Source: Lineus longissimus
Taxonomy: Eukaryota > Nemertea > Pilidiophora > Heteronemertea > Lineidae
Assembly: GCF_910592395.1 (NCBI RefSeq)
Contig: NC_088311.1
Span: 23,716,646-23,780,645, forward strand
DNA: 64,000 bases
Direction: 5' to 3'
The translations under genes and the position numbers were made by a program. Each line of letters opens with the position of its first letter. Within the stretch, counting starts at the first letter, position 1. Positions 1-64,000 of the stretch are shown piece by piece. The notes beneath the pieces are model-generated. The model made no database searches and was not told where the DNA came from. It worked only from the letters and a program-made list of their open reading frames with translations.

Positions 1-134
1 TGTCATAAGCAGAGTAAATATTTGCCTTCTCACCATCAGAAAAATTTGAATTTTCATTAAATCACCTTTCAATCAGATATTTTGATAAAACGATAAAGCC
101 TACGGTGACAAAATACAATCTAACCGTCGTACTG

Positions 135-215
135 TTACTTGACGGCGATGGGAGCATGGTTGGGATGTGCTGGGTCAACAACATCCTTCTCCCTTCTGTG
201 GGACGGCTCATCATG
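135..215 (-). CDS. Candidate terminal coding exon of a minus-strand gene (low confidence)
   Basis: On the minus strand a pyrimidine-rich stretch ending in CAG is followed by a 27-codon phase-0 frame ending in TAA at 135-137. The peptide is polar, starting HDEPSHRREKD and ending HAPIAVK. The sharp acceptor and uninterrupted frame make it look like a real 3' exon, but I recognise no family. Its upstream partner would lie at higher coordinates. Other candidate exons on this strand (1746-1893, 2706-2865, 3901-3933) do not all share its phase, so they may be alternative ends or separate genes. Confidence 0.25.
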   Translation of the reverse strand, partial: HDEPSHRREKDVVDPAHPNHAPIAVK

Positions 216-1745
216 CTGAAAAGAAAAAGACAACATAAAATTAAGGTTGTTCATTCATGCTCAAGTTGATAATTCAATGTCAAGGGGCCGGGCCATTGTG
301 CTGACCGTATAATCTTGTGGTAGTAGACAATTCATGCTGGTTAAGAAAAGTGCTATAGGTTTCAGACGAAGAACTTTTCGAAAACATCTTCTCTATTAAA
401 CCTTCATTTAGGACTCTCACGCTGAGCGCTGCTTTTGATGAGCAAGAGACACAAATCTGTGTTCCTCCCCGACATGCCTGATTTCATTACAATGACTAAT
501 TCTATCCTTAATCAGCAGTTTCAGAGGGAGGTAAAGGACTAGAATTTGGGAAGTTTTGTCAAAAGGGCAGTTTGGTTAAGGAGCATTTTCCAAGTCATTA
601 TTTTGAGCCGAGGTTTAGCTCCACCCTTGTGGTTTTGGTTAGTCAATCAATACCGACATTGCACCAACCCAAGCGGCCTAACCATAACCGCTGAACTCAA
701 AACGAGGCTTTGTTGGCACATGGTGCATTTACACAAGTGCGGTTCATTCTAAATCCAGGTATTTTAGAATACTAACAACGCGATTTTCTTCAGAATTGCA
801 CAGATGATAGTTTTAACCATTCTTTATATTGAGTGCAAAAAGGTGTTGCCATGATACTGCTTATGTAATAAAACAACACACTTTTACTTTTATTCAATAC
901 TTGCAACCAGACCCTGACCATCACTACCAAAGGGTTTCTACCGAGTCTTCAGCTATTGTTTATCAGCAACAGTTGATATTCATGCTCATTACAAATAAGT
1001 GCCTGGGCAGCTTTCCAAAGAGGAATCAAAAGGCAGCCGCAAGGAGGCAAGATAAGTTTAACACAAAGTCACCAATAGGGGTCTCTCACCTCTCAGAGTA
1101 TGTCGAAACTATTCACGCTGTATGAGGGATACATTTAGTGCTGAATATAACCTGACCCAGTGCTCTTACTTTGCATATTAGTCACCTGAAGATGGCCAAT
1201 TTAACCCCCCCCCTCCTGCTTATAGTCCCCCTTCAACGTGATTAAAGCCTTTGACTTTGCATGTACATAACTAAATTATCCTGTTTACAACCAAGAACAT
1301 TCTTTATCGTCCAGTTCTTTTTGCAACATTTTATTGTTTTACTAATTGAGATTGGTCCAAACTATCATCACCGCGAGTTTGATGAAAATTGCACTGTAAT
1401 TGGTGTCGCAAAAATAACATTTGAAAATTGTTCCTCAACAGAGAGCTCACAATCTCTAAATCAGGCCAATGGCTATACCTAAGGGCATTTGAAAAACTGA
1501 AATTGATTTGTTTATATTACCGTGTGATGGCATCCTTCCGTAGGTATGAGATAGGCTGTCCTCATGGTGGCTGCAGGGTATCATGTCAGGGCTCTATGTC
1601 CGTAGCTTTCTGTAAGTCCAGAGAGTCCCTTTCGAGTTAAGATTGTCATTCTAGTCAATTAGAATATTGTCATAATAGTCTATTAGAATGACGGACATTT
1701 AAGTGTCCTTCCCATCCACACAGTAAACACGTTCCCTTCTTCATC

Positions 1746-1893
1746 TTAGCGAAGGTTCTCCTTGAATTGGTCTGTCAAGGCATCGTTTGCTGAACTGTGG
1801 TTCATCACTCCTGCACATGGATATCCCTCAGCGCAACCATTCGATCCACTGAATCCACTCGAATCTCCGTCGTCTGCCCGTATCAGTGAGCGA
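1746..1893 (-). CDS. Candidate alternative terminal exon, Ser/Gly-rich tail
   Basis: The minus-strand acceptor TTTTCCAG is followed, after one leftover base, by 48 sense codons and a TAA stop. The predicted tail starts RSLIRADDGDSSGFSGSNG and contains two cysteines (GCAEGYPC). The phase matches the donor of the tiny candidate exon at 3901-3933, so a splice between them would be in frame. No family is recognised. It could be chance, because no complete gene model supports it. Confidence 0.25.
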
Positions 1894-2705
1894 CTGGAAA
1901 ACAAAATTTAAGGTTACTCAATTATTCTACCATGATTGATGCATGTGCCGTAGGGCCTTTCATTCAGTTTTATCAAATTTACCAGTTAATTTTCTAAAAG
2001 GCTTAGAATACTGACGACCACAACGCTAGAGTACTTGACACTTGATTAGCAATTCAATTCCAAACTGAGGTTGCTCGTGCAGTTTGAAGATAAAATCAAC
2101 CATTTTGCGACTTGATGAAACGAACTCAGTCCATGGCGTGTTCACCCATTTACCGTCTTGTCATCTGTTTATATTTACCATATATGCATTGGATTCCTTT
2201 GTCATCCAAAATCGTTGAGAGTCACATCTACCATAGCACGAATTGTAGACTGTGGTTGAGTGGTTGGATCTTCTCGACAGCCATCATCTCAATCTGCAGA
2301 GGGCTAGATAACAGGAAAAATACATTCAAGGACCTATCTCAAAATGAATAGATTGAAACCAAAAGATTTTCTTCTTTTCATATGGGCGAGATGGTTGTCA
2401 GTTGACAGCGTTTTCTTGGGAATAAAATGTTGATCGGCAAACTCTTTGGCAGGCGTAATCTTCATGAATCCTGGCCAATTTCATTTGTTGAAGACATGAA
2501 GACAGAGTCTTCAGTTTTTAGTCATAATATTAATAAGGGGGTAGAGGGTTCACAGAAAAGAAATAATTTCTTTTGGCTTCAGTCTATTTGGGATGATTCC
2601 TATGTATAAGTTGACATTAATTTCAATGACACCCTTTAAGTTTTACTTCTTTTTTTATTATTTTTCTCTGATCGACTCCTAATTATTTGGTCGTCAAGAT
2701 TCAGA

Positions 2706-2865
2706 TCAAAATTTCACCCTGTAGACTGCAACATCGTCTTTTGTGTCCCTTGTCCCTGTGTTCCTGTGTCCCTTGTCCTTGTGTCCCTTGTTCCTGTGTC
2801 CCTTGTCCTTCATGTCCTTGTGTCCCTGGACCTTGTGGCCCTTGTACAATGTTGGCTCGGGCTGC
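2706..2865 (-). CDS. Candidate repetitive terminal exon (Lys/Gly/His repeats)
   Basis: A minus-strand acceptor (TTCTTTTTAG) leads into DNA made of imperfect 9-12-base repeats of the type AAGGGACACAGGAAC. In the frame compatible with the donor at 3901-3933 it encodes 52 residues with repeated GHK/KGH units and then a stop. The frame starting at the acceptor base (phase 0) is also open, and reads as Gln/Gly/Thr-rich. The repeat may simply be a minisatellite that happens to be open in two frames, so coding status is uncertain. Confidence 0.2.
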
Positions 2866-3900
2866 CTAAAAAGAATCATATATTTTGTTGAGGGGTTTAT
2901 CTAATTTCTGTGTGTTTCTACTGCATGCTGCGTTCACACTGAATCCGATTTAAAACAGTTTTCCAGAGAGCACTCTTCGGAATACGAATTGGCTACACAA
3001 GTTTCGAAACGGCTGCACCACACTTGGCCTAATGCGCATGCAATTCGATTTGAAAAGTGCAACTCTTGCCACGTATTGTAGTAACGTGCCTTTCGCGGAT
3101 GAGTGTCCCTGCCCTTTGTTGTAATCAGTAGATAATCAAGACAGAACACAAGCTTGTGTGCATGACCCCTGTCAACGGACTGTTTTGATATGTATTAACG
3201 CGCACACCACAAGTTTTAATGAGAATCAGTCAATGCGAATTCAACAAAGCACATTCAATTGCATTCTTGAACCAAATTGGTTGAAGAGGTTTCAAAACAG
3301 ATTGAACAGAATTGAGTGTAGCACCCCAATACGTATAAAGTTGAAATTGTACGACAGATTGATACTTTTTTCAGAGTTATTTTGACATCTTCTTTAATCC
3401 AGACATAACTGACGACAAAGTGATGCTTACCCTGTATGGCTCCAACATTGGCAGCAACATCTTCTTGGGGTCCATCCAGTGTCTTCACGGCTGACGAGTT
3501 GGAGGCCGGCTCTCCTTCTTCATCGCCGTCTTGTCGATTTCAGGGGGTGTATATTATTAGCTTTGTGAGGCACAAGGAGGTGAAGAACACTGTTGTTATC
3601 CAAAGAGCCCAATGTCTTCGTCATTTGTACTAAACAGGTTCAGCACAAGTCCCACACGGACACGCCTGACATTTCATCCGACGAAATTCCGCAGGTTAAC
3701 AACAGGTCTTAACCCCAGTCATTCCATCCCCCTCGAGATCAGGTAGGGGATCGCTGGCCAGCTATTGCTTACTATTGTTAACAGTCGTAAGACTTATCCC
3801 GCCAACACTCTAAAACAAGGGGACCAATTGAATGACTAGCGACACGCAACTGTCTATTCCCCCCATCAATCAACCACAATGACTCAAAGGGAACACGTAC

Positions 3901-3933
3901 TTTGAACCTAAGTCCATGTCATCACCGTCGAAA
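3901..3933 (-). CDS. Tiny candidate internal exon (acidic FDGDD peptide)
   Basis: Thirty-three bases on the minus strand are bounded by an acceptor (CTCATCTAAG) and a GTACGTG donor, encoding FDGDDMDLGSK with phase 2 at the donor. A second acidic stretch on the same strand near 3428-3515 (DGDEEGEPASN, ending at a GTAAGC donor) has similar character. Together they hint at a multi-exon low-complexity protein. The evidence is only splice-site and composition based. Confidence 0.2.
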
Positions 3934-4348
3934 CTTAGATGAGGACCGCAGAACAAAGTGGCAAGCATGCCTGGGACCCAGCCACCGCGCCTTGGACATG
4001 AGATGAGATAGACTCAAGTCGCCAGTCACGATAACCAAATACACCAAGCGTATAGCTTGAATCGAACCCAATCTATCATCGTCATTGGTCACCTGGCCTG
4101 GCCTGGACAACTGAAAGCTGAATAGGTTTAAATAGATGATAAGCAAGAAACAAAAGAATAACAACTATAATAGCTAGATAACTACGATAGCTAGATAACT
4201 ACGATAACTACTCTAACAACTAGAATAACAACAATAGCTACAAAATGAGCAAGTCGGTCATCAGACACACTTCCAACTCTCACAACAGTCACCATAGTCT
4301 CTCCCCCCCGCCCCACATGACCTCCCGCACCCTTTTCCTATCCCGTCT

Positions 4349-4350
<2 letters not shown>

Positions 4351-4386
<36 letters not shown>
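4351..4386. repeat. (AC)n microsatellite
   Basis: This is an uninterrupted AC dinucleotide run of about 18 units. An imperfect TAGCTAGATAACTACGA-type simple repeat lies just upstream at about 4165-4245. Confidence 0.95.
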
Positions 4387-4389
<3 letters not shown>

Positions 4390-5786
4390 CATCTTACTAT
4401 GGTTACAACTTTTGAATAACCCGCCTGATTTGGAGAGAGAAGTGTCACTGTCAATTCATTTTTAATTACATGACCAAAACATGATATGGAAAAATTTGTA
4501 CCGAATTTATTACGGCATTTTATAAACATTTCTTGGTATAAAAATCTTTCATTTTGAAATTCAAATTATGGATATGTTGAAAGTTTTAATATCTTTGATT
4601 AGTTAGGAGAGTGCACATAATAAAGTTGCAATCGCGATAACAGTTAGAATGTGTTTCGTAATTTGTATTCTTCATGCCAAAATAAATTGTTTCATCCTTT
4701 TTCCATATAACTCGCCAATTATAAGTCTGGAATATTTTCACTGCCTTGAGGATCTGTGGGAGTCAAGTTACAAGTTTATTTTACCAACAATAACACAGAT
4801 TTGACAGTGGCACCTCTATTGACAAGGCAGACGAGTCATAACCAGATACTATACCTACCCTTCTTCTTGGAAATCAAACAAGAATCTTTGAATGCAATTG
4901 CGGACAAGGTTGTGTCATCTGAAATAATTAATTGGCACAAATGTGTCATAAAATTACAGCATTTCTGCTAGTATTTGTATTAGTACTCAGCAGTCATTAT
5001 ACTAAATGCCGAAAAATTATGGTTGAATCTCAATTTTTCACATGATTTGCTTTCCTTTGGCAGAGGTTGACCTTATTATGGAAATAAATGTGAGCTAGGT
5101 CATGGCATATCATGCCGATCCAGCGTCGTGCTGATATACATACCCTTGCAAATCATACAAGATTCTTCAGTTGCAATCGCGGAGAGGGTTTTTAGCATCT
5201 GGAATGAGAAATTGAAACAGATACATAATATCATCAATTCTACAAGAAGTCATGAAAAAAGCAACTTTCAGCCAGATCCAATGAAAGTACCAGATTATGC
5301 CTGATTCTCTCATGCAATGACTCCTAAAAATACATATTTTCCACAAAAAAATAATCAAAGGAAAGTTGGGCTCTCTTCCAAAATCCCTTTTGCCTGTAAA
5401 ACGATATAATGTCAAGATTTAGTAGGTGACACCCACCTTTTGGAACATTGATGCTGAACACATGTAATTTGGCTATTTCATAATGTTGAAATGAGTCAAA
5501 GTGTGCACACCCTGCCAGAAAGAATATTCTGCTTGCACTGCATGCTTGAACCAAGCATTGGAAGGTATAAAATGTGACAGGTAGTGGTTTTATGTAACAC
5601 ACGCAAACTTTCCTTCAAGGTTGACTGAGTCTGTTGTTGCCTTAGATAACCAAACAAAGGTGTCAGATGTAATACACTAATAGGCCGTGAAGCCAGATTG
5701 GTAATGAGATTGGCCATAAGCCATGAATAAATAACCTTTTTGATTATTGTGGATTGGGTCTAATAGAAATCGTATGGGGTATTAAT

Positions 5787-5966
5787 CACGTAGCGAAACG
5801 TCCTCCATGTATTGTAGCGAAACGACCATACCCATCATGTAGCGAAACGACTCCACCCATGTAGCGAAACGACCTACCATGTAGCGAAACGACCTACCAT
5901 GTAGCGAAACGACCGCCACATGTAGCGAAACGACTTGTAGCGAACTGGCAATGTAGCGAAACGACA
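5787..5966. repeat. Nine-copy array of a 14-bp core with variable spacers
   Basis: The core TGTAGCGAAACGAC occurs nine times. The first copy has CGTC instead of CGAC and the eighth is degenerate (TGTAGCGAACTGGC). The core is almost invariant while the spacer between cores varies from about 1 to 13 bases, so the period is not constant (roughly 15-27 bases). The array abuts the left arm of the inverted-repeat element that starts at about 5980. It resembles a subterminal transposase-binding array more than a slippage minisatellite. It is not a CRISPR array, because spacers are far too short and the genome is eukaryotic. Confidence 0.85.
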
Positions 5967-5979
5967 GTAATTCGTGTGT

Positions 5980-8443
5980 ATGTTCCGCGCTAATTACCGA
6001 TTAGCGCCATCTTAAGATTGCGCTGCGCATTCTTAGGATCGGTTAATTGCGCGGCAATCTCGAGATCGCGCAAGGGTGAGCGTGCGCTTTTTGCCGATTG
6101 CGCATTTTAGAGATGATGATACTTTTACATGTTCAGCTTTGCATTGCCATTGGTAGCTTTATTTTTCACCTAATTTTTTGCTACACCAACAGTCACATTA
6201 CTGTCATGTGACTGTCTATGGGATGCTGAAAGTAAATTAATTTAATACCGGCCAAAGTTGACTGCCGAGTGGTTGATTTGTATTTTGTACCTCAGGCCAT
6301 ACCTCAGGCCATGGAGGTATTATTAAGATAACTGCAGGCCATGGAGGTATTATTAAGATACCTCCATGCTCAGGCATTCGTTTGAGAAGGGAGACACTTA
6401 GGCCTACATGTAAGGTTTTATGTTATCTTCTCATTATAAATACTGTTTTATATTTCAGGTTATCCCCTAACACAGCTTGCTGATGGACATCCAACCTGAG
6501 AGCAATGCTTTTGAAAATTAATGATTGATCAAGTACATTTGGTTGTAATCTTGCATCCGGATTTACTTAATGAATAAAGAGATACATCTAATAACTAAGA
6601 TTTTATTAAACGTTTATAATTATTTTATTTATAATAACATCCCAATAGTATTTACATTTCCTTGATATATATGATTACACAATACAATGTTTATGATATT
6701 TACACTTACAGTCGCACAATATTGTCATGGAACATAGTTTATTCACCAATTAATGATAATTGATAATTGGTAATTGGTAATTATATGTAAATTAGCGTTC
6801 TGTCATAGTGATCATTTCACCAAAAATTATCAATGAATATTAATCATGATAATTAGTAAGTGCTAAAATTGGCTTGTGTCAAGTCAAATATGAACATATC
6901 ATCATCTCAGAAGCCTAATTAGCAGTGGTAGGTAATTAATGCAGCCATGTCTTTGATAATGTGAACAGATCTCACTATGACACTTTGACCAATATTTTAT
7001 ACTGACCATCATCTCAGAAGCCGCTAAGGCGGCCATGCCTTTAATAATGTGAACAGATCTCACTACGACACTTTGACCAATATTTTATACTGACCATCAT
7101 CTCAGAAGCCGCTAAGGCGGCCATGCCTTTAATAATGTGAACAGATCTCACTATGACACTTTGACCAATATTTACTGACCATCATCTCAGAAGCCTAATT
7201 AGCAGTGGTAATTAATGCGGCCATGCCTTTGATAATGTGAACAGATCTCACTATGACACTTTGACCAATATTTTATACTGACCATCATCTCAGAAGCCGC
7301 TAAGGCGGCCATGCCTTTAATAATGTGAACAGATCTCACTACGACACTTTGACCAATATTTTATACTGACCATCATCTCAGAAGCCGCTAAGGCGGCCAT
7401 GCCTTTGATAATGTGAACAGATCTCACTACGACACTTTGACCAATATTTTATACTGACCATCATCTCAGAAGCCGCTAAGGCGGCAATGCCTTTAATAAT
7501 GTGAACAGGTCTCACTATGACACTTTGACCAATATTTACTGACCATCATCTCAGAAGCCTAATTAGCAGTGGTAATTAATGCGGCCATGCCTTTGATAAT
7601 GTGAACAGATCTCACTATGACACTTTTTGACGAATATGATATGACTTACTCTCCACAAGGGACGACATTTTCTTTGTCACCAAAGGTGGGATTATAGTCT
7701 AATGAATAACGTAGGGGACAATATTTTCTTTCGCACGAAGTGTCCTTTATTCACATTGATGATTATGAACGGCCCCTTACCCCGGTGTAATGTTTTTGAG
7801 TGTTTCTGTTTTTGAGTGTTTCCCCTCATTGTTTGGGAACGCTCAAAAATAGATTGACGAGTTTTTCTGTGTATCCCTCCTATTGAAAAGTCATGGTCTC
7901 TCTAGCTGCCTATTGTTTGGAAACACTGAAACATGGGGAACAACCACAGATGTTACACCGGCCCTTACCATAAATCTAACAATCCCTGAACAATCATTGA
8001 ACAATAGAACGAATTCTACTACTATAGTTTTACCTGTTGTTGTGGGACAAGGGAGACTAGTGTCTCGTGACAGTAGTACGTAGGGGACACCATTTTCTTT
8101 CACACCACGTTTCCCATCCTCGTTTTCTTGTAACATTGCAGAAGTTGATGGGACTTTTCACAAAATTCAAGCCCATGATCCGTGCCGAAGATTATTGTTG
8201 GAATGGCAACCCATAGTTCATATATTTCATCATAATTTATGCAGTCTGATGTTGCAAATTCTCGGAGAGAACACAATAAGTCAGTTATATTATTTGCAGG
8301 ACAATCATTCATCATTCGTTCATTGGCTCGCAAGACCCCCCCAACTCCCTTGCGCGATCTCGAGATTGCCGCGCAATTATAGGATCCTAAGAATGCGCAG
8401 CGCAATCTTAAGATAGCGCAGATCGGTAAAATGCGCGGAACAT
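5980..8443. mobile_element. 2.5-kb non-autonomous element with palindrome-rich terminal inverted repeats
   Basis: The left arm (5980-6077) and right arm (8346-8443) are inverted copies about 98 bp long and roughly 90% identical, both starting TGTTCCGCGC. Each arm contains stacked palindromes: ATCTTAAGAT, a TTGCGCTGCGCA motif and ATCTCGAGAT, flanked by TTGCGCGG and CGCGCAA. No transposase-like frame lies between them. The interior holds AT-rich DNA and a higher-order satellite (6895-7645). I could not define a clean target-site duplication, so the exact ends and the superfamily are uncertain. Confidence 0.65.
6895..7645. repeat. Higher-order satellite, A and B type monomers
   Basis: Eight tandem units share CATCATCTCAGAAGCC at the start and CACTTTGACCAATATTT near the end. 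Type A (about 103-107 bp) carries CTAATTAGCAGTGGTAATTAATG. Type B (85-88 bp) carries GCTAAGGCGG instead. The order is A B B A B B B A, and the unit before each later A ends in a shortened TTTACT. Near-identity between distant B copies points to amplification of a multi-monomer block inside the host element. Confidence 0.9.
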
Positions 8444-8659
8444 GTATACTCATACTGTACACACACGACTACACAGTACACATAAAAAAAGTGCATACAA
8501 AAACAACGATTCACGCATCAGCCGTGCATACAGTAAAAAACTGAGAGCAACAATACATCATCTTCATAAAGACAATAACAGTTCTTTGACTCACTTTCTA
8601 TTTTTGTCTTATTTTGATCATTTAATGAAATATTTGCACATTCCCAATTTCAAATTCTG

Positions 8660-9633
8660 CGGGCCCTCGCGATTTGTTACATCTTCCATACATGGACACT
8701 TCGAGGGATGTCGTAGTTCGCCTAGAAATAACAGGTGACGCCACTATTATATTCATAACGCGGGAAATACGAATAGCATCCCGCGAAGTTACTATTTATA
8801 GCTCACAAGGTCATTTGCATAAGATATTAATGACGTTTTAGTCACGTGACAGTCGGACATCGACACTTATTTCTACGCATTTGAGCTTATTTCAAAGTCA
8901 ATTATCTTTGACCCTGCATTGTTTTTAGCATGAATGATACCATAGAGTCAGAGAGAGAAATATTCAGAACAATTATGTAGTATTTCCAACACTCGGACAT
9001 GTGCCAGATTGAATCTAACTGCCCAAGTTAGAAAGCCTGAATCCATTACGAAACCGCATGTTTGTCCGACATTGCCTGTAATTCAGCGTTGGGGAAATAG
9101 AGGGCAGTAGCTGCAGTGACGTCATCTTCGCGGAATGCTATTAGCCTCGATCCGCCCAGACCAATACTTCGTCCCCAAAAAGTCTGCCATGTCATCACTC
9201 AAGACAAATAAGGTCTCTTGTCTTCCTAGATGAGGTAATACAGATATTCCACTATAGCTCAGAGTGTAGGAATGATAAGTAGCCTGTCCTTGGCTATATT
9301 GACAGAGTCAGTCCTCAAATGATCACATTCACCTGAGTTCCAATTTCAGAATGGTTTATCATCAGTATGAATTTTGGCTAACAGAAGCCCAAGGCTGGGA
9401 ACACCCTCCCCCCTCCCCAAGGACCCCCTTCACATTATCACAGATCCTTTAAAAAAACCCTCCTATGCGACACTATAAACTACGAGTAACCAAATCCACA
9501 CGTGCGCATTCGTATTTCCCGCGTATAGGAACTCATGAACTAATGGTGGCGTCACCTGTTATTACTTGACGAACTCCAACATCTCTCAATGTGTACATCG
9601 AGGATGTAACAAATCGCGGGCGCCCCCTACATC
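8660..9633. mobile_element. About 1-kb element with 120-bp terminal inverted repeats
   Basis: The left arm (about 8660-8780) and right arm (about 9505-9633, inverted) share CGCGATTTGTTACATC, AACAGGTGACGCCAC and CGCGGGAAATACGAAT in the same order. No transposase frame is present in the roughly 720 bases between them, so this is a non-autonomous DNA element. It sits about 215 bp from the neighbouring 2.5-kb element, giving a nested repeat block upstream of the PI3K regulatory gene. The outer ends are imprecise and no target duplication was identified. Confidence 0.65.
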
Positions 9634-9639
9634 AAAAAC

Positions 9640-10531
9640 AACAACACACACAATTTGATGACGTATTTCACAAGTGGCGATTTGAGGAAGTCATTCATTT
9701 TGGACAAAAAGTTACTAAAAACTTTGTTATTTCGGAACGAAGTGATTAATAGCATTAATAGAAACTAAGCTGTAAGTGTCCTTACATTGTAAAGCTTACT
9801 TTGCATTTATCGTTGATCGTTGTTTAATTTTCTGTTTTGTTAAAATTGAAGACTTGAACTGCTTTTTTGGAGGCCACACACACATTACATGATGATATGA
9901 TTATGAAATGAATGATTGATGATGATCATGATGATGATGTCCTGACCTGTACTGTACTTTTACTGTGGTACTGTACAGAGTCAAAATTTACAATCCCTGG
10001 TCGGAAATTAAGTAGTTTGATGGCATTTAACTTTAAATCCATTGAACTGTGGCGCTTCTTTTGTCAACAGATGACCTTTTTTTAGGGCCGTGAACGGGGA
10101 TGGTAAAGTCGTTCCCTATATACAGTGTTGAGTGTAGTGTATACGTCATCGGTCACGTAGTCTCTCAAGCCACGTAACCATCATCCCGCACTATAACACA
10201 GTCGTAGTCACCAAATTTTGATGCTTGAGATCCCCCTCATTGACCTCGAGTTTGAGGCTGTTCATTAATGTATCATTATTATAGTCATCAATACAAGTGC
10301 GGGCTTATGAGTTGATGTCTACATAAAGCAGCAGGTTTACATGTATTCTGGGGAGATATTCACAGACTGAGACTGACTGTGCCAGCCAGAAATTAAAGGT
10401 TACCATTACTGGACAATACCAAGTCACTGGCATTGTTGGGTATTGCAAAATGCATTTGATTTTTATGATGTTCATATAAGATTGTTAATTCTTGGTTTTT
10501 TCCAGGTGGCTTGTATGTAGAATGACCAAGA
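9640..10531 (+). other. Upstream region of the p85-type gene, including a 5' UTR acceptor
   Basis: No coding frame is recognised. Just before the start codon, TTGGTTTTTTCCAG ends at 10505 and looks like a 3' splice site, so the first exon is probably noncoding and lies upstream. A short out-of-frame ATG at 10522 overlaps the main start and could act as a small upstream ORF. A GATGATGATCATGATGATGATG simple repeat lies near 9890-9940. Confidence 0.5.
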
Positions 10532-13500
10532 ATGGCGGAGTTGGTGGTGTACACAGCTTTTCACTCATTCAAGCCCAGCTCAGATGATTTGAGTAGGGGT
10601 TGCATTGCCATTGAGCAGAGCGATGACCTGGAGGTGAAAAAGCCATTTGAATTTACATTTTCTGGGACTGTTGAAAAACCAGACGGATGGATTCGCGGTC
10701 GGAACCTTCGCACTGGAGAGACGGGTTATTTTCCGGGAACATTTGTGAAACACAAAGTCACCAGACCTTTCCCAAAGCCACAGCCTCGCCATTATTCTCC
10801 TGAAGCTGCTAATGCAATGGATGTGGACAGTTCTTTGGGATCAATGACGCTACAGGATGACTCTGGTTATGTCGGATCGCCTCGAGGTGGGTAACTTTGT
10901 GTCGAGTAGAGACTTATTCTAGTACAGTAGAACCTCTCTTAGCGGACACCTCTCTATTAAGGAAACCCTTTCTATTAAGGACACTAGTTTTGGTCCCAAA
11001 TTGGTTGTTTCCATTCAATTTGACCTCTCTAATCAGGACACCTCTCTTTTAAGGACAGCACTTGTCAGTCCCGAGGGTGTCCATAATAGAGAGGTTCTAC
11101 TGTAGTACATGTAGTGAATGGTCGACTTATATCTTACATGTATACATCGAAGAAGTGACAGTATGTCTTTTTTAACCTATTTGTGTCTGATGACCAATTC
11201 CACTGACCAATTAGTAATGTAGTCCTGATTTGTCTTCCTTGTTGCGAGCTTGAAATGAGCTGAAGGATATTCAATGGTTTCCAACAAAGGTTGTTTGAGC
11301 TCTGACCAATCGTGCATTTCACCTTGAACAAAAGGGTCACAGTGGCTTATGGCATTTTCCATGTGTAAATTGTGACTCGCTCTACCAAAACTAGGCGCTT
11401 GTCGCATCTGAACTTGACAGGTTGATACGGACTTGTTGTTCATTTCCCTATTGTTGACCTTTTGTGAAATCTATTACAAACTGATTTGGTCACATTCAAC
11501 AAAAGGTCTACAATAGGGAAATGAACAACAAGTCCGTATCAACCTGTCAAGTTCAGATGCGACAAGCGCCTAGTTTTGGTAGAGCGGGTCACAATTGGCA
11601 TAGGCCTTCTTGAGAAATCTGATATGTTTTGAGTGTGTGCATTTGTTTTGTTTGGACTCTGGTTTGTCTTCATCAAACCTGTCTATTGTTGTGGTGATTT
11701 GAGATTGAGAATGGTTGTGTCACTCTATACGACCAATTGGGGCTAATTTAGGGTTCATTTATTGATGTTATTGTTTCAAACCGACCTAATTTGATCTGTT
11801 GATGCGCTCTCTCACAGCAGATGTCATTGGATTCCCCAAATCATTTTCCAATCTTTAACCGAGTGCCATCTATTGGTATTACAACATTTTCTGACCCAAT
11901 AGCAGCATCCACCTCCGTGAGTGTGTGCTTGTACCAAAAGAGGTCAGGCTAGTTCCTATGGTAACCACTCTAGTGATACAGCTAACTTGTTACATCAGTT
12001 CAAAGGATAATCTGCCGGCAGCGCCAAGCGGTACATGTATATCAGGTCGGTGTTGGTGACATTTGTGCAGCTGGTGCCAGTTATTGTTGGTGAAACTATC
12101 ATGTAAAAGCCATCAAGGGAGTTACAGCTGACGTTGTCACATCTTTGGGGTAACTGTTTCAATAAGCAACTGGACCTTTCTGCACTCGGGCTTATCGTTT
12201 TTCATTTCCTTTCAAGAGTCATTTTCTCATTCAAGTAATTTTTAGCTTAGGTACATTTTTTGGGCAACTTTCTCATCAGGTTGCACCAGCTTTGTATTTT
12301 TTTGAGTTCGGGGCAAACAAGTTCAACTTCTGCATCGAATGGAAACATTATATGTTCAATTCCGGTGAATTCTTCTACAGGACCTGAAATATCAGGAACC
12401 ATTGCTATGGAAACTGATGTTTTAGACACGATTGAGGGCGATAGTGAAGGTAGGTTGGTGCACATTTTTTGTGATGGGTTTGTTTTAACTTGTGCTAAGT
12501 GCTTACATTGTACAATCCCTCTGCCCTTTTGCATTTTGTTGTGTTATTTTTCTGTATTATTTTTCTTTTTGGTGGTGTCAGGAACAACCAGTTAGTGCTT
12601 TAATTGACCCATCCCAGTGACTGTCTACGTCTCTTTTTAAAGGGGTACAGTGGTTCACTCCCCCCCCATATTTTAAATGTATTATGTTTGTTTTTTTCCA
12701 GTAAAATGTTTTTTCTCACAACATATATTTTTCGTGGAGATTTGCGAACCTCGCGAAAGTATTACGCTGGCAAAAATGTGAAGGTCTACAGTACAAGTTT
12801 ACTGGAAATGTACATTGTACAGTTTATAGAATAGAAGTGTGGAATTTGTCATGACTACCCTGTGTTATGTGTTATGTACTTCAACTACTCGGTGGTGCTG
12901 GTGATGATAATGAGCCTGGTTTGTTCCCAAAATTCTTTGTTACAGCCCCAGTTACAATTGACATCCTGAAGTTTGCGTATGGGCTATATACATGTAACCT
13001 ACGCAAAACCCTGCACGTAGCTTGCACGAATGATCAGGCAACGCTCGATATAACCTTCGCATCAGCTGTGCGCAACTTATGCAGACCTTTCGCCCAAGGA
13101 TTGTCAAGTTTCATGTTTCAAGCACAGGATATGTTACTTGTGATTGGGACTGTAACTGCAAACCCTTCTTGCTTACAGAATGTTGTATTATTTCTTGTTC
13201 ATTTTCTGTCATGGTGCCTGAGGCCAAATCATTGTGATCCAAGCTTACAAGTTCAGCTGCTGTTTTTTGCCTTTTGGCGCATGCTGCAAAAGCTTTTTAA
13301 AGATTTCTCTTACAAAGTTCTTTGCGTTCTCTGATTCATTTTACTATTACATGTAGACCATCTCGTTGCATTTTGCAGATGACACTCTGTGTCACAAAAA
13401 CACATAAAACTCCAGCTGACATCTAAATCTGTGTGTGACGTATTTGTTCCTTTTTAGTTTTTCCCTTGTGGCCTTATTATCTCAAATGCACAGCCATAAG

Positions 13501-16500
13501 ATCAGTAATTTCACGATCCGTGTAACATTTTGCAAAAATATCATTTGCTGACATAAAAGCACTTATTTGAGGTTTTTTTGATACCAGTGATGGTCATGCA
13601 GGAAAGCCTGCCGACATCTTTTAGATGGAAGCACCCTTTCTGTGTTGATCACTGTTTTCTGAGATATTTTCCTGCTGTTTTTTTGCACCACCAATAATGT
13701 CTGCAATCCGTTTGCTATGTCTGCAGCCTGCTGTCTAAGAACATGCAAAAAATGTGAACTGTAAATCGCAAAATATGTGGCAAAGGCCAGTGACAAAGTG
13801 TTACCCAATCCATGTATTATACTGGTCAGTCAAGTCTGGGCCATTCCTTTGTTATCATATGGCAACATGATGAAAATCACCTTTAAATTGAGCAGTTATG
13901 TTACCTCATTGATTTCTATGGCAACTGATTTCATGTGGGCAATAGACAGGTCACTTAGTGTGATATCTTGATCCTATGGCATGGCTATATATATCTGCCC
14001 TTAAAAGAAATTATCACCTTAAGGGGTAAGGTAGGCGAACGAAGGCCATTGAATCCTCATATGAAATTTGCTTTAAAACAATAAACTAGCACTTGTGGAG
14101 AGCTTGCTTTCTTAGATTTTTATTCCTACGTAAATCATTTGTTTGTCTTTGCAGTGCCTTCCAGAAGTCACAAGTTCATCGATACATACTTCCTCAGGCC
14201 ACAAATCTGTCTCCATTGTAAGTATACTGGTTCAGATGTTACAGTTCTGTGGTCACAATTTCATAAAGACCTCTCCAATTCGTGTACTTGTACCTTTAGT
14301 CCAAAGTCTGTGAAGCTGATTGGCTCTTGGTTCAACAATATTCCTGAATAAATGATACCCCATTCTCAATTTAGATGCAGTAGAACCTGATTTATAGTGT
14401 TGACTGGGACACTTTTCAACTACATGCCGCTTGATTCTTAGCGTGTATGTCTGTTTAACCACCCTGCATAATCTTATAATCAATAAAGGTTTCTGTTCTG
14501 CCAGCGGTGTACATTCGATTGGTGCCAAAATATGGCCCCAGTGGCGGCCGTTGACCCCTTGGGTGAATGAGGATTCACTGCCACTGCGTGATTGGGTTTT
14601 AGAAATGTCGAAAATTATCCATCCCATGTGGACAATTTTTAGGAGCATAAGTTTTTGCAAGCAGTGCTGCCTTTGCTGGGACACATTAGAGGTGTTTTGG
14701 TCTGAAACACCATTTTCTACCCTTTATATTTGCAATTCGAGAAAATTTCTTTAAAATTTTCATAATTTTATTTTGGTGGATGATGAAAGTTCTTCTGATT
14801 TTTCCACTTTCAAGTTGTGGCTAATTTGTTTCTTCAACTTCCTACTGATAGATTCTGTGCAGTCATTTGATCGTAACTTTCTTTTCCAGGTAAGGATTAT
14901 ATCTGGGGACCGAAAACAAAGGGAGCAAAGTGTGACGGTAAGAAAAGACTTCATTATGGTCATAACATTTTTAGAAGTCGAGATGTTTCTTGAAGGTAAA
15001 AACATGTATTTTAAGTAAGTGAAGACAACAACATGATCATTATTTTCATCATGATCTTTGTGGTATGAAGTAGTAGTCGAATATTCAGTGGCCTTTGGAA
15101 CCATCCGATGAATTCCAGTTGGCCTTGCTTTAGGCTTCACTCTCTTGGCTGGCACGATTTGTAAACACTAAAAACCCTGACCAGAAGAAAGTGATTCCAC
15201 CAGTAAATATTGCAGTCAAAAGTTCATCGGTGAAAAGTTCCCTCTTTCTTGTGGAAATATCTTCAAGCAACTATTCATCAGGAATTTTGTCCTGGAAGCA
15301 CTTTCTGGTAGTTTCTCTTAGCGTGTAATGTAACTGTCAATCAGCGAATGCTCCCCACACATCAAGCACTTCCAGCTGGTGATGGTAAAAATAAGCTCCG
15401 TCTTAGATAACTCTACATTACAGGGTTCCCTTGAGCTTGAATATTCATCAGCTACACCGTGAAAGAAACGCATCAGTATTTGGCTGTTTTCTGTGTTCTT
15501 GCTTTGGGAATGAAGGCAAGACAGTATAAAAGAAACCTGCAAATGAGAGATTTTTATTGCTGTGCACCACCTGTGATAATTAGCGACAAAAATATTGCTC
15601 TTCTGCAAATAAACTTGTCATTGCTTTCTTGGATAGGCCTGCAGTGATGATGGATTCTTAACTACAGCAGACGAGAGACATTTGTTGCATTTGAAAACTG
15701 TGCCATGATCTCTTGTTTGCAACGACCTGTTCATGTTTCCATAAAACTGAACGAATTTTGGGTGATCACGACTTCTTATTGCAAAAATAATGTACAATTT
15801 GCATATATTCCCCTGTAAAGGCTCTTCCTGTTCAAAGGTTTGTTCAATGAAACTTCTTGGTCTTGTTAGCTGGTCAGGTGAACTTGGTGCAAAGCCACAC
15901 CAGTTGGAACATCAAGTGTGTGTGTGGTCAGGAATCTCCATTTGAGTCAATACACCTGCCATGACCTGGCTTGAACTGTAAGAAAGAAAGAAGTCTGATC
16001 AAGACAGAAATCTCGCACAAAGTGTGTTAGTGTTGACTTACTGGAAACAAAGTGTTCGATTGTGGTGATATCCGATTGTAGTGATATCCTGCTGGACATC
16101 GGTCATGCTTGACCCATCAAAGGTTTTGATAAAGGCCTACAATATTCATGTTTATCTGAGAAAAATTGGTTCTTGTTGTTCAGATATTCGTTGTGAAAAC
16201 ACTGCTGTTCACAGCCAAATCTGCACCTACAAGAACACGATTATTAATGAGCTATTATTGAGTATCTTCGCACATTATTGGATTTATATCTGCAGCGCCC
16301 CAAGCATTGGGACTCTTTTATTATCTCAAGTGTTGACCAAGATAGGTCCTGTGGTGTCCTAAAAAAGTTCTCTTGATTAGTTCAATCGTAAGAAATAGGT
16401 CAACAAGTTCGTGAACATTTTTTGTATGATATCTTATAAGGTTTGTGAGAATGTATACAATATCCAACTTGATCTACTTTTAAAGGTACTATTTTGACCT

Positions 16501-19500
16501 ACTTTAATGATCCCACTTAGGCATGTGACTCCGACATTTACACCCACAGATAAATGTTATACTCATACCTCGCCTTCAGGCTGATGTGATACAGAAAGTT
16601 CTCCTGCAACCAACATGACCAAGGGGTCTGCCCACACCTTCATCATTGGTAACAATAGCCTCTATCAACCAAAGCTCTCCAACATTGACTCACTTCCCTG
16701 CACTAGTAGCGATTGCCGTCCCTCCCACTTCTTTGATAGCTAATGCTAAACAACTCGACTAGCTTGAACAACTTTCTTGTGTATGCTATAGCTATCAAAT
16801 AGCTTATAATGACAATGTTACATCCATCTAATCCATCTCTTTTTGTGTGAGTAACTTATGAGATAATGTACTTCCATTCAGGAGATGGAAACTGGGTTCT
16901 TTTCCTGCTCGGGATAATCATTGGCGATACTGCTGCCTTCTTTATAAAGCCGGGTGCCATTTACTTAATGCATTTCCCCTTGAGCTCAATGGTTATGTCA
17001 AGATAGTAAACCGATGCATCCACTGACCCTGTTCATCGATGATCCTCTCGTTATTTTGAAAAAAAAGGGGGCGCCATTTAGAATGTTTCCTGTGTATATT
17101 CAACTCGTAGTAGGCAGAATAAAGGAATGAAATCAAACGGCAGGATTTGCTATTTGGACCTTGACCTTTGTTTCAGGGGAGGGGGGATTGTCAGAATGCC
17201 CTGTACTAGTCCAAAAATGAAGTATTATCTCGCATAAGTTTGTGCCTATCTTTAAAGTGGGAAGTTTTTCTGCAAATTTCACAAAAAGTACAAACTATTT
17301 AACAGCTGTCAACTTTTCCTTGATTACCATGATGGTACATTGTAAGCTCTAGATCAGAAACTTGGTGATTATTTTGGGCCATGGAACAAAAATAACTTGT
17401 TTACCCTTACCCTCTGGTGTTTACTGCTGGTGCCAATTCATTTGATATCTGATATATCAAAAACATTTGGTGATTGGATTTCACGGGATACTCTTGTAAG
17501 CTCTCATAAATACTCTTGGCATGAAGTACGGATTGTTTTATGTAACCTGTGAAATGATAGTCATAATTTCTGTTGCATGGCCCTAGCCATAAATTGTCAC
17601 TCTGATTAAGGAATTGAATTCCTTTACAGAATGTCAGAAAGCGTGAGAATTGTTCAGTTCTACATCATGACAACATTTTCTCAATTTTAGGTCGGGACGG
17701 AAGAGTACTTATTTCCTTTGACAGGAAATTAGGCATGTTCTACATGCTACAGATGAAAAATTGCATGCTAAACATAACTCTTGTTTTCCATCATGGGCAG
17801 AAAAATTTGTTGACGACGATTTAATCAAATACGATACTACGTAGTTCTGATCCAGGAAAGTTTAGGTTGATATTTTGTTAGTTATGGGTGCATTACAAAA
17901 GGGCACAGCAATTCTTCTTGAAAGAGCTGCCTCCGAGAAGGAAGACATTTATAAGGCAAAGTCAATTGCTTCCGTGATTCTCTCGGATAAAAATAAAAAA
18001 TATTTTGACCAGAAAATTTTGTTTTCTCACATTTTCAGTTAATCGCCTAGCAGCGTGCAGGCTAACCAAGGTATTAAAAGAGTCTTGCCTAAAGGCGGAG
18101 TTCACAAAAAAGTTATTATGCACTTATTCACCCACATTTTACTTAATATCATGTTTACGATGATGATCAGAATATTGAAAAAAATCATTTTCGAGGTTTG
18201 GAGTACTTCGACGTTCAAATGACACTTGTTTGCTCTTAATGACATGAGCAGGTGCGATCCAACGCTAATCATGACAGGTGAAAAGCTTCTTCTAGAAATA
18301 ATCTCCCGTCATCCAGACAAAAAAATAAAAGCACGCAAACATGATGATGTTCAGTTGTCAATCTTTTTTGCAATTGAGCCTGTTGCTGTTGAATAATAGT
18401 AGGGGCACCGCACTGACATTTCAAATCACGTGTTCATGACTTTGTATTCCCTTGGCCATAACTATCCTTACTAAAAGCCTTCGCTCATTTCCTGTGGATC
18501 AGGAAGTGGATGGGGGAAGGATGCTAACTATTCTACGCTGAGAGAACCGACACTGATTAACCGTAATATCATTATCTCCAGCTCGTAGATGCACCTATTA
18601 TTTTATAACTTCGAACAAGTAGTTTTCAGAAAATATCGATTTCGATTTCAAAATTTCTAAAGAATGAACGTGTTCTTTTGTCAAGAATTACTGCTTGATG
18701 ATGTGGAAGACTTTGACTGCTCATAAGAACATGCACCGGTCCAGGACTACGTATCCCGCCATCTGTTCCCACATTTATCCCCCTTGATCTCTCATGTTTA
18801 GGACAATGATAACATTGACTGATTTGTTACTTCTGATGTCCCTTTATAAAAAAGGCCCGGCCCCATCCTGCGTCCCAATTGGTAATTTCAGCAAATCTTG
18901 TTGCAATTTTGTTCCCTTCTCGAATTTTCTTGAATCCTGCTTTTAAACATCTGTGTTACAGGACCATCCGCCCTTATGATACTTGACTTAACCATGGTCT
19001 TCCTACCGTTCCGTGTGCAATTTCATGATCAATGAATATCTAATATTCTAATGCATTACTTTGTTTCCTGTCTTTTCAGCCTGCAGTCTCTTCATTCATC
19101 ACTCGTGCCAGTCGTATGCAAATACATGTAAAAACGTCTGTCAGCGACACAGCAGCGTTCCGAGCGAACCAGTCAGAGAGTCGCAAACGGTGAGTTACTG
19201 TTAAAGGTGGTGAGGACGCTGATGAGTAAACATCTACATGAATGAATGAACCTTCAAGACAGATATTCGGACACTTGGTCTTGACATTGGGCAGATTCCA
19301 GCTCGATATCAGATGTTTACAAACCCTCGAAAATCTTTGCCAGGAGCCATTGGATGCCATGGCAACATGACCTCTAAAGTAGAATCTCATTGGTTTATTA
19401 CCCCCTCCTTCTTCCAGCCCCTCAAACATTGGTCGGTGCAGAACGTGATTGAGTGGATGGCGGTGGTAAATCTTTCCCGTTATGTGGAGATTTTTAAGCG

Positions 19501-22500
19501 GACCGAGATTAAAGGCGAAGAGTTGCTCTCAATGGATGAGGCAAGGCTTGAGGTACGGCTCAATTTGTTTCTGTTTTATCAAGGTAGGAAATGCCTCAGA
19601 AAAGAATTTGATGACTTTTGCCTGCATTTGAAACTCAAAAATGACATCAGAGGAAAAAAAGTTGTGGTTATCGGTAGGTTTAGCCATGCAACGGCTCAAA
19701 CAGGTGCTTTCTTCCATTAAATTCATTTAACAAGACATGCTTGGTACCATAAAAGTGTAAGAGTCGACGATGACTTATACCACCTAGAATACACACATAG
19801 TCCGAAAACAAATTGACATAAATGCCATAAAGGGATGTTAATATGACGCTCAAAGATAGATTGTTGGTTCGTGCAAATCTCCTTGGGGATATAGATGTTT
19901 CGGGCAGAGAGTTCAATGCCAGGTCAGTTAAACCCTCGATACATGATAAATGTCCACAATGAGGTGATATTGTTCAGTTTGAGAAAATGAACATTTGTGT
20001 TACAGAAATGGAAAGCAGAAATAATTAGTCATTAGATGATTTGTTATACCAATAAGTAGGTTAATGAAGATGGGCATATTTTTACAGGTTTACACTAAGT
20101 ATTGTATCACCTTGATCCTACTCCATCAAAGAACACGATATTACAATCTTTGCCTAGCGGAAGAGAAATCATGTCATCGGAAATAATTTTGCCAGTCATT
20201 ACCACTGGATGACAGGATATATTTCACTGTGATATCAAATTGGGACCCGTAATCTTCAGAATCTAAAATCAAAGGTTCCCATGGCAACTTTGCAAGAGAG
20301 GAAGGAAAAAATGAACTTGCATTACGGCGTGTGTGGAAAGGAAAGAATTATTATTGACTGAAGAGCTGTTTTAACCCTTTCCTGTTTCCTGAACACAGGT
20401 GACCCTTAGCAAGGTCCTGGGGCATTGACTCCATTGAGTTAACTAGTCCCTTTACATCAGTTATTCTGTCTAGTCATTTTTCGTTTATAGGGTGGAAGCT
20501 TAGCTGAGATTTTATAATGATAAGAAAACCCTATTCATTTTCCTTCTTTCACTGATCATCTGTCTTGATTTCAGAGCATGGGTATTCTTGACGGTTTCCA
20601 TAGGAAGTCACTCCTGACTGCGGTGGATGAGCTGAGTGGGAGGAACCCAATGGCAGTAAGTACAGAAGGTAGTGCAGTGCTCTTTGCTTTGGGATTGTGA
20701 ACCAGGTTTCAAAAATGTTCTGGGATGTTTCATGTTTGGGATTTTTGCCCTTCGGGAGGCAACATGAACATTGAACTTGCAAAAGTTTCAGCTTTATGCC
20801 AGGGAAGCAAAGGCTCCAAATCAAGCTAAAGCAAAAGCAAATATAGGCACAAAAAGTTGGCTGTCGTTATCACACTGATTGTCTGCTGGCGCACGTCTTT
20901 ATGGCGACAATCTACTCACCGGTTGTCGTTATTGGATTGAATGATGGGCCACGAGATGGCCATCACTGAGGGGATCAATATCTCTTCCTTGAAGTGATTG
21001 TTGCAACTGATATTTATGTGATTAACGAGAAAAGGAAAGTCCCTGGGCACTTGTGCTGACCAATCAGATACTATGGTTATACACAGACAGCAATCGGCCA
21101 CTCTCTCCACTGGAGATCGATGTCTATCCCACCTTATCCACCTTATATACAAGAGGCAGCCATAATGGGTAATAGACTGGTTGGGTCTTCAGAAAACCTG
21201 CTCTGAGAAAATAATTACTGTTACTCTAATGGGTTTAGAGCTGCCAGTGTGATTGTCTCCTAATGGCCAAGCTCAATTTGTCATTGTCTTCAATGTCTTG
21301 GTTTAGATTTGATTACATAGCATGCTGGTCTCTCAGGTGCTACTCATGGGCTGGTGTTCAGGGACACTGACTGGTGTGGTCTTCAGGGACACTAACTGGT
21401 GTGGTCTTTAGGGACACAGGCTGGTGTGGTCTTTAGGGACACAGGCTGGTATGGTCTTCAGGGACACTAACTGGTGTGGTCTTTAGGGACACAGGCTGGT
21501 GTGGTCTTTAGGAACACAGGCTGGTATGGTCTTCAGGGACACTAACTGGTGTGGTCTTTAGGGACACTGACTGGTGTGGTCTTTAGGGACACTAACTGGT
21601 GTTGTCTTCAGGGACACTAACTGGTGTGGTCTTTAGGGACACTAACTGGTGTGGTCTTTGGGGACACAGGCTGGTATGGTCTTCAGGGACACTGACTGGT
21701 GTGGTCTTCAAGGACACTGACTGGTATGGTCTTTAGGGACACAGGCTGGTATGGTCTTCAGGCACACTGACTGGTATGGTCTTCAGGTACACTGACTGGT
21801 GTGGTCTTTAGGGACACTGACTGGTGTGGTCTTTAGGGATGGTCTTTAGGTCTTTCTTGTTGAATGCCTGGTCACAATCTTTCTCATCTTTATCTTTCAG
21901 CAGCCCTTCAGTTCTTATTTTCCTCCATCAAATGGTGCTCTACAAAAAGGTATGTCCATTTAAACGTCCAGTTCTGTTATTGTAAGACCAAATGTAAAAG
22001 AACCGCGGTGTGTCCCAAGTAAGCACCTGTTCCTCTACAGTCATCAGAACTTGGTCCTTTTCATGGCCACAGGTGCAGCTGTTATTTTGCTTGTGGACAG
22101 TTTTCTCATCCAATCTTGTCACCCTCTATTGGATAATTCATACTCCAGCAAGCCAGACTACTGTTGATCAATCTTCCGTCATTTGATATCTTAAAATAAA
22201 CATCAACATCATCAATATAAGGCTAATATTGAGCTGTATTGAACTTGCCGTGAACTCTCAGTTATTTACTCCCAATATCATGTAAGTTCATTAAACACTG
22301 TGTGTGATTACGAATGAAAGATCACACAGGGCTAAAGCAGATTAAACAGAATGAATCACTTAGTGTAATCGAGGATTGGCCAGCATTTGTGTTAAGTCTC
22401 ATGGGGTCATGACACTTTGCCGGGAGAACAAATCGACCTGGAAAGATATGGAGATGTAGATGATTCATTATAGTTTAAGATAGATACCCTCATTTTTACT

Positions 22501-25500
22501 AGTTTTGGAATGTAATCAAAAAACTTTTTCCATGGTCTTGACCTTTTAGTCTTTTAGTAATTTTCGTAATTTTTTAGTCTAAAACTAAAAGGTTTCATTT
22601 ATGATGGCGGGGAAGTTCTTAAATACAGTGGAACCTCTGTTAGCGGACACCGCTCTATTAAGGACAACCTCTTTATAAAGGACACTATGTTTGGTCCCAA
22701 ATTGGTTGTTTACATTCAATTTGACCTCTCTAATCAGGACACCTCTCTATTAAGGACAGCACTTGTCAGTCCCGAGGGTGTTCATAATAGAGAGGTTCTA
22801 CTGTACCTGTTCAATAGTTAGCATGGTGATGGCCCTAATCCTGGCATGAACTCTCCGGTCCTTAGCAATCGCAGCCCCATCTTAAGAATATCCGTGGAAT
22901 GTCATGTCGTCTTAAACAGTACTTGCGGCTGCTGAAACTTCTAAAACATGTCAATGGAGTTGATAGCTGTTACCTGGCTGGTACTGACAAATTGTCAATG
23001 ACTAATCAAGTGAAGAGGTGATTGGTTTGAGTTTATCCTGGCATGACCTCTCTTGTCATTAATGATGGATGCTTTTATTTTGCAGGCAGTCTTCCCCCAG
23101 AGGCCCATCAGTTTATTGAATATTCCTTCTCTTCATTTGAAAGATGTCAGATCTGTGATAAGCTTCTTCTTGGCATCATGAGGCAGGGATTTACGTGTCG
23201 AGGTAGGTTCAAAACTTTGTTGAAAAAATACACCATTTTTGGCCTTGGGCAAGTCACTTCATATCATCGCCACATCACAAACCAAGGTTCCTTGTATTTC
23301 ATACTGATGCTGCTGCAAACAAACATCCCCATCCAAGTGAGAAACTCGAGAACGTTGTGTCTCATCCAGGGCCAATAACGCCAAGAGAAAATTGATCAAG
23401 AACTTGTGTTTATTCTTGACAAAATTACATATAACCAGTCCGAAAACTTTCTATTTTACTCTATATCAAATGTCAAAATCAAAATAAGCCCTCAGTATTA
23501 GCTGGAAGAGTTAGTTATTTACATTTACCACTGGTGAATCCATTGTCTGTTTTCTGACGTTTTTGTCTGGGCTCTAGGTGCTGGTTGCTATTTGATGTTG
23601 TGACAATGTATATTTAGCGTTGCTGGCTGAAGAAAGCAACTACCCACATATTTGCCGACAGACATTTTGGTCTAGAATTGAATGAAACTACATGTAGTTG
23701 AAAAAATTCTGCACTTTCAAAACCGGTTGAAACAGTAAAGGTCAAGCTGTCTGGTTAACTCTTTTTGACATCCGAAATTTAGTTCTGGGTCTCCGTGTCG
23801 TGTGCACCACATGTGGAGTTATTGATCAATTTAACCTTGCTCCAAGTACCACCACTTCACCCAGTTTCAGTAACCGGGCCTCCTCCATTCCACTCCCAGT
23901 TCCACTCCAGGCAAGCTGGGTGACCTAAAGTATTACAAGGGCTTGCAGTTGTCATATTTCAGTGGTACTGACCTGGATTGACTTGCCCGAACTCCAAAGC
24001 AGTGTGTCTGTATCATGTATGGGACACATGATGTTCAGGTTATGAGTTTTGACACCTTAGGCCACACCAATACCTTGGATGGGGAGGAGGCAAATTTTTC
24101 TTCATCGGATGAAGGGAAAATAAAGATAAAAACCTCAAGATATTATGTACAGAAAACCATGTGAACAACACTATGTTGGTACATTTGACTTTTGGTCAGT
24201 ATCCAAAGTATTAAGTTGGTGTGGCCTTAGTGTTATAATACATCGTCTCCACTCCTGTGGCTGCATGAGAGGCGGCTTATTCTTCGTACTAAACTTCTTT
24301 GGCTCAGAGGGTTCATCTATTATCATATGTTGTGCATCCTATAAGTTCCATTTACTTTAAGACCACACTCAATCAGCTTATATAACAATGGTCCTGTCTT
24401 TATTTGATTGCTTCTAAATTGTTAGGAAAACATCTCCATCTAATCTTCCTCATTCCCTCTCTGTAATTGTGCCCAACACCATCATCACTCATCTGTGTTG
24501 TAAAAGGCTCGTGTTGTAAAAGGCTCGTGTTGTAAAATTGCTAACAAAACAACATTTTCCGCTGCAAATTCTCACTCAAGCCATTGAAACATACATAAGA
24601 TGCTATCCTTTAATCCGGACCATCTTGTTCTTTTGCCTGGATTGTCAGTGTACTAATGCGGGATACTTGTTATTGTGCCAACCACTTATCCATATTCCAA
24701 GACTTTGGCCAGGAGAAATTGCTAAAACAACAACTTTTTCAGATGTCGTTTTTTTCTCACCAAAGTCATTAAACCAATCCGGTATGAGATGTTGTTCTAA
24801 TCCAGGCCTCCGTGGCTGTCTTTACAGAGTGTGGGCTATGCTGTCATCGTCAGTGTGCCAGTGCTGGACTGCCGGACTGTAATGCGGAAAACTTTGCCAA
24901 GAGGAAGCGTATGAGTTTAACTAAAGGTAGGTCAAGGCCGTTTCAAATTTCGGATTTCAAATCGCGAATTAATTCAAGCCATTACTTGAACATGACATCG
25001 AAAGTTAATTAGCCATTAGAACCTTTTGCAACTCGTTCAAGTAGATAGGTGGAATACCAGACATGTGGAGATCATTTAAAAAACTTCCTGCAACCTTGAA
25101 TTAGGCAATGTTGTTGTCTCCTTCCAGGTTCTGTTTTTGGGATGCCACTCAGCGATCAGTTCTCAAGACGGCAACAAGAAGCACCTGGGATCGTGATGCA
25201 TTGTTTGAAAGAAATAGAAGTACGAGGTCAACAACCAGGTGAGAAATTATCATAACATTTTGGTGTTTTGGAGGCGATCCACTGAACGTGGTGACGTGAC
25301 GAGGACTTTGACGGGAACGAGACAGGAGCCAGTTGATCACTCGCATATTTCATTATAATTTGTCCACTTTAACTGTTTAAGGACAGAAATATATTCAAGT
25401 TAAATGTTTCAGGCAAACTTCGAAGTCAAAACAAATATGTGCAAAACATCTTTCTATTGGAGGAAATTGATATCTGTATTGATGTCCTAAGGTTGAAATA

Positions 25501-28500
25501 TCATGACTTGAAGTCATTATGGTCATAATCTTTTTGTTGATCTTCTTCAGGGGTTGAAATTTTGGAAGTGTATCGCAGGTCTGCCACCACCGAGTCAATA
25601 AATGATTTGAAAGCCATTTTTAATGCTGGTGAGTATCGAAACAGATCTTTCTGATAATGTGATCAGTGGCATAGTGGTCAGAGCACCAGGCTCCTATCAA
25701 GAGGTTGCGGGTTCAATTCTATGAAGGGTCTTGGCTGTTTCATCTCTGTGTTCTTGTGCCAGAGGCCTAAATGTCATAGCAGGTCAAGTATGACGTCATT
25801 GTAAGACAATATTGTTTACCATAATCTAAACAGTCCTTATGTTACCTTGGTATCAAGGGAAGGGTCATTTCCTTTTGTCCTAGCACAGTAGCAGGTAAGG
25901 GTTATTGGGACATTTGATACAGTGCTCTGTACAGACCATCCCTATAGGTTTCCAGTGTCACCTGATGACGTCACTCTGCTCTAATTGACTGCTAGGAAGT
26001 GTCTGGCAATTATTGTATCAATCTGAAGACATATTCCTCATTACTGACTAGACTCTGTTTCATGAAAAAGTAGTGATTTTTAAGAATGAGTCAAAATCAG
26101 TTTTTTGGTGATTTTGCACAGTAAATGAAGTATTTGAACAAAATGTTATAAAATGTTATATTTCATCTGATCCTCAAGTTCAAAGAATCTAAATGTACTT
26201 ACTTTACTCCGGCTCTCATAAAGTGATTGATGATCTGTCTACTTTGGTTTTCAGCTGAAGTACCTACCGATGTTGACCTACAAACACAGGATGTTTGCTG
26301 CGTTGCCGGCCTGCTGAAGCGCTATTTACGGGAGCTCCCTGATTCAGTCATCCCGGAGGAGTTTTATGACCGGTTTTTGGATGCTGCCAGTGAGTTTTGA
26401 TACAAGATTTTTCTCTTTCATTTTGCTTGAAAAAGGGAGGGAAGCCAAAATTGTCCTCTTTTTGGGGCTGTGAATAAAGCGTATTTCGTGTGCTTTACCC
26501 TCAGATCTCGAATTTTTCATCCTATTGCAGGAAATCGAAACAATGAAAAATGTCGCGATTGCCTCCGTGCACTGACGATGGAGATGCCGGAACATCACCA
26601 AGGCACCCTGCAGTTTCTGATGGCGCATTTCTGCCGACTATGCCAGCAGTCGGCTGGAAGTGGCGGCCGTGATCCTATCTCGACGTTGTCTCAGGTTTTC
26701 TGTCACATACTTCTCCGCCCACCGTGGACACAGACAGTGTAAGTACTACTAAGTCTGTGGCTCATTGTGCATTGGAATTGCACTTCTATCAATGCATTAA
26801 GCTTCCTTCATGCTTTACGCAGCCATAGCAGGAACACAAAGTCAACACACAGCGTCACACGACCTTGTTCGGCCGCAATTGCAGTGGAAGTAAAAAGATT
26901 AAAGCACGCTGAACCCTTTTTCCCCTTCAATGTGTATTATAGCAATTAATCCACACTTGATTATAGGGATGTTGTGTACAAGACTGACCTCCATATTCGC
27001 ATCATCGACCAGCTTGTACGGGGAGGCACCTGGGGTGAGGATGTGCCCAACTACCTCGTCATGCCTCGTAAGTAGAAAATATTAATGATTTTGCAAGAAA
27101 AAGGAAATGAAAAGTTAGATGTGTTACCTTAAGGAAAAGGTTTTGTTAAAAAAATTGATTACGATAAAAAATGGCCAAAAGTTATTTATGCTTAGTCAAA
27201 TAGTGATGAATTCTAAAAAGTACATTGTCATTCACTCTTCAGCAATGTCGCCATCCTCATCGACAAATGGTTTTGATGACTTGAACGCAAACACACCCAC
27301 CACCATCACATGCCCCAATAACCTAATGGAAGCAGAGTGGTACTGGGGAGATATATCGAGGTAAACAACTGTTTTTAGTTACTGTTCTGTGGCATTTGCC
27401 ACTTACCTGCTTGGATACCTGTATTTGTTTATTCAAATCCCGATCTTACATTGTTGCCATTAGCGATGGGCACAACACCCTGGGTGTCTCGGTAATGACA
27501 GGTATGACTCCCACTCACATGACCTGCCAGCAGAAGAAACAGCAGTTAACTTGCTAGTTTGAAACACATAGCCTTTCTGCAATGTGTTTCTGTTGTTGTT
27601 GTAAAATTTGCTCATGCATGTTCAAGTCAGAAAAATTGGTCATAAGGTTAGGCAAATCACCAAATGTATAAACTCTCAGCTCTGCCTGTGAGTAACCTGG
27701 GCCTGAAAGCTACTCTTCCGCTGCTGAGGCAAGACTGGTGTTTTTTCAGGGAAGACGTGAATGACAAACTCCGAGACACACCAGACGGCACATTTCTTGT
27801 GCGTGACTCGTCTAACAAGGAGGGAGACTACACACTCACTTTACGGTATATAACTATCACTATATGTACAGTAGAACCTCCCTAAGCCGACACCTCTCTA
27901 TTAAGGACACCCTCTCTATTAAGGACACTAGTTTTGCTCCAAAATTGGTCGTTTCCATTCAATTTTACCTCTATAATCAGGACACCTCTATTAAGGACAC
28001 TACTTGTCAGTCCTGAGGGTGTCCTTATTAGAGAGTTTCTACTGTAATTGCTTCTTGATCTGATGTAAAAGCAGGAACATTCTTCTTGAGCTTGGGGAAG
28101 TAAATTGGTGACCAGCCCAACCATATCATCTAAAAGTACAATCCTGGGTTCTCCGCAGATTTGAACCCAGGCTCTGTTGCGTGTTTGCCAGCAGTGTTGA
28201 CCCCTACACATTTAGGCTCCTCATATAACATAACCATTCGTTGGAAAATCTCAATCAGTACTTGGTGATGGTGAACCTAACATTTGTTTCATGAGTGTTA
28301 TTCGTGAGTAAACGGCGCTCTATTTGAAACTTTTCCTTTCATTTTCACAGGAAAGGTGGTGGCAACAAACTGATCAAAATATATTGTAGGAATGAGAGAT
28401 ATGGCTTCGTGGAGCCTTACTGTTTCAATAACGTGATGGAGTTGATCTATCACTATCAGCACAACTCGCTCTCACAGTACAACAAGACGTTGGATGTCAT

Positions 28501-30702
28501 GTTGAAGTATCCTGTCTCCAGGTTCGCAGAGGTAAGAAGGAATTTTCTTAGATACGATGCTAATCCGTGCCCAACCATACATGCCATAGTGGCACTCTGG
28601 CGTGATGATTAGGAAACAAAACTCAAGAGATGCATCTCTAGTTAATCGTTCATGCTCAAAACGTGAAAACTTCACTGCCCTTGTCTGATGTTTATCTTTC
28701 ATGGCATGGTACTGTAGTGAATTCAGAGATTACAAAGACGATTGAGTCAGGATTTTAAATCTGTTCACTTGAAATGTTCCAGCAATCGGAGGAAGAGGAG
28801 TCGTGGAACACGTCGCCAGGCAAGGATATGATCGAGAGGCTGACGGAGATCAAGCAAGAGTACAAGGCCAAAACAGAGGAGTATGACTCGTTGTATGAAA
28901 AGCATTCGCGGACAACACAGGTGAGTTACCCCCCTACTTTCACTTGATGGGCATGATGCGTTTAAAAACTTCAGAAACATTTGAGTCCTTAGTCACATTG
29001 TTCTGTGATAAAATTAAAGTTGAACTTGATGTTCACTTTAATATTTACATAAAAATTGCCCCTGACATGACCAGATATTAACACTGATTGAGAAATAAGG
29101 TCTAATATATGGTTGAAGGAAACATGTATTTCTTGCTCTGTTTTATTCTCTGAGAAATCATCAATCATGACAAAGGCATGATCATGATGAAGATTTGTCT
29201 GAGAAATCCTCAATCATGATCATGATGAAGATTTGTCTGAGAAATCCTCAATCATGATCATGATGAAGATTTGTCTGAGAAATCCTCAATCATGATCATG
29301 ATGAAGATTTGTCTGAGAAATCCTCAATCATGATCATGATGAAGATTTGTTCACTCTGAAGGTTTCCACTAACGTTGCTGTATTTTGCCATTGAAGGAAA
29401 TCCATGTGAAACATCAGGCACTTGAAGCTTTCAAGGAGACAGTGCTCGTCTTCGAGGACCAGGTCAACTTGCATGAGAGATTCCAGAAAGAGGCTGCTCC
29501 TCACGAGATGCAGAAGTAAGTTCATTTCCCGCTTGCTTATCATGAGTTGGTGCCTACCACTATGGTTGAGCACCGATTAAGTTTATCATCCACCGTCATA
29601 TGACTCTGTCTTTGGCTGAAGTGGATGAGTCAATCACAAGCTGGAGTCTACTTGGAAGGGGATCTTTGCTTAATCGTACTCTTTTTGCGTCTTCAATATT
29701 TGACTTTCTTTACAGATTAATGGAAAACCAAAAGTTACTGAAGTCACGCCTAAATGAAATCGAGAGCAGTAAAATTCAACTCGAGGAAGACATACGCCAA
29801 CAGATCGGAATCAATCGCAATCTGATTGGCAAAATGAACAGTCTGAAGCCGGATATCAAACAGTTGTACAAGCAGAGGGAAATGTACAAGAAGAAAATGT
29901 TGGATCATAAGATCGAAATGGACACGATCGACCATATTTTAGAAGACAAGTGAGTAATCCTTGTTTGATTGTTTTTCTTCCTGTCCTGGTCTCCTTGTAA
30001 CTCGGATGGGAATGCTAAAATGTGCAAACGATCAAAAACCCTGCTGAAGTGAATTGGAGGAATCAAAGAATATTCTGAAACCAACAGGATAAAATGCATT
30101 CATTTTGCCAACTTGCTTGATTTCACAAAACCAACATGCTCCTCTTTAGGAATCCTAATGTTGTTTTATGTTTTATCTCAAGGTTGCCCCACCTTGACCA
30201 GAAGACGTGGTACCTTGATGTGAGCAGAGAAGAGGCCCTTCAGCTGCTGAAAGGGCGACCCGTTGGCACCTTTATCATCCGACCGAGACAAAAGGGAGGA
30301 TATGCTCTTTCTGTTGTGTAAGTGTAGTTCATTTGCAGAATCTCTGACAAATTCCCAAAAAATGGTCATCACTGCCAAAAGGTTCTCTGGTTAACCCATA
30401 CCGAAACCCCTCCAGGGATTCTACAATCAAGCCATGAGTTTTTTGCTCCATTAATGTCATAAGTAAAACCTTTTCTCATATTTTCCAGTTCCAGAGAAAA
30501 AGTGGAGCATTGCATCATATGTCAGGACAAAAACGGGCATTTTGGTTTCTCGCCGCCATGCACGATGAGTTCGCTGATGGACCTTGTCTTGCACTATGCG
30601 AAAAATTCTTTAGCTGAACATAACCAGGCATTGCCAGTGCGACTTTTGTATCCAGTTCAACAGTCTGAAGAGTCGCAGATTTACACCTCCATGCAACGAT
30701 AA
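10532..30702 (+). CDS. PIK3R1-like: PI3-kinase class IA regulatory subunit, p85-type, with added C1-SAM-C1 block
   Basis: Regulatory adaptor that binds phosphotyrosine proteins and inhibits and stabilises p110 through its inter-SH2 coiled coil. Coding exons: 10532-10886, 12381-12449, 14155-14217, 14890-14937, 19080-19189, 19418-19552, 20575-20655, 21901-21949, 23086-23202, 24828-24926, 25128-25238, 25551-25628, 26255-26389, 26531-26738, 26967-27067, 27243-27360, 27750-27845, 28351-28531, 28783-28920, 29397-29515, 29716-29949, 30183-30317, 30489-30702. They total 2994 bases (997 aa) with every junction in frame. Domains: SH3 about 1-80; C1 at H147-C195; SAM 216-287; canonical C1 at H311-C360; RhoGAP 376-586; nSH2 about 614-718 (FLVRDSS); coiled coil 719-881; cSH2 882-997 (FIIRPR). 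Vertebrate p85 is about 724 aa, and the extra length is the C1-SAM-C1 block. The SH2, coiled-coil and RhoGAP assignment is firm. Exons 2 and 8 are the least certain, being supported by phase and splice sites only. Confidence 0.9.
10923..11104. mobile_element. Pogo-like MITE, copy 1 (intron of p85 gene)
   Basis: A 182-bp element is bounded by TA on both sides, with inverted ends reading TACAGTAGAACCTCTCT from either side. Internal units such as TATTAAGGACACC repeat within it. The TA target site and CAGTAGAACCTC terminus fit Tc1/mariner-pogo type non-autonomous elements. Two further copies occur at 22624-22805 and 27867-28046. Confidence 0.8.
11369..11595. mobile_element. Foldback MITE, copy 1 (intron of p85 gene)
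   Basis: Nearly perfect inverted arms of about 95 bp, starting TTGTGACTCGCTCTACC, surround a loop of about 30 bases containing CTATTACAAACTGATTTGG. The whole element would fold into one long hairpin. A second copy lies at 31254-31479 with the loop inverted, so the two are inserted in opposite orientations. Confidence 0.9.
14938..19079 (+). other. Large intron of the p85 gene (about 4.1 kb)
   Basis: It lies between the two halves of the first C1 domain (14890-14937 and 19080-19189). Scanning both strands shows only short, stop-rich frames and no recognisable domain. A small two-copy repeat (CGATTGT.GTGATATCC) occurs at about 16058-16090. No other feature is supported. Confidence 0.5.
21345..21850. 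repeat. 25-bp intronic minisatellite, about 20 copies
   Basis: The unit is GGTGTGGTCTTTAGGGACAC plus about five further bases (variants CAGGCT, TAACT, TGACT). It is tandemly repeated through this intron and ends about 50 bases before the acceptor of the exon at 21901. Variant types are interspersed, indicating repeated unequal exchange. Confidence 0.9.
22624..22805. mobile_element. Pogo-like MITE, copy 2
   Basis: It has the same 182-bp structure as the copy at 10923-11104, with TA-flanked inverted ends. It starts TACAGTGGAACCTCTGT, carrying substitutions in the left end. It is intronic in the p85 gene and in the same orientation. Confidence 0.8.
25661..25730 (+). mobile_element. tRNA-derived SINE head (RNA polymerase III boxes)
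   Basis: TGGCATAGTGG at 25667-25677 resembles an A box and GGGTTCAATTC at 25709-25719 resembles a B box, with tRNA-like spacing. No clean cloverleaf is present, so a tRNA-derived SINE or tRNA relic in the intron is likelier than a functional tRNA gene. The 3' body of the element is not delimited. Confidence 0.5.
27867..28046. mobile_element. Pogo-like MITE, copy 3, 21 bases after a splice donor
   Basis: A 180-bp copy of the same family, TA-flanked, with ends TACAGTAGAACCTCCCT and TTTCTACTGTA. It lies directly downstream of the donor of the nSH2 exon ending at 27845. Small deletions relative to the other copies indicate independent decay. Confidence 0.8.
28137..28215 (-). mobile_element. tRNA-derived SINE fragment, minus strand
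   Basis: On the minus strand, AAATGTGTAGGGGTCAACAC resembles an A-box region. After a tRNA-like arm it is followed by CCTGGGTTCAAATCTGCGG, a good B box. The order and spacing are tRNA-like but the acceptor stem is not complementary. It is intronic in the p85 gene. Confidence 0.5.
29147..29350. repeat. 38-bp tandem repeat with embedded palindrome
   Basis: About four to five copies of a 38-base unit run from AGATTTGTCTGAGAAATCC to TCAATCATGATCATGATGA, followed directly by the next coding exon at 29397. Each unit includes ATCATGATCATGAT, which is self-complementary. Later units are almost identical. Confidence 0.9.
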
Positions 30703-31253
30703 CACATCTTCCCTGATCAGACTTTGGGCCTGATCTACTCTGTTAAATATTGTTTTGAAAGCGGTGCATCTAAATGTAACAGGAGGATAAACAAAACTGA
30801 AGGGACAAATTTTCGCAGTCATTTTATCATTTTGTATCATCCTGAGAAGATGGCGGTACAATGACTTGGTAGAAGCGACCTGTACATAGCCATAATTATC
30901 CACGGTGGTTCTGTAGAATAGAGTTAGGTGGTAATAACGTAGGAGAGATGTTTTCCCTTACTAACGAGAGGAAGTCTGCGCAAACCTATCAATGCCATTC
31001 GATATTTGGCAGGCGATATTTGAGTTGATAGTTGCTTTTGGGGAAGGTTCTTTCCTGAACATGACTTCCAATACCTCGAGTACCGTCCTCCAAAGTTATT
31101 GCCTCCTGATTGTGTATACTTTGTTTGTATCTTCATCATCATTTATACTTTTTCAAATTTCTACCAAAAATCATCCTAAAATTTTTCTGAAACTCAGTTT
31201 CAGAGTTTCACAAACTTGTGTTAATCAACAAGACATTTTTTGGAATATTTCAA

Positions 31254-31479
31254 ATGTGACGCGCTCTACCAAAACTAGGCGCTTGTCGCATCTGAACTTG
31301 ACAGGTTGATGCGGACTTGTTGTTCATTTCCCTATTGTAGACCTTTTGTGAAATGTGACCAAATCAGTTTGTAATAGATTTCACAAAAGGTCTACAATAG
31401 GGAAATGAACAACAAGTCCGTATCAACCTGTCAAGTTCAGATGCGACAAGCGCCTAGTTTTGGTAGAGCGAGTCACAAA
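31254..31479. mobile_element. Foldback MITE, copy 2 (3' UTR of p85 gene)
   Basis: The arms match the element at 11369-11595 almost base for base, and the loop reads ATGTGACCAAATCAGTTTG, the reverse complement of copy 1. It lies between the stop codon (30702) and the likely poly(A) signal (32096). It would therefore be a long hairpin in the mature mRNA. Confidence 0.9.
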
Positions 31480-32095
31480 TGGAATATTGTAACAGTGGTC
31501 TTTATCGCTACACTTTGGAATCATGGATTGTATTAAATGTGAATAGAGTGCATGCTTATTGGAGCTGTATGACAAATGTATTTTGAATGTTTTGTAGCCT
31601 GTAATCTGAAAAATCTTGCAGATATCAATGTTTGGGCCACTGTGTGGTCACCTGTATAGCTAGCTTTACTCTCAAAGAGAATGCCTGCTGCTCAACTTTT
31701 ACTTTGTATATTGTCGGACATATAGAACAATAAGCAGAATCATTGGTTTACTCTAATTTTTCAGAATTGGGATGTACCGGATACATTTACTGCCGCAGTA
31801 AGATTTTAGTTTCCCTTTGCAGATAGCAGAACAGAAAGCTGTCCTAGAAACTTCTACAGATGAACATTGTCACTGTGTAAAAGCATACTGGGCTGTACAC
31901 CCAACACCGCAATGTAAACGGTGTTGAAATGTGCTTCAAAAGTACAAGTTTATCATTTAAGACTTCTCAATGTCATCGAGAGCCTTATAGAATTGATTGG
32001 TGAAGTCTTGATATCTGTACCGGTACTGTAGATTTAAAATGCCTTGCAAACATTTCACAGTTTACAATATTGTAAATGTAGTGGTAAAAATGAGA

Positions 32096-32101
32096 AATAA
32101 A
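32096..32101 (+). other. Probable poly(A) signal of the p85 gene
   Basis: AATAAA lies in the AT-rich stretch that follows the stop codon by about 1.4 kb and directly precedes the 112-bp minisatellite. No closer strong signal was noticed. The site is inferred, not shown. Confidence 0.45.
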
Positions 32102-32150
32102 GAGTAAACATTTAATATTATATGATGATCTTCAAGTTGTGCTTTGTTTT

Positions 32151-33386
32151 TACCCTGGAGAGGAGGTGACATTGTGTAGTTGTCTGAGACTACACCTGGT
32201 TTCCCTGGAGAAGATGTGACAGTGTGTAGTGTGCTTGAGAGGGGCCTGGTTGTCCCCTGTTGACCTCTGGAGAGGAGGTGACATTGTGTAGTTGTCTGAG
32301 ACTACACCTGGTTTCCCTGGAGAAGATGTGACAGTGTGTAGTGTGCTTGAGAGGGGCCTGGTTGTCCCCTGTTGACCTCTGGAGAGGAGGTGACATTGTG
32401 TAGTTGTCTGAGACTACACCTGGTTTCCCTGGAGAAGATGTGACAGTGTGAAGTGTGCTTGAGAGGGGCCTGGTTGTCCCCTGTTGACCTCTGGAGAGGA
32501 GGTGACATTGTGTAGTTGTCTGAGACTACACCTGGTTTCCCTGGAGAAGATGTGACAGTGTGAAGTGTGCTTGAGAGGGGACTGGTTGCCCCTGTTGACC
32601 TCTGGAGAGGAGGTGACATTGTGTAGTTGTCTGAGACTACACCTGGTTTCCCTGGAGAAGATGTGACAGTGTGTAGTGTGCTTGAGAGGGGCCTGGTTGT
32701 CCCCTGTTGACCTCTGGAGAGGAGGTGACATTGTGTAGTTGTCTGAGACTACACCTGGTTTCCCTGGAGAAGATGTGACAGTGTGTAGTGTGCTTGAGAG
32801 GGGCCTGGTTGTACCCTGTTGACCTCTGGAGAGGAGGTGTCATTGTGTAGTTGTCTGAGACTACACCTGGTTTCCCTGGAGAAGATGTGACAGTGTGTAG
32901 TGTGCTTGAGGGGGGCCTGGTTCTCCCCTGTTGACCTCTGGAGAGGAGGTGACATTGTGTAGTTGTCTGAGACTACACCTGGTTTCCCTGGAGAAGATGT
33001 GACAGTGTGCAGTGTGCTTGAGAGGGGCCTGGTTCTCCCCTGTTGACCTCTGGAGAGGAGGTGACATTGTGTAGTTGTCTGAGACTACACCTGATTAACC
33101 TGGAGAAGATGTGACAGTGTGTAGTGTGCTTGAGAGGGGCCTGGTTGTCCCCTGTTGACCTCTGGAGAGGAGGTGACATTGTGTAGTTGTCTGAGTCTAC
33201 ACCTGGTTTCCCTGGAGAAGATGTGACAGTGTGCAGTGTGCTTGAGAGGGGCCTGGTTGTCCCCTGTTGACCTCTGGAGAGGAGGTGACATTGTGTTGTT
33301 GTCTGAGACTACACCTGGTTTCCCTGGAGAAGATGTGACAGTGTGTAGTGTGCTTGAGAGGGGCCTGGTTGTCCCTTGTTGACCCA
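32151..33386. repeat. 112-bp minisatellite, about 11 copies, between convergent genes
   Basis: Each unit runs from GGAGAGGAGGTGACATTGTG through TCTGAGACTACACCTGG to CCCCTGTTGACCTCT. The period is 112 bases, with one unit of 111, and copies differ by only one to a few bases. It separates the 3' end of the p85 gene (+) from the 3' end of the CBM20 gene (-). The minus strand shows repeated open frames because 112 is not a multiple of three and stops recur only once per three units. I treat them as non-coding. Confidence 0.95.
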
Positions 33387-33432
33387 GTGTTTTACTTGAG
33401 ACCGCAACCAATAACGAGTAAAAGGAATGTGT

Positions 33433-34272
33433 TTATAAAAATGTTTTTTTAATCTCGATTGCTGTTGCCCGTAGGAGCCACCCAACTAATTTATGAAGAT
33501 ATCCCCAGGGATGAAATCCCTTTTCGGTGTCTTCAAGAGGTAGGGTGTCGAGCTTGATCGTCACCTCCCCCAGTTCATCAAACCCCTTTGAGGTCACCAA
33601 AGACGGAGAGTAGCAGACGACACTTCGCCGCGTGAACTCCTCCGTCCAAAGGACTTGGTTGTCCTTCAGCATCGCCCACTTCCATTTATAGCACCGCCCA
33701 ACTGGGAGCTCCGCCTGACATATCCAAAATCCCGAGTCCTCCAAAACTTCGTTGGCTTTCAAGCAGAGATCGTGGTTCCACTCGCCAAGTTCACGGAGCG
33801 ATCCAATGACGACAGGACGCTCACTCCAGAGAGCGTTGTGTTGGAGCCCGAAGAGTGTCTTCGTGCGACCTGGTTTCCCTGGCTTTGGCGGCCGGTATGC
33901 CGTGGTGTCTTTCGTGATGCCTAACTCTCGGAGACCGCTGGCAGCTCTCATACGGTCTTGGACCTTCTGACGTATTGCTTCCAAGTCTGAAAAAGGGAGA
34001 TGTTGGGTTGACGCGCGGGCGGGACCAACTGAGGAGGATAAACCCATAATTTGGTCGAGGCGGTGATGAAAGTCCCCCAAAAAATGACAACTTTGAAATT
34101 GACTGTGAAATTCCTCAACATCCCTCACTCAGGCAAAACGATCTCCCCTTTCGAAATCCTGACTACGCGGACAAATATGATGCTTACCATCCGAAAAATC
34201 ATCGTGGGGGCGAGCCCATTTCGGGAGCGACTCAATAAGTCGTTGATCAACCTCGTCTTTGCTATTAACCAT
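33433..34272 (-). CDS. CBM20 (starch-binding) domain protein, two exons
   Basis: The coding exons are 34188-34272 and 33433-33986, joined by a 201-base intron with GTAAGC donor and TTTTTCAG acceptor; the junction is in frame and gives 212 aa. The CBM20 core spans about residues 70-150: VVIGSLRELGEWN, GFWICQAELPVGR, YKWKW and VLWTEEFTRR match the family pattern of a Gly-Ser-x-x-x-Leu-Gly-x-Trp loop and conserved aromatic residues. CBM20 domains bind alpha-glucans such as starch or glycogen. There is no catalytic domain, signal peptide or membrane segment, so a cytosolic glycogen-binding adaptor is inferred. A charged helical N-terminus (EAIRQKVQDRM) precedes the domain. The gene is head-to-head with DNAAF11. 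An uninterrupted reading from 34128 to 33433 also exists, but its upstream frame has a stop, which the splice removes. Confidence 0.75.
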
Positions 34273-34779
34273 GGTCAATCTTTTGTGAAATGTGAAAAAC
34301 AAGATTGTTTTGGAAAGAAACCATCCGTTGTTAGGCGTGGTCATTGGTTACGGCTACAGCAGCCATGCGTCGTGACGCTTGACGTCATAGAAACTGCGCA
34401 ATAAAATGAGAGTGATTTTGTAATATCTGAATTTCGGGTGAGGCTGGGGTTGTGCTCGGTGTAAGGTAATAAGGGGGCTAAGTGTAACTGGTTTTAATCG
34501 GGGCTTTGATGCGAAGATGGTCCGTGACATGGTACATCATTATATCCTAGACCGTCATTCGACCACCACTTGTCCTCGAGGACGAGCCACGGCCCAGATG
34601 GATGTCATAGGCAGAGCCACGGCCCAGATGGATGTCATGCAAACATTTGTTAAAAAAACACATAAATTCCTAGATTTTCTGGCATGTCTGAAAGTCCCCT
34701 TCGACAAATATCGCTATCCCTCAGTATTTTACTGCCAAACTCAGTCGTAGAAGTATAAATTATCATCTGTGTTACAATA
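34273..34779. promoter_or_regulatory. Shared 507-bp head-to-head promoter region
   Basis: The start codons of the CBM20 gene (-) and DNAAF11 (+) face away from each other across this interval, so both promoters must lie in or near it. It contains a CRE-like TGACGTCA at about 34381 and a two-copy 30-bp direct repeat (AGCCACGGCCCAGATGGATG) at 34583-34640. No RFX X-box was confidently identified. Confidence 0.5.
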
Positions 34780-37700
34780 ATGACACGTAGTAAGTGCGAA
34801 ATATATCATTATTGTGAACTGTTGCTCTCGGTTTGTGTTGTCCGAAAATAGATGTTCTCTCAACTTTGTCGTGGAAACAACAACACAGACATGAGAGTAA
34901 CAAGCCAGGGAGACTGAAAAAGTCAAAGACTGTTTCAAGGAACACCAACCCGTTGCTTTAGAAGTGTTTTTCGTTTCCTTTTTAGTCACTGAAAGCCTTA
35001 TCAGGAAGAGAGCGGAACACAACAATTGTGAGATCTCAACATTAGAGGAAGTCTCGTTGCATCAACAAGACATTGATAGGTATAAGTCTTATCGTATAAC
35101 ATACGTTCTTTTGCTTTGTAAGCAAGGATATCTCTGTACTTTTTTATGAAAGAAGATGTGGAAGTCAAGTGGCATTATACATAGTGCAAGAAACATTTGA
35201 TGTCACAATGCAAGATTTTAAACTGCATTCATAGTATATAAGTATTCGACCTCGCTCATCAGGCCACCACCAAGATGATTTCCCTTTTCCGAATTCTTGT
35301 TCGTAAAATATCTTTTAACAGGTTCCACTCCAGAATAATTGCATCATGCATTTATGGCCTATTTAAAAACAACAATAAACATATTGTATTTCTTTTCAGA
35401 ATTGAAAACATTGATAGATGGTGCAGAGAATTGAAGATATTGTACCTGCAGAGTAATCTCATTCCAAAAATTGGTAGGTTTAAATTGAAAATATATCCCA
35501 AAGGATATCGCGAAGGATGTTATAAGAATATAAGGCTGACCCCGTCACTGTTAGCTTTTGTGTAGTATTTGCAATCGGGACTGTGTACATCATCCATTAT
35601 ATCCATAGATTCATGATCTTTGTTAATCTTTGCGATTGTGTCTTGGCCGACATATATTGATTTATGACTGGTTACTTAAAAAGCAACTGGTTTGATGAAT
35701 TGAAACTCCAAAAAAGCAAAAGTAAAATTAAAATTAATGCAATAAGTTACTCAAGCTTTCTCTCTGCCATGTCTGCCAATATTCATGCTTGGTTCCAATA
35801 TATGTTTTATTCCAGAAAATGTTGGTAAGCTGAAGAAGTTAGAATATCTTAACCTGGCACTCAATAATGTGGAAAGAGTGGAAAATCTGGAAGGTACGTG
35901 TACATGTATGATGGTTAATCACACTTCCACTGCCAAAGCTCAGGTTCTGTAAGGGTTAGCTTCGGGCAACTATGGCTGGAGCTATTAGCCTTTATTTCCC
36001 AATCTTTCGCCAGGGAGCGGTTCATGTTTTGCTATTGTCCCCAGCTCCACATTAACATCAAGTGGTTTCTCACAAGGTGATTCTGTAAAAGATATTTCTT
36101 CAGGTGGCAGTGTTCTGTTCGCTGTCTGTAAATGATCACATGTTGCTTCCTGTCTAACTAGGCACTTATCCTCTCAGTGGGTTTGAAATTGGAAGGCTTT
36201 AAAGTGAATTTTTCTGTACCTCATTTTTTGAAATATTTGTATTCCAGCTTGTGAATCATTAAAGAAACTTGACCTGACTGTGAACTTCGTTGGAGAATTG
36301 ACAAGCATAGAATGTTTAAAAGATCTCTACCAGTTTGAAGAATTGTAAGTTTCACATACTTTTGTTCTATCTCCAGTCTGTTCTATCGCCCAGGCCCCTC
36401 CCCCTCACACACTCACTGTTATTTTTGTTGCTGTTAAATAGGTAAATGTTGATCTGCAGGACGCTCACAGAATCAGATTGTGTAGATATTGGGCAGTTGT
36501 TCATTTCATATGTGCACCCCACAGGCTAAATCAGTCATACAAGTTTGTGCTCATGTAGCCCATGTTCTTTCCAGGTATCTGACTGGTAACCCCTGTACAG
36601 ATTATGACGGCTACAGAGACTATTGTATAGCGGCACTTCCAAAGCTAAGAGTAAGTTAGAGTAAAGCTTTTGGGTTTATAGTCTGATATCAACTGTGGTA
36701 GATCTGTGGACACTCTGTGTGCATCTGTCCAAGTCTGGTGAAATGTGTGACATTAAAATTTCTTTACACTGTAGCTATTAATGTTAATTAGATATATTAC
36801 AGTCATCCAATCAGTAATCAGTATTATTATTAACCCAATTCCAGAGGCTAGATGGCGTTGCTATAGAGAAATCGGAGAGAATCAAGGCAGTTCAGGAATA
36901 CTCGCCCCTGAAAGAAAAGATTATTCTGCAGCAAGAGCAATATAAAAGAAAAAGGGTGAGCTATCGTTCGTTATTGGGAATCAAGAAGTTTTTTTGTGAT
37001 GACAATCCATTATGACTGCAGATTTTGTTTGAAGGTTTGAATGTGCGGGTGTCTGATCGGCCTTTCGGGAATGGACCGGTGAAATGTGTAACTGTCTATG
37101 CCAGCATTGTCAGTTGCTCTTGAAGAAAGATGTAGATACATGTATTATTTATGGAGAGGTTTGTCTTGCCAGTAAGAGAAAGCTGGGAGATGGAGCCTTA
37201 AATTCAAAATCGAATCAAGTATACGGAATTTATTTGATTCTTTTTTCAGGAGAAAGAAAAAGAAGAAGCTAATAAAAAGAAGGAGAAAGAAGTGACAGAA
37301 ACGAAGCCTGGCTTTGATGGCAGATGGTACACCGATATAAACTCTGGGTAAGGTCGCGTTGTGACGTGATAAATGTTTTTCACCCCCTGGCTTTAAAGAA
37401 ATGCCGCAATAGATTTTGCTGCAGTTCATTTATGAGATCCTATTCCTAATTTGCCACATTCATTTTGTAGGGACAAAAAATCAACAGTTGAAATTACGGA
37501 ACTGACTGAGGAGGATGAAGGAACCAATGCTGATGAAGAAGATTCAAAGTAAGCGGTTTTAACTTGAACACTTTGAAACATGTTTCCTTAGAATAGTGTC
37601 CTGAGTGGTAGCGTTTAAAAGGCATCCTGGTTGTGAACCTCTGCTCTGGGTATTGAAGTGGCTGATTGATAGGGTAAAATTGTGTTTTGTAGGTTTTGGA

Positions 37701-39766
37701 ATGAAAAATGTGCATTTACGCCGGAATCCAGGCTAGAGGTTCATGAACAAATACAGAAACAGAAAAAGCGAGAAGAAAAAGAGTAAGTATGAATGTTTTA
37801 ACTACGTCGGTTAATTACTCAGTATGAAGTTTTGCCGAGGAGGCACGTTGTACATGTAAGGTTTAGGAAAGGATCATGCCTTCTCCGCGATGGCACAATA
37901 AGGTGGTCTTGGATGACCCTTGTTACCTTTGATCAGTCCCCAATCTCATGCTTTAGCGTCACCACTGTTTGGCTCCAGTGAGGTTCACCCGAATGGTGTT
38001 GGATGTCGGTTTCTATTCTGAACTCCTCAAACTAAAACATTGAAAAGTGGTTTCCACTGCATTTTTCTCGCTTTATTTCTTTTCCAGTGACAAAGGACCA
38101 CAAAAAAGAGAGCGGAAGTTGTTTACTGATGATGGCCGACCTCTTAATGTTAACGAGGCTAAGTAAGTATACACATCCTCCTTAATCCGATATGTTCTAC
38201 GGATGTGACATTTCAGATTTTTTGGAATATTTCTTTTTTTTAGGATGGGTCCTCTTTAATAGGGCCATTGTGACAGTGACACCGTCATGTCATGTTATTT
38301 ACCTTTTCGTTGTAGAATGGATTTCTCACTAACAGAAGATGAAGATGAAAACACAATGATGCTGGATGTTCCTGTCTACAAGTAAGTTTCCAAATCTCCC
38401 TCAGGTAAAAATGTGTTGACTCTCTTAATAGCAGAGAACCTTTCAATTCACTGCCACTTGGACTGAGCTTCTTTTGTAGCTCTCATGCCCTCTGTAGTAC
38501 ACACATGTATTTAGTTAAGTGCATCAAGTTGATTTTCCTTAGTAGAGCAAGCTGTTCATGTGTTATGATGGTTTTTGCCAGCAATTCTTTGATTGATCAC
38601 TATCTGTTCTTCCACTCCAGACACCTCGACACTTCGCTCTTAGATGTTGATGTTCAGACGACCTATGTCAAAGTTGTTATAAAGGGAAAGGTGAGTCATC
38701 GACGTGGATAAAAAGCAATTATTCATGCACTCCGATGGAGCAAAGATCAGTATGCCTTGTATTGTAATCTAATATTGCAAAATAATGTGTCTTTGAAGGA
38801 GGAGTCTTGACTGGGTAGTGTGTTACTTTTGGGTTTGCATTGGAATCATTTGTAGTGGTAGGCCTGCTCTGGACTCTTTAAGCTAGGCCTTTTTTGTTAC
38901 CCCTAAAATCTCCTTCGTTCCATGCAGTAAGTAAAGTACATGTATCTTGATAGCATCAGAATTCTGCAATTTATAACATTTTCAGATTTTCCAACTCGTC
39001 CTGCCAGAAGAAGTGAATCCTGATAAAAGTAACGCTAAGAGGTCTCAGATTACGGGCCATCTTGTGATCACCATGCCCAAGGTAAGCAACCGTGTCATAG
39101 ACAGGTGCAGGGTTTCTGTTAGAAGTGAAAATGGGAAACTTTCCTTTGCTGATGGATCAAATTCATAATTTGCCCTCTTTGCCGTCCGAACTGTTCTGCA
39201 AAGCTTTTGTTTGTAAAATGCAAAGTTATCCATACACAGGACATCGCGGATCCCATAGTTTTACACATTCTTATCATTATAGGCCAAGGCTGTGATAAAG
39301 GCACCAAAACCAAAGGAGTTGCTTAAAGAAAATAAAGCTGATGACAGAGGTGACAGACCCAGGTATGTACAGGGTGTTTCAGATCAAAAGTAATTCCACC
39401 TTACAGGGTGTGCAGCTTTAACTCTTGACTGCTATGGCCGTAAATTCGCATTTTGAATAGTTGGCTGTTGACGGCCTTAGACAGACATCTGCATTTGACT
39501 TTCGGGAGGCTATTAGATGTCTCCGCAATAGATCTGCCATATCTTGGCTATTAGCAGAATGAGAAACCTTTTGTTTTCTTTCTAGGAAAACTTGCGAGAG
39601 ACTGGAGGTTGATCCTAGCAAGGCTAAAAAGATGGATTATGGAAATATTTATACTGATAAGAAGATAGTTCCACCGCTAGGACACAGAGACATCCGCAAA
39701 CAACTTGAAGAGAGACCAAACAGTGAAGACTTTGTGGACGATCCTGATGTTCCACCGCTGTTTTGA
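34780..39766 (+). CDS. DNAAF11: Dynein axonemal assembly factor 11 (LRRC6/tilB)
   Basis: A cytoplasmic factor that helps preassemble axonemal dynein arms for motile cilia. Sixteen coding exons: 34780-34789, 34986-35079, 35400-35473, 35816-35893, 36248-36344, 36575-36650, 36845-36955, 37250-37347, 37471-37548, 37693-37782, 38088-38162, 38316-38381, 38621-38690, 38986-39081, 39283-39362, 39586-39766. They join in frame to 457 aa; human is about 466. The start exon carries only ATG plus seven bases, giving [18 protein letters not shown], which fits the family N-terminus. LRRs span about residues 30-130 ([33 protein letters not shown]) with an LRR cap ([11 protein letters not shown]). A Lys/Glu-rich coiled coil and the [10 protein letters not shown] motif follow. 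A CS-like domain is at about 300-370 ([25 protein letters not shown]), and the C-terminus ends DVPPLF. The gene shares its upstream region with the CBM20 gene. Confidence 0.93.
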
Positions 39767-39859
39767 GATTTGAGGAAGACGATGTGCGACTTGAAATTTG
39801 GTGCCGGCACCAGCGTTGGTGTACAAAAGTGAACAGAAACACCACCAGTGTTAAAGGGT

Positions 39860-40115
39860 CCTTATCCCTCCATTCAAATATTCCACAGAAGTGCATTTTG
39901 TGGAGCAGTAACTATTTACCAACTACTTCATGTTCCTTCAATGATAAGCCTAGCTGAGAACAATGACCATTGTTGTAATGGTAAGGCATAACAAGTCATC
40001 CTAGCCATTGCTCTGTGGCACAAAAAGACATTACGTGGGATTCGTGATTTCCATTTCTTCCCTTCATCTTTTGAGGACAAAGTCACAACCAGAATGCAGG
40101 GATATGTTTACTTTT
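39860..40115. repeat. Dispersed repeat copy in the DNAAF11 3' UTR
   Basis: Segments such as AAATATTCCACA.AA, ACAATGACC and TCTTTTGAGGACAAAGTCAC recur in the same order at 55305-55560. The two copies are diverged but collinear over about 250 bases. The nature of the element is unknown. Confidence 0.6.
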
Positions 40116-40454
40116 ACTACGGTGTTGTGTTTGTGTGGAGGAAACACCACTGGTGTGTTTGTACAACAAGATAAACATTCCAGACATCCTTGGCCTTATG
40201 TCCAGCTTCACAAGTGCCAAGTCGCATCTTGGCGAGATTAATGTCCTTAGCAGAATGTCTTACAAACTTTTCAACACATTCATAGCGCATGCGTCCAGGC
40301 AATTCCGTCCAGACCTGTCATAATCTTTTTGCTTTTTTTACACTGTCTGTAACAGATGTACCATTCCATTTTAATTAAATATCGAGATGTTTTGTAAAAA
40401 GACGCTTCTATTAGTAACTGAATTGGCAGACAATGAATTGGTGTAGTTTCCCTC

Positions 40455-40900
40455 TAGGCTCTGTTGTATTGTGAAAGACAGCGTCCTGCTGCAAGTTGTG
40501 AAAGCAGGGAACAGGGGACTGTTTCTCCTGCTACACCAGTGATAAGTTTCGAAAGACGGGACTGTTCCTGCTGCCACACTAGTCATAAATGTGAAGAGCA
40601 GGGGACTGTTCGGCCTGTTACATTAACCAGAGTAAACATTAACCAACGAAAGACCGAGAATTATTCCTCCTGCAACATCAGCCATAGATTGTGACTGACG
40701 GAGTTATTCCCCTGCTACATCAGCCACAAGTTGTGAAAGACGGAACTATTCGTCCTGCCACCCGGTCTGCCACACGGCAAGCCGCAAGTTGTGAAAGTGC
40801 ATGCGGGACCTATTCCTCCCGCTACACCAGACACAGATTGTCGAAAGACCGGGGACTGTTCCTCCTGCTACACACAGTCACAGGTTGTGAAAGACAAACG
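40455..40900. repeat. Degenerate ~40-bp repeats downstream of UGT copy 1
   Basis: Units of the form GTTGTGAAAGACAGGGGACT followed by GTTCCTCCTGCTACACCAG repeat about ten times with frequent indels. The same family occurs at 44405-44725, downstream of UGT copy 2. It marks the boundaries of the tandem duplication. Confidence 0.8.
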
Positions 40901-41510
40901 ACGATTTCTCATGCTTTACCAACCGTAGTTTGTCATGCCGACTTATCGGCGGTGATAATCAGTCCTAAAGTCTCCTCCTTTTACGATATACGCACAACGA
41001 CGGTAGATCGGCACGAGTTTTACCTTTTATCCCCAGACGGCTCTTTGTGTTGCGTTCAGTTAAGAAACATGTCGTCTTTCCTCGGAGTCCTTTCGTAACA
41101 AGGACGGAGGATAGACGACATGCGGACATGACGGGACTAGGGGCGAGAATGGGGCTTGAAAGTGGTATACTGGCAGGGACGAGAGTCCACTGGAGACATT
41201 AGACGGATAATCCAGGGTAATTTCAGGTCGAAAACGACCAAACAAGGACGCTGGATGGAGGAGACCAGATGTGGAATCGGGGTGAAACTGTTCTGGTGAA
41301 ACAGGGCGGCATTTAATTGTCACGAAACAAGATGGCGAGGGCAGTAGATGCCGGCGGGCGTCAAAGACCTTGCAGGATGGCGAAGACAAGATGAATTGGT
41401 AAGAGTTGGGGAGGCACGTGCTAGAATGAATAACACGTTAAAATGTAAATAATCAGGCACCCTAACATTATGATTCTAAAGATATACACTAATGTAAACG
41501 ACTTTCAATT

Positions 41511-41676
41511 GGGCCAAATTCATAAAGGGCGTTTAAGGGTTAGACGTGGGTAACTTCTCTCTAATCAGTTTCAGGGCCTATTGATATTCTGTGAAGATTT
41601 ACATGACAGACCTGAACCTGTCTATTCAGTAGTTAAACGCTGTTTCGCGCTTAATGCCCTCTATGAATTTGGCCCT
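41511..41676. mobile_element. MITE with GGGCCAAATTCATA inverted ends (copy 1)
   Basis: About 165 bp start GGGCCAAATTCATAAAGGGCG and end with the near-complement CCCTCTATGAATTTGGCCC. The second copy at 45341-45504 lies at the equivalent position of the duplicated unit, so this insertion predates the duplication. Confidence 0.75.
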
Positions 41677-41992
41677 AGTTTTTAACAAGTGGCCTGAGGA
41701 CCTGGTGCTCAGCTGATATTTTGACACTTATGTTTATAGATTGTGACACGGATCTAAATACTTAGTAAAATTAATAAAAGTTAATTTATGTCCGTGGTTG
41801 GGATGAAGATGGGACGTGGCCTAACCAAACTACCAGACAAAAGGATTTCTAACTGACAGGACTTCAAGTTGGTATAAATGGCCAATTTGTGTCGTCCCGT
41901 TCTATCCTAGTATCTTTTTTTCTGCAATTATTTACACTTTAGTTTAAAAATCTACCAGTATACCTTACAACTTATAAAGGCTAGTTAAGAAT

Positions 41993-43543
41993 TCAGTTTG
42001 TTTTCTTCTTCTTTGATTTCGCTTCGTCACCTGCAAACTTTCGGTAAATAAAACAAACGATCTTCTTCAAGAGGAACAATGACACAAAGAGAAGGATGGT
42101 TAGGAATGCATAGATATCAAACATAATGAACTGGATATCACTCATGTCAGCGAGAGTAGTTCTCAGATGAGATCCGCCATATTTCATCACGTGTTCTACC
42201 CAGTATGCAGCAGTGTCCTTGGCAGGAGGCACAGATTTCAAAATCAAGGATGCCTTGTTGACCGCCGTTTCATACTTGGGATTGTCGATGAGTTCTTTGA
42301 CCAGGGAAGCGATTTCCTCTGGGCTATCTGTCTTAATATTCGCTTTCAACCCGTAGCCTAATTCTACGGACCTGTCAGTGTTTCCGAATTGGTCACCGGC
42401 GAGCGGCACGCCTAACATCGGGACACCATGATAGACCGCTTCTGTTTGGCCGTTATTCCCGTTATGGGTGATGAATACCTTAACATTCGGGTGCGCCAAG
42501 AGATCATTTTGTGGCAGCCAGGACATGGGTCTGACATTATCAGGAATTTTGAGATCGGCAGGGATCCCCTCCTGCCTCCAAAGGACCTTCTGCTTCACCA
42601 TGCTAAAGACCTTGAGAAGTTTTTCTTGGATATGTCGCGGTGCCTTAGCCATCATGGAACCGAAAGTGCAGATAATGAACCCTTCTTTCGCAGAGTCGAC
42701 GAACTCCTTGATATCGGCGGGGAGAGGTTTAGGAGGTTTTGCAGCGATGCCACCGACGTAGATCAAATTGGGCATACTCGGTCTGGCGCAGTCTATTACG
42801 TTGTTCAGATTGATGATGTAGAGCGATGAATTCTTAGCAAGTTGCCGCAAGGATGAAACGGGAGGGTTGGCGTGGGGCAGCATCTTACTTTCGTCAAGAA
42901 ACGCATTTGACACCATGTTTTCAAAGATCATGCTCACAACGAAGAATTGCAGTCGGTTGAAGAATGTATTCTTCTTGCCTCTGAGCGCGCAAGCGGTGAA
43001 CCCGGACAAGGGATGGATGCGCACTAGCCACGAATACAACGGCGAAGACAGTTGTCCGTACGGAATACCAAGATTATGCGGAATAATATGGTAGCAAAAA
43101 TACATCCCTTCCACGACAGCGAAGTCGAATTTCTCCTGCTGCATCCTCTTGAACAACTCCTTGTCTTCAACGGTGCTCAAACAGTCGTATGTCACATGGA
43201 CTCTGTTTAGAGCCAAGACCGGACTTTCAGAATCTTCTAGGATCAGCTTAGATTGCGTTTCATCAAACTTCTTCGTGTCCATCATCTCAGGTTTCATGGA
43301 TTTGTACCGCATGAAGGTCACGTCGAGTCCCTTGAAGACCGACGGTTCCTTCAGGTGCTCGTCAAGGACCATGTAGACCTTGTGTCCCCGCGCCAACAGG
43401 CCTTCAGCCAGGCCAGCGAACTCACTGAGATGACCACTCCGCTGCATACACATGAGGAGGATCTTCCCGCCATAGGCTGTAGCAAGGAGGCTAGTGAAGA
43501 TGATTGTCAACGCGACCACGGAGGAGAGCTGGTTGGTACGCAT
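41993..43543 (-). CDS. UDP-glycosyltransferase (UGT, GT1 family), copy 1
   Basis: A 516-aa membrane glycosyltransferase expected to transfer a sugar from a UDP-sugar to lipophilic acceptors in the ER lumen. It has a signal peptide (about 1-25, LTIIFTSLLATAYG) and the candidate catalytic His38 in MQRSGHLSEF. The C-terminal UGT signature runs WLPQNDLLAHPNVKVFITHN through HGVPMLGVPLAGDQ. One membrane span is at about 470-495, and the tail ends in KKTN, an ER-retrieval KKxx motif. The signature reads THNGNNGQ where most animal UGTs have THGG. The coding region is one exon. A TTGCAG acceptor 13 bases before the ATG implies a 5' noncoding exon, so this is a DNA-level duplicate rather than a retrocopy. 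It is about 97% identical to copy 2; the sugar donor and acceptor cannot be told from sequence. Confidence 0.95.
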   Translation of the reverse strand: MRTNQLSSVVALTIIFTSLLATAYGGKILLMCMQRSGHLSEFAGLAEGLLARGHKVYMVLDEHLKEPSVFKGLDVTFMRYKSMKPEMMDTKKFDETQSKLILEDSESPVLALNRVHVTYDCLSTVEDKELFKRMQQEKFDFAVVEGMYFCYHIIPHNLGIPYGQLSSPLYSWLVRIHPLSGFTACALRGKKNTFFNRLQFFVVSMIFENMVSNAFLDESKMLPHANPPVSSLRQLAKNSSLYIINLNNVIDCARPSMPNLIYVGGIAAKPPKPLPADIKEFVDSAKEGFIICTFGSMMAKAPRHIQEKLLKVFSMVKQKVLWRQEGIPADLKIPDNVRPMSWLPQNDLLAHPNVKVFITHNGNNGQTEAVYHGVPMLGVPLAGDQFGNTDRSVELGYGLKANIKTDSPEEIASLVKELIDNPKYETAVNKASLILKSVPPAKDTAAYWVEHVMKYGGSHLRTTLADMSDIQFIMFDIYAFLTILLFVSLFLLKKIVCFIYRKFAGDEAKSKKKKTN

Positions 43544-44404
43544 CTTGCTAACTCTCCTGCAAGTATAGGCAATGAGATATGAGAGAGATTTACATGTAAG
43601 AATTTCACGTCATAGGTGATAATACCACCCAATCTCCTAGCCTCGTCATTGGTAACGGTTGCCAAGTGATATTTGCAGCGTGTTCTAGCGTACTTTTGCC
43701 AAGCAGGAAATGCTAGGTAGCCCCTCATTGGGTGATTGAATACCACCAACGCTCATGCGCATGCGAAGCCCGGGAACAGGTGGCACGTCAAGGTCATGAC
43801 ATACCGAGGATGCAAACATACTGAAGACTAGGATTGACAGCGCAAATTGACTTACTATGCAATGAACATAAATGTACACGTAGTAGATTAGAAGAAAAGT
43901 CTTCTCCAACCCCTTTGCCAAAATTCGACCGCGCGACCACTCCGGCTCACCAGCTCCACAAGCAATAAATATATTCGCCCGATGAGACCTCTTGCTGCCG
44001 AATATCACACTATGACTCTGCTAAATTTCGAGCACTCCGTGTCCATCTACATACAATGTACATGTAATCCAATGGCTGTCGGGTATTTGTTTGCACGGCC
44101 GGGATATCAATGTCTCTATTGATTACCCGCAGACGAGAGTTATGGAGCCGCCATTCTGGCACTCAATGAAAATAGGTCAGTTGGGTCTCTCTCGTCGGCA
44201 TTGAGTAGATTTTCAAGTGATTTCCAGTCTTAACATGCTTGTCACTCGTCAAACGAAGTTTTCAGTGGAGGCGGTATAAAGAAGCGTGCATTTATTACAC
44301 TCCGGACGCATTGGTATTGGCCTCTTCTTTGCCACTACGAATTAAAAGAGATTGGTTTTGATGACGGACTTCTCAGGAGTGTAGCGCTTGTAAGCGATGT
44401 TATC

Positions 44405-44725
44405 TCCCCGGTTGTGAAATACAGGGATATTCGTCCTACTACACCTGCCGCAAGTTGTGAAAGCAGGGAACAGGGGACTGTTTCTCCTGCTACACCAGTG
44501 ATAAGTTGTGAAAGACAGGGATATACGTCATACTACACCTGCCGCAAGTTGTGAAAGACAGAGAACAGGGGACTGCTCCTCCTGCTACACCAGTGATAAG
44601 TTGCGAAAGACAGGAGACTGTTCCTGCTGCCACACCAGTCATAAATGTGAAGAGCAGGGGACTGTTCGGCCTGTTACGACTGTTCCTCTTGCTACACAGT
44701 CACAGGTTGTGAAAGACAAACGACG
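44405..44725. repeat. Degenerate ~40-bp repeats at the UGT duplication junction
   Basis: These are the same GTTGTGAAAGACAGG..CTCCTGCTACACCAG units as at 40455-40900. The upstream end of duplicated unit 1 (GTTATCTCCCCGG at about 44400-44412) runs straight into these repeats. The equivalent point of unit 2 (about 48199-48211) runs into unrelated sequence. Confidence 0.8.
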
Positions 44726-45340
44726 ATTTCTCATGCTTTACCAACCGTAGTTTGTCATGCCGACTTATCGGCGGTGATAATCAGTCCTAAAGTCTCCTCC
44801 TTTTACGATATACGCACAACGACGGTAGATCGGCACGAGTTTTACCTTTTATCCCCAGACGGCTCTTTGTGTTGCGTTCAGTTTAGAAACATGTCGTCTT
44901 TCCTCGGAGTCCTTTCGTAACAAGGACGGAGGATAGACGACATGCGGACATGACGGGACTAGGGGCGAGAATGGGGCTTGAAAGTGGTATACTAGCAGGG
45001 ACGAGAGTCCACTGGAGACATTAGACGGATAATCCAGGGTATTTTCAGGTCGAAACCGACCAAACAGAGACGCTGGATGGAGAAGACCAGATGTGGAATC
45101 GGGATGAAACTGTTCTGGTGAAACAGGGCGGCATTTAATCGTCACGAAACAAGATGGCGAGGGCAGTAGATGCTGGCGGGCGTCAATGACCTTGCAGGAT
45201 GGCGAAGACAAGATGAATTGGTAAGAGTTGGGGAGGCACTTGCTTAGAATGAATAACACGTTGATGTAAATAATCAGGCACCCTAACATTATGATTCTAA
45301 AGAAATACACTAATGTAAACGACTTTCAATTAAAATTATA

Positions 45341-45504
45341 GGGCCAAATTCATAAAGGGCGTTTAAGGGTTAGACGTGGGTAACTTCTCTCTAATCAGTT
45401 TCAGGGCCTATTCATATTCTGTGAAGATTTAAGTTACGAACCTGAATCTGTCTATTCAGTAGTTAAACGCTGTTTGAGCTAAACGCCCTCTATAAATTTG
45501 GCCA
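45341..45504. mobile_element. MITE with GGGCCAAATTCATA inverted ends (copy 2)
   Basis: This is the duplicate of the element at 41511-41676, with a few substitutions and a small flanking indel. The right end is CCCTCTATAAATTTGGCC. Confidence 0.75.
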
Positions 45505-45807
45505 TAGCTTTTAACAAGTGGCCCGAGGACCTGGTACTCAGCTGATATTTTGACAGTTATGTTAGATTGTGACACGGATCTAAATATTTAGTTAAATTAA
45601 TAAAAGTTAATTTAAGTCCGTGGTTGGGATGACGATGGACAGAACTATCAGACAAAAGGATTTCTAACTGAAAGGACTTCAAGTTGGTATAAATGGCCAA
45701 TTTGTGTCGTCCCGTTCTATCCTAGTATCTTTTTTTCTGCAATTATTTACACTTTAGTTTAAAAATCTACCAGTATACCTTACAACTCATAAAGGCTAGT
45801 TAAGAAT

Positions 45808-47361
45808 TCAGTTTGTTTTCTTCTTCTTGAATTTCGCTTCGTCACCTGCAAACTTTCGGTAAATATAACAAACGATCTTCTTCAAGAGGAACAATGACAC
45901 AAAGAGAAGGATGGTTAGGAATGCATAGATATCAAACATAATGAACTGGATATCACTCATGTCAGCGAGAGTAGTTCTCAGATGAGATCCGCCATATTTC
46001 ATCACGTGTTCTACCCAGTATGCAGCAGTGTCCTTGGCAGGAGGCACAGATTTCAAAATCAAGGATGCCTTGTTGACCGCCGTTTCATACTTGGGATTGT
46101 CGATGAGTTCTTTGACCAGGGAAGCGATTTCCTCTGGGCTATCTGTCTTAATATTCGCTTTCAACCCGTAGCCTAAGTCTACGGACCTGTCAGTGTTTCC
46201 GAATTGGTCACCGGCGAGCGGCACTCCTAACATCGGGACGCCATGATAGACCGCTTCTGCTTGGCCGTTATTACCGTTATGGGTGATGAATACCTTAACA
46301 TTCGGGTGCGCCAAGAGATCATTTTGTGGCAGCCAGGACATGGGTCTGACATTATCAGGAATTTTGAGATCGGCAGGGATCCCCTCCTGCCTCCAAAGGA
46401 CCTTCTGCTTCACCATGCTAAATACCTTGAGAAGTTTCTCTTGGATATGTCGCGGTGCCTTAGCCATCATGGAACCGAAAGTGCAGATAATGAACCCTTC
46501 TTTCGCAGAGTCGACGAACTCCCTGATATCGGCGGGGAGAGGTTTAGGAGGTTTTGCAGCGATGCCACCGACGTAGATCAAATTGGGCATACTCGGTCTG
46601 GCGCAGTCTATTACGTTGTTCAGATTGATGATGTAGAGCGATGAATTCTTAGCAAGTTGCCGCAAGGATGAAACGGGAGGGTTGGCGTGGGGCAGCATCT
46701 TACTTTCGTCAAGAAACGCATTTGGCAACATGTTTTCAAAGATCATGCTCACAACGAAGAATTGCAGCCGGCTGAAGAATGTGTTCTTCTTGCCTCTGAG
46801 CGCGCAAGCGGTGTACCCGCCGGACAAGGGATGGATGCGCACTAGCCACGAATACAACGGCGTAGACAGTTGTCCGTACGGAATACCAAGATTATGCGGA
46901 ATAATATGGTAGCAAAAATACATCCCATCCACGACAGCGAAGTCGAATTTCTCCTGCTGCATCCTCTTGAACAACTCCTTGTCTTCAACGGTGCTCAAAC
47001 AGTCGTAGGTCACATGGACTTTGTTCAGTGCAAAGACAGCACTTTCAGAATCTTCTAGGGTCAGCTTAGATTGCGTTTCATCAAACTTCTTCGTGTCCAT
47101 CATCTCAGGTTTCATGGATTTGTACCGCATGAAGGTCACGTCGAGTCCCTTGAAGACCGACGGTTCCTTCAGGTGCTCGTCAAGGACCATGTAGACCTTG
47201 TGTCCCCGCGCCAACAGGCCTTCAGCCAGGCCAGCGAACTCACTGAGATGACCACTCCGCTGCATACACATGAGGAGGATCTTCCCGCCATAGGCTGTAG
47301 CAAGGAGGCTAGTGAAGATGATTGTCAACGCGACCACGGAGGAGAGCTGGTTGGTACGCAT
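45808..47361 (-). CDS. UDP-glycosyltransferase (UGT, GT1 family), copy 2
   Basis: A 517-aa near-duplicate of the UGT at 41993-43543 with the same signal peptide, His38, UGT signature (THNGNNGQAEA), transmembrane span and KKTN tail. It differs by about fifteen residues. The first 100 residues are identical, and ten differences fall between residues 101 and 212, including F to GY at 182, which adds one residue. That segment belongs to the N-terminal acceptor-binding half in UGTs, so altered acceptor preference is possible. The same TTGCAG acceptor lies 13 bases upstream of the ATG. Flanking noncoding DNA is also duplicated. Both copies are intact and likely expressed, though perhaps differently. 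Confidence 0.95.
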   Translation of the reverse strand: MRTNQLSSVVALTIIFTSLLATAYGGKILLMCMQRSGHLSEFAGLAEGLLARGHKVYMVLDEHLKEPSVFKGLDVTFMRYKSMKPEMMDTKKFDETQSKLTLEDSESAVFALNKVHVTYDCLSTVEDKELFKRMQQEKFDFAVVDGMYFCYHIIPHNLGIPYGQLSTPLYSWLVRIHPLSGGYTACALRGKKNTFFSRLQFFVVSMIFENMLPNAFLDESKMLPHANPPVSSLRQLAKNSSLYIINLNNVIDCARPSMPNLIYVGGIAAKPPKPLPADIREFVDSAKEGFIICTFGSMMAKAPRHIQEKLLKVFSMVKQKVLWRQEGIPADLKIPDNVRPMSWLPQNDLLAHPNVKVFITHNGNNGQAEAVYHGVPMLGVPLAGDQFGNTDRSVDLGYGLKANIKTDSPEEIASLVKELIDNPKYETAVNKASLILKSVPPAKDTAAYWVEHVMKYGGSHLRTTLADMSDIQFIMFDIYAFLTILLFVSLFLLKKIVCYIYRKFAGDEAKFKKKKTN

Positions 47362-48214
47362 CTTGCTAACTCTCCTGCAAGTATAGGCAATGAGATATGA
47401 GAGAGATTTAGATGTAAGAATTTCACGTCATGGGTGATAATACCACCCAATCTCCTAGCCTCGTCATTGGTAACAGTTGCCAAGTGATATTCGCACCGTG
47501 TTCTAGCGTAATTTTGCCAAGCAGGAAATGCTTGGTAGCCCCTCATTGGGTGATTGAATACCACCAACGCTCATGCGCATGCGAAGCCCGGGAACAGGTG
47601 GCACGTCAAGGTCATGACATATACTACCGATGATGCAAAGATACTGAAGACTAGGATTGACAGCGCAAATTGACTTACCATGCACTGAACATAAATGTAC
47701 ACGTAGTAGATTAGAAGAAAAGCCTTCTCCAACCGCTCCACAAGCAATATACAGTATATATTCGCCCGATGAGACCTCTTGCTGCCGAATATCACACTAT
47801 GACTCTGCTAAATTTCGAGCACTCCGTGTCCATCTATATACATGTGATGCAATGGCTGTCGGGTATTTGTTTGCACGGCCGGGATATCTAGGTCTCTATT
47901 GATTACCCGCAGACGGGAGTTCTCAGTGAGAATAGTTTAAATACTCGATCACTGTACAATGTAAATTGGGGCCGCCATTATGGCACTCGATGAAAATAGG
48001 TCATTTGGGATTTTCAAGTGATTTCCAGACTGCTTGTCACTCGTCAAACGAATTTCTCAGGGGAGGCGGTATAAACAAGCATGCATTTATTACACTCCGG
48101 ACGCAGTGGTATTGGCCTCTTCTTTGCCACTACGAATAAAGTGAGATTGGTTCTGATGACGGACTGCCTCAGGAGTGTAGCGCTTGTAGGCGATGTTATC
48201 TCCCCGGCTCGGAT

Positions 48215-49281
48215 GCGACGATCGAAGGACGTCGGCCCCTGGTACTATGACTAATGGCTCCAAGTGGTACGAATTCAACTCACCACCAATAGCACGTAAT
48301 TGTGAATTACCAAATGACCCGCTGGAGCCAAGTGTAGGCCGAGTCTTGCCTCGGCGATGACTAATGTTGGAACCCAAAGCTAAAAGCGGAATCACTCCTT
48401 CAGAAACCCACAAGATGCTTCTTTGCTTTATTTTTGGAGAACAGTTGCCCAAGAGTCTAAGATGCTTTGAATTCTACAGTTATGTGTATTTCCAGCGAAC
48501 GTGAACCAGGTACACTTTCAATCAGATCTTATGCGCAGGCGTACATCACTGAACCAACCCATACAGCGACCATCAAACGTATTTGTTTATCCTGGTTCTA
48601 ATTGTTGACAGTAGTAAGCCAAGTAAATGTCATTTCAAAGAAGAGACTTTGAAAAAACACGAAAGAAATCTAGAAAAATTTGAAAGAAATCCCGATAAAT
48701 TATAGAGGATTAGTTATAAATCATTGATAACATGCCTGTCTCTTGTCGAACGAAGTGTTTTTGGTAACGGCATTGCCGTTACCAACCAACTCATTCAGTG
48801 ATTTAAGCTATGGATAAGCACTTAAATATGTCCTGCATTCAAGTATTTTTGGAGGTATTTCGCGAATATTGACAAAGGAATCGCCATTTTTATGAGCTTA
48901 GCAATCAAAACGAAAGCCATTAGATTTATTTTGAGGCAGTTTATTCTTATGATATATATATATGTTATGATGGATTAATACTCTTAGTGTTGCGATTTCT
49001 ACTGTGACTGTACAGAGACACCTTGTGTGTAGAGCTAAATTCACACCCCGACGCGCGACCATTCGCGTCGGGCGTTGCCATGTTGATTTCCGCACCACTG
49101 CGGCATTACATGTACGATACAAAGCGCCAATGCCGATTACCACGTGTCGGAGTTTGAATTCGGCATTAGGCATTTTTCTGGTGTCCTCTCCAGACACAAT
49201 GAAATGATTTTTTCCCCGTAAAAGTACTTGTACCGTATCATTCCTGAAATCTTCTGGCAAAATTGTATTCTGCAACTGCCT
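48215..49281. other. Intergenic spacer between UGT copy 2 and GPCR 1
   Basis: No coding frame with domain similarity is seen on either strand. The left end is the upstream boundary of the UGT duplication. A short AT repeat (GATATATATATATG) lies near 48952. Confidence 0.5.
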
Positions 49282-50304
49282 TCATTGAAGCTTCATGGAG
49301 GTTTCTTGACGCTTTCCTTCAGGGGACCTAAAACAACTCCGAAATATTCTCATGGCCTCTTTGCGATAAAACGGCAGAGTACAACCATAGATGATAAAAT
49401 TCATGCAATAATTCAGTATCGTCAGTTGAATCAGAAACGCAGTCAAGTAGAAAAAGAACGCTGTTTGCTTCTGGGAAAGAGTTTGCCTCTCGTATAATAG
49501 AACTGCGGAAACTGACGTGAAAGGCAGAAGTAGGACAACGTAAAGGCTCGAGACGAGCAGAAGTGATACCAGTACCTTACCCTCTTTTGGGGTCTTGTGG
49601 GTGGGCCGTCGAATAGCCTGATCCCGCGAGCGAAAAACAGCTAAAAGTATCAATATATCGGCGATAAAAATAAGAAGACACGGGACATAGGTATACAGGG
49701 AAATATCAAATTGATACAGAATAGCCCCGGTGATGGGAGGCAGGACATAGAAACATAGCCGATAAGGCCGCATGATAATCTCCGTCAAAATCAGTCGGTG
49801 GAGACTGAGAAGAATTATCAGAACGCAGATTATTGAGATGACTATTTTTCGGGCTTTTGGCGTAATATTTGCCCGTTTAAATGGCCACATGACGACGTAG
49901 GCCCGCTCGACGGAAAAGGACACAATCATCCATGCTGAAATACACATTGAGACTTGCATGAAGAAGCCGATTAACTTGCACGAGAGTGTGCTGTAATGTA
50001 ATAAGTTAATATGCACCTCCCCGTCTGTAATGTGCTCCAGTCCGAAGTTCATCCACTCCAGAACCCCGCGAGTGAGAATCATGCCATTGTCAGAGAGTGC
50101 GAGACAGCTGAGGTATTGGACGCACGCATCAGCTCGCTTCCGCACCCGGTAGAATATGATGAATGATACGGTATTGCCGAAAAAGCCGATGACTAAGACG
50201 CCGAACATGACGTAAGCCTGTGTGAAGCCAAGCACATTCTCGATTTTCGACGGCGAAAGGGTCAGAGATGGGTCCGTCCGTAATTCCGTCCGGGTTTCTG
50301 TCAT
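49282..50304 (-). CDS. Class A (rhodopsin-like) GPCR, single exon
   Basis: A 340-aa seven-transmembrane receptor. Class A landmarks are TM1 GN (FFGNTVSF), TM2 LALSDN, the TM3 cysteine in STLSCKLIGFF paired with the extracellular-loop cysteine in YRLCFYV, and the TM7 N-x-x-x-Y-like LNYCMNFIIYG. The DRY motif at the end of TM3 is ERA (SVERAYVVMWPF) and TM6 lacks CWxP (VVLLLPFT). There is no signal peptide; the N-terminus of about 27 residues is short and lacks an N-glycosylation sequon. Overall it resembles the intronless neuropeptide-type orphan receptors expanded in spiralians, but the ligand cannot be assigned. Confidence 0.85.
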   Translation of the reverse strand: MTETRTELRTDPSLTLSPSKIENVLGFTQAYVMFGVLVIGFFGNTVSFIIFYRVRKRADACVQYLSCLALSDNGMILTRGVLEWMNFGLEHITDGEVHINLLHYSTLSCKLIGFFMQVSMCISAWMIVSFSVERAYVVMWPFKRANITPKARKIVISIICVLIILLSLHRLILTEIIMRPYRLCFYVLPPITGAILYQFDISLYTYVPCLLIFIADILILLAVFRSRDQAIRRPTHKTPKEGKVLVSLLLVSSLYVVLLLPFTSVSAVLLYERQTLSQKQTAFFFYLTAFLIQLTILNYCMNFIIYGCTLPFYRKEAMRIFRSCFRSPEGKRQETSMKLQ

Positions 50305-50420
50305 TGTTGATAAGCACGAGTGGCGTTTAAAACTTATGATTGAACTGAATTTGGAACTTCAACTCGTGTTGCCTTATACGTCCTGTGCACATTTTCAACA
50401 ATACTCTTGCGTACATCGAT

Positions 50421-50463
50421 ATGAAAATGCTACTCGCGCTACATGTAGGTCTCATTGCATTGG
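50421..50463 (+). CDS. Possible signal-peptide first exon (low confidence)
   Basis: ATG at 50421 opens MKMLLALHVGLIALG, a good signal-peptide core, and is followed at once by GGTGAGC, a plausible splice donor. The frame remains open into Cys-containing residues if unspliced. It lies 117 bases from the GPCR start on the opposite strand. No downstream partner exon was found. Confidence 0.2.
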
Positions 50464-50844
50464 GTGAGCTGTGTGCAGTGAGCTATCTTCCCTCGTTCTT
50501 GGCTGCTGACGGGAAGGTCAACGTTTTCAACACATTGAAAGTTCGTTACTGTCAAAAGCGAGCTTCTGGACAACCCGGCAGGAACTCTCAGCTCCGAGTC
50601 AAGTACTGTGCTCTTTGTTAATGAATCGATAGAGAACAAGCTGGATGCAACCGCGGGGATAAAGCGTAAATAGTAGCTTTGATGTGCATGGTACCGTTAG
50701 AAGGACGCTGCGAATAGCAGTTCAAGCTATATTTAATCGCCACATTGATGGATGAAAATAAACCGATGTCATCGGACACGTTATGTCATGATAACACATG
50801 TACATGTACTAAGATCATGTACTATCAAACTAACGATTCTTGTA

Positions 50845-51205
50845 AAATCATGATAAAGTGGTGTGCTACTATGGAAAGATTGTACATGTAATAATTGCAT
50901 CATCTTTCCAGATACATGATAAAGTGGTATTAAAGTGGTATATCGGACAAAAACTAGAATTTGTCACAATAATATATGCATATATGTGTTTCTTTTCCAT
51001 AGGAATAACATGGTAAAGTGGTTATTGTATTTTCTTTTCCTTAGAAAGAACACGGTAAAGTGATAAGTGTGTTGCCAAAGTAATACGTAACATGGCAAAT
51101 TGGACAATTGTATATTTTTTCAGAGTACAAACATGGTAAAGTAGAGTAATTGTAATTCCTTTTCCATTGCCAGTGTACGACCATGGTAAAACGGTATACA
51201 CGTTC
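50845..51205. repeat. Degenerate tandem repeats with ACATGGTAAAGTGG core
   Basis: The core ACATGGTAAAGTGGTA recurs about eight times, with variants such as CATGATAAAGTGG and CACGGTAAAGTG. It is often followed by TTGTATTTTCTTTTCCATAG. Spacing is irregular, about 25-75 bases. The array lies in the intergenic DNA upstream of the ankyrin gene. Confidence 0.7.
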
Positions 51206-52658
51206 TATACCGTACATGATTGTCGATATGACTTTTCCATAATCTTTTCCAATTTTCGTAAATCCTACGTCTCATCGTGGCAAGGGTTAATTTGAGCCTT
51301 GACTGAAGTGTGTCGCGAACACGACAAATATCAATCGTGTATAAAAAGTAATAAATCCGCTGCGTTCTGCCTGGATGCGTTATCTAAGCTCTTAAAGCAT
51401 GGTTCTTATAGCGTACACAAGAAATTATTAATAATAGGTCCAATATTATTAAGTAGTATAGTGCAGACATTGTCGTAGTAATGCTATACAGTTTCAATAT
51501 AAAGGACTTTATTTCACTATACTAATACCGTAATCCGTCAGCCCGATCGCCGCCTGTAATCTATCGCTCTCTGAAGTACATTATGTCGTCACACAATCTC
51601 AGGGTTACCACTTCGACCCAACACCATTCACGAGCACTCTCGCACTTACGTACGACAAACAAAAATATTAGTATCTTATTTCGATTTTCGAAGACATTTT
51701 GCGGTTGCGGGGCAATGCTGTTCGGCGTGTAAACATTTATCACAAATGTTATTGGACGGTCGATGCTTTTTACGATAGGAACCTTCATGGAACTTTTCGC
51801 TGGCTTCTAGACGAGGCTGCCTGTCTTCAATCCCTCAACAGGCGCTCCTCCTCGACGGAGATCCTACTAGGACCACATCTATCAAACTTCTCAATAGGAT
51901 TTCATAATAGTTTCGTCTTTTCGCATAATAATCTTTCGAATTTGTGGCGGGAGTGTGGTGATAACGTATAGCGATTGTAACAACGAGGATAACTTAATTG
52001 GATTGGTAATATACTTTTCTTTCGAACTGTCAGTGTGCATATGCGAATCCATCAGCCTTTGCCGAGAGAATTATTACCTTCTCATTTTGCCGCGAAGACC
52101 AATGGCTATAAACGTGGCTAGACTTTTGACAACAGAACAACAATCCTTCGAATTCTTCTTCTAAAGCTGTTGTAAATCAAGAACTACTGAGAGTTCTATA
52201 CATTTCTGACGGATCTTTCAATACATGAACGTGTTCTAAGTCGAGTTCACAACTTGTTATTTATACGCCATTCTATACAGTAAAGAGAAGTGATCACAAC
52301 AATAATTTGACTGACTTCTCATGCATCTTCATTGAAGAACACACGTTAAATCATGGCTGTGTATTCATAACTGATTTCCCAAAGGCCTCAAAGATAACAA
52401 TTAAAGCAGAGTGGGCAACCATATATTTTCACGCCTCGTACTCATATTTAAAATAAACTTTGATACAAAATCGAATCGAATAGATTCGAGCGCACTTACT
52501 TACCTGGTGACCCGACAGTAAACAGGCGAAGGAAAATCGACCACAGATCATTGGTCGTCGGCTGAGTTAAACTACCAGTAACTTGAAGGACATACAACCA
52601 GTAAGTTCTGAGTAGTTACTTTACTTTCCGTGTGGTTTTTTACGTAGGCACCGCGACC
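51206..52658. other. Intergenic region upstream of the ankyrin gene
   Basis: No recognisable coding frame is present. A likely 3' splice site (GGTTTTTTACGTAG, ending at 52647) lies 11 bases before the ankyrin start codon, suggesting a 5' noncoding exon somewhere in this interval. Confidence 0.45.
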
Positions 52659-54188
52659 ATGCTGAAGACAACTCGCTCTCAAGATATCTTCTCCGATATT
52701 CGGCAGCACGATCATCTTAAAGAAACGACCTTGGAACCAAATAGCAAACTGGATTTCGTCAATGCCGTGGATTTAAGTGTATGCGCTACTCTCAAGAAGG
52801 GACACTTCAATTTGATCAGGTTCCTCTTGGATTTAGGGGCTGATCCTGATGAGCAGGATTCGAGCGGTAAGACCGCATTGAGTCTGTGTGCCTTTGTTCA
52901 AGAGGAGAACTGGGGAGTTGGTCTCGCTCGGACTTTCATCGAAAAGGGCGCTAGGATCGGTCTCCGAGATGGTCTTGGGTTAAGTGCAGTCCACTACGCC
53001 TGTATTTACGGCCGGGTCAAACTCATGACTGTTTTTCTGAATGCAATAGATTTTGATTTAAACCAAGGTGATCGATTGCGGCATACTCCTTTGTTTTACG
53101 CCTCCAGGTATGGAAACATTGAACTGATAAAGTTATTAGTGAGTTGTCTTAAGAAATTTGACTTGACAGTTGATAAACCGAACAAATATGGTGTGACACC
53201 TCTTATGGAGGCTTGGAAGCGTGGTCACTTTGAATGTGGTGATATTCTAGTATCGGAAGGGGGTGCAGATGAGGAAATACAAGACAATGTCCAATTTAAG
53301 ACAGCTAAGGAATGGCGAAACACTACCGAGAGAAGGATCGAGAAAGAACGCGCCATGTCGGCCAGGGTACGGAGTAGTTTTCTAAGAGGTAAATACAACC
53401 ACTTGGAGAAGCGACTGAAGCGCCCCGCCACTGCAATGCGGGCGCTGCTAGAATCACAGCGGAAGCGGGCCGGCGTCTTACCGATGGAGCCCGATAACTC
53501 GAAACTCATCCGTCGCGCGAAGGATCATGACACGCGAAACGATCCCGAGTATGCCTTGAATCTGACTCCTGTGGACTGCTTTGTTGTTGACAAATACAAC
53601 CAACCGTCATATACTGCCTTCCCTTATTCAGGATACGGTGAACCACCTGGGGTAACATGGCGAAAAGAGTTCAAGATACTCTACAAGGAATTTGGCGTTC
53701 AGTGCTCACCGAGTTATCGCGATCCGCCAAAGTCTGCCTCAGGGAACCAATCAGAAACTGACTATGACCGTCCAACGTCTCCGTCTGTTTCCGACAGCAC
53801 CAGCTTCTCCGACAAAGCAAGTGTCCGCAGTTTCGGAAGGCACGGTCGCCGTGGCAGCTTAAGCTTGGCAGCTAAGATGGCCAGTTTACTGGAGACGGGG
53901 AAGGAATCTAAACGTGGCCAGAAGGGTGACGCAGAAAAGCACGGGCGTGAGAATGCCGCGGCGGGGAAACGCAAACTTCCCAATCTGTCATCTTCCGTTT
54001 TTACCAAGGATAAACTGGAGCCGGTTACGGGTAGCAATGAGTCTCTGATTAGTTTCAAGAAAAGTTTGGACTCTAAGGAATCTTTCGGTTCGAGATTTCG
54101 TGATGTCAGCATGGACGGTGGCAAGTCACTGCGGCCGGCGAGTCGGACTGGATTTCATGCATCAGCTAAGTCTCGGGCAGAAAACTGA
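52659..54188 (+). CDS. Ankyrin-repeat protein with disordered basic tail
   Basis: A 509-aa single-exon coding region. The start is ATG at 52659 (context GCGACCATGC); a GTG nine codons upstream is in frame but unlikely. Ankyrin repeats span about residues 30-225: GHFNLIRFLLDLGADPDEQD, LGLSAVHYACIYGRVKLM, HTPLFYASRYGNIELIKLL and GVTPLMEAWKRGHFECGDIL are clear repeat cores. A Lys/Arg-rich helical segment follows (RRIEKERAMSARVRSSFLRG). Then comes a long Ser/Lys-rich region (about 375-509) likely to be disordered and phosphorylated. No enzyme domain, signal peptide or membrane span is present, so a scaffold or adaptor role is inferred. I do not recognise a specific orthologue. Confidence 0.85.
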   Translation: MLKTTRSQDIFSDIRQHDHLKETTLEPNSKLDFVNAVDLSVCATLKKGHFNLIRFLLDLGADPDEQDSSGKTALSLCAFVQEENWGVGLARTFIEKGARIGLRDGLGLSAVHYACIYGRVKLMTVFLNAIDFDLNQGDRLRHTPLFYASRYGNIELIKLLVSCLKKFDLTVDKPNKYGVTPLMEAWKRGHFECGDILVSEGGADEEIQDNVQFKTAKEWRNTTERRIEKERAMSARVRSSFLRGKYNHLEKRLKRPATAMRALLESQRKRAGVLPMEPDNSKLIRRAKDHDTRNDPEYALNLTPVDCFVVDKYNQPSYTAFPYSGYGEPPGVTWRKEFKILYKEFGVQCSPSYRDPPKSASGNQSETDYDRPTSPSVSDSTSFSDKASVRSFGRHGRRGSLSLAAKMASLLETGKESKRGQKGDAEKHGRENAAAGKRKLPNLSSSVFTKDKLEPVTGSNESLISFKKSLDSKESFGSRFRDVSMDGGKSLRPASRTGFHASAKSRAEN

Positions 54189-55304
54189 ATCGATTGCTGA
54201 GTGCAGCACTATAAGCTTCACTCACCACTGAGCCGTCTGATCTCTTACTGGGAAAGCCATTACTTTTTCCAAAGGTTCCGACTTGTTGGGGGAAAAGTCG
54301 TATAGTGTCGGGCTGTTGACGGAGAAACTATGGAAGAAGTCGGAGAAACGAGTAAGACGAGAACTGAGTGCCCGATGTTATAATGATTTGATCAGGATAG
54401 ATCGAGACACTACCTCAGGCCAATAGTTTTGCTCCAATTCAATATAAAAATGTTTTGTTTCTAACCATATCAATTTGCCATCAAAAGTGTGCCCCTGCTT
54501 ACATAGGCTGTCTTGTTGGCAAGTTGTTACTGACCGTCCTCCGTATGGTGAAGTGATTGATTTAAGTCATGGTCAACGTAACACTGTGACTATGTACTTT
54601 CGTGTCGAAATGTGCAATGAACTGTATGAATCGACTGCTGGAAGCAAGTCTGTTGTTCTTTTAAAACCAAAACTGTTAATGCACGGCCAACAACTTCTAC
54701 TGATCTATGGTGTAACGTTCGACAGGACCTTTTAGTCGATGTGCCAAAGGTATGTTCTAATTGTATCATTTTTTGAAAGACGCACTTGCACTTCGTTCAT
54801 TATGAACTTGTCACCTGCTTGGAATATGAAAAAAAACAGAAGATATACTACACTTATCATGCACTCAAATGCGAGTGAAACTTGGCACGCATGGTAGGCT
54901 ACTGTGATAATTTACAACACCACGGCATAGTTGAAAGTGATTTTCCGTACGTATTTTATGACTGGAAATTCACAAATTTAGATTCAAATTTCAAATTTTG
55001 AGCGGACGAACTTGATCATTAAGCTACCCAACCAATATCATAGCATGTTCAAAAGTTAAATTTGTATACCCGGGATTGAATATATAGCACTAATAAATCA
55101 TTCGCTTCAACCGTGGCTTTTCAAAGCTTTGTGCAAGGTTATGACAGAAATATCATTCAAATTCAGACAGCGATATGAATTGCCTTTATTGGAGACTATT
55201 GACGACATGTATTTGAATGGGTTTAATAAGACCCGGTCCTGAATTTCCTTCAGCATTGTACTGACAGTTAATTAGCCGGTTTACTTTAGAGCTATCGGCT
55301 AATG
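54189..55304. other. Intergenic, no gene recognised
   Basis: The 3' flank of the ankyrin gene. An 86-codon frame at 54475-54735 has no domain character and begins with a non-ATG codon, so it is not called. Confidence 0.5.
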
Positions 55305-55560
55305 AAAGGATCCGTATCCCCCCGTTGAAATATTCCACAAAAATTCATTTCGTGGGCGTTGAAAATGAACCAAACTTTTTCTTTCAACAAGGGGCCTGGC
55401 GGAGCACAATGACCGTTTTTTTGTGATGGAATACAAACCCTTAGGCCTATCATTGCTGGTGGGTAGGCCTAATACACGGAGAGCGATTCCGTGGTGAAGC
55501 ATAATATTCATTTGTTCCAAATGGGTCTTTTGAGGACAAAGTCACAACCAGATTGTGAGG
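55305..55560. repeat. Dispersed repeat, second copy
   Basis: It is collinear with 39860-40115. It carries GAAATATTCCACA, GGAGCACAATGACC and TCTTTTGAGGACAAAGTCAC in the same order, with indels between them. Confidence 0.6.
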
Positions 55561-56264
55561 ATAGTTCACGACAAGTTCACTTTAATCATAAAAGCAACGG
55601 ACTCGTTTTGTTGACATGAGCGTACGGAGACGAAATGTTCCTTCGGATTACTGATGGTGGTAGGCGGTGACGTCACGCCGGTTTACGTTGTTGGAAAACA
55701 AACATGTGACTCCATCAAGGCCGCAAATTCCTCAGTACATTTTCCCCGATGGATTTTATCCCCGCAGAGAGGAAACACTGGAATTATTGTTGAAATATTC
55801 TGGTACTCTTGAAGAAGTACGGAGAGGGAACTACGATCTCGGAGCCTTGTATGTCATGATGATCATTGGTCGACTGTATTTTCGAAAATACATAGCCTTC
55901 GAAAAGTCGAAAGTTTGATTAGTTCGTGAAAGATTAAGGAAATAAAAAAGGTGTGTTTAGATTTATGTAATTTTTTATTTATTCGTAAATGTGTCCGCAT
56001 TTACAACTCAAATTTAGATTGAAATTACACGTAGCGCATAGTTTATACGAAAGTTGTAACGTCAACACGTCCTTACGATGTAAATCGTCTGTCCTTGTGA
56101 ACTATAATGGCGATTAGACACTTGTAACTCATAATGAATATAACTGTTAACAAATCCGTTGATAGGCAAATACTATAAATGTCAAGTTACAGCGAATTAG
56201 CTCGCATGATAATCACAGCACGGCAATGTTTAGTTTCTATTGACCTGTGCCCGAAGACAATACG

Positions 56265-56397
56265 ATGGAAACGAGCGGTTTAGACCCTCAAGGAATTGAA
56301 ACCGGGCTGAAGGTACTGGTTGCCCATGTAGGCCGAAACCGAGGCGCCGAGGCGAGGTTTTTGACAGAGTTTGGCGAGAACGACAGCAGTGAGGTAA
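56265..56397 (+). CDS. Possible first exon of an unidentified gene (low confidence)
   Basis: An ATG in the context TACGATGG opens METSGLDPQGIETGLKVLVA and continues open to a GAGGTAATA donor-like site. Composition looks protein-like (Gly/Glu/Arg-rich, amphipathic). If unspliced it ends at 56462. No following exon was identified, and the next confident gene is on the other strand. Confidence 0.25.
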
Positions 56398-56595
56398 TAA
56401 TTTCTATTCTAAAACACCTGTCAGAATCTACACACGGAAAAGTGATTTTGGCTACTTTTTGACTGCTTCCATTTCATACCATATCAAGCGGTTCACATGG
56501 TTGCGACACCGAAAACAGATGCTGTCAAAACGAGACATGATGCATTCAGCTGCCGAGGTGTTTTATACGCAGAGTTAAGTCTTTCCCTTACGGAC

Positions 56596-57825
56596 TCAGT
56601 CTTTCCCTGACGGACTGCTAATGGTGCTTAGCTTTGTCGTCTTTGTGATCCCGCCTGTCGTCTTCGACGTCTTTTTACGCCGGCATGGACATATCATGGC
56701 GATGAGGTCCCGCCGGAATCCACCACTCGACATGCAGTACAGATACCCATTAATGCATGAGTTCAGTCGCTGAAGGTATTTCTGCGCTGTCAAAGCGATC
56801 AGTTTCCCGAGATAGGTTTCGCACGTGTATTTAAAGAATGCCGTCGCCACGTTGATTTGGACGGTTTGCCTGATGACCACGGGCGGAATGGTGAGGACCA
56901 CGAACGTAATCGAGACGAGGAGGAGCATTATCGTGACCTGGTTGCCCTGACTGCTCGCCTGGTTCCCCTCACCGCCCGCCATATCCTTCTTCAAGGCGTT
57001 TGAGGTTCTCACGGCAACAATTATAACGATATTACAAAAAAACAATACGATGATCGGAATGTATGACAGCATAACCTGTTTAAAAACGACATCGAAGCGC
57101 CATACGCTGATGTAAATTGTGTTATCCATCAAACACCTTGATATTTGAACTGCTGAGGTTGGTGGATAATGTGTTGCGCCAACGAGCATATGGATATTTA
57201 GGATCAAGATGACCAGGAATAGAACACAAATGGTCTTAACCGCCCGGCTCCACGTACACAAAACAGGCGCTTTCAGCGGAAACCGCACCACGATGAGTCT
57301 CTCAATGGTAACAAATACGACGATCCAAACTGAAAGCATGTTAAAAACCGCCGACAAAAATAAATATATTTTGCATCCAACTGTTCCTAAAGAAACGCCA
57401 CTACTCAGAAGAGGGTCGTAACCTTCAACGAACGCCAAATACACCGAATCAACGATGGATAAAACTGTCATGTAGAAATGAGGAGAACTCGAGCGACACC
57501 TTTTGACGTTGCCAAGAAATGCGATGGTGTTGCCGACAAAAGCGATGGCAAAAAGTATTACCCATCTATAAACGTTGAAGTCGTAATAGACCATAAATTG
57601 CCTGTGTAAGCTATCCGTGTAATTAGGTACGAAGAATCTCTTGGGGTTACACAAAAACGGCCTCATCGGATATTTGACTTTTGAAGTTGGATCCTCCGTT
57701 GGATCGTAGCTCGGCGAGGCATTGTCCTCGACAGAGAAGGTGATATCAGTTGGACCGAAGGTGGAGGCTTGTCCCTGGACCAAGACGACAACGACTGAGA
57801 TGATAAGAACCTGGAGCGCCAGCAT
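56596..57825 (-). CDS. Class A GPCR with signal peptide, single coding exon
   Basis: A 409-aa receptor. It has an N-terminal signal peptide (about 1-19, LIISVVVVLVQG) and then an extracellular domain of about 70 residues with N-glycosylation sites (NAS, NYT). Seven membrane spans follow, with TM1 FVGNTIAFLGN, TM2 LSIVDSVYLAF, the TM3 cysteine GTVGCKIYLF, ERL instead of DRY (TIERLIVVRFP) and TM7 LNSCINGYLYCMSSGGFR. The third intracellular loop is Gly/Gln-rich (GGEGNQASSQGNQ) and the tail is Lys/Thr-rich with CPC, a possible palmitoylation site. It looks like an expanded spiralian peptide-receptor type, and the ligand is unknown. It is not closely related to the GPCR at 49282-50304. Confidence 0.85.
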   Translation of the reverse strand: MLALQVLIISVVVVLVQGQASTFGPTDITFSVEDNASPSYDPTEDPTSKVKYPMRPFLCNPKRFFVPNYTDSLHRQFMVYYDFNVYRWVILFAIAFVGNTIAFLGNVKRCRSSSPHFYMTVLSIVDSVYLAFVEGYDPLLSSGVSLGTVGCKIYLFLSAVFNMLSVWIVVFVTIERLIVVRFPLKAPVLCTWSRAVKTICVLFLVILILNIHMLVGATHYPPTSAVQISRCLMDNTIYISVWRFDVVFKQVMLSYIPIIVLFFCNIVIIVAVRTSNALKKDMAGGEGNQASSQGNQVTIMLLLVSITFVVLTIPPVVIRQTVQINVATAFFKYTCETYLGKLIALTAQKYLQRLNSCINGYLYCMSSGGFRRDLIAMICPCRRKKTSKTTGGITKTTKLSTISSPSGKD

Positions 57826-58326
57826 TTCGCCTCTGGTAATCGGAACCGGCGGTACCTGAAAAAAAGGGAGGCGTCTGAGGGGTACATCGGCAACATCGGA
57901 AACATGAAGGGCCGGCGGGTCGTTTAAAGTTCTCCATACTTTGAAAACATGGTACGGTAAAAAGAATGGACTTGTTGTGCATGAAAAAATTCACTACTGA
58001 ATCAAAAGTTATGGTCATTCCACAAAAATGCTTTTGCCAAACTGGGTTCTCCTGTTCAGCACAATGATGTGGCCATTGAGGCTTCAGGTCCCGTCACGTG
58101 ATTTGGACAGACGTCAGGCACCTTGACCAACAGATCCATAAAATATATCAAAAGCTATGCTGAGGCATGTTTGGTTTTATTCGAATTTGATCAAAATCAC
58201 TTTCATTACCAAAACAAAATTCCAGCGAGTTCATTTTAAAGAAAGTATGCTTTAGATGGCTGTTGATATAAAAAATATTGTATTCAACCACAACAGAGGT
58301 GCGTGGCCCGCTGGGAGCAAACTTCA

Positions 58327-58866
58327 TCATAAGGTGACACCAACATTCGCTTTTTCGTAAGATTTTTTAGCAGACGCAATTCGCGCTGGATCTGAAATTT
58401 TCATATCTGCTTGGTGTTGGCTATTTAAAAACAGCAAATAGAATAGGTCATCACTACCTTGATTTTTAGTAAAATGAGCTAAATATGTGAATGTCCAGGA
58501 TTTCCCAAAAAATTCTGCTATTTTCAATGCGAGACGCGTCAACTGAACTGCTCCACCTGACATCCTAAGGAAATCAAGGGTTAGTGTTCACTTCTCCGGC
58601 ACCTTCTCTGGGCCTGTACACAAACCCCTGAGATGTTTCCTCTAATTGAAATTAATCAATGATTGGATAGAAACTAAAGAACGGAATGTTTTCAAAGGAT
58701 AGAGTTTGTCAATCATATACAGGCATAAAATCCATTCACAGGATGAAGTAATTAAAAGCACTGCTACTTACCGAGCCAGAATTAAAGTTTTTATGTCCGT
58801 TATTGTGCTCGCCTTGTCCTCCAGCGATGTGAGCTCTTCTGTTTTGCGCCCTGTATCTTTCGGCAT
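58327..58866 (-). CDS. Unrecognised two-exon small protein (110 aa)
   Basis: Exon 1 is 58772-58866 and exon 2 is 58327-58564, joined across a good GTAAGT donor and a CCTTAG acceptor with an in-frame junction. The first exon encodes MPKDTGRKTEELTSLEDKAS, a polar helical start. The second begins MSGGAVQLTRLALKIAEFFG, an amphipathic stretch, and ends in a polar Lys/Ala segment (ARIASAKKSYEKANVGVTL). There is no signal peptide and no clear membrane span or metal-binding motif. Because exon 2 also begins with ATG just after the acceptor, a shorter 78-aa product is possible. I do not recognise the family. The splice structure is the main support. Confidence 0.5.
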
Positions 58867-59761
58867 CTTATAATGCCGTGACGTCATCATGCTCGTCTGC
58901 TCAGCTGGCCAATGAGCAGCATGCTGGCAACTTAATCTGAACAGCTGGGCGGATTGTCAGTTTCATTGGCTACAATAGTGATGACACTGTGTTGTAATAG
59001 GTAGATTTCGAAGCCTTTAGAACTACGCCCAAAGAAGTACGAAGTAAACACACATGTATATATATTTGTCTCATTTTCTGAATATTTTTTGGAAAATTGA
59101 TCCAGTTCCTTGTGCTACCAGAATCTCTCCGAAAGTTATTGGTGACATTTCAGCTTTGTACTTCGTCGTTCGTATGCGCGGTACACAAACTCACGCACTC
59201 GGCAAAAAATTAAAACCGGGGAATCGGGGTTATCCTTAAAAGATTGCGCCGATGGAATGCCTTTACATACTCGTACCTCTTCGTAAAGGGTTGCAAAACT
59301 CGCACAACATATTCACTTAACGCACTTTCATTACAACAGACTACTGCTTTGTGTAGTCTTTTCATGCCGCGGGAAACAGTGAATTCGCCCCAGTGGTCCG
59401 TATCTTGCAAACGCGATATCAAAAACGACGCATCCTCGTGCGATTATTTCATTATATTTCATCACGGTATTAGAATCAATTGTGTCCACACTATTCATTT
59501 CAAGCTGGGTCTATGAGCTGATCACGTAATCGGTGGCAATTATCTTTCCTGGTTCATATCCGGTCAATTTCCTGAGTTTTCCATGTGTGCATTACTTCAT
59601 GTGCAGAGTCGTAATATCTTTTTGATCCACGAACAATAACAAAAGACAATTATGCATAAGGCCATCTCAATATTTACCACATTATTCAGTATTTAGTGTG
59701 AAAAAGATACGCAATATGCAAAAGGTGAACGGATGACTGTCACAGCTTTCAGCATCACATT
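58867..59761. other. Intergenic, no gene recognised
   Basis: Short frames on both strands lack domain character. A TGACGTCATC CRE-like site at about 58878 lies just upstream of the small two-exon gene and could belong to its promoter. Confidence 0.4.
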
Positions 59762-60022
59762 TTAGGCCGTACTCGTTTTTCGGTAAAATGAAAAATGAAA
59801 AGCCCCTTGTGGTGTGAGATTCCTCTGCAGGTTTTTCATTTCGCTGTACCTCTTACGTCCAATATCTGCACGCAAAACCAACAGATTTTTCGGTAACGTC
59901 CGAGGAAGGGTGAAAAGCTTTAGTTTGCCTTCCCCGTGCCAATAGGCCTCAATGTTGTGTTCTTTTCCCCCAGAACTGTCCAACTTCAGTTTCAGCATCA
60001 ATGCCCTGTCGTCAGCCCTCAT
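59762..60022 (-). CDS. Possible small ORF or first exon (86 codons)
   Basis: ATG at 60022 opens MRADDRALMLKLKLDSSGGK and continues to a stop, with protein-like composition in the first 55 residues (EHNIEAYWHGEGKLKLF). A GGACGTAAGA donor-like site near codon 56 suggests the frame may be a first exon, with the rest being read-through. No partner exon or family is recognised. Confidence 0.3.
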   Translation of the reverse strand: MRADDRALMLKLKLDSSGGKEHNIEAYWHGEGKLKLFTLPRTLPKNLLVLRADIGRKRYSEMKNLQRNLTPQGAFHFSFYRKTSTA

Positions 60023-62200
60023 CTATCAAAATGGTTTTTCCTGAATAGCCATAATATGTCAATATATCTCGCGATGATTTCCAAACACGCCATTCGGCGC
60101 TGAAAAACCGACGGATCGGCGCCCGATCTGACGAGTGGATACACAGATATACATTACCTTTCGTCGTTTTTGTAATTGTGGACGCACTGCCCGCACGCAG
60201 GGTACGGCCTTGACGCTAATGATTGGGTAGCATCATCCAAGTCGTAGCAGGCTGTCGTCACCGCCTTTGCCGATTCTTTCAACAACCGACATGGAATGTG
60301 AAGCGGTAAATTTCCTTATCAGTGTCATGTCAATCCTCTTTGTCAAGAGTAATGCTCTTATATGTACAGGTGAACATGATATCTTGATTATAGGCGTGCA
60401 GGTTTCCGTGTTTCTCATAATAAGTCAGCACTATGAACAAGATAAACCTTATCTAACGCAAGCATGTTTTGATTTCATCCACATAAATATCGAATTTTCG
60501 AAATATTTAATCAGGATATTAAATAAAACTTCAATAGCTTGGGGCAGATAATTTATATAGAAGCTTATATGAGAATAATGACGATTCATTTCATTTTTTC
60601 AAGCAAGGCGTGATTTAAATTTGGTGTCAACAAGATGACTGCTTTTTCAAGTACTTGTAAGGTAAATGACAGTTGGGAAGGTCCATAGTTTCATCGCAAT
60701 GGCTTCAGTAATAAGACTCCAAAACGATCTTGTTTACATGTTGTCTGCCAATAATTTCGAACGTATCACGTGTAAGCCTAGTTCATCAATGGACCTGGCC
60801 TTTAAAGGCATTCTGAACTGTTTATGTCTGTGGTACAAGTAAACATTAGCAGACATGTCAACGTGATGAACAGTTACCTTTCGGTGTACGCAACAGCATT
60901 GTAGAAAAATTCATTCAATGCGTCTTTGCATCTCAAATTCAATTTTAATTTTTGAACGAACGGGGCAAGCGTCAAAACAGGAAGAATCTGACAACCATTC
61001 TTATCACTAAGCTCATCTTTATTAATCACATTTCCGTTCAATCTCGCGAGAACGAATTGAGTTCCTTTTCCAATATTCTAATGACGCCATATCCATTTAA
61101 TCTCCTTGTATTGTGCGCATCTTCAATCACATTCACAAACAATATATAAAAACTTCAAACCCAAATTACAAGCAGCATATACCTGATTAAAAGCGTAAAA
61201 GATATTGGTGTGCGAAGAAGCTTTGTTGAGATGGTAACCGCCTATTTCATAAAACGAAATGGATGAAAGGAGACATGACATGTTACGCATGAATTGAATG
61301 TGTAATTACAATAATGAGATAAATCGTGTTGATTCTGCTTTCCGTTCGTTCGTTATCTGACATGCATCGTGTTCAAAAGAACCTTTTTATCTTTATCTTT
61401 CCCCTTTGACTTGGTTGAGAGAAGAATTGCTATTACAAATGATAGAAAAAACGTGAGGGTGGAGACCGGGCTGCAGCTCCATCGCGGTGACTCTGGATTT
61501 GCTTCTTATCGGCCGTGTTGCAACTGATTAGGTTACCTCACCCGATTAAGTGCCCAAATGAAATATGTGACTCAGAATCAACCGATAGATTAGCAAGCAT
61601 GCTTGCTATGAGTGATTTCTATACATCGACAGACACCAATGTATTGGAAAGATCAAAATATAAAATACATAAAAAATGGAAAGATTCACAATCTTGATTG
61701 TTATTTGTGCATTTTATCATAAGGGCCTTGCATAATCCAGGACAACATTTGACACGTCCTTCCTGGGCCCCGTTGCTTAATAAATTACAGTAGCCACTGC
61801 AGGTAAGGCAATGCTCTTGTAAAACCTTGTCTGTCAGCGGTTCCTATAATGAAACTCAGGACCATGTGTGTTGTCGTATCCCTTTTGCCGTCACAATTCT
61901 ACCAACATTAATGTCGAGGGTTGGGTTAGCTGCCAGGTTGACTTTGGGTCACCTGTACGGTTGGGTGACTTATCGGACAAGACTCCTAACACGTAACTAC
62001 ACTGGTATCAAAGACGTTCAGTTCTCAGTTCGACTTGAGACTGACATATAAAGAAATCACTGGCGATGATCTTGATCACAAATACCACTACCGCTGGATA
62101 GTTTGCAGTACAAGAGTTACTCCTAGAAATAATGTCCTCCTCGACCACCGACAATTCAGAAGGTTAAATTAGGAGAGTGCACCATATAAAGTCACTTTCT
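60023..62200. other. Intergenic, no gene recognised
   Basis: AT-rich DNA with only short, low-complexity frames. No repeats of note were seen. Confidence 0.45.
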
Positions 62201-62211
62201 TTGAAAACCCA

Positions 62212-62346
62212 GCTAGCTTTCTCCTTCGTCATCGTAGTCTGATCTTGCACTGTCGCCGCCACCCCTTTGCTCTTGTCTTCTCCTTGCTGAGCAACTCTTC
62301 TCCGAGTCCAGTGTTCCAGCAGGTTAGGGGCCGTTGGGAGAAAGAT
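62212..62346 (-). pseudogene. Decayed copy of the SLC15-like terminal exon
   Basis: On the minus strand, part of this segment still reads WNTGLGEELLSKEKTRAKG, matching WYTGLRRELLNKEQERARG of the functional last exon at 62385-62596. The remainder is frameshifted. It repeats only the end of that exon, in tandem and in the same orientation. A partial tandem duplication has left a nonfunctional tail, unless it lies in the 3' UTR. Confidence 0.75.
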
Positions 62347-62384
62347 AAAAATGTATGCCAGTTCATATCTTGATCACAGTATTT

Positions 62385-64000
62385 TTAGCTTTCTCCTCCC
62401 TCGTCTTGTGGCCGAACTTGCTGTATCGTCACCTCCATCCCCCTTGCTCTTTCCTGCTCCTTGTTGAGTAACTCCCGCCTCAGTCCAGTGTACCAGTGGG
62501 ATAGGGGGAGAAAGATCACTAAAAGCACGACGACCATCAGACCAAACAACACGTAAAACAGATACTCGAAGTATTTTTCATTGAGTTGTTCACCAACTGA
62601 AAATAAGATTGGTTCGTCAAATCTTTGGTGAAATATACTTTGGTCAACGAGAGAAGTTTACTTGATATATCGATTTTCTTCCTCTGAAAGTGAACTACCG
62701 GTCACAAGACCGACCCCGAGGTTTTTGGCGAAATGTCAGCTTCTCCCGAGCGGTGTTTGGTGCGACAGCCAATACCTACAGTGGGGTATGGATTTCTTAT
62801 CTGAAACACCCAAAGCTTGATTTATTTCTGGCATAATCAACCGAGAATCTGCTTTCAACACATTTCATAGCAGCCCAAGAGGTTATGGTTGTCTCACCAA
62901 AAACCTCTGTGGGAAAACAAGGCACCAACCTCACCTTGAATGGTCCCAAGAGGAATGAATGCCAGAAAGATAATGAAGCCAAAGAGCGAGCCCACGGCGA
63001 AGAAGAGACCGGTTGTGAAACTCGCCAAGCCAGCCATGCTCTCGCGGTAACAGAATTCGAAACCTGAAAGAAACCAAGGAAGATTTGTTGTCAAAATGTG
63101 ACACCAGGACCTGGTTGTTCAGAACAAGTTAAAGGTAACTTGACGTCCTCCCTAATCTGGTGTTACCTCCTTCAGTTACATGTAAGCACAGTCAACTTAA
63201 CGCTAAGTTACGTTTAACGCAAGTGAATGACTAAATCGTTTCGAACAACTGGGCTTAGGACTTATGCATGTCGATGCATCTCCCAAGAGAAGCGTTTGGC
63301 CGCATAGGGTTTTTGTCATGGAGGGGGGTTGATAGTGCGCCTGAGAGAGTCACTCCCCTCCCCACCCCTCTACAGACCGTTTTTCTCCTCCAAGAAGGGA
63401 TGAGCGATGGTAAGACGCCAATCGGGAGTACTGGTCTCGTGACTACGTCTTCGGCCGGAGGAATAGAACCATCGCAATCTACTCATGTTGCTCAATAATT
63501 GGCCAGGTCATTTTTGCTTTCCCTTACAAAGCCACCAGCTAAATTGAGCCTTGGTTGTTCGCTTGTAATGGCAATAATTACCAGGTATGAATACCAAGAG
63601 GTCAGCCATCCCCATAAGGGTGAACTGAGGCATCTGCCAAAAGACATTCACATCCCAACCAGTGCGTATTGCAGACTCTATGATGCCAGCACAAAGGACC
63701 GAGAGAGCAGCGAAGATTGTTCCCGAACCTGAAAAGCAAAGAACATAGCCAAACGGAGTATTATTGGGATGGCAGGCCAGACCCAGACAAATGCGACAGA
63801 CCAATTAACTCATATATATGTATTCATCAGCATTCACAGAGCTCCTCTTGACACCACCAGTGACATTCTCAATATTTTAGGAGGAATGAATATGAACTAC
63901 GTACCCATTTGCATAAGCTCTGTGAATTTGTACTTTCGCCTCTCCCTAGACCAGTACTTTCTGGATACAAACTCGGTGAGGGGCACACCAACCAGGACCA
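62385..64000 (-). CDS. SLC15A4-like: POT/SLC15 family proton-coupled peptide transporter, 3' part
   Basis: Partial gene running off the right edge. Exons on the minus strand are 63905-64000 (continuing), 63582-63728, 62935-63063 and 62385-62596, all with phase-1 junctions. Together they encode about 194 C-terminal residues of a major-facilitator transporter that imports di- and tripeptides with protons. Supporting motifs are LTEFVSRKYWSRERRKYK, TIFAALSVLCAGIIESAI, WDVNVFWQMPQFTLMGMADL (the family's WQ-P-Q-x-x-L motif) and FCYRESMAGLASF. Four hydrophobic segments are visible, corresponding to the last membrane spans. The C-terminal tail is short and charged (VRPQDEGGES). It resembles SLC15A3/A4, but a POT paralogue cannot be excluded because only the last third is seen. 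Confidence 0.85.

Follow-up and report, generated by a model that had tools for sequence, protein, structure and literature searches.

This locus of Lineus longissimus, which lies in a window of 64,000 nucleotides analysed as a whole, raises the question of whether a single gene encodes a p85-type PI3K regulatory subunit with a C1-SAM-C1 block between SH3 and RhoGAP, and if so, what this block may do and when it arose or was lost. A gene of 23 exons was found on the forward strand (10532-30702), in which all 22 introns are of the GT-AG type and the exon phases join into a single open frame of 997 amino acids, reproducing the length and the in-frame phases given in an earlier note on this DNA. 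The domain order of the protein is SH3-C1-SAM-C1-RhoGAP-SH2-iSH2-SH2. When exon 2 is omitted, the model is letter-for-letter identical to the 974-aa RefSeq entry titled 'phosphatidylinositol 3-kinase regulatory subunit alpha-like isoform X2 [Lineus longissimus]'. No hit came from scanning the whole window for Rfam families and, with the bacterial setting, for tRNAs.

All the exons were placed on the + strand by the exon model, and further evidence for each region is given with it. Exon 1 (10532..10886) carries the ATG and the SH3 region within amino acids 1-118, was supported by the human p85-alpha alignment and leaves in phase 1, and exon 2 (12381..12449) adds a linker of 23 amino acids which, on comparison with RefSeq, is not in isoform X2. 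The first, middle and last parts of C1-1 are encoded by exon 3 (14155..14217), exon 4 (14890..14937) and exon 5 (19080..19189), as placed by Pfam and PDB alignment. The SAM domain occupies exon 6 (19418..19552, first part) and exon 7 (20575..20655, last part), both phase 0 in and out and recognized by Pfam and comparison with solved SAM domains, and is followed by the linker of exon 8 (21901..21949). C1-2 begins in exon 9 (23086..23202) and ends in exon 10 (24828..24926), both phase 1 in and out and supported by Pfam and PDB alignment. The RhoGAP region starts in exon 11 (25128..25238; Pfam and PDB comparison) and ends in exon 15 (26967..27067); in between, the residue alignment located the arginine-finger position (Y-R-R-S) in exon 12 (25551..25628), the conserved Lys in exon 13 (26255..26389) and the catalytic Asn position in exon 14 (26531..26738). 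The remaining exons were all assigned by Pfam: exon 16 (27243..27360) holds a linker and the start of the N-terminal SH2, which continues in exon 17 (27750..27845, with GTFLVRDSS) and exon 18 (28351..28531); the inter-SH2 coiled coil, which binds p110 in p85, spans exon 19 (28783..28920), exon 20 (29397..29515) and exon 21 (29716..29949), the last two being also hit by the own-assembly search; and the C-terminal SH2 lies in exon 22 (30183..30317) and exon 23 (30489..30702), which ends with the stop codon.

The Pfam search of the whole protein placed C1_1 (E 1.7e-16, two stretches), SAM_1 (PF00536, E 8e-14, 52.2 bits against a cut-off of 23), SAM_2 (E 7.3e-13), the RhoGAP-type (BH) domain (E 6e-27) and the inter-SH2 domain (PF16454, E 1.6e-40, 138.8 bits against 31.5) above the curated cut-offs, and SH2 (PF00017, E 4.2e-36) was matched, likewise over its cut-off, in two stretches flanking the inter-SH2 domain. 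The SH3 stayed under the Pfam cut-offs (best E 0.0068), and its region at residues 45-109 aligns to residues 44-116 of human p85-alpha with a domain i-Evalue of 1.2e-4. The human protein aligns (E 1.1e-117) only to Lineus residues 45-109 and 383-985. Both of the p85 inter-SH2 matches in the 391-Mb assembly lie within this gene and none elsewhere. Further, in the one full-length AlphaFold2 model (P0001, mean pLDDT 82.4, pTM 0.51) the SH2 domains match p85 SH2 structures with rmsd of 0.6-1.5; the PDB matches of this model are mostly RhoGAP, p85 SH2 and inter-SH2, the reading of C1 and SAM being sequence-based, and the relative arrangement of the domains was left unused because of the pTM value. 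The Lineus gene is almost certainly a class IA PI3K regulatory subunit, orthologous to p85. The exon model and Pfam together confirm what the earlier note had described, namely the C1-SAM-C1 block between SH3 and RhoGAP and the exons of the SAM and of both C1 domains, and the HMM search that it had proposed recovered the C1, SAM and RhoGAP families.

The note had also suggested that the block would couple PI3K recruitment to lipid or GTPase signals, C1 domains usually binding diacylglycerol or small GTPases. The eight predicted zinc ligands are complete in both C1 domains. In C1-2 the putative ligands are H311, C324, C327, C341, C344, H349, C352 and C360 with exactly the spacing reported before, and in C1-1 the eight residues named before (H147, C160, C163, C177, C180, H185, C188 and C195) are all in place. 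The last Cys of C1-1 is ambiguous: the eighth ligand could be C195, the choice of the note, or C199, whose column (C176 in isoform numbering) is nearly invariant across the 30-protein alignment. The residues contacting diacylglycerol are given as Pro241, Gly253, Gln257 and Gly258 in PKC-delta numbering in PMC9110374. All four occur together in none of the 127 strictly spaced C1 copies, which are mutually related and hence not independent (43 C1-1, including that of P0128 assigned by hand, and 84 C1-2). C1-1 keeps Pro and lacks Gln in 43/43 copies, whereas C1-2 keeps Gly, Gln and Gly jointly in 83/84 and lacks Pro in 84/84; in Lineus, Lys replaces the Gln of C1-1 and Phe replaces the Pro of C1-2. 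Since neither C1 has the full contact set, each being without its own half in 127/127 copies, the suggested coupling to diacylglycerol is weakened. Diacylglycerol binding may be reduced rather than abolished where Pro or Gln is missing. It appears unlikely, though a real alternative, that the C1 domains bind diacylglycerol, perhaps as a split site, and that phospholipase C output recruits PI3K through them. The conserved zinc ligands, the retained Pro of C1-1 and the joint Gly-Gln-Gly of C1-2 speak for such binding, as do PKC-beta C1A as the closest solved relative of C1-1 (PDB sequence comparison) and a Trp in all 42 C1-1 rows listed; the complementary losses speak against it, and among the PDB alignments listed the full set of four is found in the C1 domains of PKC-beta (both), PKC-gamma, PKC-delta, PKC-theta, Munc13-1 and both chimaerins.

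The RhoGAP domain was examined at the arginine finger and the conserved Lys of catalytic RhoGAPs and at the catalytic-site Asn, Asn194 of p50RhoGAP. Lineus has the Arg and the Lys, and Thr stands at the Asn position. Across 30 mutually related rows the Asn is kept in one (Saccoglossus) and lost in 29, the Lys is kept in 29, and the Arg is kept in 22 with one row gapped, that is, lost in 7 of the 29 readable rows. By sequence comparison, the top-scoring solved relatives of the SAM domain are those of liprin-beta-1, CNK2 and DGK-delta. The SH2-iSH2-SH2 half of p85 binds and restrains p110 and frees it on phosphotyrosine, and from this knowledge the same half of the Lineus protein would be expected to hold p110 restrained and to release it on phosphotyrosine. 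The extra half may act as a scaffold, neither a diacylglycerol sensor nor an efficient GAP. Both C1 domains, atypical but with their zinc ligands kept, would contact protein or general membrane; the RhoGAP-type domain would dock a Rho/Rab-type GTPase with little catalysis; and the SAM may link p85 molecules with one another or with a different SAM protein, clustering PI3K at membrane sites. This scaffold mechanism is favoured because of the incomplete diacylglycerol sets, the loss of the RhoGAP Asn and the solved SAM relatives, although it is put forward tentatively, at somewhat below an even chance.

The distribution of the block was surveyed in 137 p85-type proteins (from 148 fetched among the listed matches), using block profiles for which 30 of these proteins had themselves served as the source. 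Of the 137, 94 contain one or more of C1-1, SAM and C1-2, and 58 contain all three, of which 46 also have SH3 (one with a truncated end). The full block was found in amphioxus, hemichordates and echinoderms as well as in molluscs, arthropods and further groups, and so this survey of orthologues, called for earlier, rejects a nemertean novelty. The other 43 proteins have none of the three: they are seven short proteins of 557-621 aa and all 36 vertebrate-named rows, in line with the earlier statement that vertebrate p85 lacks these domains. Among these vertebrate rows 33 are gamma or PIK3R3 by name; alpha is represented by one damaged model (P0079) plus the human entries of the p85-alpha comparison, and full-length beta by none. 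A fairer sample, drawn with the C-terminal half only as query and consisting of the best 120 of 1811 matches ordered by likeness to Lineus, gave 77 with some block domain, 48 with all three and 43 with none; the other two protein queries favour block-bearing proteins, and one of them was limited to scoring the 7988 candidates with the most words in common. The organism-named rows listed include no tunicate, lamprey, cnidarian or sponge and are silent on those groups. The presence of C1 and SAM in invertebrate p85 is already in print: PMC12817958 and PMC4617754 report two C1 domains and one SAM in Penaeus vannamei p85-alpha and C1 and SAM in mollusc p85, respectively. In the passages compared, the whole architecture is not traced to amphioxus, echinoderms or hemichordates, and no statement on loss of the block in vertebrates or on the split C1 residues was found in the open-licence papers searched.

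An unrooted tree of 44 p85 proteins, in which all six vertebrate entries are gamma or PIK3R3 by name, grouped the deuterostomes (100/99) and, within them, the vertebrates with amphioxus (88/84). The block label, given for any block domain (C1-2 only in Owenia, SAM only in two bugs), changes once on this tree. The deep spiralian part is unresolved because neither the two nemerteans nor the two annelids group and 8 of the 41 inner branches are open. From the sequences compared, the C1-SAM-C1 architecture is probably ancestral in bilaterians, and the block was very probably lost on the line to vertebrates after the split from amphioxus; it can be placed no more narrowly than between amphioxus and jawed vertebrates because the lists include no named tunicate or lamprey rows. 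An ancestral architecture lost in vertebrates, as the earlier note had supposed, is thus the best reading of the phylum spread and the tree. A separate gain of the block in invertebrate lineages, with the vertebrate SH3-RhoGAP form as the ancestral one, is very unlikely: the tree is unrooted and change counts alone cannot tell gain from loss, but the same three-domain order is seen, each domain by its own profile, in protostomes, echinoderms, hemichordates and amphioxus, the vertebrates are placed inside the deuterostomes, and a published survey (PMC4617754) gives C1 in cnidarian and ichthyosporean relatives and SAM in choanoflagellate ones. That the model merges two neighbouring genes, one with SH3-C1-SAM and one with RhoGAP-SH2, is rejected as highly improbable, since the long introns between the early exons and the mollusc and annelid proteins beginning after or within SAM are outweighed by the exact RefSeq isoform X2 match joining both halves, by the same domain order in many phyla and by proteins of about 1000 aa on contigs of only 3.7-5.6 kb, inferred to be spliced transcripts (P0002, 1014 aa on 5233 b; P0055, 1005 aa on 3682 b).

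Taken as a whole, the explanation that this is a ribbon-worm p85 orthologue with a bilaterian-ancestral architecture, a block lost in vertebrates and a scaffold role is considered likely. The phase is 1 both at the exit of exon 1 and at the entry of exon 11, and skipping exons 2-10 in silico keeps the frame and gives 740 aa with no stop. A more far-reaching possibility, which we regard as improbable, is that the regulatory subunit wired the PI3K of the bilaterian ancestor to membrane/GTPase signals, with opposite half-sets in the two C1 domains possibly forming one composite site, and that this input was severed on the vertebrate stem when nine exons were removed together in frame, leaving the human enzyme derived and simplified. 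Most detailed knowledge of PI3K regulation comes from human p85, which looks like a stripped-down form of an older protein because three domains common to many invertebrates are absent from the sampled vertebrates; the sequences indicate a reduced version. If this is true, the C1, SAM and RhoGAP inputs in molluscs, arthropods, echinoderms and amphioxus are part of a central pathway that has received little study, and the diacylglycerol residues split over two C1 domains offer a direct handle for testing the role of C1.

In comparison to known systems, no domain-level difference was seen between Lineus p85 and the shrimp and mollusc p85 of the published accounts. The likeness to the SAM domains of liprin-beta-1, CNK2 and DGK-delta is limited to that single domain, and the same holds for PKC C1A and Munc13-1 C1, the best-scoring solved relatives of C1-1 and C1-2. 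Chimaerins have an SH2 at the N-terminus followed by a typical C1 and RhoGAP. A single alignment to beta2-chimaerin in the PDB covers both the C1-2 and the RhoGAP of Lineus (99.9 bits); because human p85-alpha has no C1, this query is unfair to it, and RhoGAP was also compared alone, giving 68.3 bits for beta2-chimaerin, 65.9 for ARHGAP15, 53.5 for N-chimaerin and 41.6-48.2 for the human p85-alpha entries, so that beta2-chimaerin and ARHGAP15 still outscore p85-alpha, by a smaller margin. On the other hand, all four of Pro, Gly, Gln and Gly are present in the C1 of chimaerin whereas Lineus C1-2 has no Pro, and unlike chimaerin, Lineus p85 carries SH3, C1 and SAM upstream of C1-2. The long forms of vertebrate p85 (PIK3R1/2/3) share with it the same order of SH3, RhoGAP-type, SH2, inter-SH2 and SH2 domains, whereas the C1 and SAM domains missing from every vertebrate-named row are both present in Lineus.

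The p85-type PI3K regulatory subunit gene of the heteronemertean Lineus longissimus was located at 10532-30702 on the plus strand of the window (C4:23716646-23780645 of the 391-Mb assembly), where 23 exons, with GT-AG borders at all introns, read as a single 997-aa frame. The in-frame C1-SAM-C1 exons described in an earlier note are thereby borne out, and the C1, SAM and RhoGAP domains, which that note proposed to check against Pfam, were found above the cut-off, together with the two SH2 domains and the p85 inter-SH2 domain. The SH3, encoded on exon 1, is weak in Pfam and is supported by a part-length alignment to human p85-alpha. SAM is formed by two exons flanked by phase-0 introns and C1-2 by two exons flanked by phase-1 introns. 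When exon 2 (12381-12449, plus strand, 23 aa) is taken out, the model matches the RefSeq p85-alpha-like isoform X2 of this species residue for residue; that exon is missing from the RefSeq protein. An inter-SH2 profile search of the assembly, which a strongly diverged second copy could escape, matched at two places, each an exon of this gene.

An inverted-repeat, MITE-like element is present in intron 1 (11391-11573) and again between the stop codon and a downstream minisatellite (31275-31457), with a 36-bp probe matching exactly on both arms of each copy. That minisatellite (32155-33384) has 11 copies of a 112-bp unit with 97% matches, and another in intron 7 (21352-21839) has about 19.5 copies of a 25-bp unit with 88% matches. 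By eye, similar interspersed sequence is seen in three introns, at about 10920-11110, 22630-22805 and 27870-28050. Two single-exon, UDP-glucuronosyltransferase-like ORFs on the minus strand (41993-43543 and 45808-47361) are 97% identical and, judged from this sequence, are a recent tandem duplication. The minus strand also carries two rhodopsin-type receptor ORFs (49282-50304 and 56596-57825) and an ORF with a starch-binding domain (33433-34128), and the plus strand an ankyrin-repeat ORF (52632-54188).

Related proteins were collected by searches with the whole protein (13 matches, 11 p85-type), the C-terminal half (1811 matches, best 120 used) and the N-terminal half of the amphioxus protein (37 matches), and domains were called in 148 distinct proteins with our own profiles built from a 30-protein alignment. 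In this sample, which includes the best 120 of the 1811 C-terminal-half matches, 137 proteins have the inter-SH2 domain; 94 of these carry at least one of C1-1, SAM and C1-2, 58 all three, and 46 all three plus SH3, with 45 complete through the last SH2 and one (Solemya, P0011) partial. The remaining 43, with no block domain, comprise all 36 vertebrate-named rows and seven short proteins of 557-621 aa, one from Cryptotermes. Among the best 120 of 1811 alone, 77 carry some block domain, 48 carry the whole set of three and 43 lack the block altogether. Within the tree set, the full architecture is found in spiralians (two nemerteans, eight molluscs, a bryozoan), arthropods (four chelicerates, two myriapods, three insects) and deuterostomes (two crinoids, a sea urchin, one hemichordate, two amphioxus species). 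All three block domains without SH3 occur in brachiopod, two hemichordate, Limulus, Haliotis and Schistocerca rows, and annelid rows have SAM-C1-2 or C1-2 only. The orthologue survey suggested in the earlier note has recovered the block in molluscs, annelids (in part), a brachiopod and amphioxus. Eight proteins keep SAM with both C1 gone, and since the six of them that carry organism names come from true bugs (Rhynocoris, Rhodnius, Nesidiocoris, Pyrrhocoris, Nezara, Apolygus), the C1 loss there is likely secondary, within insects. Nine proteins, including mollusc and annelid p85 (P0016, P0028, P0030, P0036, P0045, P0064, P0070, P0107, P0136), have a shorter C1-RhoGAP-SH2-iSH2-SH2 form with differing N-termini, which by eye seem to join at Lineus exon 7 or exon 8 positions; this suggests alternative first exons.

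C1 and SAM in invertebrate p85 are already in print. In Philippon et al. 2015 (PMC4617754), Mollusca are reported with C1 and SAM, Cnidaria and Ichthyosporea with C1 and an additional SH2, and Arthropoda and Choanoflagellida with SAM. A 2025 shrimp paper (PMC12817958) describes two C1 and one SAM that the human counterpart lacks, and offers the speculation that these domains may help a shrimp virus in its interactions. At the level of sequence, the wide spread in our sample shows C1 and SAM to be old host features.

In an unrooted tree built from 389 columns of the SH2-iSH2-SH2 region of 44 named proteins, a starred branch sets apart each of six groups (molluscs, insects, vertebrates, hemichordates, echinoderms and amphioxus), with support of 100/99 for deuterostomes and 88/84 for vertebrates plus amphioxus. 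The spiralian part lacks resolution, since neither nemerteans nor annelids group together and the bryozoan sits on a long branch. The block label, meaning any block domain, switches once across this tree. With the root anywhere outside vertebrates, this single change is either one gain at the root of the rest or one loss towards vertebrates; because vertebrates sit inside deuterostomes, the loss is favoured, in line with the ancestral architecture that the earlier note had raised as a possibility. Invertebrates have one PIK3R1/2/3 gene and vertebrates three paralogues through two genome duplications, according to PMC8805411. The block loss would be earlier than these duplications, since alpha and gamma are both without the block in this sample, and is probably bracketed between amphioxus and jawed vertebrates. 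The intron following exon 1 and the one leading into exon 11 share phase 1, which makes in-frame omission of exons 2-10 possible; their removal in silico leaves 740 aa with no stop, and the six vertebrate proteins in the tree have 712-732 aa. The matching phases are only suggestive as a trace of block removal, since two introns would share a phase by chance in roughly a third of cases. To the published record our study adds the bilaterian reach, the bracketed loss, the in-frame exon block and the division of diacylglycerol residues between C1-1 and C1-2.

Lineus C1-2 and RhoGAP align with beta2-chimaerin as one piece (99.9 bits). RhoGAP alone scores 68.3 bits with beta2-chimaerin, 65.9 with ARHGAP15 and 53.5 with N-chimaerin, against 41.6-48.2 with human p85-alpha entries, and by these RhoGAP-only scores its resemblance to ordinary RhoGAPs is at least as strong as that to the vertebrate BH domain. 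Docking without efficient catalysis would be its likeliest role. Of 30 aligned proteins, 29 of them readable at the finger, 22 have Arg at that position, 29 keep the RhoGAP-site Lys and 1 keeps the Asn, the roles of these residues being those known from RhoGAP domains. Saccoglossus P0095 is the sole row of the 30 with Arg, Lys and Asn together.

According to PMC9110374, diacylglycerol-sensitive C1 domains share four strictly conserved residues besides the zinc ligands: Pro241, Gly253, Gln257 and Gly258 in PKC-delta numbering. These were counted in 127 strictly spaced C1 copies from 84 of the 148 proteins, an exact-spacing pattern that leaves deviant copies such as amphioxus C1-1 outside the count. 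C1-1 has Pro in 43/43 and Gln in 0/43, C1-2 has Pro in 0/84 and Gln in 84/84, and none of the 127 has all four together. The contrasting defects of the two domains were probably already fixed when the sampled phyla diverged, and the diacylglycerol coupling through C1 envisaged in the earlier note is weakened. By this test both p85 C1 domains are atypical: in the displayed alignments, the C1 domains of PKC, Munc13-1 and chimaerin carry all four residues, whereas no strictly spaced p85 copy does.
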